Assembly: GCA_030431255.1 (NCBI GenBank)
Contig: JAUIJL010000018.1
Coordinates: 62,001-126,000, forward strand
Length of the DNA stretch: 64,000 nucleotides
Direction of reading: 5' to 3'
Origin: Thermoanaerobaculia bacterium
GTDB lineage: Bacteria; Acidobacteriota; Thermoanaerobaculia; Multivoradales; J023
The notes beneath the pieces are model-generated. The model did not search any database. It worked only from the letters and a program-made list of their open reading frames with translations, and was not told where the DNA came from. Shown here piece by piece: positions 1 through 64,000 of this stretch. Positions within the stretch are counted from its first letter, which is position 1; each line of letters begins with the position of its first letter. Position numbers and translations under genes: made by a program.

Positions 1-1
1 C

Positions 2-3000
2 GCGCCCGACTCCGCCCTGGCGATTTATCGGGGCAGCACCGACGGGGAGCTGTTGGCGGAGACCAACGTGGCCGCCCTGGTGTCCGGTGCCACGGCGACG
101 ATCGAGGTCGATCTCGATACCGCCACCTTTGAGGACGCCCTCGACGTGGTGGTGCAGGTGGACAGCCGCGCCGAGGTGCGCGAGGTGTCCGAGCGCAACA
201 ACGAGCACAGCTACCGGTTGGACGTGCGCAAGGGACCGGATCCGGCGCTTTTCCCGAGCGATATCGCTTGGTCCGTGGACCCGCCGCGACCCGATGAGAG
301 CTTCGAGCTGTGGGTGACCCTCAGCAACCTGGGTGACGCGGACCTCGACGGGGTCGACTACGAGATCGTGCGCTTGGAGGCGGATGTGCCCGTGGAGACC
401 TTGGGATCCGGCACCGCCGGGGCGATCGTCGCCGGGGGCAGCCGCTTGGTGACCACCCAGCTGACCCTGCCGGAAGGGGAGCACGAGATCCAAGTGACCC
501 TCGACCCCCAAGACCTCTTGGTGGAGCGGTCCGAGGACGACAACGTGCAGCGCGTGCCGATCTTCGTCTACGACTCCCGCTTGGCGGATTTCGAGATCGC
601 CGACGCGGACGTGATCATCGACCCCGCGGATCCGGCCCCGGGTGAAAGCGTGACCGTCTCGGTGACGGTGCACAACCGCGGTGAGATCGCCGGTGCCGGT
701 CAGGTTTCCCTCGAGGAGCTGGGTCCCTCCGGCGCGACGGAGATCGAGAGCTTTGCCGTCGACCTGGAGCCCGGTACGTCGACCACGCTGCAGGCCGTAC
801 GCACCCTGGGTGCCGACGCCTTCGCTTTCGTGGCGACCGCCGATCCGGCGGGCTCGGTGCCCGAGAGCGACGAGTCGAACAACCGGGGTCGCCACTTCTT
901 CCGCGATCTCGCCGACCTGGCGATCGGCATCGACAATCTGGAGCTTTCCTCCGATACGCCGCTCGAAGGGGATCCGGTGGAGATCCGGGTCACGGTCCGC
1001 AACCAAGGCCGAGCAACGGCGACGGCGCCGACCGTGGAGCTGTGGGCCGACGATCCCGACGCCGGGGGCTCGCTGATCGAAAGCCGCGTGCTCGGCGACG
1101 TGCCGGCGGCGGGCAACCGCACGGCTTCTTTCACTTGGCCCGCGGCGGCCGGTCGCACGGACTTGGTGGTGGTGCTCGATCCCCAGGGGGCCGTCGACGA
1201 GCTCGACGAGAGCAACAACCGGCTGGCTCGCCGGGTGAGCGCCCAACGCTCCGGCGGTGCCAACCTGACGATCACCACCGTCGACACCACGTCTTTGGTG
1301 GATTCCGCCGTCGACTTGAGTCTGGCGGGCACGGTCACGGCCACGGTGTGGAACGACGGCGATGTGGACGTGGATCAACCCTTCGGCGTCCGTCTCTTCG
1401 TCGACCGCGACGCCGACGGCTTGTTCGGCGAGCCGGACGATCTGCTCGCCGCTGCCACGGTGTCCGAGACGTTGGCGGCCGGGGCGTCGACCCCGGTCGA
1501 CCTGAGCGTCGCCGCGACGACCCTGCCTTTCCATCGGCCTGTGATCGTGCTCGAGGTCGACGTCACCGACGTGGTGGCGGAGCGGTTGGAGGACGACAAC
1601 CAACGTTTGCTCTTCGCCGACTGTGCCGAGGACTTGGGCGTTGGAGTGTTGGAGCCGGTGGAGGAGTGGTTCGTGCCCGGGCTCGAAATCGAGACCGCGC
1701 CGATCGTCGTGCAGCTTTCCGACGACGACGGCAACGGTCTGATCGACGGTCGCGACGTGCCGGACGTGGTCTTCCACACCATCGACGGCTCGGGCCGCGC
1801 GGTGGTCGCCCTTTCCGGCCTCGACGGCAGCCGTCTGTGGACCTTCCGCTCGAGCGCCGCGAATCCCTTGGTGCGTCAGCTCGGTCAGGTGGCGGCCGCG
1901 GATCTCGACGGCGACGGCGTCGCCGAGGTGATCGCCATGCAGCGCAACGGTCGTTTGGCGGCCCTCGACGCTTCGGGCGAGCTCTTGTGGGTGAGCGACA
2001 AGATCGAAGGCGTGGCCGAGCGCTCCCTGGGTGGCCCCTCGGTGGCCGACCTCGACGGTGACGGCGTGCCCGAGATCGTGGTGGGCCGCGCCGTGGTGTC
2101 GAATACGGGCTCCTTGCTCGCCCTGGGCACCGCCAACCGCGGACGCAACTACAACTATTACGGACCCTTCGGCACGGTCTTGGTGCCGGGCGCCTCGGAC
2201 TACCCCCACAGCGTGGTGGCGGACATCGATCTCGACGGTCGCGCCGAGATCGTGGCCGGCGATACGGTCTACCGCTTCGACGGCAGCTCCCTCGAGGTGG
2301 TGTGGGACAAGGTGGTGGCCGACAAGCTGATGGTCGACGGCTTCTCGGCCGTGGGTCAGCTCGACGGCGATCCCGAGGCCGAGATCGTCTACGTGTCGTC
2401 GAATCAGATCATGGTGCTCGAGCATGACGGCTCGACCAAGTCCAGCCGACGGGTGATGACCCCGTTCAGCCCGGCCTACCGGGCCACCTTCTGGGGCGGT
2501 CCGCCGACCATCGCCGACCTGAACGGCGACGGCAAGGCCGAGATCCTGGTGGCCACGGACACGGAGCTGATCGCCTTCAAATCGAATCTCTCCACCTATT
2601 GGCGCCGGTCGATCAACGACGTCGCGGCGATCTCGGGCATCACCGCCTTCGATTTCGACGGGGACGGCGACCGTGAGGTCTTGCACCAAGACAACAAGCG
2701 CTTCCGTCTGCTCGACGGTCGCAACGGCTCGGTGATCTACAGTCGTTACAACACCTCGAAAACGGGCACGGAATATCCCGTGGTGGCGGACGTCGACGGG
2801 GACGGCTCGGCCGAGATTCTGCTGACGTCGAATAAGGGCTTCGACGGCGACACCTCGACCCGCGGTCTGCGCGTGCTGGGTCATCCCACCTGGCGCGGCA
2901 CCCGGGGCATTTGGAATCAATACGGCTATCAGGTCACCAACGTGCAGGCCGACGGCACGGTGCCGTCGGATCCCTTGCCCAGCTGGCGGGTGCACAAGAC

Positions 3001-6000
3001 CTTCCGCACCAACGTCGAGCTCGAGCCCACGGCCAAGCAGCTGCCCAACCTGACCGTCGGCTTGCCGAGGGTGGGGGAGGAAGGGCCCGACGGCGCGCCC
3101 GTGGTGTTGCGCGTGGGCAACGGCGGCTTGGTGCCGGTGGCTCCCGGCGTGGCGGTGGCACTTTATGCCGGCGCTCCGAGCCCGGGCGACGAGGTCGGCC
3201 TGGCGGTGACCGCCGAGCCCATTCCCGCCGGCCAATGGATCGACGTGGAGGTCCTCTGGACCCTACCGGCCGGAGAAGGGGTGCAAGCCACGGCGGTGGT
3301 CGACCCTGAGCTGGTGGATGCCGAAAGCACCATCGTCGAGAGCACCATCGCTGAATGTGACGAGGCCGACAACTCCGTGGCCTTCGAGGTGGTGGCGTCC
3401 CTGCTGCCCGACCTCGCGGTGCCCGGCGGCGGCGTCGAGATCTCCGGTGGGACCTGGGGTGGACGTTTGATCCCCGTCGAGGTCACGGTGCGCAACGACG
3501 GCTCCGGCCTCGGCGCGTCGGTGGTCGATTTGTGGGACGGCGCGCCGGAGATCGGCACCTGGATCGGTCGTATGGAGACCGGTGTGGTGGCTCCGGGCTC
3601 GTCCGTGGTCCTGACCTTCCCGTGGGACACCCTGGGCGCGTCCTTGGGTGCCAGGCGGTTGCACGCCGTGGTCGATCCCGACGACACCCTGCTCGAAGCG
3701 ACCGACGACAACAACATCGGCCTGCTCGACACGGAGCTGACCGCGCCCACCCAGCCGGATCTCGAGCTGGTGGCCGTGCACCTGACGCCGGATCCGGCGG
3801 TGGCCGGCGGTGACGGCACCCTGGGGGCCGAGGTGCGCAACCGCGGCCTGCAAACGTCCCAAGGATTCGAGGTGGCGTTCTTGATCGAGGAATCGGAGGT
3901 CGGCCGAAGCTCGGCGACGACGATTCCGGCCCAAGGGGAATCGGTGGTCTTGAGCTTGGCGACGGTGCCCGGCCTCGGACCCCTGGACGTGGCGGCGATC
4001 GTCGACCCGAGCGGCTCCGTGGCCGAGGGCGACGAGGGCAACAACCGGCTCGACACCGTGTGGGCGGTGGACGGCTCGGGCATCTCCGTGGCGGTGACCA
4101 CGGACCAGCTGTCCTACGCCTCCGGCGACAACCTGGGCCTCGAGCTGACCCTGGTCAACGACGGCGCCGAGATCGCCGGCGCCCTGCTGCGGGTGGAGGT
4201 CCAGGCTGCCGACGGTCTGCCGGTGGCGACCCTCTTCGAGGAGACCGTGACCCTCGCTTCGGGCGCGGAGACCGTGTCCCTCGATTGGACGATCCAAGGC
4301 TTGGTGTCGGGCACCTATTCCCTGGTGGCGTCGATCGAGACGGACGGCCAGGTCCAGGGCCGTGGTTACGCCGGCTTCAGCCTGCGCGAGGAGGCGTCGA
4401 TCGAAGCGAGCGTGTTCACCGATCGCGACCTCTACGCTCCGACCCAAACCGTGTTGATCACCGGTCGGGTCAGCAACTCCGGCAACCAGCCGCGCACGAA
4501 TTTGATCGCCCGTCTGCGCGCCGTCGGCGCCGGGGGCACCGCCTGGGATCGCACCCTCAGCATCCCGGTGCTCTATCCCGGCAGCAGCCTGCCGATCAGC
4601 CGCACGTGGTCGATCGACAACGCTCCGGCCGGGGATTACGACCTGTCGCTGACCGTGGAGGACGACGGCGGCCAAGTGGCGTCCGCGGCCCAGCGGATCA
4701 CCGTCGAGGACACCTCGAGCACCGGCGCCGGCCTGCGCGGCGACCTGGTGGTGAGGCCCAACGTGATCGGCCTGGGCGGCACCCTGCACGTGGCGCCGAC
4801 GATCGAAAACGCGGGCAACGCGGATCTGCTCGATCTGCCCCTGCGCCTCGACCTCATCCGTCTTTCGGACGGCACGCCGGTGTCTAGCGACGCCGTCTCC
4901 CTCGACCTCAGCCGCGACGAGCTGCTGAGCGGGTCGGTAGCCCTAGAGACCGCCGGCCTCGAGCCCGGGGACTACCTCTTGACCTTGGTGGCGAGCCTGC
5001 CCGGTCGTCAGCTGACCCTGGATCGTCGGGCCGTGACCCTCGAAGTCGGCCTTTCCGTGTCCGACGCAGAGGCCGTGGAAGGAGGGGATCTGCTCTTCAC
5101 CGTCGACCTGTCGGCGTCGTCGTCGGACACGGTGACCGTGGACGTCGTGACCCGGGCGCTGACCGCCGCCGAGGGCGTGGACTACTCGCCCGTCGGCCAG
5201 ACCTTGACCTTCGCCCCCGGCGAGACCACGAAGACCGTGACGGTGTCGTCCCTCAGTGACGCCACGGACGAAACCCACGAGCTTTTGCACTTGGCGCTGC
5301 AGTCGCCGGTGGGCGCTGCCCTGGGCCGGGATCTCGGTTTGGGCACGATCCTCGACGAATCCGCTTGCGCGGGACCGAATTTCCTCACCAACGGCGAGGG
5401 CGGATCCGGCACATGGTTCGAGCGGGAGGATGCTTGGGACGTGAGCACCGGCTCCCTCGGTCGCGTCTACGCCTCGCCGTCGCCGGCCTCCGGCATCGCC
5501 GCTTTGGCGCCCGGCTCGGAAGCCTCGGCCGCGGAGTGGACCCAAGAGGTGTCGATCGCCGCGCTCGCCTCGCGCATCGACGGCGCCGGTCTGGACTTCC
5601 GCTTCGAGACCCTGGTTTGGACCGGGCTCGAAGCCGATCCGGACGTGGCGAGCGTGCGGGTCGTCTGGCTCGATCAAAACGGTCTGGAGCTCGACGCCTT
5701 TGAAGCGTCGGCAATCACCACCGGCGGCTTGTGGTCGACGGTGGTCGACGAGCGCACCGCACCGGTGGGTGCCCGTTCTGTGAGCTTCGCCCTGCGGGCC
5801 GACGGCCAAGGGGTCGAGAGCCTGGAGGTGGCCTTCGATCGCATCCGTTTCACCAGCCTCGGATTGCCGGTGCTGTGGATCGACGACGTGTCCGAGCTCG
5901 AAGGCAACGGCGGCACCACCTCCATCGATTTCGAGGTGCGGGCCTCCTGTGCCTTGCCCGTGGCGGTCGATCTCGAGCTGTCGACCTCCGACGGCACGGC

Positions 6001-9000
6001 CACGGCTCCCGACGACTACACGTCCTTGGTCCAGACCGTGTCCTTGGCCCCGGGCCAAAGCTCGGCCACCGTGACCCTGACCGTGGTGGCGGACGACATC
6101 GACGAGTCGGACGAGACCTTCGGGGTGCAAATCACCCCCGTGGGCACCTTGCCGAGCGAGGTGGCCTTGCTCGACCCGACGGCCGCGATCGAGGTGCTCG
6201 ACGACGACGCCCCCGCCACCCTTTCCGCCCTCGACCTGTCGACCGTGGAAGGCGCGGCCGTGGACGTGACCGTGGCGCTCAGCGCGGTGAGCGGCAAGAC
6301 GGTGACCGTGAATTGGGCGACCCGTCCGGGCACCGCTTCCGAGGCCACGGACTTCGCTGCGGCTGCGGGTACCCTGAGCTTCCCGCCGGGCATCACGGAG
6401 CAGACGGTCAGCCTCGCCGTGGTGGACGACGCCGTGGCCGAGGGCACGGAGGTGCTCTACCTGGATCTGTCGTCGCCGGTGGCGGCGACCCTGGCCCAAG
6501 CCACCGCGACCATCGAGCTGGCGGACAACGACGTCGCCCTCTTGAACGTCGCCGATTTGCGCCTCACCGAGGGTGACGACCCCGGTCGGGTGGCCGCGGT
6601 GCCGGTGACCCTGTCGGTGCCGAGCGCGTTGCCGGTGGAGGTGTCTTGGACGACGGTGGACGGCACGGCCCGGGCCGGCGCGGACTATCAGGCGTCCTCG
6701 GGTTTGGTGACCCTGGCGCCCGGCGCGCAGAGCGCCGAGATTTCGATCCCGCTGATCACCGACCTGGTGGTGGAGAGCGAGGAGAGCTTCAGCCTCGAGC
6801 TGTCCCTGCCGACGAACGCGGTTTTGGCGAGCCCCACGGCCACGGTGGTGATCGTCGACGACGACGCTTTGGTGGCCACGGCCGAGGACGCCGAGGTCTC
6901 GGAGACCGACGGCACCCAGAGTGTGAGCGTGGAGGTCAGCCTGCAGAAAGTCGGCCTGGAGGAGGCGACCGTGGATTGGTCGACGGTCGACGGCACGGCC
7001 GTGGCCGGTCAGGACTACGTGGCGGCCTCCGGCACCTTGACCTTCCCGCCGGGTTTCACCAGCCGCACCGTGACCGTGCAGCTGGTGACCGACACGGTGG
7101 AGGAGCCCACGGAACGCTTCACGATCGCGCTCTCGAATCCGAACGGCGTGCAGCTGCTCGACGCCGAGGCCGAGGTGACGATCATCGACGACGATCAGTT
7201 CTACCTGAACGGTGAGGCGTGGAAAGCCACCAGCGACACCCGTCGTGGCTGTGTGGGCCTGACGCCCAATGCCGCTTGGCAATCCGGCAGCGCGTGGCGT
7301 AAATCACAGGTCGACCTGAGCGAGCCCTTCGATCGCACCTTCCGCACCAATTTCGGCGCGGCGGACTCCGGCTCCCACGGCATGGTCTTCCTCTTCCAGG
7401 ACGCCGGATCGACCGCCCTGGGCGGCACGGGCTATCGGCTGGGTTATATCGATCCGAACATCGCGCCGTCCTTCGGCGTCAAGCTCGACACCTACGACAA
7501 CGGCCCGCCGGACGATGTGATCCCCGAGGATCATCTGGGTCTCGTGGTCGACGGCGGGCGCGCCGTGATCGGGGAGACGGTTCCGGCCTTGATCGACGGC
7601 GCCAACGTGGAGACGGATCTCGAATACGACCTGCGGGTGATCTGGAATCCGGCTCACCAGAGCTTCGACGTGCGTTTCGACGGTGAGCGTCGTCTCTATC
7701 AGGCCCACGATCTCCTGGGCGAGTCCTTCGCCGCCGACTCGTCGGTGTTTTACGGCTTCACCGGAGCCACCGGCGGAGACGGCAATCGACAGTATTTCTG
7801 CGAGAGCGAGATCTGCGTGGGCACTGACGCCTTGCCCGGCCTGCAGATCGGTGATGTTCGCATCGAAGAGGGTCATAGCGGCGAAACCCAGATGGTCTTC
7901 CCGGTGACCCTCACCTGCCCGACGGACCACACCGTCAGCGTCGCTTGGGCCACCGAGGACCACGTCGAGGCCGGAGAGGCGGCGGCGGCCGCGGGCTCCG
8001 ACTACCTGTCGGCGGCCGGCACCCTGATCTTCCAGGCCGGCGAGCGATCCAAAGAGATCGTGATCACCGCCCTGGGCGACCTCGATCCCACCGAGCCCGA
8101 CGAAACCTTCGTCGTGCGGCTTTCCGATCCCGTGGGCGCCGAGCTGCGCTACGACGAGGCCGTCGGCACCCTCTTGGTGGACGATCTCGAGCTGGACCTG
8201 CAAACCGATCTCGGCGAGGGGGACGCGAGCTACCAGGCGGATCTGGTGGCGACGATTTCCGCACCCATCAGCAGCGATCTGGAAATCGATTACTCCACCG
8301 CCGATCTGACCGCGATCGCCGGCATCGACTATGAGGCGAGCTCGGGCACCTTGGTCTTCCCGGCCGGCTCTACCCAGGCGACCCTGACCCTGACGATTCT
8401 CGGCAACACGGTGCTGCAGAACGACCGACGCTTCGCCCTCGACCTGGTGATGCCGGCATGGGCACCGCTCGAAAGCGGACGGCGTTTCGTCGACATCCGG
8501 GACGACGACGTCTGCCCGACGGACAATCTCTTGGTCAATCCCGACGCCGACGAGCCATTGGTGGGCGGCGAGATTCCGGGTTGGCAGGAGATCCAGGGCT
8601 CCAATTGGACGTATCGCACCACCGGCGGCTACGGCGGCGGCAATATGTTCTTCGCCGGCGTCGGTGCCAACGCCCAATTGGGCCAGGTGGTCGACGTCTC
8701 CCAATGGGCCGAGTCGATCGACGCCCGGGAGCAATTCTTCAAATTCACGGGTTGGCTGCGGGTCTTCGACCAAAGCCCGCGGGATACGGCTCGTTACATC
8801 CTCGAGTTCCGGGCGGCGGACGAGTCCGTGCTCGAGAGCTTCGACACGGGCGAGAAAACCCCGATCAGCTGGACCCAGATCTCCTACTTCCAAATCGCAC
8901 CGCCGGGCACCCGCTCGATCCGCGTGCGCATGGTCGCCAAGCGCAATCGCGGCGACAACAACGACGGCTATTTCGACGCCTTGGATCTGCGCACCTTCGA

Positions 9001-12000
9001 GCGTCTGGCCCGTCTGAGCGTCGACGATGTGGCCGGATTGGAAGGCCAGGGGGATCCGTCGGTCTTCGAGGTGCCCGTGCGCTTGAATTGCGCCTTCCCG
9101 AACACGGTGGAGGTGGACTACCTGACCTCCGACGGCACGGCCCGCGCCGGTGAGGACTTCGAGCCCACCTCCGGCCGACTGGTCTTCGCGCCCCAAGAGG
9201 TGCAGAAGACCGTGCCGGTCACCGTCTTCGGCGATTTGCTGGACGAAGGTGAGGAAGACTTCTACCTCGATTTGGCCTCGCCCGTGGGCGGGATCTTGGA
9301 GGACGGCCGCGGACGGATCACCATCCAACCCGACGAGACCATGCTGTCGATCACGCCCGAGATCCGGATCGTCGAAGGCAACGAGGGTGCAGCGGATGCG
9401 GCCTTCACCGTGACCTTGGAGCCGGCGTCGAGCCGGGTGGTGACGGTGGATTACCGGACCGTGGACGATTCCGCCACCGCCGGTGAGGACTATGCCGCCA
9501 CGGCCGGCACCCTGACCTTCGCGCCCGGCACGATCACCCGGGAGATCCGGGTGCCCGTCTACGGCGACACCCAAAGCGAGGCGGACGAGAGCTTCGTCGT
9601 CGAGCTGTCCGAGCCCGGCAACGCGTCGATCCTCGAGGCGGCGGGTCAAGGTGTGGGAGTGATCGTCGAAGACGACCTCTCCATATCGATCAGCAACGTG
9701 TCGGTCTTCGAGACCGACGAAACCGTGACCGCCGAGCTGGAAGTCCGCTTGTCGACCGCCGGCTCCGAGCCCATCACCGTCGACTACTTCACCGAGGACG
9801 GCACCGCCGTCGCCGGTGAGGACTACGTGTCGGCCTCCGGCACCTTGACCTTCGCGCCGGGCGAGACCGTGAAGACCGTGTGGGTGGACGTGATCGGTGA
9901 CGAGGACGAGGAGACCAGCGAGGACTTCTACGTGGTGCTCGACAACGCCACGGTTCCGGTGACCCTCGACGAAGCCACGGTGCTCCTGCTCGACGACGAC
10001 GGCTGCATGAGCTTCTCGTTGATCAAAAACGGCGGCTTCGAAACCCGCTGGGGTTATTCCTATCCCGAGAGCTGGACCGGCGGCCTCCAGCGGACCAATC
10101 CGGGACCGCCCGCGGCCTACGAAGGCAGCGCCTATCTCGAAGGTTGGTTCAATCTGACCATGGAAACATGGCAGGAAGTGGACGTTTCCGGCTTCGCCTC
10201 GCGGATCGACGCCGGCATCCAAAGCTTCGTCTACCAGAGCTTCGTGCGCTCCTTGGACGAGGGCATCCCCGACCGCAGCCGGGTGAAGGTGGAATATCGC
10301 GACGAAAACGGCGGGGTGGTCGAAGGTTTCGACACCGGCGAGATCGTCAACACCGAGCGCTGGGAGCGGGTGTGGGATCAACGGCTGGCGCCGCCGGGAA
10401 CCCGTTCCATTCGCGTGCGTCTCTTCAGCTACGCCAACAATCCGGAGGAGCGCAACCACGGCTTCCACGATGCCGTCAGCCTGCGCGCCGTGGGCGTCAA
10501 CACGATCACCCTCTCGAACGTCACCGTCGACGAGCGGCTCGACACCGAGGCGGTCTTCGACTTGAGCCTGTCGTGTCCGGTGGAGGTGCCCACGACCCTG
10601 GGTTATCAGACCGTGGACGACACGGCGGTGGCCGGCCAGGACTATCTGCCCGTGAACGACTCGGTCGTGGTCGCCACCGGCGAGCAATCCGTGTCCGTGG
10701 TGGTGCCGATCTTGAACGACGGCATCGACGAGCCGACCCAGAGATTCCACTTGCAGCTGACCTCCTCCGAGGGAGCGGTGGTGTGGGTCGGTCAAGGCAC
10801 GGCCTCGATCCTCGACGACGATCCCTCGCCGCGGCCGGTGGCCTATCCGGCCTCCGCGCTCGAGGGCGACGGCGGACCCGGCAACCTCACCTTCGAGGTG
10901 CGCCTGGATCAGCCGTCCGAAACCACCGTCAACGCCACGGTCTGGGTGCTCGGCGGCACCGCCACCGCGGAGGTGGATTTCTACTCCCAGGTGGCCGAGC
11001 CGCTGGTGTTCTCGCCGGGTCAAACGGTGAAAACCGTCGACGTCTTGATCCTGGGCGATACGGAGCCCGAAGGCGACGAAACCTTGTTGGTGAAGGTGCA
11101 GGGCTATTCGGCCCAAAGCGCCTCGACCACCTACGCCACGATTCTCGACGACGACGGCCCGATCACCGACTGCGACAGCCCGAATCTCTTGATCAACGGC
11201 GGCGCCGAGCTCGGCGGCTTCCCGTCCGTGGGTTGGACCCCGACCGTCGCCGGCTTGCAATGGCCGGCGGGTCGTCTCAATTCCGGTGCGGTGGACGGGC
11301 ATTTGGCCTGGCTCTCGCCCGACGCCGAGACCCAGGTGGAAATGTTCCAAGACGTGGACGTGTCCGGCCTGGCGGCCGAGATCGACGGCGGCTCCCAAAG
11401 CTTCCGCTTCAGCGGTTGGATGCGGACCCGGGCCGACGAGGCGAACGACGACCAGGGACGGTTCTTGGTGGAATATCGGGACGGCGTGGGCACGGTGCTC
11501 GACACCTACGACAGCGGAGATGTCGCAAGCCTGAGCTGGACCCAGCTGACGGATCAGCGGGTCGCCCCGGTGGGCACCCGAACGATCCGGGTGCGCCTCC
11601 TGGCGACCGAAAACACCGGCCTGCAAAAAGACGTGGCCTTCGACGCCCTGAGTCTGCGCAGCCTCGACACGCCGGTGCTGACCCTCGGTGACGTGGTGGC
11701 GTCGGAAGCGGACGGTCTGGCGGAGGTCGTGGCCGAGCTGTCGTGCGTGCAGCCCGGACCGATTTCCGCGACCTTTACGACCCGCGACGGCACCGCCGTC
11801 GAGCTCGAGGACTACACCCCGAGCACCGGCACCGTGACCTTCGCGACGGGCACCACCCGGGTGACGATCCAAGTGCCGCTGCCGGCCGAGAACGAGATGG
11901 ATCCGGACGAGGTCTTCTACGTCGATCTCTCCGCCGGTGATCTGCCGATCGCCAAAGCCACCGGCGCGGTGCGCCTCGAGGACGATCAGCCCGTGCTGAT

Positions 12001-15000
12001 GGACCTGATCCAATGTTTCGACGCCTCCCACAGCATCACGCCGAGCGAGCTGGCCCTGCAATACGCGGGTCTGGCCGAAGCCGTGGAGCACGTGATTCCC
12101 CACGACGGCAGCGTGCGCCTCACCGCCATGCAGTTCAACAGCGATGTGACCACGGCATTGCGCGGCATTCGCATCACCGAGGACAGCTATCGGTGGGTGG
12201 CCGAGCGTTTGCGCAGCAACCCGTTGAACCAAGACTTCGGCTCCGAGCTGGGCTATTGCTTGACCGAGGCTGCGGCCCAGATCGAAGGCGCGTGGCCGCC
12301 GTCGATCCGCCAGGTGATCGACGCTTCCAGTGACGGCCAAGTCAATTACGACCGCACCATCGACGGTCAAACCGACGCGGTGCGCGCGGGCATCGACGTC
12401 TTCAACGCCATCGGCATCGACGACGGCGTCAACATGAGCCTGCTGCGCAGCGTGGTCTTCCCACGGCCCGACGGCGGCCCCGAAGGCTTCGTGGTGCGAG
12501 CCGAGACCTTCGGTGAGTTCGCCCAAGTGTTGGGCGAGAAGATCCGTACGGAAACCGCGCCCAATCTGGTGGTGGAGGTCTCCGACGGGCGGGAAACGGC
12601 CTTGCCCGGGGATGCGGTCACCTACGTGATCTCGGTGGCGAACCACGGCTCGGGCGTGGTCACCGACATGCTGATCACCGGTGTCTTGCCGGCCCAGCTG
12701 GAGGACCCGGCGGCGGCGAGCTGGTCGCCGTCCGAAGGCGACTTCGACCCGACCACGGGCCGTTGGAGCGACGTCCTCTTGGCGCCGGGCGAGAGCCTGA
12801 CCCTGGAGGTGTCGTCGAATTTCGCCGAGACCGCCGGCGGCACGGCGACCTACGAGGTGTCGGTCCATCCGATCACCGGCGCCGTGGACATCTTGCCCTT
12901 CGACAACACCGCGTCCGACGACACGGTGCTCGACGTGCCGGCCACGGATCTGGCCTTGAGCCGAAGCCGTCAGGGATCGCTCTTCGCGGGTCAAACCCAT
13001 ACCTTCGAGCTGGTGGTCACCAACCTCGGCCCGATCGACGCGGTGGGTCCGATCCAACTCGTCGATACCTTGGACGGCTTGTCGTTCGTCGCCGCCGCGG
13101 GCGCGGGATGGTCCTGCACGGTCGACACCGTAACCGTCACCTGTGACCACGCCGGTCCGTTGGCGGTAGGCCAAAGCCTGCCCCTGAGCCTGGATCTCCA
13201 GGTGACCGCCGCCGAAGGCATCGACGTTTCGGCCACGGCGACCGTCGGCTCCGGCACCGCCGAAGCGGCGCCCGCGAACAACACCGCCGTCGACGGCGGC
13301 ACGGTCCAGGGCCAAGCGGGACCCGAGCTCTACGCCCCGTTGGTCGCCGAGCTGCTGGATGATGCGGACGGTGACGGCGTGGCGAGCCCGGGCGATACCC
13401 TGCGCTATCGCGCCGAGGTGCAGAATCCGGGTGGCGCGGATCTCGACCAGGTGACCCTGGTGGTGCCGATCCCCGATCACGCCGCCCTGGTGGCCGGCTC
13501 GGCCGCGTCCGAGAGCGCCCTGTCCGTGGTCGAAGGGGCCGCCGAGGTCACCTTCGAGCTCGGCCTTCTGGCCGTCGACCAGGTGCGCGAGGCCATCTTC
13601 GACGTGCGGGTCGACGATCCCATCGCCGTCGGCGTGGAGTCCCTGGTGGTGCAAGGGGCGGTCGACAGCGATCTGATGCCCTCCACCCTGACCGACGATC
13701 CGGCCTTGCCGGGCGGCGCCGATCCCACGGTGACCACCGTCACCGCCACGCCGCGGCTGGTGGCGTCCATGGTCGACGTTTTGGTGGTCGATGCCGACGG
13801 CAACGGCGACCCGTCCCCCGGCGACACCCTGGAATATCGGGTCGAGCTGGCGAGTCTGGGCAATGTGTCGGCCCTCGCGGTGGACTACATGGCCGAGATG
13901 CCGAGCCATACCTCTTATATAGAGGGCTCGTTCCAGACCACCCTCGGCACCCTGACGGGCACCGCGCCCCTGGCCCTGGATCTCGGAGATCTGGCGGTGG
14001 GAACGACGGTCGACATCAGCTATCGAGCACGGGTGGACGCGCCGATTCCCGCCGAGGTCGAGGAAATCCGCCATCAGGGCTTCTTCAACGGCTCCTCCAA
14101 TGGCACCGATTTGGTCGAGGTTCCGACCGACGATCCCGCGGTCCACGGCCTAGCCGATGAAACCGTGACCCCGCTCACCGCCGAGCCCATGCTCGCGTTG
14201 ACCAAGCGGGCTCTGCTGGTGCTCGACGCCGACGCCGACGGCGTGGCCTCGCCCGGTGACGAGCTGCTCTACAGCCTGGAGCTGAGCAACACGGGCAACG
14301 CCGGCGCCGCCGAGGTGGTCTTGACCGACGTGCTGCCCGTGGGCGCGACCCTGGTGGACGGCTCGCTGATGACCGGCCAAGGCACCGTGTTGCGGGCCGA
14401 CTCGGAGCTCGAGATCGCCATCGGCACGGTGGCGTCCGGCGGCGCGGTGAGCTTGAGCTACCGGTTGCGCATCGACGATCCCTTGGATCCGTCGATCACG
14501 GCCCTGTCGAACCAAGCCACGGTGACCTACGACGACGACCGTTCGATCCGAAGCGACGATCCCGACACGGCCACGGCGGGCGACGCCACCGTGGTGCCGG
14601 TGGTGATCCCGGTCACCCTGACGGTGTCGAACGTCGCCGCCTTCGAGCCGATCGCGGGCGAGGTCGTGACCCTGGACTTCCGCTTGACCCTCGACCGGCC
14701 CACCAACCGTGACCTCAACCTCGACTACCAAACCGTCGACGGCACCGCCACGGCCGGCATCGACTACACCGCGGCCTCGGGCTCGGTGGTGCTGGCGGCC
14801 GGGGAGCTGGAGGTGATCGTGCCGGTGACCGTGCTGGCGGACGACGTGTCCGAGGCGGACGTGGAAACGCTGGTGCTCGACGTCGGCACCTCGGCCGGTC
14901 AGGTCGTCGTCGTGGACGGCGAAGGCCGGATCGTCGACACCCAAGCGCCGCCGACCCTGACCGCCACCGGCGGCAGCGTCGACGAGAGCGCGGCGTCGAC

Positions 15001-18000
15001 GGACCGGCTGCCGGTGGTGCTCAACTTGTCGCGTCCCAGCGCCTTCGACGTCAGCTTCGATGTCTCCACCACGGACGGCACGGCCACCGGAGGGACCGAC
15101 TACGCGGCCCTGTCCACGGTGGTCACCATCCCGGCGGGTCAAACCACGTGGACCCTGGAGGTGGAGGTCTTCGACGACGTCTACTTCGAAGGGGACGAGA
15201 CGGTGGAGATCGTGATCGGTGAGCCGACGAACGCCATCCGCGGTCGCACGACCCCGGGCACGATCGTCGACGACGATGTCGAGCCGAGCCTGGGCCTGAG
15301 CAAGATCGACCGGGTGGGCGGCTCCGCGGGAGCCCCCACCAGCCCCGGCGGTGAGATCACCTACGATTTGGTGGTCAGCCACCTCGCCGGCGCGCCGGCG
15401 ACGGAGCTGGTCTTGACCGACGTCCTGCCCACCGGCACCTCGGTGGCAGCAGGCTCGGTGACGACCTCCCAGGGCACGGTGACGTCCGAGGATCCGGTGA
15501 CCGTGGAGCTGGGTGAGCTGGGCCCGTCGGCCCAGGCGACCGTCAGCTTCCGGGCCGACGTGGCCGCGGATCTCGGGGTCGAGACCGAGCTGATCTCGAA
15601 CCAAGCCTCGATCGCGAGTCGCGAGCTGGATCCGATCCTCTCCGACGATCCGGATCTGCCGGGTGAGCAGGATCCCACCTCCACCCAGGTGGTGGCGGAG
15701 CCGAATCCCGCGGCGGAGAAGACCGTGATTCTGATCGATCGCGACGGTGACGGCTTGGCGAGCCCGGGCGACCGCCTGGAATATCGCCTGTTGGTGTCGA
15801 ATGCCTCCGGTGCCCCGGCCATCGCCGTCGAGGTGCGGGACGATCTGCCGCCGAACACCACCTTGGTGGACGGCACGCTGGTCACCGACCGCGGTCTGGT
15901 GCTGGAGCAAGATCCGGTGCGGGTGGCGGTGGGCGACCTGGTGGTGGGCGACACGGCCTTGGTGAGCTTCCAAGTGGAGCTGGCGGATCCGTGGCCGGCG
16001 GCCTCGAGCCTGGTGGTGATCAACCAAGGCATCGTCTCCGGCGGCAACTTCGACCTCTTCCTGACCGACGATCCGGGCACCCCGGCGGCGAACGACGCCA
16101 CCACCGTGACCCTGATCGCGTCGGCGGAGATGACCGCGGTCGAAACAGTGGTGCTGGCGGTGGATCAGAATACTGACGGCGACGTCAATCCCGGGGATGT
16201 CCTGGAATACACGGTGGTCGTCGAGAATCTCGGGGATCGCGACGCCACGGGCGTGTCCTTCAGCCAAGCCGTGCCCGCGGGCACGACCCTGGTGGCGGGA
16301 TCGCTGACCACGTCGACGGGCTCGGTGATCGAGGGCGATCCCATGCAGGTGGTGATCGGTCCTCTGGCCGGCCGTGGAGGTCGGGTGGACCTCACCTTCC
16401 GGGTGCTGGTGGACGATCCCCTGGCCGCGGGAACCACCGAGATCTCGGCTCAAGGCACGGTGAGCGCCGATGGGCTGAGCGCGGTGGCGACCGACGATCC
16501 GACCGTCGCGGGCAGCGCCGATCCCACGGTGGTGCCGGTGGTGGCGTCGCCGGATCTGCACGCGACGAAGACGGACCTCCTGGTGAGCGATCTCGACGGC
16601 GACGGCTTGGCCGGACCCGGGGATCGGGTGCGCTACGAGATTCGGGTGACCAACGACGGCGACACCGGCGCCACGTCGGTGAACGTGGTCGACGTAATTC
16701 CGGATGGGGTGACCGTGGTGCTCGGCACCGAGACCTCGAGCCACGGCTCGCCGGCGATCTCCGCCGACGGCCGTACGGTCGAGACCTGGGTCGGCGATCT
16801 GCCGGTGGGCGACGAGGTGGTGGTGACCTTCGAGGTCGAGCTGCCGGATCCCTTGCCCCTGCGCTTGGATCACCTGCTGAATCAAGCGGTGGTGGAAAGC
16901 GCCGAGCTGGGCGATCTGCCGTCGGACGATCCGGACACCCCGGAGCTCGGGGATCCGACCCGGACGGTGGTGGCCGAGGCCGGCCGAACCGGCTTCTGCG
17001 TCGACCACGACTTCGCCGGCCTGACCGGTTGGCAGACCACGGAAATCGGCGACGCCCTGGGCTCCGCTCAGGAAGTGGCCGGCGGCCTGGAGATCACCTC
17101 CACCGGTAGCGAGCTCTACCACGGCGACGATCACGGCGTGTTCGTGCATCGGGCGATTTCTGGCGACTTCCGGGTCGAGGTGGACCTGGCGTCGTTGCCG
17201 GTGGACGTGGGTGGTGAATACCGCAAGGCGTGCCTGATGGTGCGCAGCTCCACGGCCCCGGACGCGGCCCGTGCCATGGCCTGCTACGCCCCGGATTTCC
17301 CGGGCGGTGCGGCCCTGATGTTCGACGCCCGAGCGAGCGACGGCGGTACGGCCACGGAGCTGGCCAGCAACCGCATCGGCATCGCTTTGCCGACGCGCCT
17401 CTCCTTCGTGCGCCGTGGCGACGAGCTGACCGTGGGCTTCTCCGAGGACGGGGGAACCACTTGGGTCGAGCCCGTCGGCGCCCTGGGCGGCACGGTGGCA
17501 TTGACGGCCGCTCCGGCTTCGCTGGAGGTGGGTCTGATGGTGGCGTCCTACGACGGCGCCCAGCCCATGACCGCGGCCTTCGACGGCTTCCGCCACTGCC
17601 GCAAGGCCGAGGCGGATCCGCCGCCGGCCGGTGATCCCGTGGCGTGCACGGAAGGGGAGCCGGTGGACGTGGTCTACGTGCTCGATCTTTCCGAAAGCAT
17701 GACCTCCGACTTCCCGGGAGCCGACGCGGGCGCGGGCACGAGCAAGCTGTCGGCGGCGTTGCTCGGCCTGGAGCGGGTGCAAGACCGCATGGCCTTGCGG
17801 GCCGACGGTAGCCGGACGGCGCTGCTGACCTTCCACGGTCAAAGCGATCCGGCGGCCAACCTGGCGGGCGCGGTGGACGTGCCGGTGCCGCTCACCGGCG
17901 ACATGAGCGCCGTATCCGATGCCTTGGCCGCCATGTCCGACACGTCCGTGGCGCCTCTGGCGACCACGCCCACGGGTCTGGCGCTCGAAGAGGTGATCGA

Positions 18001-20296
18001 GGTCTTGGCCACGGATCGGGACCCGACCCGCACCACGGTGGTGGTGTTGGTGACCGACGGCGTGCCCAACATCGATCGCGACGGTCGGGGGCATCACGAA
18101 TACCGTCTGCCGGAGATCCAAGCCATCAGCCTCTTGGACGACGGCGGGGCTTTCCTGCCGTGGACCGACATCGCGTGGCTCGGCCGCTTCAACGGCGCCT
18201 ACGGCACCTTCGACGGTGAGCCCTTGGCCAACGCGGTCTTCGCCTTGGATCGCCTGGTGGCCGAGCAAGACGACCTGATGGTCTACGGCGTCGGCATCCA
18301 GGGTGACGGGGTGGAGCTCGGCTCCTTCAACCTCGACTTGGTGGATTACGCGGCTTGGGTGTCGGGCGGCATGAGCTTCGCGCCGTCGACCCACGACGCG
18401 GTGCGCGCGGCCATGGACGTCTTGATCCAAGATCTGGAATGCGGCGCCGCGGCCACCGGTGGGGTGGGGGATCGGGTGTGGAACGACCTCGACGCCGACG
18501 GTGTGATGGACGCGGGCGAGCCCGGTCTGCCGGGGGTGACGGTGGAGGTCCTCGACGACCAGGGCGCCCTGCTCGACACCACGACCACGGATTGGGACGG
18601 CGTCTATGCTTTCACCGACTTGCCCGTGGGCAGCGTGACCGTGCGGGTGGACGCGGCGAGCCTGCCGATCGGCCTGTCGACCGCTACTTACGATATTGAC
18701 GGCGACGTGGACGGCGGTGTGCTGGGCGAGTCGACCGTGTCGGTGACGGCGTACACGGCGCGCACGGACGTGGACTTCGGCTACGCCGCCGAGGCCCTGG
18801 ATCCGCCGCCGACCCCGGAGACCACGGTGTGCTCGGGCGACGGCTTCGACGATCCGGCCTTGGATCCGGTGTGGACCCTGACGGCGATCGGCGGCGCCGC
18901 CGGTGGTGCTGGAGACGATGGCGACGCGGTGATCGTCGGCGATCGCCTGGAGCTGACGTCGAACGGCTCGGCTCTCTGGGGCGACGACCGCTTCCACTTC
19001 CTGCACCGTCCGGCGCCGAGCGGCGACTTCCGGGTGGAGGTGGAGATCGCGGACGTGCCGCTCGATCCCGGTGGTAACGGCTTCCGCAAGGGCGGTCTGC
19101 ACGTGCGCTCCGGCCTCGACGTGCGCTCGTCGCGGATCATGGTCAATTACCTGCCGCACCTGCCCGACGTGGACGGTCCGGCGCTGCAATTCGGCTATCG
19201 CCTGAACGACGGCGGCACGAGCGCCAGCCTCAACCAGGTGGTGGTGGACGTGACCCTGCCGGTGCGTCTGGCGATCGAGCGTCGCGGCACCACCTATACC
19301 GCTTGGTATTCCTACGACGACGGCCTGACCTGGCAGCAGGAAACCCGTGCCTTCGTGAACGGCGTGGTGGACCTGGACCTGGGTGCCTCCCCGGTGGTGG
19401 GCGTGGGCGTGGCGTCGTACGACAGTCTGGCGCCGATGACCTTCGCCTTCGACGACTTCGCGGTGTGCGAGCCGGATCTGACGGCCCTGGCCGCGATCCC
19501 GCCGGCCGGGACCTGCGATCCGGCGGAGGCCTTGGACGTGGCCCTGATGCTCGATGTCTCGGGCAGCATGGGCTCGGCCTACGGCGGCGCGGTGGATCGG
19601 CTCGACGCGGCGCTCAACGCGGTGGACCGTTGGAAGGACCTGCTGGCGGCCCGGGGCGACGGCAGCCGGGCGGCCTTGGTGGTCTACGACGGCGGCACGG
19701 ATCCGGCGGCGAATCTGTCTGCTGCTGCGAGGATCCTAGCGGGTCTCGGCGATCCTGCGGCGTTGACGTCGGCCATGGACGCTCTGTCCGTCACCCAGCT
19801 CGACGCGGACGCTTCGTCGGCCGGGGCCTTGGCGCTCCAGCGGGCGGGCAGCCTGTTGCAAGCGGCGAGCGCGGCGGGTCGTCGGCCGGTGGTGGTCTGG
19901 CTGTCGGACGAGCCGCCGACCGTGGACGGCACGGGTCTCGGCCCCTACGGCCTGGAGGGCGCGCCCCTCGACTTCGTGCTCGACGACGGCCAGGGCGGTT
20001 GGCTGCCCCCGGGTCGCGTGGCGTGGTCCGGTCCGTTCTTCGGCGATTGGGGCACCTTCGCGGGCGAGCCCGTGGCGGACGCCATGGCCGAGGTGGTGCG
20101 TTGGAAAACGCTGCTGCCGGGCCTTCGCATCGTCGGCCTCGGTCTCGACGGCGACGGGGTCGCGACCCCGGTGGTCGGCCACGACCTACACGACTTCGCG
20201 GCGGCGTTCACGTCGTCGAGCTCGTCGAGCGCGGCGGATCTGTCGAGCCTCCTGGGCGCGGTGGACGCGGCCTACGCCGGTCTGGTGTGCCCATGA
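2..20296 (+). CDS. Giant multidomain adhesin-like protein (CARDB/Calx-beta/DUF11/VWA), 5' partial
   Basis: The reading frame is open from base 2, so the N-terminus and any signal peptide lie outside the window; a TTG at 53 is internal. Order of modules by nucleotide: CARDB-type repeats to about 1610; FG-GAP/VCBS repeats with DLDGDG-type calcium loops 1620-2990; further CARDB-like domains to about 5040; Calx-beta domains (DGTA..G.DY ... GTLTF.PG) from 5040 to 11990, interrupted by four NLL.NG jelly-roll-like modules (about 5370, 8510, 10000, 11160) and an L-type-lectin-like domain 7200-7840; a VWA-like domain with DASHS at about 12000-12560; DUF11 repeats 12560-14600 and 15290-16980 around two more Calx-beta; two DUF1349-like plus VWA couplets (DLSES, DVSGS MIDAS motifs) 16995-18440 and 18830-20296, separated by an SdrD_B domain. 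The likely role is an extracellular adhesin or matrix protein. No LPXTG, autotransporter barrel or GFESGD tail is visible at the C-terminus. Confidence 0.93.
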   Translation, partial: APDSALAIYRGSTDGELLAETNVAALVSGATATIEVDLDTATFEDALDVVVQVDSRAEVREVSERNNEHSYRLDVRKGPDPALFPSDIAWSVDPPRPDESFELWVTLSNLGDADLDGVDYEIVRLEADVPVETLGSGTAGAIVAGGSRLVTTQLTLPEGEHEIQVTLDPQDLLVERSEDDNVQRVPIFVYDSRLADFEIADADVIIDPADPAPGESVTVSVTVHNRGEIAGAGQVSLEELGPSGATEIESFAVDLEPGTSTTLQAVRTLGADAFAFVATADPAGSVPESDESNNRGRHFFRDLADLAIGIDNLELSSDTPLEGDPVEIRVTVRNQGRATATAPTVELWADDPDAGGSLIESRVLGDVPAAGNRTASFTWPAAAGRTDLVVVLDPQGAVDELDESNNRLARRVSAQRSGGANLTITTVDTTSLVDSAVDLSLAGTVTATVWNDGDVDVDQPFGVRLFVDRDADGLFGEPDDLLAAATVSETLAAGASTPVDLSVAATTLPFHRPVIVLEVDVTDVVAERLEDDNQRLLFADCAEDLGVGVLEPVEEWFVPGLEIETAPIVVQLSDDDGNGLIDGRDVPDVVFHTIDGSGRAVVALSGLDGSRLWTFRSSAANPLVRQLGQVAAADLDGDGVAEVIAMQRNGRLAALDASGELLWVSDKIEGVAERSLGGPSVADLDGDGVPEIVVGRAVVSNTGSLLALGTANRGRNYNYYGPFGTVLVPGASDYPHSVVADIDLDGRAEIVAGDTVYRFDGSSLEVVWDKVVADKLMVDGFSAVGQLDGDPEAEIVYVSSNQIMVLEHDGSTKSSRRVMTPFSPAYRATFWGGPPTIADLNGDGKAEILVATDTELIAFKSNLSTYWRRSINDVAAISGITAFDFDGDGDREVLHQDNKRFRLLDGRNGSVIYSRYNTSKTGTEYPVVADVDGDGSAEILLTSNKGFDGDTSTRGLRVLGHPTWRGTRGIWNQYGYQVTNVQADGTVPSDPLPSWRVHKTFRTNVELEPTAKQLPNLTVGLPRVGEEGPDGAPVVLRVGNGGLVPVAPGVAVALYAGAPSPGDEVGLAVTAEPIPAGQWIDVEVLWTLPAGEGVQATAVVDPELVDAESTIVESTIAECDEADNSVAFEVVASLLPDLAVPGGGVEISGGTWGGRLIPVEVTVRNDGSGLGASVVDLWDGAPEIGTWIGRMETGVVAPGSSVVLTFPWDTLGASLGARRLHAVVDPDDTLLEATDDNNIGLLDTELTAPTQPDLELVAVHLTPDPAVAGGDGTLGAEVRNRGLQTSQGFEVAFLIEESEVGRSSATTIPAQGESVVLSLATVPGLGPLDVAAIVDPSGSVAEGDEGNNRLDTVWAVDGSGISVAVTTDQLSYASGDNLGLELTLVNDGAEIAGALLRVEVQAADGLPVATLFEETVTLASGAETVSLDWTIQGLVSGTYSLVASIETDGQVQGRGYAGFSLREEASIEASVFTDRDLYAPTQTVLITGRVSNSGNQPRTNLIARLRAVGAGGTAWDRTLSIPVLYPGSSLPISRTWSIDNAPAGDYDLSLTVEDDGGQVASAAQRITVEDTSSTGAGLRGDLVVRPNVIGLGGTLHVAPTIENAGNADLLDLPLRLDLIRLSDGTPVSSDAVSLDLSRDELLSGSVALETAGLEPGDYLLTLVASLPGRQLTLDRRAVTLEVGLSVSDAEAVEGGDLLFTVDLSASSSDTVTVDVVTRALTAAEGVDYSPVGQTLTFAPGETTKTVTVSSLSDATDETHELLHLALQSPVGAALGRDLGLGTILDESACAGPNFLTNGEGGSGTWFEREDAWDVSTGSLGRVYASPSPASGIAALAPGSEASAAEWTQEVSIAALASRIDGAGLDFRFETLVWTGLEADPDVASVRVVWLDQNGLELDAFEASAITTGGLWSTVVDERTAPVGARSVSFALRADGQGVESLEVAFDRIRFTSLGLPVLWIDDVSELEGNGGTTSIDFEVRASCALPVAVDLELSTSDGTATAPDDYTSLVQTVSLAPGQSSATVTLTVVADDIDESDETFGVQITPVGTLPSEVALLDPTAAIEVLDDDAPATLSALDLSTVEGAAVDVTVALSAVSGKTVTVNWATRPGTASEATDFAAAAGTLSFPPGITEQTVSLAVVDDAVAEGTEVLYLDLSSPVAATLAQATATIELADNDVALLNVADLRLTEGDDPGRVAAVPVTLSVPSALPVEVSWTTVDGTARAGADYQASSGLVTLAPGAQSAEISIPLITDLVVESEESFSLELSLPTNAVLASPTATVVIVDDDALVATAEDAEVSETDGTQSVSVEVSLQKVGLEEATVDWSTVDGTAVAGQDYVAASGTLTFPPGFTSRTVTVQLVTDTVEEPTERFTIALSNPNGVQLLDAEAEVTIIDDDQFYLNGEAWKATSDTRRGCVGLTPNAAWQSGSAWRKSQVDLSEPFDRTFRTNFGAADSGSHGMVFLFQDAGSTALGGTGYRLGYIDPNIAPSFGVKLDTYDNGPPDDVIPEDHLGLVVDGGRAVIGETVPALIDGANVETDLEYDLRVIWNPAHQSFDVRFDGERRLYQAHDLLGESFAADSSVFYGFTGATGGDGNRQYFCESEICVGTDALPGLQIGDVRIEEGHSGETQMVFPVTLTCPTDHTVSVAWATEDHVEAGEAAAAAGSDYLSAAGTLIFQAGERSKEIVITALGDLDPTEPDETFVVRLSDPVGAELRYDEAVGTLLVDDLELDLQTDLGEGDASYQADLVATISAPISSDLEIDYSTADLTAIAGIDYEASSGTLVFPAGSTQATLTLTILGNTVLQNDRRFALDLVMPAWAPLESGRRFVDIRDDDVCPTDNLLVNPDADEPLVGGEIPGWQEIQGSNWTYRTTGGYGGGNMFFAGVGANAQLGQVVDVSQWAESIDAREQFFKFTGWLRVFDQSPRDTARYILEFRAADESVLESFDTGEKTPISWTQISYFQIAPPGTRSIRVRMVAKRNRGDNNDGYFDALDLRTFERLARLSVDDVAGLEGQGDPSVFEVPVRLNCAFPNTVEVDYLTSDGTARAGEDFEPTSGRLVFAPQEVQKTVPVTVFGDLLDEGEEDFYLDLASPVGGILEDGRGRITIQPDETMLSITPEIRIVEGNEGAADAAFTVTLEPASSRVVTVDYRTVDDSATAGEDYAATAGTLTFAPGTITREIRVPVYGDTQSEADESFVVELSEPGNASILEAAGQGVGVIVEDDLSISISNVSVFETDETVTAELEVRLSTAGSEPITVDYFTEDGTAVAGEDYVSASGTLTFAPGETVKTVWVDVIGDEDEETSEDFYVVLDNATVPVTLDEATVLLLDDDGCMSFSLIKNGGFETRWGYSYPESWTGGLQRTNPGPPAAYEGSAYLEGWFNLTMETWQEVDVSGFASRIDAGIQSFVYQSFVRSLDEGIPDRSRVKVEYRDENGGVVEGFDTGEIVNTERWERVWDQRLAPPGTRSIRVRLFSYANNPEERNHGFHDAVSLRAVGVNTITLSNVTVDERLDTEAVFDLSLSCPVEVPTTLGYQTVDDTAVAGQDYLPVNDSVVVATGEQSVSVVVPILNDGIDEPTQRFHLQLTSSEGAVVWVGQGTASILDDDPSPRPVAYPASALEGDGGPGNLTFEVRLDQPSETTVNATVWVLGGTATAEVDFYSQVAEPLVFSPGQTVKTVDVLILGDTEPEGDETLLVKVQGYSAQSASTTYATILDDDGPITDCDSPNLLINGGAELGGFPSVGWTPTVAGLQWPAGRLNSGAVDGHLAWLSPDAETQVEMFQDVDVSGLAAEIDGGSQSFRFSGWMRTRADEANDDQGRFLVEYRDGVGTVLDTYDSGDVASLSWTQLTDQRVAPVGTRTIRVRLLATENTGLQKDVAFDALSLRSLDTPVLTLGDVVASEADGLAEVVAELSCVQPGPISATFTTRDGTAVELEDYTPSTGTVTFATGTTRVTIQVPLPAENEMDPDEVFYVDLSAGDLPIAKATGAVRLEDDQPVLMDLIQCFDASHSITPSELALQYAGLAEAVEHVIPHDGSVRLTAMQFNSDVTTALRGIRITEDSYRWVAERLRSNPLNQDFGSELGYCLTEAAAQIEGAWPPSIRQVIDASSDGQVNYDRTIDGQTDAVRAGIDVFNAIGIDDGVNMSLLRSVVFPRPDGGPEGFVVRAETFGEFAQVLGEKIRTETAPNLVVEVSDGRETALPGDAVTYVISVANHGSGVVTDMLITGVLPAQLEDPAAASWSPSEGDFDPTTGRWSDVLLAPGESLTLEVSSNFAETAGGTATYEVSVHPITGAVDILPFDNTASDDTVLDVPATDLALSRSRQGSLFAGQTHTFELVVTNLGPIDAVGPIQLVDTLDGLSFVAAAGAGWSCTVDTVTVTCDHAGPLAVGQSLPLSLDLQVTAAEGIDVSATATVGSGTAEAAPANNTAVDGGTVQGQAGPELYAPLVAELLDDADGDGVASPGDTLRYRAEVQNPGGADLDQVTLVVPIPDHAALVAGSAASESALSVVEGAAEVTFELGLLAVDQVREAIFDVRVDDPIAVGVESLVVQGAVDSDLMPSTLTDDPALPGGADPTVTTVTATPRLVASMVDVLVVDADGNGDPSPGDTLEYRVELASLGNVSALAVDYMAEMPSHTSYIEGSFQTTLGTLTGTAPLALDLGDLAVGTTVDISYRARVDAPIPAEVEEIRHQGFFNGSSNGTDLVEVPTDDPAVHGLADETVTPLTAEPMLALTKRALLVLDADADGVASPGDELLYSLELSNTGNAGAAEVVLTDVLPVGATLVDGSLMTGQGTVLRADSELEIAIGTVASGGAVSLSYRLRIDDPLDPSITALSNQATVTYDDDRSIRSDDPDTATAGDATVVPVVIPVTLTVSNVAAFEPIAGEVVTLDFRLTLDRPTNRDLNLDYQTVDGTATAGIDYTAASGSVVLAAGELEVIVPVTVLADDVSEADVETLVLDVGTSAGQVVVVDGEGRIVDTQAPPTLTATGGSVDESAASTDRLPVVLNLSRPSAFDVSFDVSTTDGTATGGTDYAALSTVVTIPAGQTTWTLEVEVFDDVYFEGDETVEIVIGEPTNAIRGRTTPGTIVDDDVEPSLGLSKIDRVGGSAGAPTSPGGEITYDLVVSHLAGAPATELVLTDVLPTGTSVAAGSVTTSQGTVTSEDPVTVELGELGPSAQATVSFRADVAADLGVETELISNQASIASRELDPILSDDPDLPGEQDPTSTQVVAEPNPAAEKTVILIDRDGDGLASPGDRLEYRLLVSNASGAPAIAVEVRDDLPPNTTLVDGTLVTDRGLVLEQDPVRVAVGDLVVGDTALVSFQVELADPWPAASSLVVINQGIVSGGNFDLFLTDDPGTPAANDATTVTLIASAEMTAVETVVLAVDQNTDGDVNPGDVLEYTVVVENLGDRDATGVSFSQAVPAGTTLVAGSLTTSTGSVIEGDPMQVVIGPLAGRGGRVDLTFRVLVDDPLAAGTTEISAQGTVSADGLSAVATDDPTVAGSADPTVVPVVASPDLHATKTDLLVSDLDGDGLAGPGDRVRYEIRVTNDGDTGATSVNVVDVIPDGVTVVLGTETSSHGSPAISADGRTVETWVGDLPVGDEVVVTFEVELPDPLPLRLDHLLNQAVVESAELGDLPSDDPDTPELGDPTRTVVAEAGRTGFCVDHDFAGLTGWQTTEIGDALGSAQEVAGGLEITSTGSELYHGDDHGVFVHRAISGDFRVEVDLASLPVDVGGEYRKACLMVRSSTAPDAARAMACYAPDFPGGAALMFDARASDGGTATELASNRIGIALPTRLSFVRRGDELTVGFSEDGGTTWVEPVGALGGTVALTAAPASLEVGLMVASYDGAQPMTAAFDGFRHCRKAEADPPPAGDPVACTEGEPVDVVYVLDLSESMTSDFPGADAGAGTSKLSAALLGLERVQDRMALRADGSRTALLTFHGQSDPAANLAGAVDVPVPLTGDMSAVSDALAAMSDTSVAPLATTPTGLALEEVIEVLATDRDPTRTTVVVLVTDGVPNIDRDGRGHHEYRLPEIQAISLLDDGGAFLPWTDIAWLGRFNGAYGTFDGEPLANAVFALDRLVAEQDDLMVYGVGIQGDGVELGSFNLDLVDYAAWVSGGMSFAPSTHDAVRAAMDVLIQDLECGAAATGGVGDRVWNDLDADGVMDAGEPGLPGVTVEVLDDQGALLDTTTTDWDGVYAFTDLPVGSVTVRVDAASLPIGLSTATYDIDGDVDGGVLGESTVSVTAYTARTDVDFGYAAEALDPPPTPETTVCSGDGFDDPALDPVWTLTAIGGAAGGAGDDGDAVIVGDRLELTSNGSALWGDDRFHFLHRPAPSGDFRVEVEIADVPLDPGGNGFRKGGLHVRSGLDVRSSRIMVNYLPHLPDVDGPALQFGYRLNDGGTSASLNQVVVDVTLPVRLAIERRGTTYTAWYSYDDGLTWQQETRAFVNGVVDLDLGASPVVGVGVASYDSLAPMTFAFDDFAVCEPDLTALAAIPPAGTCDPAEALDVALMLDVSGSMGSAYGGAVDRLDAALNAVDRWKDLLAARGDGSRAALVVYDGGTDPAANLSAAARILAGLGDPAALTSAMDALSVTQLDADASSAGALALQRAGSLLQAASAAGRRPVVVWLSDEPPTVDGTGLGPYGLEGAPLDFVLDDGQGGWLPPGRVAWSGPFFGDWGTFAGEPVADAMAEVVRWKTLLPGLRIVGLGLDGDGVATPVVGHDLHDFAAAFTSSSSSSAADLSSLLGAVDAAYAGLVCP

Positions 20297-20436
20297 GCGG
20301 AAAACTCAACTTCACAGTCGGTGCGACTTTGTTAGGAATGTCTCGAGAAGCGGATACACTCGGGGATGAGATCCTCGAATCGATGGGAGACCCCGCGGGA
20401 CCACGTCCCGCCGGTCCACGGGAGCTTGCGTTATGA
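20293..20436 (+). CDS. 47-residue ORF bridging the giant adhesin gene and the RHS gene
   Basis: A short ORF beginning MSGKLNFTVG. Its ATG overlaps the stop of the giant gene (ATGA, 20293-20296), and its TGA overlaps the ATG of the RHS gene (ATGA, 20433-20436). This double four-base overlap is the classic layout for translational coupling and is the main argument that the ORF is translated. No clear Shine-Dalgarno precedes it, which fits re-initiation by ribosomes leaving the giant gene. The peptide has no recognisable domain. Its second half is rich in Pro, Gly and Arg, possibly a by-product of the overlapping RHS leader. It could be a small accessory protein or only a coupling device. Confidence 0.4.
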   Translation: MSGKLNFTVGATLLGMSREADTLGDEILESMGDPAGPRPAGPRELAL

Positions 20437-23400
20437 AATGGTTTCGCTACAGCCTGCAGAAAAATCGGATCTTCGTCCTGACCCTGCTTTCCGTCTGCCT
20501 CTTCGGCATGATGGACATGCGCAATTACGTGTACGCGTACCAGGAATGGGAAGCGAAGGAAAAACGCCTGCAGGAGATCTCCGAGTTCCTCGACGTGCCC
20601 GTGGATCAGCTGCGGCCGGACCATGAAACCGTCTACGACCGGGTCAAAGACCTCTTCGGCATCGTCGAGGAGGACCCGATCAAGGCGGCCGGTATGCAGC
20701 GTCTGCAAGAAGTGCTGCGCAAGCACGAGGAGCAGCTGGCGGCCAATCCCTATCTGCCGCAAATCGAGAAAGTGAAGCGAGAGCATGCACCGTCGCGGAT
20801 CGAAGGCATGTTGCGCGACGTGCTCCAGCTGACCCAGCCGCGCCACGGCAAGGCCCTGCCCCAAGGCTCCCAACGGGCCCTGTTGCGGGGTCTGCATTAC
20901 GGCATGAAAGACGGCTTGGAAGAGTCACTCGAGCTGCCGATCGATGAGAACCTGCCGGCCAAGGCCCAACGCAAGCACGCGGAGTTCCAGGCGAAGCTCA
21001 ATCAGATCATGGGCAACGTCAAGCGGGTGGTGGACGAAACCCAATCCGACGAGATGCGCGGCACCCTGCCGCAGAAGGTCGCCCAGCTGAGCCTCAAAGA
21101 CGCGACCGGTCTGGAGCGCAAAACCCGTCGCTCCCGCTACGTCGACCGCGGCCTACCGAACCAGCGGGTAGAGAAGAAGTCCGCGAAACGCGCCGTGCAA
21201 GGGGACGAGCTGAGCTTCACGCCACAGCCGGTCGCCCCTTCGAAACCGGCCAAGTCCTTGCAGAAATCCGCCATCCACCAAGAGATCCTCGATCTCGCCG
21301 AATCACTGGACCACACGCCGTCGAAAATCTTCAGCTGGGTGCACGACACGATCGAGGTCGACCCGAAGTGGGGCGCCACCAAAAGCCCGGTGGGCACCTT
21401 GCGCGAGAAGCTCGGCACGTCTTGGGATCAAGCCTGGCTGCTGCAAGAGCTGTTGATCGCCTCGGGGGTGGACGCCCGTCTGGAGTGGGGCGAGGTGCAA
21501 ATCGACCTGGACCAGCTCCGTGACTTGACGGGCGTCGAGGACGCCTGGCGAGCCGGAGACATGATGACCACGGCCGGCACGCCGTTCGTCTTGCTGACCC
21601 AGGGCAATCAACCCGTGGCCGCCCGGATGGATCACGTCTGGGTCAAAGCCCACCTGGACTACGTGCCCCGTCGCGCCGCCTTGCCCCACGGCACCGGCGA
21701 CACCTGGGTGCGCATGGATCCGACGATCAAGCAATACAACGAGACCGAAGGCATCCAGCTCTACGACAAGGTGCCCTTCACCCTCGAAAGCTACCTGCTG
21801 AGCGGTACCACCGACTCGCCCCGTCGAGTCTACGAAGACGCGATGTGGCAATACATCCGCGACAACAACATCCAATGCGCGACCCTCGAGCAAGTGAAAC
21901 GCGCAAGGTCGATCCAAACCGAAAGCTTCCCCTTCGTGCCGGGAAGCCTGCGGGCCAAGGTAGTGTCCGTGGACGGTGAGTCCGCCACCACCCCCGACGC
22001 CTTCCAATACCAGATCGCCTTCGACGTCCGCGACCTCACGGGCCGCAGCCTGCTGCAATGGTCGTCCCCGTGGCCGGCGGTCTACGGCAAACGCATCGAG
22101 CTGGCCTGGCCCGGCGCCACGGCCGAGGACCAAGCCACCCTCGACGCCGAAGGCGGCGTGTTCGAAACCGCCCCCTACCTGGTGGACCTCAAGCCGTCCC
22201 TACGCCTCGACGGCCTGACAGCGATCGACGGCCAATCCATCGGCAGCGCCGACGACATCGAGATCTACGGCAACCTCACCCCGCCCGAAGGCCAAGCCAC
22301 CAACGTGCTCTTCCAAGGTCAAGCCGGCGAGCGCAACGTCTTTGCCGTCGACCTGGGCACCACGCCCCAACAACGGCTCGACGAGCTGCAAGCGGCCCTC
22401 AACGCCGCCACCGAAGCCGCCAACGATGCCGAGGCCGAGGCCAACACCCTGGCCCTCATCGGCGCCACCTACATGAGCATCTTGAGCCGCGACCTGGAAG
22501 ACCTGGCGGAATGGAAATGGCAACGGGTCCTGGAGCTGGGCACTTTCGGCACCGTGATCCAAAGCGGCGACGTGCAGACCACCATCGGCGGCAGCCCCCT
22601 GAGTTTCGGCAAAGGTCCGCTGGTCACCGACGTGGCCACCATGCCGCTCGGCACCTTCCCGGCGGACGGCACCCAGGGCTACGGCGTCGAAACCTTCGAG
22701 CTCGTCGGCTCCCAAAGCTCGTTCCTGGAAGGCACGGCCCTCGACATGATCGTGCCCGACGAAACCATGACCGCCGTCACCTTCCTCACCCGCGCCGCCC
22801 GCAACGGCCAACAGCTGCAAAAAGTCGACAGCGGCAACGTCGAAAGCGTCCTGGCCGCCGTCGATATCGGCGAAGCCGTGGAGCAAGAAGTGCGCGAAGC
22901 GGTCGGCCAAGGCAAGATCGCTTGGGTGGCGGAGAGTGAGCTGCAAATCAACCAATGGCGAGGGTCGGGTTACATCATCGAGGATCCGTCCACGGGAGCG
23001 GCTGGATATTTGGGGACGGGTGGGTATGGTGTAGGGAGTGGGACGGGTGGCGATCCGGCTGCTCGATTGAAAAGGCTATTCGGTACAGAGTCCTGGCTGG
23101 GCCCGGTCGACGGGATTCTCGGAACATTCTTTGCTTTGATTGGGCTCACTGCACCAGACGTTCCAACAAGTCAGTACGGAGATCCGATTAACCTGTCGAA
23201 CGGAAATATGTGGTTTAACGTTGTCGATTTTAGTGTTCTGACCACTGCTTTTCCTGTCCGGCACGAGAGATTCTATAATAGTCAAGACAGTCGAGTAGGT
23301 TGGTTTGGTAAGGGTTGGACTTCGTCGTTTGAAGAGTCCGTCAGCGAAGAGGGCTCTGACGTGATCTTCTTAGAAGCGGATGGGACCCGGCACCGGTTTG

Positions 23401-26400
23401 AATCGGTCGATACCAATTCATGGCAAAGCCCCTCGGGAAAATCCATGTCACTCCACCGGGACCAGGAAGATGGTTTCGAGATTAGCTACCTTGGTGGCCT
23501 TCTCAAGCGTTTCGACAATTCAGGTCGACTGGTGGCCGTGACAGATCGGTTCGGAAATGGGATTGCTATTGATTTCATAGAATCGGCTCAGATCGATGTG
23601 TCGGATACGGAGGGCCGTTTGCTCTATCGATTGAGCCTCTTAGATGGACGTGTCGTCGAGATCGAAGATATTCTGGACCGAAGAGTAAACTTTGAATATC
23701 AAGGCGAGACCCTCCACAAATATACGAATAGAGCTGAGAAAGTCTGGACCTACACTTTCAATGCCTCGGGTTACTTAAGTGATGCGGTTGATCCTCTCGG
23801 AAATACCGATTCGTTTTTCTACGATTCCGAAGGTAGATGTGTAAAGCACATCGCGGCCGACGGTATAGCCGAGTCAATCTCTTACGGAGCGGGATCCGCT
23901 GTCGTCACGGATCGTGGTGGCTTTGATCACTATAGGTCCTTCGATGAACGAGGGAGGGTTTTGGTTTCAGTGGAGCCTCTAGGAAGCCGGCAAGCGGTAA
24001 CTTGGACTGGCGACAATAAAGTTGAGAGTCATGTAGATTCGGCCAATAGAACCCGGTCGTGGGTCTATAATGACGGCGGAAATGTAACTGACTTTAAAGA
24101 TTCGGATGGGCTTACCTACAAGATCGAGACGAATTCGTTTGGGCAGATTGAACGCCTTGAGCAGAAACACCCTGATGGCGAGTATTCACTGATCGAAAAC
24201 ACATACTCTATGCTGGGTCTTCTAGAAGAGCGAACCATTTCGAGCTCGAATGTAGAGCCTTCGGTAGAAACCTTCCGATTCAAGCCGAACGGAGCTTTGG
24301 AGTATCACAGAAGCCCATCGGGTCTTGAGACGACCTACGTCTACGAGTATAGCTCGGTTGAGCAAAGAAATGGTTTGCCTACTGCGCTTAGAATCGGAAC
24401 CGAGCAGATTATCTTGAACAGCGATCCTGCCGGTCGAATGGTCGGGCGCAGCAGCAGTGAGGGTGAGTCGATCACTAGCTCTCTGAGCCCACTGGACAGT
24501 GTCCTGTCCATCCAAGGTATCGGAGAATCTCCGATCGGATTTTCCTATGACGAATTAGGCAGGCTCAGGGAACTCACCACTTCTGAAGGAAGTCGTTCCC
24601 TTGAGTACGATTCTGTGGGTAGAGTGATTTCGTACCAGAATACCGAGGGTCTTGTGATGACCCAAGAGTTTGACGCGCTTGGGAATGTGGTTGCACGGCG
24701 CGACTATTCCGGGAATACTACTCGCCAGGGCTACGATGCGTCCGGACGAGTCATGTTCTCGCTATCGCCGTTGGGCCACCTCTGGTCCTTTGAGTTCTGT
24801 GATGGTGCCGGCGCTCCTCGAGATTGCGGAAGTGAGTGTGGCAACAATGGTGGCTCAGCGCAGGAAGCCTGCAGAATCGTGGACCCTCGAGGAGGCGAAT
24901 ACGAAAGAATCTTCGACTCGAACGGAAGCGTTATTAAGATGGTTGATCCGCTAGGCTCGGTGACTGAGATCGAGTACGATGAGGCTGGATTTACCTCAAA
25001 AGTAACGGATCCTCTCGGAAAGCACATCTCTTACGAATACGATGAAGCTGGTCGCCTGAAAAGCGTTCTGGATCAGTTGAGCCAGAGAACAGAATACACG
25101 TACGATGTATCGGGCAACCTGACCGAGGTGCTCGACGCGGAGAATAGAATCTGGAAGCGTTTCTATGACGAAAAAGGGCGCCTTACAGAAGAGCGCAACC
25201 CTCTCGGGCATTCGCGAATCACCGGGTATACCGAAGATGGTCTAATAGAGAGCATCAAAGATACACGAGGAGTCGAGACGATCGCGCGATACGATGGGCG
25301 ATCGATTGAGGACATCGTGACCTCTGATGGTCGAGTAATTCAGACCTATGACCATGATGAGCAACTGAGAATCCGGCAAGTGGTCACTGACGACGCTGAC
25401 CTGCAGTTCGAACGGGATTCGTTGGGTCGAATTTTGAAATCAACGAATGTAGGCACCGGAACAGTAGTGGAGTATCAGTACAACGAGACTGGACTCCTAG
25501 AGCTGCAGCGAACTGATATGTTCGAAAGATCGTACCTGTACGATAGCGACAACAATCTCGTGGAGCTTTCAGATTCTCAGCAGGGTACATATCGGTTTTC
25601 GTACGATGCTCTGGGCGAAAGGAAATCGCTACATTATCCCAATGGTGCAAAACAACTCTATGAATACGATGCCGTGGGCAGACTGCTGTCATCCATTACC
25701 TACGGGCCTGGAGGAGATCCGATTGCCGGCTATTCTATGAAATATGACAAGCGTGGCAGTCGAACCTCAATGAAGGATTGGGGCCGGCAGCTAGAGTATT
25801 CCTACGCCTACGACGACCTCGGAAGATTAAAACGTTACGATTCATCCTCTGGTGAATTCGAAGAGTATGGTTACGATGCTGTAGGCAACAGAATCTCCCT
25901 CGAGACCCAAAATAGGTCTGTGATCTATGAATACGATGACGCCAACAGGCTGATATCGGAAAAACGCATTGCTGGCGACACCCAAAAGACACTTGAATAT
26001 ACCTGGGACGGTGGCTATCTTAGCACTGTCTTGGAGGAAGGGTCCGCAAGTCGGCATTTCGATTTCGACGAGCTGGGAAGGCTGGTCTCCGTGGAGAATG
26101 TTGGCGATTCAGCGAGATCGTTCCAATACGACGGGTTTGGTAATCTGGTAGGAAGCCAGCTGTCTGGTGAGTACGAGGAACACTTTACCAACAGCCACGC
26201 CTCATCATCAGCATTCTCCCATCAGCTTGTTCGGGACCGGGGAGGTGCCAAGACTACTTACCTTCAAGGCCCGTCGACCGATGAGTTTTTGGGTATCACT
26301 AACGATTCAGGCAGCTACTCCTTTTCACACGATCCGATGCGGACCATTGGTAGCGTGATGAACGAACAAGCCGCAATTGTGGCCGAGATTCCCCACCATC

Positions 26401-27200
26401 CATTTGGAGTCGTAACAGATGGAGCACCAGAGGAAACGGGAGGCCTTGGCTTCATGGGTAGACCCTCGTTCGGAGATTCCGGTGTCTCGAACTTCAGGGC
26501 GCGTTTCTACGCGCCCGACCAAGGACGTTTCATTTCTCGGGATACATGGTCCGGGTTGAGTGAGCGACCATTGAGCCAGAATAGATTCACCTTTACAGAG
26601 AACCAACCGACATTGTTTTCCGACCCATCGGGGCATTCGCCCTCAAGAGGGATTCGTTGGGTTGCCGGGATCTCGTTGATTCTTTCAGGTATCGCTGGCG
26701 TCGCAGCGATTTACGGCGTGTTGGCCTATGATTTGGAGCATGCATACAAAGTGGCAAAAAACGATACGACTCTGCTGACTAGACTGATATTCACATATAT
26801 TGGATCCTTGATGGCGGCTTTAGGAGCCTACTTTACGTTCTTCACAGCGTTTGGTTTCGCTTTGATCGCAGACAAAATTAACTTTTCCCGAGGGGGGTAT
26901 GCCAACCTCACCGACTTCTTGGGATCTATCCTTTCAGATCAAGTGATTCTTTTCTTGACAGCAACCATTTTTTGCTCGGTGCTCGCTGCTCTTCTGATTT
27001 TGCCCTACTATCATCAGAGATTTGCGTCTCTGGGAACACGGATCTCCGGGCTCGTTGGGGTGGGAAGCTTTTGCTTTGGGAATTTTGTGGGCTTCTTGTA
27101 TGCCGTTCAAAAGCAACCGAAAGAATGGGGATCCTTGAAATTGGAAGCGCCGATTAAGAAACAATTCCAAAATTGGGGGAAAATTTGGCCGGGACTATAG
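20433..27200 (+). CDS. RHS/YD-repeat protein with transglutaminase-like domain and transmembrane C-terminal tip
   Basis: A 2,255-residue protein starting at ATG 20433, eight bases after GGAG (20421-20424). A hydrophobic segment at residues 14-26 follows a positively charged start (signal peptide or anchor). Residues 300-435 resemble a transglutaminase core (SWVHD, DHVWVKAH, WVRMDPT), with His401 and Asp429 in the expected places but Ser330 where the nucleophilic Cys should be. A DUF6531-like segment (about 910-990: GDPINLSNGNM) opens the YD-repeat region, rich in YD..GR motifs. The RHS core ends near residues 2023-2068 (RFYAPDQGRFISRD, then DPSGH). The remaining 187 residues contain four long hydrophobic segments instead of a recognisable nuclease or ADP-ribosylating toxin. 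Base composition changes inside the gene at about 22950. The likely role is contact-dependent toxin delivery or a surface shell protein; the tip activity is unknown. Confidence 0.92.
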   Translation: MKWFRYSLQKNRIFVLTLLSVCLFGMMDMRNYVYAYQEWEAKEKRLQEISEFLDVPVDQLRPDHETVYDRVKDLFGIVEEDPIKAAGMQRLQEVLRKHEEQLAANPYLPQIEKVKREHAPSRIEGMLRDVLQLTQPRHGKALPQGSQRALLRGLHYGMKDGLEESLELPIDENLPAKAQRKHAEFQAKLNQIMGNVKRVVDETQSDEMRGTLPQKVAQLSLKDATGLERKTRRSRYVDRGLPNQRVEKKSAKRAVQGDELSFTPQPVAPSKPAKSLQKSAIHQEILDLAESLDHTPSKIFSWVHDTIEVDPKWGATKSPVGTLREKLGTSWDQAWLLQELLIASGVDARLEWGEVQIDLDQLRDLTGVEDAWRAGDMMTTAGTPFVLLTQGNQPVAARMDHVWVKAHLDYVPRRAALPHGTGDTWVRMDPTIKQYNETEGIQLYDKVPFTLESYLLSGTTDSPRRVYEDAMWQYIRDNNIQCATLEQVKRARSIQTESFPFVPGSLRAKVVSVDGESATTPDAFQYQIAFDVRDLTGRSLLQWSSPWPAVYGKRIELAWPGATAEDQATLDAEGGVFETAPYLVDLKPSLRLDGLTAIDGQSIGSADDIEIYGNLTPPEGQATNVLFQGQAGERNVFAVDLGTTPQQRLDELQAALNAATEAANDAEAEANTLALIGATYMSILSRDLEDLAEWKWQRVLELGTFGTVIQSGDVQTTIGGSPLSFGKGPLVTDVATMPLGTFPADGTQGYGVETFELVGSQSSFLEGTALDMIVPDETMTAVTFLTRAARNGQQLQKVDSGNVESVLAAVDIGEAVEQEVREAVGQGKIAWVAESELQINQWRGSGYIIEDPSTGAAGYLGTGGYGVGSGTGGDPAARLKRLFGTESWLGPVDGILGTFFALIGLTAPDVPTSQYGDPINLSNGNMWFNVVDFSVLTTAFPVRHERFYNSQDSRVGWFGKGWTSSFEESVSEEGSDVIFLEADGTRHRFESVDTNSWQSPSGKSMSLHRDQEDGFEISYLGGLLKRFDNSGRLVAVTDRFGNGIAIDFIESAQIDVSDTEGRLLYRLSLLDGRVVEIEDILDRRVNFEYQGETLHKYTNRAEKVWTYTFNASGYLSDAVDPLGNTDSFFYDSEGRCVKHIAADGIAESISYGAGSAVVTDRGGFDHYRSFDERGRVLVSVEPLGSRQAVTWTGDNKVESHVDSANRTRSWVYNDGGNVTDFKDSDGLTYKIETNSFGQIERLEQKHPDGEYSLIENTYSMLGLLEERTISSSNVEPSVETFRFKPNGALEYHRSPSGLETTYVYEYSSVEQRNGLPTALRIGTEQIILNSDPAGRMVGRSSSEGESITSSLSPLDSVLSIQGIGESPIGFSYDELGRLRELTTSEGSRSLEYDSVGRVISYQNTEGLVMTQEFDALGNVVARRDYSGNTTRQGYDASGRVMFSLSPLGHLWSFEFCDGAGAPRDCGSECGNNGGSAQEACRIVDPRGGEYERIFDSNGSVIKMVDPLGSVTEIEYDEAGFTSKVTDPLGKHISYEYDEAGRLKSVLDQLSQRTEYTYDVSGNLTEVLDAENRIWKRFYDEKGRLTEERNPLGHSRITGYTEDGLIESIKDTRGVETIARYDGRSIEDIVTSDGRVIQTYDHDEQLRIRQVVTDDADLQFERDSLGRILKSTNVGTGTVVEYQYNETGLLELQRTDMFERSYLYDSDNNLVELSDSQQGTYRFSYDALGERKSLHYPNGAKQLYEYDAVGRLLSSITYGPGGDPIAGYSMKYDKRGSRTSMKDWGRQLEYSYAYDDLGRLKRYDSSSGEFEEYGYDAVGNRISLETQNRSVIYEYDDANRLISEKRIAGDTQKTLEYTWDGGYLSTVLEEGSASRHFDFDELGRLVSVENVGDSARSFQYDGFGNLVGSQLSGEYEEHFTNSHASSSAFSHQLVRDRGGAKTTYLQGPSTDEFLGITNDSGSYSFSHDPMRTIGSVMNEQAAIVAEIPHHPFGVVTDGAPEETGGLGFMGRPSFGDSGVSNFRARFYAPDQGRFISRDTWSGLSERPLSQNRFTFTENQPTLFSDPSGHSPSRGIRWVAGISLILSGIAGVAAIYGVLAYDLEHAYKVAKNDTTLLTRLIFTYIGSLMAALGAYFTFFTAFGFALIADKINFSRGGYANLTDFLGSILSDQVILFLTATIFCSVLAALLILPYYHQRFASLGTRISGLVGVGSFCFGNFVGFLYAVQKQPKEWGSLKLEAPIKKQFQNWGKIWPGL

Positions 27201-27213
27201 GACATTCTCATTG

Positions 27214-27942
27214 ATGAATCCAGTTAGAAGATTGTCAAAGGGGCCGCCAGCCACTAAAGCCCACGAAGAAGACTCTGTAGCTCTTGTGTTGAGCGAGATC
27301 GGCGATAAGGTGGCGATAAGAATCGGCGGCGAGACGTCCATGCCGGCCTTTCGCTTGACACGAGAGGCAGAGAGCTTTTCGATGCGCCTAACGGACGGAA
27401 GAAATTTGGAGGTGCAAATCCGCCAAGGAAGGGGATGGCTCGATGCGGCGGTCGAGTTCTGGGTTGACGGAGTGAGAAGTAATTCCACGATGTGGGAAGA
27501 GAGGTTTCGAGTAAAGGCATGGTATTATTTTCTCTTGATTCTGTCTCTGTTTTTCCTCGGAATAGGTTTGATTCCAATCGGCCTAGATGTAGCCACGAGT
27601 TGGTTTGGTTTAGATACCAATCTTCACGAAGGTTTGGGGCAGAGTAGTGCTTTCTCGGTAGCCGGGGCACTCTTGGGCTGGATCTGTCTGAGATTTCGTG
27701 CAAACCCAATGGAAGCGCTCAGGATCCAACATCTAGCGTTTGTTTTATTGCTGTGTACGACGCCACTTGCGGCAACAGGGATCTCGCTTTCGAGCTTGCC
27801 TGGCATTCTCTTGCTGGCTTGCGCGGTGGTGCCATTATGGATAAGTGTTCGGATTGCTGTAAATTCTCTCGCTAACACTGGACATCCAGATGCCCCGTTG
27901 AAGGGGCCTTGGATTTCTTGGTCTGATGTCTCACCTCCATAG
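27214..27942 (+). CDS. Four-TM membrane protein, member of the cassette array behind RHS (1)
   Basis: 242 residues from ATG 27214; TTG 27211 is also in frame. It starts 13 bases after the RHS stop, so it is probably co-transcribed. Residues 1-100 are soluble and beta-like (FRLTREAESFSMRL, DGRNLEVQIRQGRG). Four hydrophobic segments follow, from about residue 103 to the end. The family is not recognised. The plan (soluble N-domain, then four TM segments) recurs in the genes at 29330, 29967 and 31642, although sequence identity between them looks low. Its position immediately after an RHS tip is where immunity genes sit in characterised RHS loci, so an immunity role is a reasonable inference, not a demonstrated one. 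The protein ends with a hydrophilic tail (GHPDAPLKGPW). Confidence 0.75.
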   Translation: MNPVRRLSKGPPATKAHEEDSVALVLSEIGDKVAIRIGGETSMPAFRLTREAESFSMRLTDGRNLEVQIRQGRGWLDAAVEFWVDGVRSNSTMWEERFRVKAWYYFLLILSLFFLGIGLIPIGLDVATSWFGLDTNLHEGLGQSSAFSVAGALLGWICLRFRANPMEALRIQHLAFVLLLCTTPLAATGISLSSLPGILLLACAVVPLWISVRIAVNSLANTGHPDAPLKGPWISWSDVSPP

Positions 27943-27946
27943 GTGC

Positions 27947-28163
27947 TGTTGTGTCCGTCGTGTCCGCCGGGGGAACGGGGGATGGGGGGTGGTAACAAAG
28001 CGTCAGTTGTGGCTATCGACTCAAATCACCTCAATTCCTCCTGGAAAACATGAATGTCCTGTCCGTCGTGTCCGCTGGGGGATCGGAGGATGGGATGGCG
28101 GTAACAGAGCGTCAGTTGTGACTATCGACTCAAATCACCTCAATTCCTCCTGGAAAAGTTGAA
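27947..28163 (+). repeat. Two tandem copies of a 108/109-bp repeat
   Basis: Copy 1 spans 27947-28054 and copy 2 spans 28055-28163, offset by 108 bp at the start and 109 bp at the end because of one indel. The 3' halves are nearly identical (CGTCAGTTGTG.CTATCGAC, then TCAAATCACCTCAATTCC). The 5' halves are G-rich and more diverged. On the opposite strand each copy contains AGGAGG, seven bases, then GTG-ATT-TGA, which looks like a ribosome-binding site with a two-codon ORF. The repeat begins four bases after the upstream gene. The rest of the interval to 28265 shows no gene. Confidence 0.85.
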
Positions 28164-28265
28164 TCTCCAAGCGGAATCCACCCTGAATCGCGCAGCCCGA
28201 GCGGACCGATCCCCCGGACAGGAGCGGAATCTTCGGTTGGGTCTGCTTGGGAATCGGTTCGATAT

Positions 28266-29165
28266 TCATGGAGGAAAGAAAAAACCGGCGATCTGGCCAT
28301 CCCACTCGGAGAAGAATGTGGGTCGATCGCTGGCCGATTTTGGCTTTTCGTTCCAAGCGTCAGCCGGTGTTCGTCCGTCGAGATGCTGATGAGCTCGGCA
28401 GTGGTTGTACCAGAACCGAAAGGTCCGAAGATCTTGATCGGAAAGGCTTTCTTCCGCGGCGGGTCTGGAGCGAAGCGCTTCCTTGAAGGTGCCGAAGAAC
28501 CGTTCGATGCGTCCGTTTTGCCAAGGAGTACATCGCTCGGTCCGCTGATGCCGGATGCCGAGCCATCGGAGCCCGAAGCGGAAGATCCTAGACGTCAGCA
28601 CTCGCTCATTGTCGGTGCGAAGGCAGCCGGGAACGCCGAATCGCTCGATGACCTCCAAGATTTCCCTCAGAATCGCAATAGACGCCTTTGTCCGGATCCG
28701 GCGCAAGGCGATGCAAGCCCGGGTGCCGTGGTCGATGATGCCGAGAACAGGTTCCTGGTCGACATAGGTCAGGTCGAGGCCCCAGATGAGATTTTTGAGC
28801 AAGGGTCTGTCTCGGCCGCCGGTTCTTGATCTCCCTTCGACGGCGGAGAATCTCGAATTGATTGTCTCGAATCCTGTCGGCGACGTAGGTTTTTCCGACC
28901 GGCCCCCAAAGCGCATTGAACGTGGCGCTGATCTGTCGGCAGCCGGCGTTGGGCATCAGCGCCGCGAGCCGTAGGACTTCCTTTTTCACCCAAGGAGGCT
29001 TGGGGCGGGCGAAGACTCGGTCTCGGCCGAGGTATTTTTGGCTCTTCGACCTCGGCGTCTTCGTCGAGATCGGCGAAGCAGCTGGACACCGGCGCGAAAT
29101 CCGGTGATCAAGAGCATCGTAGCGATCGCGAGAGCGAGGATGGCAGCTTCGAAATCCTGCGTCAT
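28266..29165 (-). pseudogene. Frameshifted DDE transposase (rve/integrase-core type)
   Basis: Three reading frames must be joined to recover one transposase. The N-terminal part (from about 29165: MTQDFEAAI, a hydrophobic stretch, then an Arg-rich stretch) is followed by a helix-turn-helix-like part beginning KKEVLRLAALMPNAGC (about 28989-28810). A second shift leads into the integrase core (about 28815-28266), with the DDE residues in GLDLTYVD, LRTDNE and GRIERFFG. Two frameshifts make it very likely inactive, although one might in principle be a programmed shift. I found no convincing terminal inverted repeats on either side. It separates the first membrane cassette gene from the rest of the array. 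Confidence 0.8.
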
Positions 29166-29329
29166 CTTTAGGTCATACACGGAGGAGGTGCGCGAGCCGG
29201 CAGAGTTGTCGGATCGGAGCGTTTGGCAGCACCGCTCGGTGTGCGTTTTTCAAAGTTGAGTCGTTTTGTCTCGGAATGGTTTGAGCCGTGGATAGACTCG
29301 GGACAACGTAGGCGTGAGGGCTCGGTGCT

Positions 29330-29938
29330 GTGGAGTCGAAGAAGCAAGTTTCAGTGGACGGCAAATCAGTCGAAGTGGAATGGAAATCGCCTTTCTTCCG
29401 AGGATTCTCTATCGGGGTCGCAGGAAAAGCCGAGGCGATTCCTATCCACGTAAGGGAGCTTGCATGGGGCCGTGAGGTTCGTTTAGACGGCCTTCCACCT
29501 ATGGTGGTCAAATTGCTCCCCGGGCGATTTGGCTCCAAAGTCAACATCTCTTCCATCGAGACGGGGGAGGCTCTATTTGCAGCAGTCGACAAGCCGACTG
29601 TTCGAGGCTTGCTTCTTCTCTTTCTGTTGCCTCTGACCGTCTTTTTCCTGCTCGACCCGGTTTTTCTGATCGAGAACCGACTGGATGGGTCGCCGATTTC
29701 CGTCCTTGCAGCAGGGATCTGGCTGTCGGCGGGAGCCGCCGCATTGCTGAGTCTTCGGCCGCATCGACTCTTGCCTGTCGCCTTGTGTATCGGAGCGATT
29801 CTGGGCTATTCGAGATTCGCCGTCCTGTTGTATACGGAATTTGAGCTGGTGCTCGAATCTGGATGTCTGCTCTGTCCGGTATTCGTGATTCCTGGGGTTT
29901 TATTTGCTATCGGTCTGGTCGGCGATCTCACTGAGTAA
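29330..29938 (+). CDS. Four-TM membrane protein of the cassette array (2)
   Basis: 202 residues from GTG 29330, with GAGGG about nine bases upstream. The soluble N-terminal domain (residues 1-95: SVDGKSVEVEWKSPFF, HVRELAWGREVRLDG) is followed by four hydrophobic segments (for example GLLLLFLLPLTVFFLL and VLAAGIWLSAGAAALLSL). It is the first intact gene after the transposase remnant and lies 28 bp before the next member of the array. The family is not recognised. The topology matches the genes at 27214, 29967 and 31642. The function is unknown; candidates are an immunity protein or an orphan effector paired with RHS tips. Confidence 0.72.
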   Translation: MESKKQVSVDGKSVEVEWKSPFFRGFSIGVAGKAEAIPIHVRELAWGREVRLDGLPPMVVKLLPGRFGSKVNISSIETGEALFAAVDKPTVRGLLLLFLLPLTVFFLLDPVFLIENRLDGSPISVLAAGIWLSAGAAALLSLRPHRLLPVALCIGAILGYSRFAVLLYTEFELVLESGCLLCPVFVIPGVLFAIGLVGDLTE

Positions 29939-29966
29939 TCGGTTCCGGCCTAGGTAGGAGAAGATC

Positions 29967-30623
29967 GTGATTCGTAAATGGCTGGACTATCTGCTGGGGG
30001 AGAGGTACTTCGCGCGAGCGTTGGGTCCTGCTTCATGGCTGGTGTGGGGCAGTAGGGAAGATCGGTGGTGGCTCAAACGGACCGGCGGGGAGCGAGACCG
30101 CGGCGCGGCCAGTTTCGGCCGTCTAGAAATGATTGAAGGCAAGGTCAACATACAGGAGGATCTCGATCTCAGGGTGCAGCCGGTTTGGTTAGGGCGAAAG
30201 ATCCAGATCGAAGGTGGCGACCAGATGTGGGCCCAGGTCGACCCGATCACCCTGCTCAGAAGGGTAGCTTTTGTGACCTGCTATTGTCTCTTCTTGGCGC
30301 TAGGAATCGTAATCCTTGGATTTCTGTTGGGCACCCCGACCGAACAGCTGGCCACCATCGGCTTCTTGCTACTGCCCGTGACAGCACTCTATGGACTGAG
30401 GCGAGGGTCTCGTGCTTTGATCCTATGCCAGACACCTGTTCTTCTGGTTGTAATTGTCACCAGTCTCTATTTTATCTTTGCAATCGAGGGTCCCGGCCTG
30501 TTCATCTCCAAATTCTGGTCGCTTGGATCAATTGTGGTTCATTCGCTTGCAATTTGGGAAGTCTTAAGAGCCAGAGCCGCACTGGACAGCGAGCTGGTCG
30601 GGTTTGTCGAGCCGTCGACGTAA
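29967..30623 (+). CDS. Four-TM membrane protein of the cassette array (3)
   Basis: 218 residues from GTG 29967, with TAGGAG six bases upstream (29955-29960). Residues 1-90 form a soluble Trp- and Arg-rich domain (WLVWGSREDRWWLKR, LRVQPVWLGRKIQI). Four hydrophobic segments then run from about residue 95 to 205. No known family is recognised. The order (soluble domain, then four TM) repeats that of its neighbours, supporting a divergent family or a family of interchangeable modules. It lies on the same strand and close to its neighbours, so co-transcription is likely. Confidence 0.75.
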   Translation: MIRKWLDYLLGERYFARALGPASWLVWGSREDRWWLKRTGGERDRGAASFGRLEMIEGKVNIQEDLDLRVQPVWLGRKIQIEGGDQMWAQVDPITLLRRVAFVTCYCLFLALGIVILGFLLGTPTEQLATIGFLLLPVTALYGLRRGSRALILCQTPVLLVVIVTSLYFIFAIEGPGLFISKFWSLGSIVVHSLAIWEVLRARAALDSELVGFVEPST

Positions 30624-30649
30624 GCGGCTGCCTTGTCCGGGCCTGCCAA

Positions 30650-30666
30650 GCCCCGCTTGTCGGGGC
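30650..30666 (+). terminator. Short GC-rich hairpin after the third membrane gene
   Basis: A perfect 6-bp stem, GCCCCG (30650-30655) with CGGGGC (30661-30666), encloses the loop CTTGT, 27 bp after the stop of the upstream gene. No T-run follows, so intrinsic termination is uncertain; it may only stabilise the 3' end of the message. Confidence 0.3.
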
Positions 30667-30772
30667 AACTCCAGATAGGAATTCTTCAGGCGCCAACGGC
30701 AGACGGTGGGAAGGAAGTATCATCGATGATGGAAGCTGTAGGCGTAGGCGCGACTTGATAGGAGGAGAAGGC

Positions 30773-31453
30773 ATTTCCAAAGCAAAGCACTTGAGGTACT
30801 CAAAGCTGCTGTTCGGCGTGGCGATTCTTGTACCCCCGGTAGCAGGGGGAGTGTACGGAATCTTTTTTCGTGAATGGTGGCTCCTAGTCGTAGCTTTTTC
30901 GTTCTCGGTGCTGATCTTATGTATCGAGCTCTACACGCTGGGCTCGCAGTCTGATCCGTATCGGGTCATTTTTAGGCCGGCCTTGGCCGAAGAGCTGCGC
31001 GAGGCGCCGGGTGCGTCCAAAGGAATCGTGCGCTCGTTCGTTTTCCACTGCACGTTGGTGCTCTTCGCCTTTCTGTGCTTGTGGGCTTTGGACGGGCTCT
31101 ACTTGCAACCCTGGGACTGGAATACCTCTGAAATGCGCACGACCGAAGGGATTGTCCTTCGTTCCCGGGATGTCGGGAGCAGCTTCATCTCTACGATTCG
31201 GTACACACCAGAGGGTCTGGGTAAGCAGGACGACCTCAAGCTATGGGTGGTGGGTCCTAGACTTGAGCCGCGGGCATCGATCGAGGTGTACTATGCCGTC
31301 GGGGATCCCAAGCGTTCGGGAGTAGAGGGAATGGTGCGGTGGAAGCTCTTCGACTCGCTGATCGGATTTCCCTTTGCCGTCATCGTCTCTCTGTTCTGGC
31401 TACGGGCGAGGGTTCAGCGCTTTTCAAGTTCGAAACGATTTTGCTCGGTATAG
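30773..31453 (+). CDS. DUF3592-like membrane protein with an apparent ATT start
   Basis: 226 residues if read from ATT 30773, which lies six bases after a strong GGAGGAG (30761-30767). The only in-frame alternatives are TTGs at poorer spacing: one at 30755, before the ribosome-binding site, and one about 25 bases after it. Two hydrophobic segments occur near the N-terminus (LLFGVAILVPPVAGGVYG; WWLLVVAFSFSVLILCIEL), a third at about residue 85-105 and a fourth near the C-terminus. Between the last two lies a beta-domain with TEGIVLRSRD and IEVYYAVGDPKRSGVE, the pattern of DUF3592 proteins. The function of that family is unknown. It sits within the membrane cassette array. ATT may be a genuine rare start or a mutated ATG that weakens expression. 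Confidence 0.62.
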   Translation: MSKAKHLRYSKLLFGVAILVPPVAGGVYGIFFREWWLLVVAFSFSVLILCIELYTLGSQSDPYRVIFRPALAEELREAPGASKGIVRSFVFHCTLVLFAFLCLWALDGLYLQPWDWNTSEMRTTEGIVLRSRDVGSSFISTIRYTPEGLGKQDDLKLWVVGPRLEPRASIEVYYAVGDPKRSGVEGMVRWKLFDSLIGFPFAVIVSLFWLRARVQRFSSSKRFCSV

Positions 31454-31459
31454 CTCGAC

Positions 31460-31645
31460 ATGTGGTTAGACTCGCATCTGGGTCTCCTCTCGCTGAGCTC
31501 TAGGGAGATGGTGGAACACGGCCTTTTCTCTCTCAGCATGGCAGGGTCGGCCGCTCTTCTAGGATTGGGTAGTTTTTGGTTGTCATTTCGGATTTTAGAG
31601 CCTGCCGAAGATGGGTTGGCTCCAGGAAAGACAGATTACCGATGA
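31460..31645 (+). CDS. 61-residue single-span membrane peptide, coupled to the next gene
   Basis: Starts at ATG 31460, six bases after the upstream stop, and ends at 31645 with an ATGA overlap to the next start (31642). One hydrophobic segment is visible (FSLSMAGSAALLGLGSFWLSF), followed by a short acidic/basic tail. No Shine-Dalgarno is clear, which fits translational coupling to the upstream gene. No family is recognised. Spacing and overlap make a real small gene more likely than chance. Confidence 0.5.
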   Translation: MWLDSHLGLLSLSSREMVEHGLFSLSMAGSAALLGLGSFWLSFRILEPAEDGLAPGKTDYR

Positions 31646-32277
31646 AGATAGCCTACTTCGGCAGGCGACGCCGGACGATCGACCTGGATGGGCTTTCACT
31701 CGAAATCTCTTGGGTCTGGGATTTTCGAAGGCTCGAGATTGCCGATGGCTCGGGGCCGATCCTGAAGGGAGAAAGTCGAAGCCGGCTGCGGAAGGGCGTC
31801 CGTCTCTCGAGCCAGGATGTGGTCGTAGAGGTCCGATTGAAAGAACCCGCGGATGTGGCTTCGGATTACCTCCTGCTACGACGCCTGGATCGCTTCAAGT
31901 CGCTCAAAATCATCGATGTTGAGACCCGGATCGCGAAACATGCGCTTTTCGCCGGATTGCTCGGTTTGGTGTATCTGATCTTTGCTTTAGTCGCAGACCT
32001 CGGGCCGCGAGATCGATGGGTGAGCCTTGCGATTGGCGTCTTTGCTTCTTGGGTGGCGGTGGCCCCAAAGCTCTGCAGGAGTCGCTGGTGGGCTGGGGGC
32101 CTGCTGCTCTTTTTCCCGGCGGTTTTGGCCGTCACGACGATGGCGGTCGTCGTCTACTCTGGCTCCCTGGTTTTGAAGGTGACTGCCGTGGTGGGCAGTG
32201 GATTGACCATTTTCCGGAGTGTGGCTCCCACGAAGGAAACGTGGGAGGATTTAGTGTCTCGATTCAGGAGGCCGTGA
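31642..32277 (+). CDS. Four-TM membrane protein of the cassette array (4)
   Basis: 211 residues from ATG 31642, overlapping the upstream stop by four bases (ATGA). Residues 1-95 form a soluble, Arg-rich, beta-like domain (IDLDGLSLEISWVWDF, VVVEVRLKEPADV). Four hydrophobic segments follow (HALFAGLLGLVYLIFALVADL; WVSLAIGVFASWVAVA; WWAGGLLLFFPAVLAVTTMAVVV; VLKVTAVVGSGLTIF). It shares the soluble-plus-four-TM plan with the genes at 27214, 29967 and 29330. It is the last gene of the array; a palindrome at 32348 lies between it and the convergent regulator gene. The function is unknown. Confidence 0.75.
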   Translation: MKIAYFGRRRRTIDLDGLSLEISWVWDFRRLEIADGSGPILKGESRSRLRKGVRLSSQDVVVEVRLKEPADVASDYLLLRRLDRFKSLKIIDVETRIAKHALFAGLLGLVYLIFALVADLGPRDRWVSLAIGVFASWVAVAPKLCRSRWWAGGLLLFFPAVLAVTTMAVVVYSGSLVLKVTAVVGSGLTIFRSVAPTKETWEDLVSRFRRP

Positions 32278-32347
32278 TTGATTTGGAGGTGATCGGGGAG
32301 TAAAAGGTTAGGGTGTTCAGGAATGCAATGAGTCGGTGACGACTGAC

Positions 32348-32381
32348 ATAGATAGTCATAACTTAAATTTTGACTATCTAT
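32348..32381. terminator. Perfect 11-bp inverted repeat between convergent genes
   Basis: ATAGATAGTCA (32348-32358) pairs exactly with TGACTATCTAT (32371-32381) around a 12-base loop. It lies between two converging genes (ends at 32277 and 32543), as expected of a bidirectional terminator, but the stem is AT-rich and lacks a T-run. A protein-binding site is equally possible. Nothing else recognisable lies in 32278-32542. Confidence 0.4.
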
Positions 32382-32542
32382 AGTCCCTTCGCATTCCCCA
32401 TCGCCCCGCTCATGCTCGCCCGAATTCACTAGGGGCTGTCCATGATTGAGCTACATAACCTGCCGGTTCTTGCCTCGAACCTGCACACCCCATCCTCGTC
32501 CCTCCGGCAAGACGCACTTTGTGGAGCAAACCGAAGCGAGTC

Positions 32543-34165
32543 TCAGCCGAGATCGAGGTCGAGCTCCTTGAGGCGTGCTAGGAGTGCCCGGGGAGACACA
32601 TGAAGAGCGCGGGACATGGCAACTCGGTTTCCTTGGTGTTCAGCGGCCACCGTTTCGATTTGAGCCCGGGCGAGCTCGGAGGCCTTGGGTACCCGAGGGT
32701 TGGCGGCGCAGAGGCGGTACGCCGCTGATGCTGAAATCCGCAAGCGTCGCGCCGCGCCGCGGACGCTCCAATCTGCTGCCTCTAGGGCCTCGAGAAGCTC
32801 CGCCCCTGTGATCTCGCCAGGGGACCGAGGAGCGTCGGCCGACGGGGGGGCCTGGGCGTCGACTTTCCTCAAGCAAGGGCTCGATTTCGGCAAGCTCGTT
32901 TGGGCCTGTTTGACGCTGCCGGCAACGATCTCTCGAGCCACGTTCTTGAGCTCACGCACGTTGCCTGGCCAGTCATATCGGGTGAGAACACCCACCAAAT
33001 CGGCACTGAGCCAAGGGCTCTCGTCGGGGCCGGCTGGGCTCAAGAGCTCACTTTTGCCTTCGGCGGCGAGCTCATGGCGCAGGAAATGGATGAGAAGTCG
33101 GCCGATATCCTCACGGCGCTCGCGTAAGGGGGCGATTTCGATTTTGGTGGTCAGGCGGTGCAGCAAAGGGGCGCGAAAGTCACCCCTGGCCATGGCGGCT
33201 TCGAGGTCGGCGTCGGTCGCGGCGATCACCCGAACATCGCTTTTTTGAGGCTCGTTTCCACCGAGGCTTTGTATTTCTCCCTGTTCAATGGCCCGCAATA
33301 GGGCGACCTGGATTTCGGAAGGGGCTTCGCCGATTTCGTCGAGCAACAAGGTGCCACCCTCGGCTCGCTCGAAGTATCCCTGGCGTTTTCGATCGGCGGT
33401 GGAGTGAGCGCCCCGTGCTACCCCGAAAAGCTCGGCTGCCGCGAGCTCGCGGGGCAGAGCACCGAGGTTGATCGACAGGCTCTTGCCGCGGCGCCCCGAG
33501 AGACGGTGGATCGCTTGAGCGACGAGCTCTTTGCCCGTGCCGGTTTCGCCGCGGAGGAGCACCGGATCGTTGCGGCGGGCGGCCCGTTCGATCTGTTCGC
33601 GCAGACGGACGAGAGCGGGGCTGTCACCGATCAGGCCGTGATCTCGGGTCGATGGGGTGAGCAGCTCTGTGTGGTGCAGGAGCAGGGCGACGCGGCGGGC
33701 GAGCACGAGGACCACGCCACGATCGAGGGCGTCCGGGGAAAGGCGTTGTTTTTGAGTGAGCGCTTCACCGTCGAGGGTGAGCAGGGTGTTGGTCTCCTTG
33801 GGATCGATTTCCAGGCCTTGGTCGGCGCATTGGCCGAGAGGGTTGAGTAGGAGGCTTTTACGGCTGAGGCGTGCGTCTTCCAGGTAGCGCGGTCTGCCCT
33901 GGTCGCGGGGTGGGGCGAAGTGGGGTTCAAGACGGGAGAGGCGGACGCTTTGGTTGGAAAGAAAAGGGGTGAGCACCGCATGCTCACCGATGCGCGCGGG
34001 ATCGGGATGGGCGATGAGGGTGAGGCAGGCGGTAGGGGGCTCGTCGGCGAAGAGGTTCTGAGCAGAGCTGGCGGGCCGGGTGTGGGTTTGAGAGGCATCG
34101 TGGGACATGGCGGGATTGTAGCAATCACTACGGCTGTTTTCAGCGACTTGAACGTTTTGGTGCAT
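32543..34165 (-). CDS. Sigma-54-dependent activator with FHA-like N-domain, divergent GAFTGA loop and two C-terminal HTHs
   Basis: 540 residues from ATG 34165; an in-frame ATG at 34108 (MSHDASQ) is also plausible because neither has a good Shine-Dalgarno. Residues 47-165 look like an FHA domain variant (RIGEHAV, VRLSRLEPHF, LEDARLSRKSLLLN). The AAA+ domain follows: Walker A GETGTGKE at 206-213 and Walker B LLLDE at 273-277. The sigma-54 contact loop, normally GAFTGA, reads GAHSTA at 252-257. The C-terminus has a Fis-like helix-turn-helix (LLEALEAADWSVRGAARRL) and a second similar element (HQGNRVAMSRALHVS). It is divergent from the Kelch-peptidase operon, which has a sigma-54 promoter, so it is the obvious activator. 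An FHA-like input domain suggests control by phosphorylation, possibly by the Ser/Thr kinase encoded at 46618. Confidence 0.9.
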   Translation of the reverse strand: MHQNVQVAENSRSDCYNPAMSHDASQTHTRPASSAQNLFADEPPTACLTLIAHPDPARIGEHAVLTPFLSNQSVRLSRLEPHFAPPRDQGRPRYLEDARLSRKSLLLNPLGQCADQGLEIDPKETNTLLTLDGEALTQKQRLSPDALDRGVVLVLARRVALLLHHTELLTPSTRDHGLIGDSPALVRLREQIERAARRNDPVLLRGETGTGKELVAQAIHRLSGRRGKSLSINLGALPRELAAAELFGVARGAHSTADRKRQGYFERAEGGTLLLDEIGEAPSEIQVALLRAIEQGEIQSLGGNEPQKSDVRVIAATDADLEAAMARGDFRAPLLHRLTTKIEIAPLRERREDIGRLLIHFLRHELAAEGKSELLSPAGPDESPWLSADLVGVLTRYDWPGNVRELKNVAREIVAGSVKQAQTSLPKSSPCLRKVDAQAPPSADAPRSPGEITGAELLEALEAADWSVRGAARRLRISASAAYRLCAANPRVPKASELARAQIETVAAEHQGNRVAMSRALHVSPRALLARLKELDLDLG

Positions 34166-34167
34166 TG

Positions 34168-34187
34168 TGGATGCTTCGAAGCGTCCA
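34168..34187. promoter_or_regulatory. Palindrome, candidate enhancer (UAS) for the sigma-54 activator
   Basis: TGGATGCTTC-GAAGCGTCCA is a 20-bp palindrome with one mismatched pair. Its centre is about 130 bp before the expected transcription start of the sigma-54 promoter at 34281, the usual enhancer distance. It also abuts the start of the divergent activator gene, so it could serve autoregulation. Confidence 0.55.
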
Positions 34188-34280
34188 TGCAGATGAATCA
34201 GGCGGGACCCAGATGGGCAAGAAACTCAGCCCAGAGGCCTAGGTCAGGGGTTTTGAAGGATTTCTAATCAGGTAGACGTT

Positions 34281-34296
34281 TGGCATGCGGCTTGCT
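34281..34296 (+). promoter_or_regulatory. Sigma-54 (-24/-12) promoter of the Kelch-peptidase operon
   Basis: TGGCATG-CGGC-TTGCT matches the consensus TGGCACG-N4-TTGCW with one mismatch. The invariant GG (34282-34283) and GC (34294-34295) are ten bases apart, as required. Transcription should start near 34307, giving a leader of about 57 bases before ATG 34364. Confidence 0.8.
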
Positions 34297-34363
34297 CTAG
34301 CAAGGGCAGAGCAGAGAGTTGCAGAGCGTTATGGGTGGAGCGATCGAGAGGAAGGAGCTTGTG

Positions 34364-37300
34364 ATGAAGCACGTGATGGTTTGGGCTTGGGTTTTAGTAG
34401 GTATCTTCTTTTTTGGGGTGGTAGCACAGGGGCAGTGGCAGACGACGGGGAGCCTTGAAGCTCCTCGGATCCATCACACCTCAACGCTTCTGCCTTCGGG
34501 CCAAGTGCTCGTCGTCGGAGGCTTCAACGGACCCATCGGTGGACGCTTCAACAACAGCTATTTGTTGAGTGCTGAAATTTACGATCCGACCACGGGAACA
34601 TGGACCGACGCCGGACACCTCACCACCCCACGATCTCAGCACACATCGACGCTTCTGCCCTCGGGCCAGGTGCTCGTCGTCGGAGGCCGGAACGGAAGCG
34701 GCTCTTTGTCGAGCGCTGAAATTTACGATCCAAGCACGGGAGCATGGAGCAACACCGGACACCTCGCCAACCCACGATCTAGGCACACGTCGACGCTTCT
34801 GCCCTCGGGCCAGGTGCTCGTCGTCGGAGGCTGGAATGGCGGCTCTTTGTCGAGCGCTGAAATTTACGATCCGACCAAGGGAACATGGACCAACGCCGGA
34901 AACCTCGCCAACCCACGAGTTGACCACACGTCGACACTTTTGCCCTCGGGCCAAGTGCTCGTCGTCGGAGGCTACAGCGGAGGAGGCTACAGCGACATTT
35001 CGTTGAGCGCTGAAATTTACAATCCGACCACGGGAACATGGACCGAGGCCGGACGCCCCGCCACCCGACGATTTGAGCACACGTCGACGCTTCTGCCCTC
35101 GGGCCAGGTGCTCGTCGTCGGAGGCTACGTCGGAAGCGGCGGCTCTTTGTCGAGCGCTGAAATTTACGATCCGATCAAGGGAACATGGACCGACGCCGGA
35201 AACCTCGCCAACCCGCGACGTCAGCACACGTCGACGCTTCTGCCCTCAGGCCAGGTGCTCGTCGCCGGAGGCTACGGTAGCGGCTATTTGTCGAGCGCTG
35301 AAATTTACGATCCGAGCACGGGAACATGGAGCGACGCCGGAAACCTCGCCAACCCGCGAGGTCAGCACACGTCGACGCTTCTGCCCTCGGGCCAGGTGCT
35401 CGTCGCCGGAGGCCAGAACGGTAGCAACATCTGGTCGAGCGCTGAAATTTACGATCCAAGCACAGGAACATGGAGCGACGCCGGAAACCTCGCCAACCCA
35501 CGAGAGGACCACACGTCGACGCTTCTACCCTCGGGCAAAGTCCTCGTCGTCGGAGGCTACAACGGCGGCTATTTGTCGAGCGCTGAAATTTACGATCCGA
35601 GCACGGGGATATGGAGCGACGCCGGAAATCTCGCCAACCCACGATCTAGGCATACGTCGACGCTTCTGCCCTCGGGCCAAGCGCTCGTCGTCGGAGGCTA
35701 CGGCGGAAGTGGCGCCTATTTGTCGAGCGCTGAAATTTACGATCCAAGCACGGGTACATGGAGCGACGCCGGGCACCTCGCCAACCCACGATCTAGGCAC
35801 ACGTCGACGCTTCTGCCCTCGGGCCGGGTGCTCGTCGTCGGAGGCTACAGCGGAGGCGGCGGCTCTTTGTCGAGCGCTGAGACTTACGATCCGAGCACGG
35901 GTACATGGAGCGACGCCGGACGCCTCGCCACCTCACGATATGACCACACGTCGACGCTTCTGCCCTCGGGCAAGGTCCTCGTCGTCGGAGGCAGAAACGG
36001 CGACGGCTCATTGTCGAGCGCTGAGCTCTACGATCCGAGCACGGGAACACGGAGCTACACCGGACGCCTCGACATCCCACGATATGACCACACGTCGACG
36101 CTTCTACCCTGGGGAGGAGTATTCGTCGTCGGAGGCAGAGGCCAAGAAACCGACGGCGACTATATCAATTGGCGGAGCGCTGAAATTTACGATCCAAGCA
36201 CGGAAACATGGAGCGACGCCGGACACCTCGCCACCTCACGAGCTCGGCACACGTCGACGCTTCTGCCCTCGGGCCAGGTGCTCATCGTCGGAGGAGTCTC
36301 CAACGGCGATGGCCAATCGTGGAGCGCTGAAATGTACGACCCGAGCACGGGCACATGGAACGTTGCCGGCGGCCTCGGCTACCTACGATTTGACCACACG
36401 TCGACGCTTCTGCCCTCGGGCAAAGTCCTCGTCGTCGGAGGCTACTACGGCCCTTTGCCGAGCGTTGAAATGTACGCGAGCACCTCGCCGCCAGAATCCA
36501 GAAAACCAATCATCCAATCCGCATCCCAGATCCGCTACGGCGAGCCGCTCACCATCACCGGTCAGTTCCGAGGCGACTCCGAATCAAGCGGCGGAAATAC
36601 CGCAAGCTCTGCCGTCAACTTTCCCATCCTCCACCTCAGAGCCTTGGCCGAAACAGCGCACCACACCCTCATCATCGACCCCCAAAGCAATTTCTGGGAC
36701 GCTCCCAGAACCCTCACCGTCAGCGATCTTCCCCCTACGATCTACCCAGGCCCCCACCTCCTGACAGTCATCGTTGCTGGTGTCCCCAGTGAGCCTGTCC
36801 TCGTCGACATGGAATGTAGCGTTGCCATTACATCCCATCCGGTCGATCAAGCCGTCGAGTTGGGAGAAAGTGCCACCTTCACCGTCCAATCCCAGGGGGG
36901 GCGTTTTTACCAATGGCAAAAAAACGGAATCGACATACCCGGTGCCACCGAACCTACCTATACCGCTCCGCCGATCAGCACCAACGATACGGCAGCGGTC
37001 TATCGTGTTGTCGTCAGCAACGGCTGCGCTGAAGAGTATTCCGAACCGGCTGAGCTGACCATCAGCGAGGGTGTCTTTCCCCTGGCTGAGTTGATCCAGC
37101 CGACCGGCGGTGAGTATTGGCTTTTGTCCTCTCCCGATACCCCGGACACACCCAATACGGAGCTGATCACCTGGACGATGAGCGATAATTTCTTCATCTG
37201 CCAGGTCGAGTTGGCCCTGATTTACTCAGAAAGCGCCGGTAGCTGTGTTGAGCCTTTAAGTCCCGAACATGGAAAAGTCCTCAAGACTTTCGGGGAATCA

Positions 37301-40300
37301 GGTGCCTCCTGCACCTTCCCGGGGGTAGAAACCACCAGCTGGCTCTACACCCTTCCCACAGAGCTCCCTTCGGGTACTCCGGGATCGAGCTATAGGATCC
37401 GTCTTTGCGTCACGGATCCGGCGGGCAATGTCACCCAGGTGGAAAGCCTGGACCCTTTCTTCATCACAGACCGCAGAAACGATATCCATACCCTTCTAAT
37501 CACCCATTCCGACCGAATCGACATCACCCCAGAGCTAAATATTCGTTTACAAAACCTGATCAATCATCCCAATGTCCAAGGTCTTCTCATCGACCTCGCG
37601 GACGTCACCGACCTCAATGACGACTTCTACGCCCCCTGGGACGCCGGCGAGATAAGCGCCAACGAGGTCCTCTTCGCCCAGGGCGGAATCCACGACTACC
37701 TCCTGAGCCTGCTCGACATCTATCCCAAAGTCGAGCACCTCCTGCTCGTGGGCGACGATTCCGTCATTCCCATGACTCGCCTCATGGATCGGACCCTCCT
37801 TCTGCCTGAAGTCGCCTATGCTCCCGAGCTGCCGCCCGGCAGCACGGTTCAGCAAGCCCTCGAAGCCAACCACTACCTCAGCGATGATCCGTTGGCCACT
37901 CGCGGCTCTCTGCGTCCCCATCAGCTCAACGGCAGAATCCACCTCGCCGATCTGAATATCGGTCGCCTCGTGGAAACGCCGTCGGAGATCAGTGCCGCCA
38001 TCGATGCCTATGTCGCCCAAGACGGCGTGCTCGATCTTTCCCAACGAGCTCCCAAAGCTCTGGTGACGGGGTATGACTTTCTCCAGGATTCCGCCCACAG
38101 CATCAAGGGTATTTGGAGCGGCGTCTACACCCCGGAAGAAGTGGACGGCCAGTTGATCAGCAGTGGTTGGGGCGTGCCGTCCAGTGGAACCAGCGTCGAA
38201 GAACGTCGCGATCTGCTCTACAACGCCCTCGCCCAAGCTCCCGGCATCACGAGCTTGGGCGGCCACGCCACCCATGCCGAAGAAGGGGTTCCCGGCATCG
38301 ATCGCTATGATTTGCAAGGTCTCTCCGCTACGGACATCGCTGCTCTCGACCTTTCGGGGTGCGTGATCTATGCCATCGGCTGCCACGGCGGCCTCCCGGT
38401 CCCTGATGAGATGGATCTGCCCCAAAGCTTCCTGGGTGCCGGCGCCGGCGCATATTTGGCGGGTAGCGGCTACGGCTGGGGATTGCTCCAGGGCATCGGC
38501 CTCAGCGAGCGTCTCTCCGTCATCCTCACCCGAGAGCTGGCCAACCCGGAGCCCCAAAGAATCGGCGACGTCATTCGCAGGAGCAAGGCGTTTTACTACG
38601 ACACCTCGCCCCGCTGGGACGACTATGACACCAAGGTCCTGCACCAGCCGATTCTCTACGGCTTCCCGATGTATATCGTGCAAACCGATTCCTGGCCACC
38701 GGTGCCCCTAACGCCGACAGGGCGGGTCGGAGTGACCACCGCTACCTCGAATATGGGGCTTCCGCCCCACGTCGTCGGCCTTGAGATCAACTTCGACTTC
38801 ACCGGCCCGGACGTTTACCGAAAATTCGACGCCGACGGCAATCCCACGTCGGAGTGTCCCCCAGAAGGTTGTTATTACGAGCTCAACGGCCTCGTCAGCG
38901 GGGAGTCGGACCTGCCGCTCGAGCCCTACTTCCGCTACAACTCCAGCCTCGCGGGTACCAGCCAGCACGGCATTCTCTGGTTAGGCGGAACGTACCTCGA
39001 AGAAGAGGGTTGGACACCGGTTTTCGGTCGGCTCGCCTCCAACGATTCCGGCGATCACGGTCAGGGATCGACGCCGCCGAAGATCTTTCTGCCGCCGCGC
39101 GGCCCGCAACCCTTGGATCGTGGTGATCTCCCGGGTTGCCCTGCCTATGATCAGGAAGTCAACAGCTTGGTCGTCACCACCGGCGCCCCGGCCCAGGCTC
39201 CGGGGGACGAGGTGGGTGAGTACAGCCTCCATCGCCTCGATCAGAACATCGAGCTCGAGGTGTTCTACTTCAACAATCTCAGCGATCCAAACGAGAACTG
39301 CGACCGTCAAGGTCCGAGCTTCAGCAATGGCGAGCCCCACACCGTGAGCGGTACCACCTTGCATTGGTCAGTGGAGGTGGAAGACGAAGCCGGTGTTTGG
39401 CGCGTGGTGGTGGTCTGGGACGACGAGCCGGCAGCCCGGTGGCGTCCCCTCGAATTGAGCTACGACACGGTCACCGATCGGTGGACGGGCAGTCTGCCCG
39501 CGGCCGATAGGGGAGAGCTGACCTACATGCTGCAAGCCGTGGACAACCGGGGCAATGTGGCCTGGAAAGAGCTCGACTCCGAATTGCCTCCTTCGGGCGT
39601 CCCTCTCGGCCTGGCCGAGGTCTTCACCGTCCCGATCGGCGAGGGTGAGGTTGATCTCGAGCTCGCCTTGAGCGTCCCCGCTCAGGTCGAAGCCGGCGAC
39701 GCATTCACCCTCGTGATGAATGTGCTCAACCATGGCCCCGATCCGGCCCACGGTCTCACCGTGAGCCTTAGCCTGCCCGAGGACGGGATATACATCTTCG
39801 GCAGTGGTGATGGTTGGACCTGCGACCTCACGCCTCCCGTGCTCGACTGCGCCGGTGCTCTGCTCGAAGTGGGCGAGAGCTCGGAGATCTTTGTGCAGCT
39901 CATGGCTCCCGGCTACGGTGGTACGCAGCACTTCAACGCCTGCGTCGTCGCCGCCGAGGCCGATCCCAACGGCCCCGCTTGTGCTGATGCCGACCACCTG
40001 GTGATCGATGAGAGCATGACCGATCTGCGGATCATCAAGGAGGACGGCGGCATTATCGCGATGCCCGGCGAGCCCATCGTCTACTCGATCACGGTCACCA
40101 ACGAAGGGCCTAATCCGGCCCCCGACAGCCGTGTGGTCGACATCTTTCCGCCTGAGCTGCTCAATGTGACCTGGTCCTGCACGGCCACGGTCGGATCTTC
40201 GTGTACGGCTTCAGGTAGCGGCCATATCGACGATTTGGTCGATCTCGAGGTCTACGGCACGTTGATCTACATCGCCACCGCCATCGTCGATCCCGACGTC

Positions 40301-40459
40301 ATCTCAGGACCCATCGTCAACGTCGCCACGGTGGAGGTCTCATCCGCCATGAGTGACTTCGTCCAGGCCGACAACAACGATTATGTGCTCACCCCAACCT
40401 TCCATGACTACATTTTCAGCGACGGCTTCGAAAGCGGAGATCTCAGCACTTGGGAATGA
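34364..40459 (+). CDS. Secreted 14-repeat Kelch protein with gingipain-like (C25/clan CD) domain, copy 1
   Basis: 2,031 residues. ATG 34364 is chosen because GAAGGAG lies seven bases upstream and the signal peptide (MKHVMVWAWVLVGIFFFG) begins there; the paralogue starts in the same way. Residues about 26-706 hold 14 Kelch repeats with the core HTSTLLPSGQVLVVGG, enough for two seven-bladed propellers. An Ig-like domain (about 815-900) and another beta-domain follow. Residues 1040-1443 resemble gingipain-type peptidases: VEHLLLVGDDSVIPM, then a clan CD dyad of His1301 (GGHATH) and Cys1340 (IYAIGCHGG), then GSGYGWGLL. The C-terminus has a DUF11-like domain and the tail FSDGFESGDLSTWE. The likely role is a secreted or surface adhesin-peptidase. 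It is the first gene after the sigma-54 promoter. Peptidase activity is inferred from the motif only. Confidence 0.9.
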   Translation: MKHVMVWAWVLVGIFFFGVVAQGQWQTTGSLEAPRIHHTSTLLPSGQVLVVGGFNGPIGGRFNNSYLLSAEIYDPTTGTWTDAGHLTTPRSQHTSTLLPSGQVLVVGGRNGSGSLSSAEIYDPSTGAWSNTGHLANPRSRHTSTLLPSGQVLVVGGWNGGSLSSAEIYDPTKGTWTNAGNLANPRVDHTSTLLPSGQVLVVGGYSGGGYSDISLSAEIYNPTTGTWTEAGRPATRRFEHTSTLLPSGQVLVVGGYVGSGGSLSSAEIYDPIKGTWTDAGNLANPRRQHTSTLLPSGQVLVAGGYGSGYLSSAEIYDPSTGTWSDAGNLANPRGQHTSTLLPSGQVLVAGGQNGSNIWSSAEIYDPSTGTWSDAGNLANPREDHTSTLLPSGKVLVVGGYNGGYLSSAEIYDPSTGIWSDAGNLANPRSRHTSTLLPSGQALVVGGYGGSGAYLSSAEIYDPSTGTWSDAGHLANPRSRHTSTLLPSGRVLVVGGYSGGGGSLSSAETYDPSTGTWSDAGRLATSRYDHTSTLLPSGKVLVVGGRNGDGSLSSAELYDPSTGTRSYTGRLDIPRYDHTSTLLPWGGVFVVGGRGQETDGDYINWRSAEIYDPSTETWSDAGHLATSRARHTSTLLPSGQVLIVGGVSNGDGQSWSAEMYDPSTGTWNVAGGLGYLRFDHTSTLLPSGKVLVVGGYYGPLPSVEMYASTSPPESRKPIIQSASQIRYGEPLTITGQFRGDSESSGGNTASSAVNFPILHLRALAETAHHTLIIDPQSNFWDAPRTLTVSDLPPTIYPGPHLLTVIVAGVPSEPVLVDMECSVAITSHPVDQAVELGESATFTVQSQGGRFYQWQKNGIDIPGATEPTYTAPPISTNDTAAVYRVVVSNGCAEEYSEPAELTISEGVFPLAELIQPTGGEYWLLSSPDTPDTPNTELITWTMSDNFFICQVELALIYSESAGSCVEPLSPEHGKVLKTFGESGASCTFPGVETTSWLYTLPTELPSGTPGSSYRIRLCVTDPAGNVTQVESLDPFFITDRRNDIHTLLITHSDRIDITPELNIRLQNLINHPNVQGLLIDLADVTDLNDDFYAPWDAGEISANEVLFAQGGIHDYLLSLLDIYPKVEHLLLVGDDSVIPMTRLMDRTLLLPEVAYAPELPPGSTVQQALEANHYLSDDPLATRGSLRPHQLNGRIHLADLNIGRLVETPSEISAAIDAYVAQDGVLDLSQRAPKALVTGYDFLQDSAHSIKGIWSGVYTPEEVDGQLISSGWGVPSSGTSVEERRDLLYNALAQAPGITSLGGHATHAEEGVPGIDRYDLQGLSATDIAALDLSGCVIYAIGCHGGLPVPDEMDLPQSFLGAGAGAYLAGSGYGWGLLQGIGLSERLSVILTRELANPEPQRIGDVIRRSKAFYYDTSPRWDDYDTKVLHQPILYGFPMYIVQTDSWPPVPLTPTGRVGVTTATSNMGLPPHVVGLEINFDFTGPDVYRKFDADGNPTSECPPEGCYYELNGLVSGESDLPLEPYFRYNSSLAGTSQHGILWLGGTYLEEEGWTPVFGRLASNDSGDHGQGSTPPKIFLPPRGPQPLDRGDLPGCPAYDQEVNSLVVTTGAPAQAPGDEVGEYSLHRLDQNIELEVFYFNNLSDPNENCDRQGPSFSNGEPHTVSGTTLHWSVEVEDEAGVWRVVVVWDDEPAARWRPLELSYDTVTDRWTGSLPAADRGELTYMLQAVDNRGNVAWKELDSELPPSGVPLGLAEVFTVPIGEGEVDLELALSVPAQVEAGDAFTLVMNVLNHGPDPAHGLTVSLSLPEDGIYIFGSGDGWTCDLTPPVLDCAGALLEVGESSEIFVQLMAPGYGGTQHFNACVVAAEADPNGPACADADHLVIDESMTDLRIIKEDGGIIAMPGEPIVYSITVTNEGPNPAPDSRVVDIFPPELLNVTWSCTATVGSSCTASGSGHIDDLVDLEVYGTLIYIATAIVDPDVISGPIVNVATVEVSSAMSDFVQADNNDYVLTPTFHDYIFSDGFESGDLSTWE
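34439..36480 (+). repeat. Tandem array of 14 Kelch-coding repeats of about 150 bp (copy 1)
   Basis: Fourteen in-frame repeats of about 145-160 bp. The block encoding HTSTLLPSG is almost invariant at DNA level. LLP is usually written CTT-CTG-CCC here and CTT-CTC-CCC in the neighbouring array, so the repeats resemble their own array more than the other one. Confidence 0.9.
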
Positions 40460-40517
40460 TCGTACACCTGTGAAGAAAACCTTTATTTGACTTAGTGCCG
40501 AAGGGAAGGGACTTGTG

Positions 40518-43500
40518 ATGAAGCAGATAATAGTTATGGCCTTGGTTTTAGTAGCTGTTTTGTGTCTTGGACCGGTGGTGGAAGGGGAGTGGCGGACGAC
40601 GGGTAGGCTCGATGTTGCGCGAGGTGGGCACACGTCGACGCTTCTCCCTTCGGGTAAGGCCCTTGTCGTCGGCGGCTACAATTACAATGACAATGACCGC
40701 TTTTTGTCGAGCGCTGAAGTGTACGATCCGAGCACTGGTACATGGACCGGCGCCGGAAACCTCACCAACTCACGACGTTGGCACACGTCGACGCTCCTCC
40801 CTTCGGGCAAGGTCCTCGTCGTCGGGGGCAGCAGCATTGGCGGCACTTTGTCGAGCGCTGAAATTTACGATCCGAGCACCGGCACATGGACCGACGCCGG
40901 ACACCTCGACAACCCACGAGAGAGACACACGTCGACACTCCTCCCATCGGGCCAAGTGCTCGTCGTCGGAGGCCAAACCGACATCGAGTTGCCGAGCGCT
41001 GAAATCTACGATCCGAGCACCGGCACATGGACCGACGCCGGACACCTCGACAACCCACGATGGGGACACACTTCGACGCTTCTCCCCTCGGGCCAGGTCC
41101 TCGTCGTCGGAGGCTGGAACGGCATCAGCATTTTTTCGAACGCGGAAATGTACGATCCGAGCACGGGTACATGGACCGACGCCGGAAACCTCGACAACCC
41201 ACGAGAGGGACACACATCGACGCTCCTCCCTTCGGGCCAGGTCCTCGTCGTCGGAGGCAGCAGCGGCGGCCATTTGTCGAGCGCTGAAATCTACGATCCG
41301 AGCACCGGCACATGGACCGACGCTGGAAACCTTGCCAACCCACGAGCTCGTCACACGTCGACGCTTCTCCCCTCGGGCAAGGTGCTCGTCGTCGGAGGCA
41401 ACAGCATCGGTGGCTCTTCGTCGAGCGCTGAAATCTACGATCCGAGCACCGGCACATGGACCGACGCCGGAAACCTCGACAACCCACGAGAGAGACACAC
41501 GTCGACACTCCTCCCATCGGGCCAAGTGCTCGTCGTCGGAGGTATCGGCATCGGCGGCACTTCGTCGAGCGCTGAAATGTACGATCCGAGCACGGGTACA
41601 TGGACCAACGCCGGAAGCCTCGACAACCCGCGATCTGGTCACTCATCGACGCTTCTCCCCTCGGGCCGGGTCCTCGTCGTCGGAGGAACCAACGGCGGCG
41701 ATTTGTCGAGCGCTGAAATCTACGATCCGAACTCGGTTACATGGACCGACGCCGGACACCTCACCACGCCAAGACGTTGGCAGACGTCAACGCTTCTCCC
41801 CTCGGGCAAAGTCCTCGTCGTCGGAGGCTACTCCTTCGGCTATTTGTCAAGCGCTGAAATCTACGATCCCAGCTCGGGTACATGGACCGACGCCGGACAC
41901 CTCCTCGCCACCCCACGATATTGGCACACGTCGACGCTTCTCCCCTCGGGCAAGGTCCTCGTCGTCGGAGGCAACAGCATCGGTGGCTCTTTGTCGAGCG
42001 CTGAACTGTACGATCCCAGCACCGGCACATGGACCGACGCCGGACACCTCGACAACCCACGAGGGGGCCACACGTCGACGCTTCTCCCCTCGGGCAAGGT
42101 CCTCGTCGTCGGAGGCCAGTCCGTCCTCGAGTTGTCGAGCGCTGAAATGTACGATCCCAGCACCGGCACATGGACCGACGCCGGACACCTCGACAACCCA
42201 CGATCTGGTCACACGTCGACGCTTCTCCCCTCGGGCAAAGTCCTCGTCGTCGGAGGCCACAGCATCGGCGGCACTTTGTCGAGCGCTGAACTTTACGATC
42301 CGAGCACCGACACATGGTCCGACGCCGGACACCTCACCAACCCACGACTTGGTCACACCTCGACGCTTCTCCCATCGGGCCAGGTACTCGTCGTTGGAGG
42401 CCAAAGCATCGGCGGCACTTTGTCGAGCGCTGAACTTTACGATCCGAGCACCGACACATGGTCCGACGCCGGACACCTCACCAACCCACGATATAGGCAC
42501 ACGTCGACGCTTCTCCCCTCGGGCAAAGTCCTCGTCGTCGGAGGTTGGAACCTCAGCGAGAGCTATTTGTCGAGCGCTGAAATTTATGAGATGCCCTCCC
42601 CGCCAGAATCCAGAAAACCAGTCATCCAATCAGCATCCCAGATCCGCTACGGCGAGCAGCTCACCCTCACCGGTCAGTTCCGAGGGGACTCCGAAGCGAG
42701 CGGCGGAAACACACAAAATTCTGCTGTCGACCATCCCATCATTCATCTCCGTTCCTGGGATGGAACAGAGCACCACACCCTCATCCCCGACCCCCAAGGC
42801 AACTTCTGGGACGCCCCTAGAACCCTCACCGTTAGCGAGCTCCCCAATACCATCAACATCGGCTCTCACCTCTTGACCGTCACCGTCGCCGGGGTCCCTA
42901 GTGAGCCGGTCCTCGTCAACTTGGAATGTAGCCTCGCCGTCACCGCCCATCCAAGCGATCAAACAGCCTCCTTGGGAGAGAGCGCCACCTTCACCGTCCA
43001 GTCCCAAGGCGGACGCTTCTACCAGTGGCAAAAAGATGAAGTCGACATTCCCGGCGCCACCGGGCCCGTTTATTCCACCCCCCCGATCACCGCCAACGAC
43101 GCTGGTACGACCTACCGCGCTCTCGTCGACAGCGGCTGCACCAACGAGTATTCCGAGCCAGCTGAGCTGACCATCAGCGACGATACCTCTCCCCAAGCCG
43201 AGATCACCCACCCAATAGGCGGCGAATACTGGCTCCTCTCCTCCCCGGAAACACCGGACACCCCCAACACCGAGCTCATCACTTGGTCGATGAGCGACAA
43301 CGTCTTCATCTGCGAAGTCGAAGTCGCCCTCATTTACTCCGCAGACACCGGCAGCTGCGCAGATCCTCTAGAACCCGAAGATGGAGAGATCTTGACGACC
43401 TTCAGCTCAGGCGCCTGTACCTTCCCGGGATTGGACAGCAGCAGCTTCCTCTACACCCTCCCCATCGAGCCTCCTTCGGGCGTTCCTGGATCGAGCTACA

Positions 43501-46500
43501 AGGTTCGTGTTTGCGCCACCGACCAGGCGGGCAATGTCACTCAGGAGGAAAGCCCGAATCCCTTCTTCATCACCGATCGCGGAGACGACATCCGCACCCT
43601 CGTCCTCACTCATTTCACCAGAATGGAGGGGGAGATCACTCCCGATCTCCTGCTCGATCTCCAAAACCTGATCCACCATCCCAACGTCCAAGGCCTGCTC
43701 ATCGATCTTGAAAGAGTCACTGCCATCCATGACCTTTACAACGCCTGGGACCAAGGTGACGCCACCGCCAACGACGTCCTCTTCGCCGAAGGCGGAATCC
43801 ACGATTACCTCCTGAACCTGCTCGAGATCTACCCCCAAGTCGAGCACATCATGCTCATCGGCGATGATCGGGTCATCCCCATGGCTCGCCTCATGGATCG
43901 AACCACCCTGCTCCCTGAGGTCGCCTATGCGACCGAGCTGCCAGCCCACAGCACGGTTCAGCAAGCCCTCGAAGCCAACCACTACCTCAGCGACGACCCG
44001 TTGGCCACTCGCGGCTCTCTGCGTCCCCATCAGCTCGACGGCAATATCCACCTCGCCGACCTCAACATCGGTCGCCTCGTGGAAACGCCTGATGAGATCA
44101 GCGCCGCCATCGATGCCTATATCGCCCAAGACGGAGTGCTCGATCTTTCCCAAAGAGCTCCCAAAGCCTTGGTGACGGGTTATGACTTTCTCCAGGATTC
44201 CGCCCACAGAATCAAAGATTTTTTGAGCAGTTTCTACACCCCGGAGGATGTGGACGGCGAGCTGATCAGCGGTGATTGGGGCGTGCCGACCAGTGGGACC
44301 AGCGTCGACGAACGCCGCGATCTGCTCTACAACGCCCTCGCCCAAGCTCCCGGCATCACCAGCCTGGGCGGCCATGCCACCCACGCCGAAGAAGGCGTTC
44401 CGGGCATCGATCGCTTCGACCTGCAAGGTCTCTCCGCTGCGGACATCGCCGCCCTCGACCTTTCTGGGTGCGTGATCTATGCCATCGGCTGCCATGGCGG
44501 ACTGCCAGTTCCCGGCGAGATGGATCTACCCCAAAGCTTCCTCGGTGCAGGAGCCGGTGCTTACTTGGCGGGTAGTGGTTACGGCTGGGGATTACTCCAG
44601 GGCATCGGCCTCAGCGAGCGTCTCTCCGTCATCCTCACTCGAGAGCTCGCCAAGCCGGAGCCCCAAAAGATCGGTTCAGTCATCCGCAGGAGCAAGGCGT
44701 TCTACTACAACACCTCTCCCCGTTGGGACGATTACGACACCAAGGTCTTGCACCAACCGATTCTCTACGGCTTCCCCATGTACATCGTGCAAACCGACGC
44801 GCCACCCGCATTGAGGCCGCCAATGGCAGGGGTCGGCGTCACCACCACTGCATCGAAGACGGGGCTCCCGCCGCACGTCGTCGGCCTTGAGATCAACTTC
44901 GACTTCACCGGTGAGGACGTCTACCGAAAATTCGACGCCGACGGCAACCCCACCGAAGACTGCCCTCCAGAAGGTTGCTACTACGAGCTCAACGGACTCG
45001 TCAGCGGTGAGTCGGACCTACCCCTTGAGCCCTACTTCCGCTACAACTCCAGTCTCGCGGGAACCAGCCAGCACGGCATTCTCTGGCTCGGTGGAACCTA
45101 CTTGGAAGAAGACGGTTGGACTCCAATTTTCGGCCGGCTCGCCTCCAACGATCCCGGCGATGACGGCCAGGGATCGACCCCGCCGAAAATCTTTCTGCCG
45201 CCCCGTGGCCCGCAGCCCCTCGATCCCGGTGATCCCTCGGGTTGCCCGGCCTACGATGAGGAGGTCAACAGCTTGGTGGTCACCACCGGCACTCCGGCCC
45301 AAGCTCCGGGGGACGGTGTCGGCGAATATAGCCTCCATCGACTCGACCAGACCCTCGAGCTCGAAGTTTTCTACTTCAACAACCTGAGCGATCCGAACGA
45401 GAACTGCGACCGTCAAGGTCCGACCTTCGGCGATGCCGAGCCACACACCTTGAGCGGTACGACCTTGCATTGGTCGGTCGATGTCCAAGACGACACAGGT
45501 GTTTGGCGGGTCGTGGTGGTTTGGGACGACGAGCCGGCAGCTCGGTGGCGTTCCCTCGAATTGACCTACGACGCCGTCACCGACCGCTGGCTAGGCAGTC
45601 TGCCCGCGGCCGGTAGGGGAGAGCTGACCTATATGCTGCAAGCCGTCGACAACCGCGGCAACGTGGCCTGGAAAGAGCTCGACTCCGAGACACCTCCTTC
45701 GGGCGTCCCTCTCGGCCTGGCCGAGGTCTTCACCGTGCCAATCGGCGAGGGGGAAGCCGATCTCGATCTCTCGTTGGACGTCCCCCCGCAAGTCGAGGTC
45801 GGTGATTCCTTCACCCTAGCCGTGAGCTTGCTCAATCATGGCCCCGATCCGGCTCATGGTCTCAACACGAGCATCAACCTGCCTCCGGACGGAATCTACC
45901 TCTTCGATGGAGGCGACGGTTGGACCTGCGACCTCACACCTCCCACCCTCACCTGTACCTGGGCTCAGCTCGAGCCTGGCGAGAGCTCGGAAATCTTTGT
46001 GCAGCTCATGGCTCCCGACTATGGCGGCACGCAGCACTTCAGCGCTTGCACCGTCGCCGCCGAGGCCGACCCCACGGGTCCCGCCTGCGCTGATGCCGAG
46101 CACTTGGTGATCGATGAGAGCATGACCGATCTGCGGATCATCAAAGAAGACGGTGGCATCGTCGCGATGCCCGGCGAGCCGATCGTCTACTCGATCACGG
46201 TCACCAACGAAGGACCCAACCCAGCGCCGGACAGTCGCGTGGTCGATATCTTTCCGCCTGAGCTGCTCAATGTGACCTGGTCCTGCACGGCCACGGTCGG
46301 ATCTTCGTGTACGGCTTCGGGAAGCGGGAACATCGACGACTTGGTCGATCTCGAGGTCAACGGTACGTTGATTTATTTCGCTACCGCCATCGTCGATCCC
46401 GACGTCATCTCAGGACCCATCGTCAACGTCGCCACGGTGGAGGTCTCATCAGCCATGAGCGACTTCGCCCAGGCCGACAACAACGACTTTGCCCTCACCC

Positions 46501-46565
46501 CAATGTTCTACGACTACATCTTTAGTGATGGCTTCGAAAGCGGGGACCTCAGTGCCTGGGAGTGA
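40518..46565 (+). CDS. Secreted 14-repeat Kelch protein with gingipain-like (C25/clan CD) domain, copy 2
   Basis: 2,015 residues from ATG 40518; GTG 40515 is also in frame, and AAGGGA lies about ten bases upstream. It is a tandem paralogue of the preceding gene, only 58 bp away, colinear over the whole length and almost identical in long C-terminal stretches. A signal peptide (MKQIIVMALVLVAVLCLG) is followed by 14 Kelch repeats, an Ig-like domain, a beta-domain, the gingipain-like domain with His1286 and Cys1325, a DUF11-like domain and the tail FSDGFESGDLSAWE. The signal peptide and Kelch regions have diverged most, suggesting changed binding specificity with a conserved enzymatic core. It is probably transcribed from the sigma-54 promoter at 34281, since no promoter is evident between the genes. 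Confidence 0.9.
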   Translation: MKQIIVMALVLVAVLCLGPVVEGEWRTTGRLDVARGGHTSTLLPSGKALVVGGYNYNDNDRFLSSAEVYDPSTGTWTGAGNLTNSRRWHTSTLLPSGKVLVVGGSSIGGTLSSAEIYDPSTGTWTDAGHLDNPRERHTSTLLPSGQVLVVGGQTDIELPSAEIYDPSTGTWTDAGHLDNPRWGHTSTLLPSGQVLVVGGWNGISIFSNAEMYDPSTGTWTDAGNLDNPREGHTSTLLPSGQVLVVGGSSGGHLSSAEIYDPSTGTWTDAGNLANPRARHTSTLLPSGKVLVVGGNSIGGSSSSAEIYDPSTGTWTDAGNLDNPRERHTSTLLPSGQVLVVGGIGIGGTSSSAEMYDPSTGTWTNAGSLDNPRSGHSSTLLPSGRVLVVGGTNGGDLSSAEIYDPNSVTWTDAGHLTTPRRWQTSTLLPSGKVLVVGGYSFGYLSSAEIYDPSSGTWTDAGHLLATPRYWHTSTLLPSGKVLVVGGNSIGGSLSSAELYDPSTGTWTDAGHLDNPRGGHTSTLLPSGKVLVVGGQSVLELSSAEMYDPSTGTWTDAGHLDNPRSGHTSTLLPSGKVLVVGGHSIGGTLSSAELYDPSTDTWSDAGHLTNPRLGHTSTLLPSGQVLVVGGQSIGGTLSSAELYDPSTDTWSDAGHLTNPRYRHTSTLLPSGKVLVVGGWNLSESYLSSAEIYEMPSPPESRKPVIQSASQIRYGEQLTLTGQFRGDSEASGGNTQNSAVDHPIIHLRSWDGTEHHTLIPDPQGNFWDAPRTLTVSELPNTINIGSHLLTVTVAGVPSEPVLVNLECSLAVTAHPSDQTASLGESATFTVQSQGGRFYQWQKDEVDIPGATGPVYSTPPITANDAGTTYRALVDSGCTNEYSEPAELTISDDTSPQAEITHPIGGEYWLLSSPETPDTPNTELITWSMSDNVFICEVEVALIYSADTGSCADPLEPEDGEILTTFSSGACTFPGLDSSSFLYTLPIEPPSGVPGSSYKVRVCATDQAGNVTQEESPNPFFITDRGDDIRTLVLTHFTRMEGEITPDLLLDLQNLIHHPNVQGLLIDLERVTAIHDLYNAWDQGDATANDVLFAEGGIHDYLLNLLEIYPQVEHIMLIGDDRVIPMARLMDRTTLLPEVAYATELPAHSTVQQALEANHYLSDDPLATRGSLRPHQLDGNIHLADLNIGRLVETPDEISAAIDAYIAQDGVLDLSQRAPKALVTGYDFLQDSAHRIKDFLSSFYTPEDVDGELISGDWGVPTSGTSVDERRDLLYNALAQAPGITSLGGHATHAEEGVPGIDRFDLQGLSAADIAALDLSGCVIYAIGCHGGLPVPGEMDLPQSFLGAGAGAYLAGSGYGWGLLQGIGLSERLSVILTRELAKPEPQKIGSVIRRSKAFYYNTSPRWDDYDTKVLHQPILYGFPMYIVQTDAPPALRPPMAGVGVTTTASKTGLPPHVVGLEINFDFTGEDVYRKFDADGNPTEDCPPEGCYYELNGLVSGESDLPLEPYFRYNSSLAGTSQHGILWLGGTYLEEDGWTPIFGRLASNDPGDDGQGSTPPKIFLPPRGPQPLDPGDPSGCPAYDEEVNSLVVTTGTPAQAPGDGVGEYSLHRLDQTLELEVFYFNNLSDPNENCDRQGPTFGDAEPHTLSGTTLHWSVDVQDDTGVWRVVVVWDDEPAARWRSLELTYDAVTDRWLGSLPAAGRGELTYMLQAVDNRGNVAWKELDSETPPSGVPLGLAEVFTVPIGEGEADLDLSLDVPPQVEVGDSFTLAVSLLNHGPDPAHGLNTSINLPPDGIYLFDGGDGWTCDLTPPTLTCTWAQLEPGESSEIFVQLMAPDYGGTQHFSACTVAAEADPTGPACADAEHLVIDESMTDLRIIKEDGGIVAMPGEPIVYSITVTNEGPNPAPDSRVVDIFPPELLNVTWSCTATVGSSCTASGSGNIDDLVDLEVNGTLIYFATAIVDPDVISGPIVNVATVEVSSAMSDFAQADNNDFALTPMFYDYIFSDGFESGDLSAWE
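40593..42590 (+). repeat. Tandem array of 14 Kelch-coding repeats of about 150 bp (copy 2)
   Basis: Fourteen in-frame repeats with the same core as the first array but their own synonymous signature (CTCCC in LLPS; GAAATCTACGATCC more often than GAAATTTACGATCC). This pattern points to homogenisation within the array after the gene was duplicated. Confidence 0.9.
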
Positions 46566-46617
46566 GTGCCTAGGAATGAACGGGCGCTTAAGAAACCTTT
46601 AAGGTAAATTATCTGTC

Positions 46618-49600
46618 ATGGAAAGCGCCCGCCCCGTCCAAATCGGTAAATACCTCCTAGATCGTAGAATCGGTGCGGGAGGCATGGGCGAGGTCTACCT
46701 CGCCCACGACACCGAGCTCGAGCGTCCGGTGGCGATCAAGCTGATCCGGCGCGAGCGCCTCGAAGAGAGCGACATTCGCAACCTCTTCAGGCGCGAAGCC
46801 AAAGCCACGGCCAAGCTGCATCATCGCGCAATCGTACGGATCTACGATTTCCTCCGTTGGCAAGAGCATGAGTGCCTGGTGATGGAGTATCTCGAAGGTC
46901 AGACGTTCAAGGCCTGGCTGCAGGAACAGGGCCAGGTACCCCCCGAGGTGGCCCTCCCTCTCTTTCTAGACATCGCCGACGGCCTCGCCCACGCCCATCG
47001 GCAAGGTATCGCCCACCGCGATCTCAAACCGGGCAATCTCTGGATCACTCCCGAGCAGCAGGTCAAAATTCTCGACTTCGGTCTCGCCAAATACCTTGAG
47101 CAAGAGACGACCTTGCTCAACGGTCGGGTGGTCGGCACCCACAACTACATGTCGCCACAACAGGCCAGGGGCGAGAAGCTCGATCACCGCAGCGATCTCT
47201 TCTCCCTTGGAATCATCTTCTACCAAACCTTGACCGGGACCCATCCCTTCGAGGGTGCGAGCGCTCAGGAGACCTTGGCCAATATCCGTGCCGGGCGCCA
47301 GGAGCCGGCGAGCGACAAGAGCGATTCCGTGCCCCGGGAGATCTCGCAGCTGGTGGATCGGATGCTGGCAAAGAACCCGAGCAACCGCCCCAGCAGCGCC
47401 GACGAGGTGGTCGAGGTGATCGCCACCACCCTCGGCGAATCCCGGCCGCGTCGCCCCTTCGAATGGCGCCGGCTTTGGGCCGGGCCGTGGAATAAGGCTC
47501 GTAAAGGAATCGCCGCAGCAGCGCTTTTGGTCTCTCTCGCCCTGATTTGGGTGGGGACCCTGACCCTCCCAGGCTATTTTTCCTCACAAGAAGCATCCCT
47601 AGGGCCCGAGCTCCGTCCCTCGCTCGTCGTTCTCGGAAGGGCTGAGCAGGATTGGGTCGTGACAGCCATCGCTGAAATATTGAGCGCCCACCTCGGTGCC
47701 GACGATGCGTTCTATGTGCTTCCCAGCTCACACTCTGCGTATATTCCGTCGCCGCAGGCTCTCACTCAGGAGGCATTGGCGCACTTACGGAAAGTATTGA
47801 GGGTCGATTATTTCGTGCTCAGCGAGTGCCGGGTGGTCGATGACGTCTGGCAGATTCGGCTGCGGCTAGTCGACGCCCGCCGAGGTAAGGTACAAGCGGA
47901 GACCTCGGTGGTAACGACAGCCTCGACCGGCTCGGCCTTTTTGGGTGAGGTCGAGATGCTCCTCGAAGAGGCAGCCGCCACCCTCCGTGCCGAGCTCGGC
48001 CGCGAAGGGCTCCCCCCGGAAGATCTATGGGCGGCCCGCGCTACGTTTCCCGATGGCGCGGCAGGACATTTCTATGCACAGGGCCTCGCGGCCGAGCAGA
48101 GGGGCGAGCCCCGGGTCGCCCTGGACTTCTTCGCCGACGCGATTGCCGAGGATCCGGAGGCTCCCATGCCTTATGCTGCCCAGGCCGCCGCCTTGACCGC
48201 CTTGGGGGAGTTGGAAGCTTCGGCAAAGGCGGGGGCTCGCGCTATGCAGCGTAGTGAGGTATTGAGCGCAGCGCAGCAGCGTCAAATCGCTGCTCGCAAC
48301 GCCGCCTTCGCCGAAGACTGGCAATCTGCCGCCAATTTCTACCAGGCCAACATCGAAGCCTTTCCCGACGTCTTAGGCTATGGTCGAGGCCTTGCGGAAG
48401 CTCTCTATTACCTGGATGATGCCGGCGCTGCTCTGGATCGGCTCGGCGAGCTTGAAAAGCTCTCCCGCTCTCTGCTCGACGACGGTCGCCTCGATCTCCT
48501 TGCCGCATATGCCACCTTCCGCCTCGGCGACCTACCCTCGGCTGAAGCCGCTGCGCTTCGAGCGGCGGAGATCGGAGAAACTTTAGACCACCCTCGGCTT
48601 TACGCAGAAGCCCAAATTGTTCTTTCGATGACCCTCAGCCTCCTTGGGAGAAAGGAAGGAGCCCGTCGGGCCTGGGAAACGGCACGCACCGCCGCCGCTC
48701 AGACGGGCCATCGATTGATTCTGTTGAATGCCTTTCATCAGAATGTGGATAGCCTTTTTCGCGCCGGGCAGATCGCCGAAGCTGTGCGCCAATTCGGCCG
48801 CCATCGCGAGCTTTATCGCGAGGCTGAGAAACCTGCGGATGAGGCCAGAATGGCCTACAACTTGGGAACCGCCTTAATGGATAGGGATCCCAAGGCCGCC
48901 ACCGTATTGCTCAGCGACGCTCGGACGATCTCCGACGATCTCGGCCTAGAAGGGCAGAGTGCGGCCGCCGAATTCAGTCTCGGCGCAGTGGCCCAGCTCC
49001 GCGGTCGCCTAGATATCGCACGTATCCATTACCAGACCGCCCTGGACAGCTTTACCCAGCAGAATCAGCAGGTATTCCGCGCCGCGGTATTGACCAGCCT
49101 CGGAGAAATCGCCTTTTTCGCGACCGAGTTTGAAAAGGCTTTAGACCTCCACACCCAGGCTCTCGAGATCAACCGCGCATTGCCTTATCCTTCGGGCGTC
49201 GCCTATGACACGTTTCGCATCGCCGAAACGCTGCGCCATCAAGGTGAGCTCGAAAGGGCCCATGAGCACTACAACACATCCCTTGAGGCCCGTGAGGGCT
49301 TGGGAGACACCGTGGGCGCAGCCGAGACTCGCATCGGTCTAGCGCGGCTCAACCTGGTGCGTAAGAATTTTGGCGACGCCTTGACTGATTGCCGCACAGC
49401 GGCTCGTGATTTACTCGATGCCGGCTCTATGGATTTCTTTGTGCTGGCTCGGATCACCGAGGCCAGGGTTCACATGGCTCAGGGTGAGAACGAGGTTGCC
49501 CGCTTTATGTTGGACGAAATTCAGCTTCACGCCGATCAAAGCGTCGACCGGCGTGTGGATTTTGAAATGCGCCTCCTCGCCGCTCATCTCGAGCAGGACC

Positions 49601-49686
49601 CCGGAGCGCTTGAGCGGTTGGCCCAAGATGCCAGGTCGGGGGGCGACCATCTCTATGCCGCCCTGGCGGCAGGTCAGGGCCAGTAA
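46618..49686 (+). CDS. Membrane Ser/Thr protein kinase with C-terminal TPR sensor region
   Basis: 1,022 residues from ATG 46618. The kinase domain (residues 10-275) is complete: Gly loop GAGGMGEVY (19-27), VAIK with Lys41, HRDLKPGN with Asp135, DFG at 153-155, and GTHNYMSPQQ, where the usual SPEQ Glu is Gln. A hydrophobic segment at about 297-317 (AAALLVSLALIWVGTLTL) precedes a domain that binds or scores an input (about 325-450: VVLGRAEQDWVVTAIAEIL) and then many TPR units to the C-terminus. The PknB-like plan puts the kinase in the cytoplasm and the TPR part outside or in the periplasm. It lies 52 bp after the second Kelch-peptidase gene and is followed by a strong hairpin, so it is probably the last gene of the sigma-54 operon. 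It may phosphorylate a ligand of the FHA-like activator. Confidence 0.92.
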   Translation: MESARPVQIGKYLLDRRIGAGGMGEVYLAHDTELERPVAIKLIRRERLEESDIRNLFRREAKATAKLHHRAIVRIYDFLRWQEHECLVMEYLEGQTFKAWLQEQGQVPPEVALPLFLDIADGLAHAHRQGIAHRDLKPGNLWITPEQQVKILDFGLAKYLEQETTLLNGRVVGTHNYMSPQQARGEKLDHRSDLFSLGIIFYQTLTGTHPFEGASAQETLANIRAGRQEPASDKSDSVPREISQLVDRMLAKNPSNRPSSADEVVEVIATTLGESRPRRPFEWRRLWAGPWNKARKGIAAAALLVSLALIWVGTLTLPGYFSSQEASLGPELRPSLVVLGRAEQDWVVTAIAEILSAHLGADDAFYVLPSSHSAYIPSPQALTQEALAHLRKVLRVDYFVLSECRVVDDVWQIRLRLVDARRGKVQAETSVVTTASTGSAFLGEVEMLLEEAAATLRAELGREGLPPEDLWAARATFPDGAAGHFYAQGLAAEQRGEPRVALDFFADAIAEDPEAPMPYAAQAAALTALGELEASAKAGARAMQRSEVLSAAQQRQIAARNAAFAEDWQSAANFYQANIEAFPDVLGYGRGLAEALYYLDDAGAALDRLGELEKLSRSLLDDGRLDLLAAYATFRLGDLPSAEAAALRAAEIGETLDHPRLYAEAQIVLSMTLSLLGRKEGARRAWETARTAAAQTGHRLILLNAFHQNVDSLFRAGQIAEAVRQFGRHRELYREAEKPADEARMAYNLGTALMDRDPKAATVLLSDARTISDDLGLEGQSAAAEFSLGAVAQLRGRLDIARIHYQTALDSFTQQNQQVFRAAVLTSLGEIAFFATEFEKALDLHTQALEINRALPYPSGVAYDTFRIAETLRHQGELERAHEHYNTSLEAREGLGDTVGAAETRIGLARLNLVRKNFGDALTDCRTAARDLLDAGSMDFFVLARITEARVHMAQGENEVARFMLDEIQLHADQSVDRRVDFEMRLLAAHLEQDPGALERLAQDARSGGDHLYAALAAGQGQ

Positions 49687-49739
49687 TTGGCTCTGATCCT
49701 CGGTGGGTGTCCTGCAGACGCGGGCACATCGACAGAAGG

Positions 49740-49847
49740 CGGACCAGCCAGGGCATTCGAACGAAAACAGGGTAGCGCCTAAAATCATGAAGACGGACCA
49801 GCCAGGGCGTTTGAACGCAAATAGGGTAGCGCCCAGAATCGTGCAAA
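49740..49847 (+). repeat. Two tandem copies of a 54-bp repeat
   Basis: CGGACCAGCCAGGGC begins copy 1 at 49740 and copy 2 at 49794; most positions agree to the end of each unit (GGGTAGCGCC...AATC). It lies in the 512-bp interval after the kinase gene, where I see no convincing gene. Apart from this repeat and the hairpin at 49953 the interval looks non-coding. Confidence 0.8.
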
Positions 49848-49952
49848 ATTGCACGCTGGGACAAAGCTTCACTTTGCCCCATCCAGGCCGAGGGTCTCAA
49901 GAGTTTCAATGGACGATCCTTCAACGGACACTCCGCCGCGGTGAATTGGAAT

Positions 49953-49985
49953 CGACGCCGAGCCTGAAAACCGGGCTCGGCGTCG
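49953..49985 (+). terminator. Strong intrinsic-terminator-like hairpin downstream of the kinase
   Basis: A perfect 12-bp stem, CGACGCCGAGCC (49953-49964) with GGCTCGGCGTCG (49974-49985), encloses a nine-base loop and is followed by TCTCATTT. It lies 266 bp after the kinase stop and before the next gene at 50199, so it probably ends the sigma-54 operon transcript. Confidence 0.65.
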
Positions 49986-50198
49986 TCTCATTTAGGTGGT
50001 CCGATTTGATTTGCGGATGGGGTGCCTTAAACGTACACTTTTCACACACAAGGATCCTCAGCGGCTGGGCCCGGTGCTCCATCGACGAGCAGGACCTCAC
50101 CGCTCAAAGGGAGAAGCTCTCGGGGTTCGCACGGAAAGAAGGCACATCCGACTTTCAATCCTCGCTTCGGTAAGCCGCTGCCAAATTCGGAGGGGCAA

Positions 50199-51560
50199 AT
50201 GTTGCTCAAAAGCTTGTTGATCATCCTGATTCTCGCTGTGACTCATGTTCCCGTAACCCCTGCCCAGACCTCGGACTCTTTCGATCATTTGGCGAAGCTG
50301 AAGGCGAGTGATCCAGGCAGTAACGAACACTTTGGCAACGCCGTGTCCATGAGCGATTCGATCTTGTTGATAGGTGCCTATCAGGATCTTTTGGATGGTT
50401 CCCCCAATGGAGCCGCCTATGTTTTCCGGCCTACCGACGACGGAACCCGCAATTGGCAAGAGGTCGCCAAACTGACACCGAAAGTTCCCTTGGCTTTCGA
50501 CGATTTCGGCTACTCGGTTTCCCTTTCCGGCACAATCGCCGCGGTGGGTGCTCCCAAAAGTGACGATCCGGGCCTAGAGTCGGGATCGGTTTACCTCTTC
50601 GCCCCGTCCGACGAGATATCGGACGATTGGACGCAAATAGCCGAGCTTGAGCCGAACGACTTGGCTGCCGGGGATCATTTCGGGATTTCCGTGGCTATTG
50701 ACGGCCATCGAGTCTTAGTCGGCTCCTATCGCGACGACGATAACGGCAACGACTCAGGCTCCGCCTACATTTTCGAACGGGACCATGGCGGGATCGGAAA
50801 TTGGGGCCAAGTCACCAAGCTTCTACCCTTCGACGGGGAGCTCATTGATCAATTCGGGACCGCTGTTGCTTTGCACGGCTCTTTGGCCGTCGTCGCCACA
50901 GTCTCCGACGACGACGCTTGCTCCGAGCTTCAAGACTGCAATTCCGGTGCGGCTCACATCTTCGAGCGTGACTTCGGAGGCTCCGAAAACTGGGGACAAG
51001 TGGCCAAGCTGACCGCCGACGATGCCGCGGAAGATGCCTACTTCGGCCAGTCGGTCGCCATCGACGGCGACACGATCCTGATTGGCGCTCCGGCCAGCAA
51101 TTCGGAGCACCCCGACTCAGGAGCGGCTTACGTCTTCCGCCGGGGTGCGGATCCTCAGGACTGGCAGCAGATTGCCAAGCTCGTTCCAGATGATGCGACG
51201 GCTCACGACCAAATCGGATTCTCGGTAGCACTGAAAGGCTCGATCGCTATCGTCGGAGCCGTTTGGAACGATGACGCCTGTCCTGCGGACCCACTCTGTA
51301 ATTCGGGATCGGCTTATGTCTTCGAACGCGATTCGGGCGGTGCGGACAATTGGGGGCAGATAGGGAAAGCTACCGCTCCCGACGCCGAAACCGACCACCA
51401 ATTCGGATACGGAGTGGCCCTAAGCCAAAGAAGCTTCGTTGCCACGAGCCCCAAAGATGATCTCATGGACTCCGTGTATCAAGCCGGATCGGCACACGTT
51501 TTTTCCTTGACCCTCTTCTGTGACGGCTTTGAGTCCGGCGACACTTCTGCTTGGAATTGA
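50199..51560 (+). CDS. Secreted FG-GAP repeat beta-propeller protein
   Basis: 453 residues from ATG 50199 with CGGAGGGG just upstream (50188-50195). A signal peptide is visible (MLLKSLLIILILAVTHVP, then a likely cut after ANP-type residues near 23-25). Seven integrin-like FG-GAP repeats follow (for example DHFGISVAIDGHRVLVGS and YFGQSVAIDGDTILIGAP), each with acidic loops such as DDDNGND that could bind calcium, giving a seven-bladed propeller. The protein ends LFCDGFESGDTSAWN, the same tail as the two Kelch-peptidase proteins. It has its own transcription unit behind the hairpin at 49953. It is likely a surface or extracellular binding protein; the ligand is unknown. Confidence 0.9.
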   Translation: MLLKSLLIILILAVTHVPVTPAQTSDSFDHLAKLKASDPGSNEHFGNAVSMSDSILLIGAYQDLLDGSPNGAAYVFRPTDDGTRNWQEVAKLTPKVPLAFDDFGYSVSLSGTIAAVGAPKSDDPGLESGSVYLFAPSDEISDDWTQIAELEPNDLAAGDHFGISVAIDGHRVLVGSYRDDDNGNDSGSAYIFERDHGGIGNWGQVTKLLPFDGELIDQFGTAVALHGSLAVVATVSDDDACSELQDCNSGAAHIFERDFGGSENWGQVAKLTADDAAEDAYFGQSVAIDGDTILIGAPASNSEHPDSGAAYVFRRGADPQDWQQIAKLVPDDATAHDQIGFSVALKGSIAIVGAVWNDDACPADPLCNSGSAYVFERDSGGADNWGQIGKATAPDAETDHQFGYGVALSQRSFVATSPKDDLMDSVYQAGSAHVFSLTLFCDGFESGDTSAWN

Positions 51561-51792
51561 GCACAGACCATCGGGTTGGTTGCACATTCTTCGATGGAAT
51601 ATCGGACCCATCAGAGTCCGATAAGCCCCGATCTGTCAACTAGATCTTGAGCTAACTATGTCGCCTGAAGTTTGGATCTATGACGACTGGGGGTGCGGAC
51701 GTTGTAGCCCGTCGATCGGACCCCTTCGGAAGCGGTGAAGAAATCTTGACGGGACGGCGGAGGAAGAGCACGAGGTCGATCCCGTGCGTCAG

Positions 51793-52068
51793 CTATTTTT
51801 CGCTAGAAGCGTATTTCGGAAGATCTTCGACGATATTTGTACCGATCCTAGTAAACGTCTCCGGTTCGAAGACACCGTGAAAAAGTTTCAGCGCCAAACC
51901 CTCTTCAAATAGAACTGCGACCGCATCCGGCCGCAGGCGTTGGGGAAGCTCGACGGGAAAGATGGTGCCGGTAGACTTTACAAGATCTTCCCACGAGTCG
52001 GTATCCGGAATGACCAAAAGGACTTGTTTGGGATGACAAGTCTTCAGCACATGGTGGAGCTCCCAGAC
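51793..52068 (-). pseudogene. C-terminal fragment of an unknown protein, truncated next to the insertion sequence
   Basis: The open frame reads VWELHHVLKTCHPKQVLLV and continues to EDLPKYASSEK, like the C-terminal part of a longer protein. An in-frame stop at 52069-52071 removes anything upstream, and the insertion sequence begins about 65 bp farther on. GTG 52050 could start an 85-residue product, so a small intact gene cannot be excluded. Pattern recall suggests a W-E-L ... LLV-P region of a TIR- or CHAT-like effector-associated membrane protein, but this is weak. The interval 51561-51792 shows nothing recognisable. Confidence 0.4.
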
Positions 52069-52133
52069 TCATCTTAAACAGTTTCTAATACCAAGTTATT
52101 GGAAATAAGAGCTTTACAGGCGCACCAATCCCG

Positions 52134-53918
52134 CGTGGCACCAGGATTTCTATCAACGGCCAAGATCAAGCCACATGCTCCAACGTTTTCGGAAGCGCCA
52201 CGCCACACGCCTGAAAAACCTTTCCGGCCACTCCCGGCGCCTCCGTCCTGAGCCGGTAGCGACGGCCTCCGGTTTCCACGTCCACCCAACGGACGCGGTC
52301 CAGGTCTCGAATCATCGGCGACCACTCTACGTGGCCCAGCTCGGCGGCCTCCAAGCGCTTTTGAAGCTCGTGACGCAGCAGGAGGGCCAGGAAAGAGCAG
52401 AACACGTGGCCCCGAATCGTTTCATCCCGTTTGTGGTAGATCGGGCGGGTCGAGAGCAGGGATTTCATCGAGCGAAAAATGTGCTCTACTACCCACAGCT
52501 GCTTGTATCGCATCGCGACCTCGGCCGTGTCGAGATCCGTGTTCGTGCGCAGAACCCATTTGCCGTCGAAGCGCTGCTCGCGCTCGACCTTCTCGGGATC
52601 GATGCTCAGTGAGCCTTTCGACAGGGTTTTCAGGTAGCGCCGGTAGCCGCGGTTGGCCACCATCGACTTGACGGAACCCTGGGCCAATCGATCTTCGAGG
52701 GAGGCGAGGATCGCCTCACGATCGTGGGCGTCTTTGCGGGCCTGCTCTTCGTTTCGGCAGACGACATAGCGCCGGCCGTCGACCTCGACGTTCTTCACCT
52801 CCAGGGGTGACGGCTTTTTGCCGCGCTTTGCCGATCGCTCGACCCGTTTGAAACGTCCGCCTCGCGACAGCACCTCGTCTCGGACCTCTTTCTGCAAGCG
52901 CATCTTGGTGCCGACGATGTAGCGAATCCCTTTTTTCTCGAGGGCTTCGAGCGTGGCTTGTTTGATCATGCCCCGGTCCGCGACGACGCATACGTCTCCG
53001 ATGCCGAAACGATCCCTGAGCTTTTCGATCACCGGCAGCAGGGTGGTGACGTCGGCCGTGTTGCCCGGCCACATCTCGCAACAGATCGGGCACCCCTGGT
53101 CGTCGACGACCACTCCGACGATCATCTGTTTGAGCTGCGGGCGATGATCTTTGCTGAAGCCGCGTTGCCCGAGCTCGTCGCCACCGTTTCCTTCGAAATA
53201 GATCGAGGTGGTGTCGAAGAACACCAGTCCCAGGCCGGTAAAGAGGTCGCGGCGTCTCTCGAAAAGCCTCTCCTCGATGCGATCCTTGGTGCAACGAAAC
53301 CGCAAGTGCTCGGCCGGATCGTCGGTTTGAGGCTCTTCGCCGTCGTCGACGGGCTCGCCGAGCCAAGCCATGGCCCTGTAGGCGTGATGGAGCTGAAGCT
53401 CGTCGACGCCTTCCACGGCCTGATCGTCCTTCCAATGGTAAGCGGCTCTGTCCGAGCCGGGATCGACCAACCGATGGAGCACTTCGAGGAAGACGGCGCG
53501 CTCGACGGGAAACTCGAACTTTCTGTCGGCGAGGAATCCATCGATCACTTTGTCGCAACCGACTTGTTTCCAGAGTTTGCCGAAGATTTTGGCCGTTCCA
53601 ATGGACCGAGTGGAGAGGGTGGGAAGTGTACCTTTTTGGAGCTCGCTGAGGACCATGAGCTTGTCGGAGAACCGAGATCCCGAGGTCAGCAGCGCATCGA
53701 GCTGTCCGGACTCTTGCAGCTGGTCGACCCGTCCGAGGGTGAGCAGGACGCGTTGCTTCGAGCGTCCGTCTTCCCATCGGTTCTGGACGAGCTGAAGGTA
53801 CTGGCGGGGTCCGGACTTCTTGATTCGAAAAAACATGGTGGCTCCTAGCTGAGGACACCATGATTTTACTGATTCAGCCATTTCAGTCAATGCCTTACCA
53901 AAACGACGTGGCACCAGG
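52134..53918 (-). mobile_element. IS1634-type insertion sequence bounded by 12-bp direct repeats
   Basis: CGTGGCACCAGG occurs at 52134-52145 and again, identical and in the same orientation, at 53907-53918, enclosing one transposase gene. A duplicated target site is the simplest explanation. Clear terminal inverted repeats just inside these copies were not found by eye, so the exact ends are uncertain. Confidence 0.6.
52166..53836 (-). CDS. IS1634-family DDE transposase
   Basis: About 556 residues from ATG 53836 (MFFRIKKSGPRQYLQLV), the usual start of this family; in-frame codons up to 53914 are unlikely to be used. The DDE triad is visible as FFDTTSIYFEG (first Asp), CVVADRGMI (second Asp) and the C-terminal YKQLWVVEHIFRSMKS (Glu in the Y-E-type signature), followed by IRGHVFCSFLALLLRHEL. 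The length is normal and the frame is intact, so the element may still be mobile. The gene sits 76 bp from a truncated gene fragment and close to the region 5 gene cluster. Confidence 0.92.
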   Translation of the reverse strand: MFFRIKKSGPRQYLQLVQNRWEDGRSKQRVLLTLGRVDQLQESGQLDALLTSGSRFSDKLMVLSELQKGTLPTLSTRSIGTAKIFGKLWKQVGCDKVIDGFLADRKFEFPVERAVFLEVLHRLVDPGSDRAAYHWKDDQAVEGVDELQLHHAYRAMAWLGEPVDDGEEPQTDDPAEHLRFRCTKDRIEERLFERRRDLFTGLGLVFFDTTSIYFEGNGGDELGQRGFSKDHRPQLKQMIVGVVVDDQGCPICCEMWPGNTADVTTLLPVIEKLRDRFGIGDVCVVADRGMIKQATLEALEKKGIRYIVGTKMRLQKEVRDEVLSRGGRFKRVERSAKRGKKPSPLEVKNVEVDGRRYVVCRNEEQARKDAHDREAILASLEDRLAQGSVKSMVANRGYRRYLKTLSKGSLSIDPEKVEREQRFDGKWVLRTNTDLDTAEVAMRYKQLWVVEHIFRSMKSLLSTRPIYHKRDETIRGHVFCSFLALLLRHELQKRLEAAELGHVEWSPMIRDLDRVRWVDVETGGRRYRLRTEAPGVAGKVFQACGVALPKTLEHVA

Positions 53919-53989
53919 TTTTCGGACCTTTCTTGGCGATCGTCGGCGTAAGTCCTTTAGAATCAGTACCCGGATTCAGAAATCGTGTT

Positions 53990-54424
53990 TCAACTGTAGA
54001 AGATTAGCCAGAGCAGGCTCGTTGATTTTCCCACTGCGATACAGATGATCCCGGCTGTCTCAACTTTCCGGGCAACCTCTGTTTGCCAGCCCGATGAAAT
54101 ATAGGAACGGGATGCTCCAAGGGGTGGGAGAAATTCTCGTGAGTAACCAAAGGCGATGAGCGCCTCCGACAATCCCTTGCAAAGGACTTCCTCGATGGAG
54201 AAGGACATTGCAGACGGATCTGACCACCAACGAGCGGTCATCGTCACGGCCCCGGACGGAACCATTACCAGGCCCAGTGACAAGGAAGCTGGCACCCATC
54301 CCCTGAACGTCTTCGATCGGCCGAATTCGTGGACCTCGGCGACGATCAGGAGGTCGAAGCGATCGGCCCCGCGGCGGACGATGCAGGTTGCGAGCCGGAC
54401 CCCCTTGGCGACCTCGGGCGACAT
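53990..54424 (-). CDS. Hypothetical protein, possibly a decayed helicase-like fragment
   Basis: 144 residues from ATG 54424, with GGAG about nine bases upstream. The first half has strongly GC-biased third codon positions and contains RFDLLIVAEVHEFGRSKT, which resembles the DEVH box of superfamily 2 helicases with Asp replaced by Ala. The second half is less typical, and no complete helicase motif set is present. It could be a remnant of a larger gene disturbed by the neighbouring insertion sequence, or an unrelated small gene. Overlapping frames of similar length exist, so the call is uncertain. Confidence 0.35.
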   Translation of the reverse strand: MSPEVAKGVRLATCIVRRGADRFDLLIVAEVHEFGRSKTFRGWVPASLSLGLVMVPSGAVTMTARWWSDPSAMSFSIEEVLCKGLSEALIAFGYSREFLPPLGASRSYISSGWQTEVARKVETAGIICIAVGKSTSLLWLIFYS

Positions 54425-54533
54425 GGTGATCGCTCTCCAAATGTTGGCGCTGGCAGATTCCCTTAGGGCGCTTTCCGCAGGAAAGGCGCTGAACGCCCGG
54501 GCTCACCGGCGCCAACATGTTTCTGAATGCAAT

Positions 54534-54725
54534 CTAAAAAAGCTCACGTTTCAACCACGCTATCAGTTCACCTGCCTTTTCAATCGCGTAGCCGACAGCC
54601 TGCGATATCAATCGAGTAATGATGTCCCAGGCGCCACGTTCCAAGGCGTCGCCCAACTCACTAGCGAAGTCTTTATCGCAGTCGATTCGCTTACAGATCC
54701 GTTGCTTGATTTCTGCATTATTCAT
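54534..54725 (-). CDS. 63-residue helical protein downstream of the GTPase
   Basis: Starts at ATG 54725, eight bases after the GTPase stop, with GGCGG in between serving as a ribosome-binding site. Residues 1-30 are charged and helical (IKQRICKRIDCDKDF). Residues 31-62 form an amphipathic helix (WDIITRLISQAVGYAIEKAGELIAWLK without breaks by Pro). No family is recognised. Its place at the end of the DUF697-GTPase unit suggests a small partner of that pair, perhaps membrane-associated. Confidence 0.65.
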   Translation of the reverse strand: MNNAEIKQRICKRIDCDKDFASELGDALERGAWDIITRLISQAVGYAIEKAGELIAWLKRELF

Positions 54726-54734
54726 TTTTTCCGC

Positions 54735-55760
54735 CTACTTCATTTCTGAGATATTGAAAATTGGACTGTTGCGCTTTGCGTCCCAGAACACCGGAAGCCC
54801 GATATCCTTCAGATCGTCCCAGGCGACCCTTTCGTTTCTCCTATCGACGGACTGATGGAGCCGAAGGATCGCAGAACCCTGACCCTTCTGAGCCAGCTGA
54901 GCCTTCACCGCATTGAGATTGAATTTCAGGCGTGCGGAACAGAACACAGCCCTAGACTGGGAGAGGAGTCTCTGGAGCTCATCCTTAGCTCCGGGAAACC
55001 GAGACACCAAGTCGTTGTATTTATCGAGCGGGAAACGTCCTCTGTGGTACAAAAATGCTCTGTTTTCATCAAGCCAAAAATCGGGCGATAACCGCGCCAA
55101 GTCCCGGGGGCTCGACGAGACAAAAGTGCGATGTTCCAACTCACTCTGATGCTCGCCTAGGAGCTCGTCAAAGAAGTACTCAGACTTCCGGTGCAGAGTC
55201 TCCTCGACCCCACAACTGGCGGCGATCACTGCCTCTGATCCAGACCTCGCAAAAATCCAAGGGCCGGTAGAGATCAGATCGGCCTTGGTGACCACCACGG
55301 TCAGCCGGTTCAAGAAATTCCTTCTGCTTTCACCGTCGAGTCTCTCAACGATGGACTCAAAAGCAGCGGCGTCGAGCGTCATGGCCCTCGTGTCGGCTTG
55401 GAAGGCCCATAGGACGACATCACACTCCTCCGCATACTTGGCGTACATATCCAAGTACGCGGAGTCCGCCTCCCCCGACTCGCCAATCCCCGGCAAGTCC
55501 CAGAAGGTCACTAGGTGCCCTTCTCTGTCGACGCTCTCATGGGACTGCGGTTCTTTGGTGCAGGGTTTGACGTCGTCGACGTCGAACTCCGTGCCGAAAA
55601 TGGCATTGGTGAGGGACGACTTCCCGCACCCGGTTTGGCCGAAGATGGCCGCCGACAGAGGCTTGCTTTGCTCGGCGCTGATTCTCCGCCGAACCGACCC
55701 TAGATCGAGCCCGCCGAAGGTCTCCATTTTGTCGAGAATGTCCATGATCTTTAGTTTCAC
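54735..55760 (-). CDS. P-loop GTPase (Era/dynamin-like, 50S-binding GTPase superfamily)
   Basis: 341 residues from GTG 55760, eight bases after GGAGG; the GTG overlaps the stop of a 23-codon micro-ORF (GTGA). Residues 38-165 carry the GTPase motifs: G1 GQTGCGKS (41-48), G3 DLPG (88-91) and G4 TKAD (158-161), plus a likely switch I Thr in CTKE (68). The C-terminal 150 residues are helical and charged with no named domain. GTPases of this type often pair with DUF697-like hydrophobic proteins, and one is encoded just upstream (56225). In conflict systems they act as NTP-dependent switches. Likely a membrane-peripheral regulatory GTPase; the target is unknown. Confidence 0.88.
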   Translation of the reverse strand: MKLKIMDILDKMETFGGLDLGSVRRRISAEQSKPLSAAIFGQTGCGKSSLTNAIFGTEFDVDDVKPCTKEPQSHESVDREGHLVTFWDLPGIGESGEADSAYLDMYAKYAEECDVVLWAFQADTRAMTLDAAAFESIVERLDGESRRNFLNRLTVVVTKADLISTGPWIFARSGSEAVIAASCGVEETLHRKSEYFFDELLGEHQSELEHRTFVSSSPRDLARLSPDFWLDENRAFLYHRGRFPLDKYNDLVSRFPGAKDELQRLLSQSRAVFCSARLKFNLNAVKAQLAQKGQGSAILRLHQSVDRRNERVAWDDLKDIGLPVFWDAKRNSPIFNISEMK

Positions 55761-55828
55761 AGGACGACCTCCAAGTCTTTATAGTTTTCTAATAAGTCGC
55801 AGCTAAAGGTAGATTTATAGTTGTTCAT
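55757..55828 (-). CDS. 23-residue micro-ORF overlapping the GTPase start
   Basis: Reads MNNYKSTFSC to LEVVL. It starts inside the stop of the preceding micro-ORF (ATGA, 55825-55828) and stops inside the GTPase start (GTGA, 55757-55760). The GTPase ribosome-binding site lies within it. No own Shine-Dalgarno is visible. It may be a coupling or attenuating leader, or chance. Confidence 0.35.
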   Translation of the reverse strand: MNNYKSTFSCDLLENYKDLEVVL

Positions 55829-55869
55829 CTTGATTTCTTGAGTCGAACGGGCGACTTTTCGGTGCTCAT
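55825..55869 (-). CDS. 14-residue micro-ORF overlapping the DUF697-like gene stop
   Basis: Reads MSTEKSPVRLKKSR. Its ATG overlaps the DUF697-like stop (ATGA, 55866-55869) and its TGA overlaps the next micro-ORF start. It is basic and too short for a domain. The case for translation rests on the chain of overlaps only. Confidence 0.3.
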   Translation of the reverse strand: MSTEKSPVRLKKSR

Positions 55870-56225
55870 CCCCACTTTTCTTCACAATAGTGAATGATGG
55901 CCTCTCCCAAAGCCTTGACAATAGTGGCTGCGATGGCCGGCTTGATGGCGAACGCGAAGGGGCCTGCGAGAATGGCCGCCTCGAGAGCGGCGATCTTGCC
56001 GGCGACGGCGCCCAGGCCGATATGTGCCGCCACCGCCTTGGCATCCGTGTGGGAGAACTCGGCTCGATAGATCCCGCCGATTTTGTAGGCCATCGCGACT
56101 TCTTGAACCGTCAACGCGGCGGTGGCGGCCCCCGGGATAAGCGCCGTAGCGATGACGACCCCGACCGCAGCCGCGGTATTTCCATTGACCCACTCTCGGG
56201 CTTTCTGCTGTTGTTCGTATGACAT
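55866..56225 (-). CDS. DUF697-like hydrophobic protein, partner of the GTPase
   Basis: 119 residues from ATG 56225, with AAAGGG about nine bases upstream. The pattern of small residues and hydrophobic helices (AAAVGVVIATALIPGAATAAL, then VQEVAMAYKIGGIYR, then AILAGPFAFAIKPAIAATIV in two or three helices) with a terminal IIHYCEE resembles DUF697, normally found fused to or beside GTPases of the YcjX/Era type. Such proteins are thought to insert in membranes. Here it is a separate gene directly upstream of the GTPase. The pair could form a GTP-gated membrane effector. It is the first clear gene of its unit; nothing obvious precedes it for about 200 bp. Confidence 0.75.
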   Translation of the reverse strand: MSYEQQQKAREWVNGNTAAAVGVVIATALIPGAATAALTVQEVAMAYKIGGIYRAEFSHTDAKAVAAHIGLGAVAGKIAALEAAILAGPFAFAIKPAIAATIVKALGEAIIHYCEEKWG

Positions 56226-56431
56226 GACTGATCCCTTTCCAAAGCCGGTGTCGTCAGCTCCATTTTGAAGCCGTGAAGAAATATTTCAATAGAAGGGCCA
56301 GACGCCCAAGCACGTCCCAGGCGGGGCAAGACGCTAGAAGCGGGAGCGCCTAAAGGGTAAAGACACTCCTGCGGTCAGTCTCGGCTGGCCTCGAGGGGGG
56401 CTCTCCGACCTGCGGTTCAACCCGCTTCGGT

Positions 56432-56581
56432 TCAACCCGATGGGATAGATGGGTCGTTCTTTGGCAATTCGCTTTTTGCAGGCCCTCCGCCGGCTTTTTC
56501 CTCCGGCCGCTTTCCGGGCTCGATGGAGCGGTCAGGTTTGGGCCCGCCATCATTCTGATCGGTCAGGTAAAGAGGTCTCAT
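56432..56581 (-). CDS. 49-residue proline/lysine-rich ORF with strong ribosome-binding site
   Basis: Starts at ATG 56581, six bases after TAGGAG. The peptide begins MRPLYLTDQNDGG and is rich in Pro, Lys, Glu and Gly (EPGKRPEEKAGGGP), probably disordered. It lies 131 bp after the CHAT stop and 206 bp before the DUF697-like gene, on the same strand as both. No homologue is recalled. The good ribosome-binding site favours a real small gene. The rest of 56226-56712 shows nothing else. Confidence 0.4.
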   Translation of the reverse strand: MRPLYLTDQNDGGPKPDRSIEPGKRPEEKAGGGPAKSELPKNDPSIPSG

Positions 56582-56712
56582 GGGGTCTCCTAGAGTTTTG
56601 CTACCCATTGAAAGTTCAATGCCAGGCATAAGTCATAAATGCCGAGGCACCACGCCACGCTCCACTTTCGAAGCGTGCCGTCACCTGGGGAAACCCGAAG
56701 GCGAGATTTTTG

Positions 56713-59601
56713 TTACCGCTCGGCGACGTGTTCTGACCGATTTCGGGAGTCGGCACAGAAAGGGAACGAGTCCCAGTCGCCCTGGAGCTGAAACGGAGCC
56801 CACTGGTGCTTCGCACTCCCGCTGAGCCACCCAGCCACCTGAGCTTGGCGGAGCGCCGCCGCCGGACTCAGACACTCCCCGGCCAGACCGGCATAGAAAC
56901 GGGCCATCAGCTGGCGTGTGGCTCGATCCTCGACGGACCAGAGACTGATCAGGACCCGCGGGGTTCCGGCGTTCATGAAACCCCGGGTCAAGCTGATCAG
57001 ACCCTCCCCCTCGAGATCCTCACCCAAACCCGTGCCGCAGGCTGAGAGCACCGCCAGCTCGGCGGGCAGCTCCATGCGGTAGAGTTCTTGCAGACCGAGC
57101 ATTCCATCCACGGCCTGGCCGTCCGGCGTGATCTGGGAGAGAACCAGCCCGAATGGAGCCTGGCCACCGGTTTCGGCATGGGTCGCGAAATGGAGAATTC
57201 GATAGTCCCCGAGCACCCCGGAGAGAACGCGTTCGCAGCTGGCGTCAAAACCATCGAGCAAGAGACTCGAGTCATCCGGCATCAAAGCCATGATCGCGAG
57301 CGCTTCCTCGCCGGCGCCGAAAAGTCTCGCGTATGAAGGGTCGTGAAGGTCCCCGGAACGAGAAACCGCCGGCTGTCCCCCGTGGCTACTGCCGAGGCGC
57401 TCGTCGCGGGGACCATAGACGGGATCGACAATCAAGGCGATATGCCCCGGAGCTACAGGGCGCCCGGCAGTCATGCGCCTTAGTAAACTCAGCACCGATG
57501 CAGAAGGCAGATTGACGATCTCGTGATCGGCGATCAGCGGTCTCGGGGTGGGTTCGGGCGCGGGATTTTTAGACGCAGAGTTTTCGGGCGAAGGAAGTGC
57601 TCCGAATGGCAGGCGCTGAAGCTGTCCGTCGACCACAAAGATCAAGCGCTGACTGCTCCGGAGATGCGCCGCGAGGGGTTCGATCAAGATGCGGCTCAGG
57701 CTGGCGGCGCGGCTTTCTTCGAGCGGAGTGCTCCACGGTCCGTTCGAAATAGGATCTGAAAGCAGCTCGTACCACGACTCGATGAGCGGCTCGATTTCCG
57801 ACCGCGGTGGAAGAGAGTAGCTAGCGAGCCCCTCAAGCGAAAGCCACCAAAGGAACGACTCGTCTTCGGACAGGTGGTAAAAAGCAAAAGCCGAGTCTTC
57901 GTCGAGCAGGCTCCGCAGCGACTCGAGCGTTTCGACTTTGGGGGGAGGGAGGATGTCGGACTGGGCTCCCTCGATGGCGAGAAGGTCCCTGAGGCGACGC
58001 GCGCGGGTCAGCTCGAAGACCTTGAGCGCTTTCTGATCCCAGCCCATGCCCGGCTCTTGCCGATGAAGAGTCATGCGCACTTGGATCAACAATCGATAGC
58101 TGTCGAGGCGCTCGGCTAGGAAATATGGAAGTAGATCCGAGAAATCACCAGCCCGTCGTTGCGCTTCGATGGTGTCGACGGAGCGTCTCAGGTAATCCTC
58201 GGCGGCGGCGAGCCTCTGCCGGCGAATCTCGAGCTGTCCCAAGAGTTGCAGCACCTGGGCCACGGACCCGAGCGCACCGGCGCGCTCGAGCTCGGCTAGG
58301 GCCCCGTGACAATAGCCGTAGGCTCGCTCGAAATCTTCGGCGGCGAGCTCTAGCCGGCAGAGGTTGCCGTCTAGTTGGGATCGCCAGAACGGATGGTCCG
58401 CGACGGCTTCGGCGACTCGTTGGTAGAGGCGGCGAGCATGCTCGAGGTCTCCGAGGGCGAGATTTACCGTCGCCAGTCGGTCGAGGGCGCCGATATGGTC
58501 GGGCAGGAGCTGGAGGGAGGCTTCGAGCAGCTCGCGCGCACTCTCGTTCTCGTCGCTCAAATGATGCCACCAGCCGAGGGCTCGGTAGATCTGTGCCTGC
58601 AACTCGGACGACTCTTCACCATCGAACTGCCCGACAGAGGTCTGGATCTCTTCAAAAGTCGTCCGCGCCTCGTCCATGGCGCCGAGCTTCATCAGGCATC
58701 GAGCATGGTTCATTCGAACATGGACGCGATCGAGCGGCGCTCCGACCTGGCCGAACCATTCGGCCGCCATCGAGTAGCCGGCGATGGCTTCCGCGAGCTC
58801 GCCGCGGGAATCGTAGTTGAGCGCGCCGAAGTTCATCGCCAGTGCACGGCCGTAGAGATCATGTCCGTACATCGCCGCGAGTCCGGCGGCCCGTGCGTCT
58901 ACCTCGGCGGCCTCCAGCTCGCCCAGGTCCCGATGGCGTCGACTGCGGTGAAGCAACAGACGAGACTTGAGGGCCTGGTGACTTCGATCTCTGAGTAATT
59001 CCACAGCTTCACCGAGGAGGGCCACGGCGGCCGGCAAATCACCGCTACGGCGTTCGGCTTCCGCCAGCGCGTCGAGCGTGATAGCCCTCCAATTCGGCGG
59101 CGATGGACCTTCTAGCGCCTGTTTTAGGTCGCGCTTGGCATCGTCCACAAGCCCCTGCTCGAGATCCGCTCTGGCGGCGTGGGCTTGCCAGTATCTTCTA
59201 CTGAAATCCTTGCCCCGGTCCGAGACGTCAAAACGGATATTCGCCTCACCGTCGCCAGCCACGGCGCGTATTTCAATATCGACCGAGCGTGATTCGTCAG
59301 CGGCCCACCACAGCTCCTCGACCACGCGATCGCCGTATGGGGAGTCCACTTCGGGGCCGTCGTCGATGCTCAGTGAAAGATCCAGCCCCCGCTGCTGTGC
59401 GCTAATGTGCACCACTGTGCCTTGCGCCACCGAGAGTCTGTAGCGCTCCGTTTCTCCCGCCGCAAGGTGAATCTCTAGGCTGGATCCGTAGCTCACCCGG
59501 TCGACGGGCGCACAAGACAAGCACGTCAGGCCTAGAAAGAGCAGGCAAAAGCCTGCTTTCGACCCTAGGGCGCGACTTGGAGCACGAACCGACGGGGCCA
59601 T
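56713..59601 (-). CDS. Exported TPR-CHAT peptidase-domain protein
   Basis: 962 residues from ATG 59601, overlapping the anti-sigma-like gene by 37 bases. The N-terminus has a signal-like segment (GFCLLFLGLTCLSCAP) with a poor lipobox, so export or lipid anchoring is likely but not certain. Residues 40-130 resemble a PPC-type beta-domain (GETERYRLSVAQGTVVHI). TPR units fill about 140-540. The CHAT domain follows (about 640-950), with the caspase-type dyad His808 (HFATHAE) and Cys855 (LSACGTG), and the terminal SLWSVEDRATRQLM region typical of the family. CHAT proteins are caspase-related peptidases. This one ends an operon that encodes a TIR-ECF sigma fusion and an anti-sigma-like protein. Confidence 0.92.
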   Translation of the reverse strand: MAPSVRAPSRALGSKAGFCLLFLGLTCLSCAPVDRVSYGSSLEIHLAAGETERYRLSVAQGTVVHISAQQRGLDLSLSIDDGPEVDSPYGDRVVEELWWAADESRSVDIEIRAVAGDGEANIRFDVSDRGKDFSRRYWQAHAARADLEQGLVDDAKRDLKQALEGPSPPNWRAITLDALAEAERRSGDLPAAVALLGEAVELLRDRSHQALKSRLLLHRSRRHRDLGELEAAEVDARAAGLAAMYGHDLYGRALAMNFGALNYDSRGELAEAIAGYSMAAEWFGQVGAPLDRVHVRMNHARCLMKLGAMDEARTTFEEIQTSVGQFDGEESSELQAQIYRALGWWHHLSDENESARELLEASLQLLPDHIGALDRLATVNLALGDLEHARRLYQRVAEAVADHPFWRSQLDGNLCRLELAAEDFERAYGYCHGALAELERAGALGSVAQVLQLLGQLEIRRQRLAAAEDYLRRSVDTIEAQRRAGDFSDLLPYFLAERLDSYRLLIQVRMTLHRQEPGMGWDQKALKVFELTRARRLRDLLAIEGAQSDILPPPKVETLESLRSLLDEDSAFAFYHLSEDESFLWWLSLEGLASYSLPPRSEIEPLIESWYELLSDPISNGPWSTPLEESRAASLSRILIEPLAAHLRSSQRLIFVVDGQLQRLPFGALPSPENSASKNPAPEPTPRPLIADHEIVNLPSASVLSLLRRMTAGRPVAPGHIALIVDPVYGPRDERLGSSHGGQPAVSRSGDLHDPSYARLFGAGEEALAIMALMPDDSSLLLDGFDASCERVLSGVLGDYRILHFATHAETGGQAPFGLVLSQITPDGQAVDGMLGLQELYRMELPAELAVLSACGTGLGEDLEGEGLISLTRGFMNAGTPRVLISLWSVEDRATRQLMARFYAGLAGECLSPAAALRQAQVAGWLSGSAKHQWAPFQLQGDWDSFPFCADSRNRSEHVAER

Positions 59602-60362
59602 GGCGTGCCGTCCGGACTTGAGAGAATCACCTCATGTCGACCCGGGGAAAGCGAGTCTGGCGGCAGGAAGAAACTCAGGTGACCTGCAGACCGGGGCTCG
59701 AGTCCGCCGATCTCCAGAATGACCTCCTGTGGTTCCTTCGTGATGCTTGCCGTGTACGGGCCTGCGGGAAAAGGCCGCTCGTCGGCCAGCGTAATCAAAG
59801 CTCCATTGCTGATCGACACTTCGCCCGAGCTCGGGCTGCGAAGGGGATTGCCGACCTCCTGGAGCGCCAAGATCGGCACGTTGGCGATGGTTTCTTGCAG
59901 GCCAGGAGCCACCCGGTCACGACGCTCGCTGATCCCCCAGCCGATGGCGACCAGAATCAACGCCGCCCAGGGCAAGGTGATCGACAGTTCCCGCCATCCG
60001 ATGGAGGGCCGCGCTCGCTCGGCAGCCTCCCGCCGGCTGCGTGTCACTTCATCCTCGGGCGGCGAACCCGGCGAATCAGAGGATTCGGCGTCGTCTGCTT
60101 CGTCTGCTTCGTCCGCCTCTGGCAAGCTCGCTAGCACGGACAGCAGGGCGCTATCGATCTCCTCTGCGTCGACGTGTAATGCGTCGGTACCTGCCGACGG
60201 CATCGGTTCGAGATCGTAACCGCGCAGAGCGGCCACCAATTCTCGACTTTCGGGACAGATCGCGAGGTGGTCTTCGATCTCCCGTGCGAGTTTGGCGGTA
60301 GCGCGGCCTTCGACATAGGCGACGAGATCGGCCGGTGCGGGCTGGGACTCAGAATCAGCCAC
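59565..60362 (-). CDS. Anti-sigma-like membrane protein with degenerate zinc motif
   Basis: 265 residues from GTG 60362, seven bases after AGGGG; the start overlaps the sigma gene stop by eight bases. The N-terminal helical region has LVAYVEGRATAKLAREIEDHLAICPES, here split at Arg, matching zinc-binding anti-sigma domains except that the second Cys of H-x3-C-x2-C is Ser (HLAICPES). One membrane segment is near 135-155 (LPWAALILVAIGWGIS). The outer part ends in a beta-domain (GHLSFFLPPDSLSPGRHEV). It is likely to bind the ECF part of the upstream gene product and to relay a signal from outside, possibly the CHAT protein's state. Confidence 0.82.
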   Translation of the reverse strand: MADSESQPAPADLVAYVEGRATAKLAREIEDHLAICPESRELVAALRGYDLEPMPSAGTDALHVDAEEIDSALLSVLASLPEADEADEADDAESSDSPGSPPEDEVTRSRREAAERARPSIGWRELSITLPWAALILVAIGWGISERRDRVAPGLQETIANVPILALQEVGNPLRSPSSGEVSISNGALITLADERPFPAGPYTASITKEPQEVILEIGGLEPRSAGHLSFFLPPDSLSPGRHEVILSSPDGTPWPRRFVLQVAP

Positions 60363-61407
60363 CGGGGTCCCCTTTCTGACCTTCTGCAGTTGGACTCAGC
60401 AAGCGGGACAGGCGCGCCTTGGCTTTTGAAAGCGTCACTCGAACGGTTTGCAGCGACACTCCTTCTGAGCTTGCGATCTCTCGATATTTGAAGCCATCGA
60501 GCCACCGCGTCAAGCAGCGCCGCTGCAGTGGCGAGAGGCGTGAGTGCATGGCCCGCAAGCTTTCCGACTGCTCCAGGCTCACGAGCCGCAAGAGCGGATC
60601 CCGCGGGGGGCTCGGCCACGGGCTCGCCGCCTCGGGTTGGTCCTCGGCGGGAGACGCGTCCAGTGTTTGCTCGCCGTAACCTCGCTTCTCGGTTCCGTAG
60701 GTGTCTCGCAGCCAGTTGCGCCAGAGATTAGCCGCGACCGTCAGGATCCAGGACCGCGGAGGCTCCTTGCCTTCGAATTTGGGTAGGCTACGCAGCACTC
60801 GCATCATGGTTTCTTGGGCGAGATCGCGGGCCAGCTCAGGGTCGCTTTTTTGCCCGAAGAACCGCACGAGCAGGGGGTAGTGAGCCTTGAAAAGGTTGTT
60901 GAAGATTTTCTCGGTTTCGCTATTGAAAGCGCTGCCCACCGTCGTTCGCTCGCTCGGGAATCGCTGAGCGATATGGAAGCGTAGGTGGATAAAGAACGCG
61001 TCGATTTCGTCCTGGTTGCCGGCGGCTAGCGGTCGGCCCGCGAGCGACCATAATTCGAAGTCGTGGACCGGCTGCGGCGGGCTGTCTTTGGCGGGAGCAC
61101 CCCTGGCGGTAGCGTCTCTTGCGGTGGCGCCGCCAGCCTCCTCCAAGGGCTCATTTTCTACCAAAAGCGGTAAGAGATCGAGGCCAGCCGCGCGCGCGTC
61201 GTCTGAGAGTCGGCTCAAGCCGGCGTCAGTCGAATTCGGGGAAACCAAAACCAAGGCGAGATCGGTCTGATTGCGTAGGAGATCCGGGGACTCCACGTAG
61301 TCCGCAATCGGCCGTTCGTGAACGGCGGCTAGACCGTCTAGCCGCGCCACTATGCGATCCTTCCAAACGGAGTCACTTGGGTGAAAGTAGAGGTCAATAG
61401 CAGCCAC
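60355..61407 (-). CDS. TIR-like domain fused to an ECF sigma factor
   Basis: 350 residues from GTG 61407 (GGTGAGC just upstream). Residues 1-65 look like a TIR-type fold: AAIDLYFHPSDSVWKDRI then TDLALVLVSPNSTDAG, then LLPLLVEN. A low-complexity Ala/Thr/Pro linker (about 92-112) leads to a second short region. Residues 160-340 form an ECF sigma: region 2 (ARDLAQETMMRVLRSL), then PPRSWILTVAANLWRNWLR, then region 4 (LSPLQRRCLTRWLDGFKYREIA, split by a turn, and VSLQTVRVTLSKAKARL). It heads the operon with the anti-sigma-like and CHAT genes. A TIR sensor or enzyme fused to an ECF sigma is unusual. The catalytic Glu of TIR NADases is not obvious, so a binding role is as likely. Confidence 0.82.
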   Translation of the reverse strand: MAAIDLYFHPSDSVWKDRIVARLDGLAAVHERPIADYVESPDLLRNQTDLALVLVSPNSTDAGLSRLSDDARAAGLDLLPLLVENEPLEEAGGATARDATARGAPAKDSPPQPVHDFELWSLAGRPLAAGNQDEIDAFFIHLRFHIAQRFPSERTTVGSAFNSETEKIFNNLFKAHYPLLVRFFGQKSDPELARDLAQETMMRVLRSLPKFEGKEPPRSWILTVAANLWRNWLRDTYGTEKRGYGEQTLDASPAEDQPEAASPWPSPPRDPLLRLVSLEQSESLRAMHSRLSPLQRRCLTRWLDGFKYREIASSEGVSLQTVRVTLSKAKARLSRLLSPTAEGQKGDPGG

Positions 61408-61623
61408 AGCTCACCATGGATTCGGCAGGGGGCCGAAGATTTGATCTCTCCCCGCCGCCGAAAAGCTATCATCTGTTGGCAGCTCATGTCACCGATCTCC
61501 TGTCAGCCTTCAGCCTTTTGGCCAGCGAAACGCACAAAAGGTAAAAGCCTTATCGCTGGGCCGCGCCGACGTTGCCAGGGCGGCGGTCCACGCCGGACGA
61601 TTTTTCCCCCGCGCCCAGGCTCA

Positions 61624-63999
61624 CTAGAGCAAGCCCTTGAGCCAGTCGAGCCAGCTTTTTTCGGGGGGCTTAGCCTCGACCGGCGCTGTGTCCTGTTCGT
61701 TGATCTCAAGCCCGGCGGCTTTGGCCTTGGCGACCCAAAAGTTTCCAGCCCCGATGTCCTGTGGGATACCTTGCCCTGCGAGCAGCTGCTGACCCAGGTA
61801 GTACATGCTGAGCGCGGCTCCTTGCTCGGCGGCCCGAGCATGCCAGAAGGCTGCCTGACTATGGTTTTGAACCACGCCTTGGCCTTTGAAATAGCAAATC
61901 GCTAGGTTCGTCTGACCCCAAGCGCTGCCCGCCTCAGCGGCCCGGAGATACCAGTGGGCTGCCGCCGGATAATCCACAGGGGCGAATTCACCGTTGTAGA
62001 AGGAATGCCCGAGCTTGACCATGCAATCGAAATCGCCCGCCTCGGCGGCTTGCCTCAGCCACCCGTGGGATTCCTTGGCGTAGCCGAGATCGGCCAAGAA
62101 TTTCGCAAGATAGGCAGGGGCGTTCTTGTTACCGTACTCGGCCGCGCGTTGCCAAAGCTCGACGGTCTTGGCATGGTCTTTATCGACGACGTTGCCATCG
62201 GCGTAGAGGGCTCCGAGGAGGACCATGCCTTCAGTATTTCCACGCTCTACGGACTCACGAAGCCAGTCCAGGCTTTCCTTCGCAGCGGGCGGGGCCACAT
62301 CCAGTAGGGCGCTACCTAGATCGTACATAGCCAGCCCGTCACCGGTCTCTGCAGCTTGTCGAAAGTATGCGATCGCCTCGGGGATCGAAGGTTCGGCCCA
62401 GGTCCCGAAGCGCGCGGCGCGTCCGAGGGTGATCAGCGCAGCGGGGTAGCCTTTTTCGGCGGCCATTTTGAACCATCGCTTCGCTTCCTCGAGATCTTTC
62501 TCGGTGCCTTGGCCAAGTTCGTATTTGCGGGCGACGCTTTGCATGGCAATCGCATTGCCATATTTGGCCGCACAAATGGAGAGTTGCAAACCTTGCTGGT
62601 GTCGTGCGCCGCCGGGGTGGTCCGGCAGGCTAGCTAGCCAGCCGAGGAAGTGGATCGCTATGGGTTTCGCTATGGGTTCCAAGTAGCTCATCGAGCTATT
62701 CTTCTCAGAATCGAGTTGGGCGATGAGTTCCAAGAATCGGCGAGCTCCGACGATGTCTTTCGGCCGGCCCAGGCCTTCACCCAAGACGAGGCTCCAGATA
62801 AGGAGAGCCTCGGCATCGTTTTGCTCAGTGGCAAGTCGTTCTAACTCATCTAGATGGTCCGCAAGATATTGATCTGCCCGGGGGCGGTCGACGGCGAATC
62901 CACAAGAGCCATAGAGCAAGAGACTAGCTAGCCAACAGCGTTCGACCGATCCGCCCAAATCGGCTGCTTCGCGGTAGCTCAGCCGTGCCACCTTGTAGTC
63001 CACTTTTTCTTCGCCAAGCCCATAGTGCAAAACGAACCCGCGGCGGAAGAGAACTCTGGCCTCTTGATTTTTGGTGAACTCGGTTTCCTCTTTAGCCAGC
63101 TCGTTCCATTTGTTCTGCCACCACCAATGCAGCTCACACCTCGAAGCCCTAGTGTGGTCGAGCTTCTCGATTTCGGCGATCAAGCGGGCATGCTCTTGAT
63201 CGACCTCATCGACGATCAAGGCGGCCCTGATTTGATCTCGAAAGCGACTATCCAATGGCGACTCCAAGTGCTCATTGAGCTGCTCCAGGGCAAGATCTCG
63301 ACGCTCCCGGAGCTTTCTGCGCTGAATCTTTTCCGGGCAACTCGACGCGAGCGGCAGCGATTTCAGCTTACCTTCCAATTTGACGGAGAGTCCCAGATCA
63401 TCAAGTTTTTGTTCTCGATTCCAGGCGCTCACCTCAGCCTCGACATACCTCACCAATGTGTCAGGCGTGATGAAGCCTTCAGCCTGCTGCACGGCTCCGC
63501 CCCTCAGTCCCCTCAATATCGCCGCGGAGAATACGCCGTTTCCCTCGATAGGATCATCGTACGTCAAGCCACCCTTCGGAACGGCCGATATCGAAACGAG
63601 CCCTTTGGCCTCAGTGAATGCCTTCAAGAACTCCGCTTCGGGATTGAAGGCCGCGCCGCGGGGATAATGTTTAACGACGATCTCGTGACAGGCATCCACG
63701 ATCAGCAGCTTTCTCTGCGCTTTACTCTTCTCGATGCCTTGTTGCAGGCTAGGAATTTCGAGTCCGGTGACCCTCAACATTGAACGGTCCGTGTCCGTGG
63801 CCGCGAGGCATTGGACTTGGCCGTCCGAAACACCGTGCGTGGCAAAAGAAACGATCAGCAATCCTTCCTTTTCGACCGTGGAACCTAGCTGGTTGAGCTC
63901 ACTGAGGATCTTATTTCTGCTCGCCCGGAAACGGTGTGCACCACGCGACGACAGAATCTTCAGTCGATAGCGGGATTCTCTCTTCTGCGGTTCGCCGTC
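61624..63999 (-). CDS. Caspase-like (C14) protein with Sel1-type repeats, 5' partial
   Basis: The frame is open to the window edge, so the N-terminus is missing; TTG 63861 is internal to the caspase fold. In the visible part (791 residues) the clan CD dyad is present: His55 in LLIVSFATHG and Cys104 in LLIVDACHE, followed by SAVPKGGLTYDD and GVFSAAILRGL as in bacterial metacaspase-like proteins. A charged helical region (about 200-320) precedes numerous Sel1-like repeats (about 330-770; e.g. GYPAALITLGRAARFG and MYYLGQQLLAGQGIPQD). It is upstream of and co-oriented with the TIR-sigma/CHAT operon, with a 216-bp gap in which I see no gene. Likely a cytoplasmic death or signalling protease. Confidence 0.88.
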   Translation of the reverse strand, partial: DGEPQKRESRYRLKILSSRGAHRFRASRNKILSELNQLGSTVEKEGLLIVSFATHGVSDGQVQCLAATDTDRSMLRVTGLEIPSLQQGIEKSKAQRKLLIVDACHEIVVKHYPRGAAFNPEAEFLKAFTEAKGLVSISAVPKGGLTYDDPIEGNGVFSAAILRGLRGGAVQQAEGFITPDTLVRYVEAEVSAWNREQKLDDLGLSVKLEGKLKSLPLASSCPEKIQRRKLRERRDLALEQLNEHLESPLDSRFRDQIRAALIVDEVDQEHARLIAEIEKLDHTRASRCELHWWWQNKWNELAKEETEFTKNQEARVLFRRGFVLHYGLGEEKVDYKVARLSYREAADLGGSVERCWLASLLLYGSCGFAVDRPRADQYLADHLDELERLATEQNDAEALLIWSLVLGEGLGRPKDIVGARRFLELIAQLDSEKNSSMSYLEPIAKPIAIHFLGWLASLPDHPGGARHQQGLQLSICAAKYGNAIAMQSVARKYELGQGTEKDLEEAKRWFKMAAEKGYPAALITLGRAARFGTWAEPSIPEAIAYFRQAAETGDGLAMYDLGSALLDVAPPAAKESLDWLRESVERGNTEGMVLLGALYADGNVVDKDHAKTVELWQRAAEYGNKNAPAYLAKFLADLGYAKESHGWLRQAAEAGDFDCMVKLGHSFYNGEFAPVDYPAAAHWYLRAAEAGSAWGQTNLAICYFKGQGVVQNHSQAAFWHARAAEQGAALSMYYLGQQLLAGQGIPQDIGAGNFWVAKAKAAGLEINEQDTAPVEAKPPEKSWLDWLKGLL

Positions 64000-64000
64000 C

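Follow-up and report, generated by a model that had tools for sequence, protein, structure and literature searches.

An ECF sigma factor with a possible TIR-derived N-terminal domain in an anti-sigma/TPR-CHAT operon of a Thermoanaerobaculia bacterium

The 64,000-nucleotide stretch of Thermoanaerobaculia DNA analyzed here (the window) encodes an ECF sigma factor with an additional N-terminal domain, next to genes for an anti-sigma-like protein and a TPR-CHAT protein. The combination of ECF sigma factor, anti-sigma factor and TPR-CHAT protein is a recurrent module, and the front domain is an orphan with no credible relative in the sets that we searched. The reading that we favor, with a rough probability of 0.45, is that the sigma factor of this module carries a fused TIR-derived domain without the catalytic glutamate, which would serve as a non-enzymatic input or scaffold.

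The sigma factor gene and its operon

The sigma gene (60355-61407, minus strand) is a single open frame of 350 codons, from which we estimated about 38 kDa for the full-length protein. The first possible start is the GTG at 61407, and an in-frame TGA lies two codons 5' of it. The encoded protein comprises the following parts:

60958..61407, minus strand: N-terminal α/β domain, residues 1-150, a probable catalytically dead TIR-like domain (suggested by alignment, pairwise scores and guided model)
61072..61143, minus strand: low-complexity insert rich in Ala, Gly and Thr, residues 89-112 of the front domain (translation; pLDDT below 50 at residues 86-122)
60703..60894, minus strand: sigma-70 region 2, residues 172-235 (Pfam PF04542, Sigma70_r2, 8.7e-13)
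60409..60564, minus strand: sigma-70 region 4, residues 282-333 (Pfam PF08281, Sigma70_r4_2, 4.1e-11)

ECF sigma factors are defined by the presence of regions 2 and 4 without region 3. Both regions were matched, region 3 was absent from the listed matches, and TIGR02937 spans residues 169-335 of the protein (1.9e-22). The identity of the ECF half is certain; an earlier reading of this DNA, made from the sequence only, had described residues 160-340 as a standard ECF sigma factor, as the Sigma70_r2, Sigma70_r4_2 and TIGR02937 matches bear out. The sigma factor was left unmatched by PADLOC.

The same-strand gene order in the stretch L039, which partly runs past the window, is, in the direction of transcription, caspase-like, GTPase, caspase-like with Sel1 repeats, sigma, anti-sigma, TPR-CHAT, small protein and GTPase. 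The neighbors lying at least partly in the window are:

61624..64000, minus strand, continuing past the window end (869 aa, L039 7625-10234): caspase-like and Sel1 repeat protein (Peptidase_C14 1.1e-5 and Sel1 8.5e-35, both above cut-off)
59565..60362, minus strand: putative anti-sigma factor with a degenerate zf-HC2 domain (2.5e-4, 21.5 bits against a cut-off of 22.2), one hydrophobic span (by eye) and a C-terminal domain
56713..59601, minus strand: TPR-CHAT peptidase-like protein (CHAT 1.5e-54, TPR_12 6.5e-16)
55866..56225, minus strand: small protein whose DUF697-like match is weak and not significant (E 0.063)
54735..55760, minus strand: GTPase, MMR_HSR1/dynamin/IIGP-like (MMR_HSR1 4.4e-13)

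The sigma and anti-sigma genes share 8 nucleotides, and the anti-sigma and CHAT genes share 37 nucleotides. With its zf-HC2 match just under the cut-off, the gene following the sigma gene in the ECF operon is probably anti-sigma-like. Genes of this kind are frequent, though not universal, in ECF operons. By eye, the TPR-CHAT protein bears an N-terminal lipoprotein-like signal as well as His and Cys motifs. In EACC1 two-gene systems, a small transmembrane EACC1 protein is encoded 5' of the caspase gene. The in-window part of the caspase-Sel1 protein matched NF047832 ("caspase, EACC1-associated") at 1.9e-15, with 56.9 bits where the cut-off is 140, and the gene located 5' of the caspase-Sel1 gene encodes a GTPase with a DUF697-like tail (just under cut-off). 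In PADLOC, the "caspase" model matched a 647-aa protein (3e-18), and the GTPases weakly matched the LeoA/LeoBC models. A gap of 216 nucleotides lies 5' of the sigma gene, in which a scan for sigma-70-type promoters found none. Upstream of the operon, a divergent gene (L039 15113-16369, plus strand) encodes a P-loop NTPase-like protein, a possible regulator, whose C-terminus matches a winged helix (Trans_reg_C 1.1e-4, below cut-off).

Relation of the front domain to TIR domains

The sequence-only reading had assigned the TIR-like part to the first 65 residues and quoted three motifs. All three motifs are found in the front domain, the extent of which is instead about 150 residues, including the low-complexity insert at about residues 89-112. 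Searches with Pfam (E ≤ 10) and PHROG returned no match for this domain. Profiles built from TIRs likewise gave no significant match: the front domain scored 0.5 bits with the profile of 36 TIRs from the same phylum (rank 88 of 2501 scored sequences) and 0.1 bits with that of a 14-member TIR subfamily (L157-L170; rank 72 of 2375).

Pairwise comparison gave a stronger signal. The mean global Z of the front domain against the 14 TIRs was 2.23, equalled by none of 1893 other natural windows (the only one of 1894 above the query was the query's own frame, which one of the remaining 1893 still overlaps); this panel was picked after a tail motif had been spotted by eye, and the decoy windows come from six frames, so that many are not real proteins. 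Against 20 general TIRs, the score of the whole domain was reached by 1 of 14 receiver-like and none of 150 other windows (1/164), and that of the linker-cut form by 2 of 14 and 8 of 150, respectively (10/164). An earlier pairwise test with the 36 TIRs gave the linker-cut form a mean Z of 1.05, compared with a mean of -0.01 and a maximum of 0.57 for 40 windows. A panel of ten viral TIRs, two of them identical, yielded a weak Z of 0.60 that 172 of the 1893 windows reached.

In profile alignments of the whole domain, the query score was reached by 93 (14-TIR), 39 (36-TIR), 325 (viral) and 118 (all TIRs) of 700 windows. When the insert was cut out, the corresponding numbers were 9 (14-TIR), 58 (viral) and 62 (36-TIR) of 900. 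Most TIR panels lean positive, while a profile of 30 receivers gave no signal (Z -0.11). Taken together, the sensitive sequence tests lean suggestively toward TIR, reaching about 1 in 100 at best except in the 14-TIR and 20-TIR pairwise tests.

One alignment of the front domain with viral TIRs was collinear over the first two thirds, another with six viral TIRs covered the whole domain, and a third, with the domain trimmed shorter, was poor. In the six-TIR alignment, an SPN motif and a HERPI stretch fall in TIR columns, and TIR-type motifs are located at strands 1-4. The catalytic glutamate of enzymatic TIRs resides in the third helix. The query lacks a glutamate in the corresponding column, as the sequence-only reading had proposed, and the stretch preceding the third helix is deleted. 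The TIR-type motifs in strands 1-4 might suggest an active NADase or a nucleotide-cyclising enzyme on the sigma factor, which we nevertheless consider very improbable in view of the substituted catalytic column and the deletion preceding it. Two further searches carry no weight for the assignment. A PDB profile search with a seven-row viral-TIR alignment found TIRs but was discarded as evidence on the query because six of the seven rows are TIRs themselves, and a phmmer match of the front domain to a transmembrane protein in the PDB (E 0.11) was dismissed as chance.

The TIR fold is a five-stranded parallel α/β fold with a characteristic TIR strand order. AlphaFold2 without a guiding alignment modeled the whole protein with a mean pLDDT of only 38. 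Guided by the alignment with six viral TIRs, it produced a model with a mean pLDDT of 67 and a pTM of 0.65, in which a confident β/α core with four clear strands is predicted. The pLDDT of the guided model ranges from 74 to 88 for ten-residue blocks within residues 1-80, drops below 50 at residues 86-122 and returns to 78-82 over residues 131-150. The guided model is not independent proof of a TIR fold because its alignment consists of TIRs and was picked from three candidates after all three had been inspected.

Fold comparison of the guided model gave a divided picture. Foldseek found no match at E ≤ 0.001, and its top 50 rows contained sugar isomerases, receivers, flavodoxins, deoxyribosyltransferases and a single TIR (4c7m, rank 10). 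The viral library also returned mixed folds, with a deoxyribosyltransferase first and one TIR at rank 11. Re-examination of the Foldseek matches with VIA-align was led by TIRs, the titles of the top 16 chains (Z 10.9 to 9.8) being 11 TIR, four SPARTA and one short Argonaute. SPARTA subunits carry TIR domains. In the same comparison, receivers appeared from Z 9.8, within about 1 of the best TIR (10.9), and deoxyribosyltransferases at 9.6. Structure prediction and fold search, which the sequence-only reading had put forward as the check, favor TIR in the VIA-align ranking of an alignment-biased model, with mixed Foldseek matches and receivers close behind.

These mixed folds, together with the failure of the profile searches to find a TIR and the small distance of receivers and deoxyribosyltransferases in VIA-align, could also be explained by another flavodoxin-like α/β domain (receiver-like, nucleoside-deoxyribosyltransferase-like or a new family) that acts as a ligand- or partner-binding switch. 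We regard this alternative as unlikely: the receiver profile gave no signal while most TIR panels were positive, the SPN motif and the HERPI stretch occupy TIR columns, and a receiver-type aspartate was not seen by eye where the third strand ends. The TIR identity of the front domain is favored, as a suggestion from alignment and modeling, and is unproven. Of the TIR-ECF fusion that the sequence-only reading had proposed, the ECF half stands. The TIR half finds support in the collinear alignment, the 14-TIR scores and the TIR-led match of the guided model, and is weakened by the lack of a significant profile match, the weak viral panel, the mixed Foldseek result and the alignment bias of the model.

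A recurrent module and an orphan domain

In the genome from which the window derives, a CHAT match follows on the same strand, 2.6-3.2 kb downstream, for eight of the 29 ECF matches (E ≤ 0.01) and for seven of the 11 best. Pairs were counted within 6 kb downstream, where random placement of CHAT matches would be expected to give about 0.013 per ECF. Two relatives (G001 and G026) have the same succession of ECF, anti-sigma and TPR-CHAT genes followed by a caspase-like gene, the anti-sigma gene of G026 being recognized by eye. Two others (G003 and G006) have no CHAT match near the ECF gene within the stretches taken; the ECF-CHAT partnership is therefore not universal. A further relative (G018) was left out of this comparison, as its contig ends too early.

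The 10.2 Mb genome contains 44 CHAT-domain matches in total, whereas at the same threshold, such matches occur in only one of 14 control genomes. In G001, a weakly Peptidase C25-like protein (L046 2695-4038, minus strand; 2.3e-4, below cut-off) is encoded between the CHAT and caspase-like genes.

The front domain did not recur with the module. Within its own genome, it gave only two weak hits outside the sigma gene (E 0.06 and 0.64). The remaining 28 ECF matches begin at residue 147 or later, and no copy of the front domain was detectable at any of them. Among 59 relatives, all front-domain matches had E > 0.01 except the sigma gene itself. No relative was found by scanning genome contigs with exact short patterns or by tblastn of the domain against plasmids. 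Across the class (148 genomes), ECF matches at E ≤ 1e-22 occur in five other genomes, and each of these five matches starts at query residue 148 or later. From at least 266 confirmed ECF relatives, among at least 594 stretches, we took the best 80, of which five have a nominal extension of at least 100 aa, one of these crossing a masked stretch; when the frames at these 80 loci were compared with the front domain by blastp, no match had an E value below 3. Front-domain matches in five other genomes, among 396 of the phylum (E 5.7e-5 to 0.003), were judged to be chance: by eye, the frames of four of them encode tryptophan synthase alpha, and that of the fifth looks non-coding. As judged by titles and the beginnings of abstracts, none of the open-licence papers listed deals with a TIR-sigma fusion.

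The open frame also contains a possible second start codon:

60937..60939, minus strand: GTG codon 157, from which a bare ECF sigma factor might be translated (sequence)

This codon could start an ECF sigma factor of ordinary length; therefore, both protein forms may exist. An ordinary ECF sigma factor made from codon 157, with a front part that is a lineage-specific, poorly folded extension or rarely translated, would account for the starts of the five ECF matches in the class, for the absence of the domain from the other genomes searched and for the low confidence of the unguided model. However, no clear ribosome-binding site precedes codon 157 by eye, and the front ~155 residues resemble coding sequence in their periodicity and codon usage and show an α/β pattern. 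The in-frame codon-usage score of the front part is 0.21 bits per codon versus 0.149 for the ECF half, and its GC1/2/3 values (0.70/0.46/0.68) are similar to those of adjacent genes. As controls for the coding score, training genes were cut into 156 true-frame windows, 26 of which fell below the front part, and 780 wrong-frame windows, 42 of which equalled or exceeded it; one antisense frame of the front stretch also scores 0.191 bits per codon. On balance, we find it distinctly improbable that the bare ECF form is the whole explanation, and keep to the fused TIR-derived domain.

A possible circuit and known counterparts

In the circuit that we infer beyond the gene order, the anti-sigma factor would keep the sigma factor membrane-bound. 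In response to a signal, a caspase-like protease, which could be the CHAT protein or either of the two C14-type proteins, would become active and cut the anti-sigma factor, provided that both proteins lie on the same side of the membrane. The freed sigma factor could then turn on a stress or defence regulon. The non-enzymatic TIR-like domain may bind a partner or a nucleotide ligand, or self-assemble, and would make release or activity of the sigma factor dependent on a second, cytoplasmic input, e.g., from the caspase-like or GTPase partners. The direct link from a TIR module to promoter choice that the sequence-only reading had drawn is likewise hypothetical.

A bolder version, which we consider possible and rather doubtful, sees an immune-type TIR scaffold on the sigma factor, whose assembly or ligand binding, together with cleavage of the anti-sigma factor by CHAT or caspase, would recruit RNA polymerase to a defence regulon. 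A single operon would thereby unite TIR, caspase and GTPase with transcription. If true, a TIR-type signal would act via promoter choice rather than by NAD+ destruction, and the protease freeing the sigma factor would come from the sigma factor's own operon. The ECF/anti-sigma/TPR-CHAT module would then correspond to the Csx29-Csx30-sigma circuit while operating independently of CRISPR.

In that circuit, as outlined in the excerpted text of PMC10028731, the TPR-CHAT protease Csx29 cuts Csx30, an inhibitor of the ECF-like sigma factor CASP-σ. The type III-E CRISPR module and the operon described here share the joint encoding of a TPR-CHAT protein, a sigma inhibitor and an ECF-like sigma factor (PMC10028731, in part). 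In contrast to the type III-E module, the CHAT protein of this operon bears, by eye, a signal of the export type, the anti-sigma factor has a hydrophobic span, the sigma factor has an extra front domain, and the cleavage by CHAT is hypothetical. Type III-E modules include Cas7-11 and a CRISPR array; no Cas7-11 was noticed in passing among the ORFs of at least 200 aa in L039. A membrane-type anti-sigma factor beside its ECF sigma factor, with protease-like genes in the operon, is also reminiscent of DegS/RseA and RsiW proteolysis as touched on in the same excerpt (PMC10028731), but the candidate protease here is a caspase-like CHAT protein.

A role as conflict systems has been proposed for caspase systems that contain ECF genes (PMC8195603, in part). 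The EACC1/EACC2 and TRADD-N systems of Kaur et al. likewise combine caspase domains, ECF genes or an ECF-like HTH, and TPR proteins, whereas a TIR-sigma fusion is absent from the portions of their descriptions at hand (PMC8195603, PMC7159879), and neither an EACC nor a TRADD-N domain was noticed in passing in our operon. Control of sigma activity by a fused domain is known from ECF41, ECF42, ECF36 and ECF238, although their extensions are SnoaL-like, TPR, Cys-rich or transmembrane, and mostly C-terminal; according to the same partial source, extended ECFs lack an anti-sigma factor, in contrast to the present sigma factor with its anti-sigma-like neighbor (PMC8999054).

With regard to the domain itself, collinear motifs and the predicted fold relate it to the TIR subfamily L157-L170 and to scaffold TIRs such as MyD88, in which enzyme activity has been lost. 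It differs from both in the lack of a significant profile match, the deletion before helix 3 and the low-complexity insert.

Elsewhere in the same genome, a second ECF sigma factor is joined to a defence-type domain, namely a C-terminal Mrr-type restriction endonuclease (L041 7501-8658, plus strand; Mrr_cat 3.4e-23). The window also encodes, on the plus strand, a 2255-residue RHS-repeat protein with DUF6531 and a transglutaminase-like domain (20433-27200), as well as two adjacent frames of about 2000 residues each (34319-40459 and 40515-46565), both with Kelch repeats and a C-terminal DUF11, which form an apparent tandem pair.
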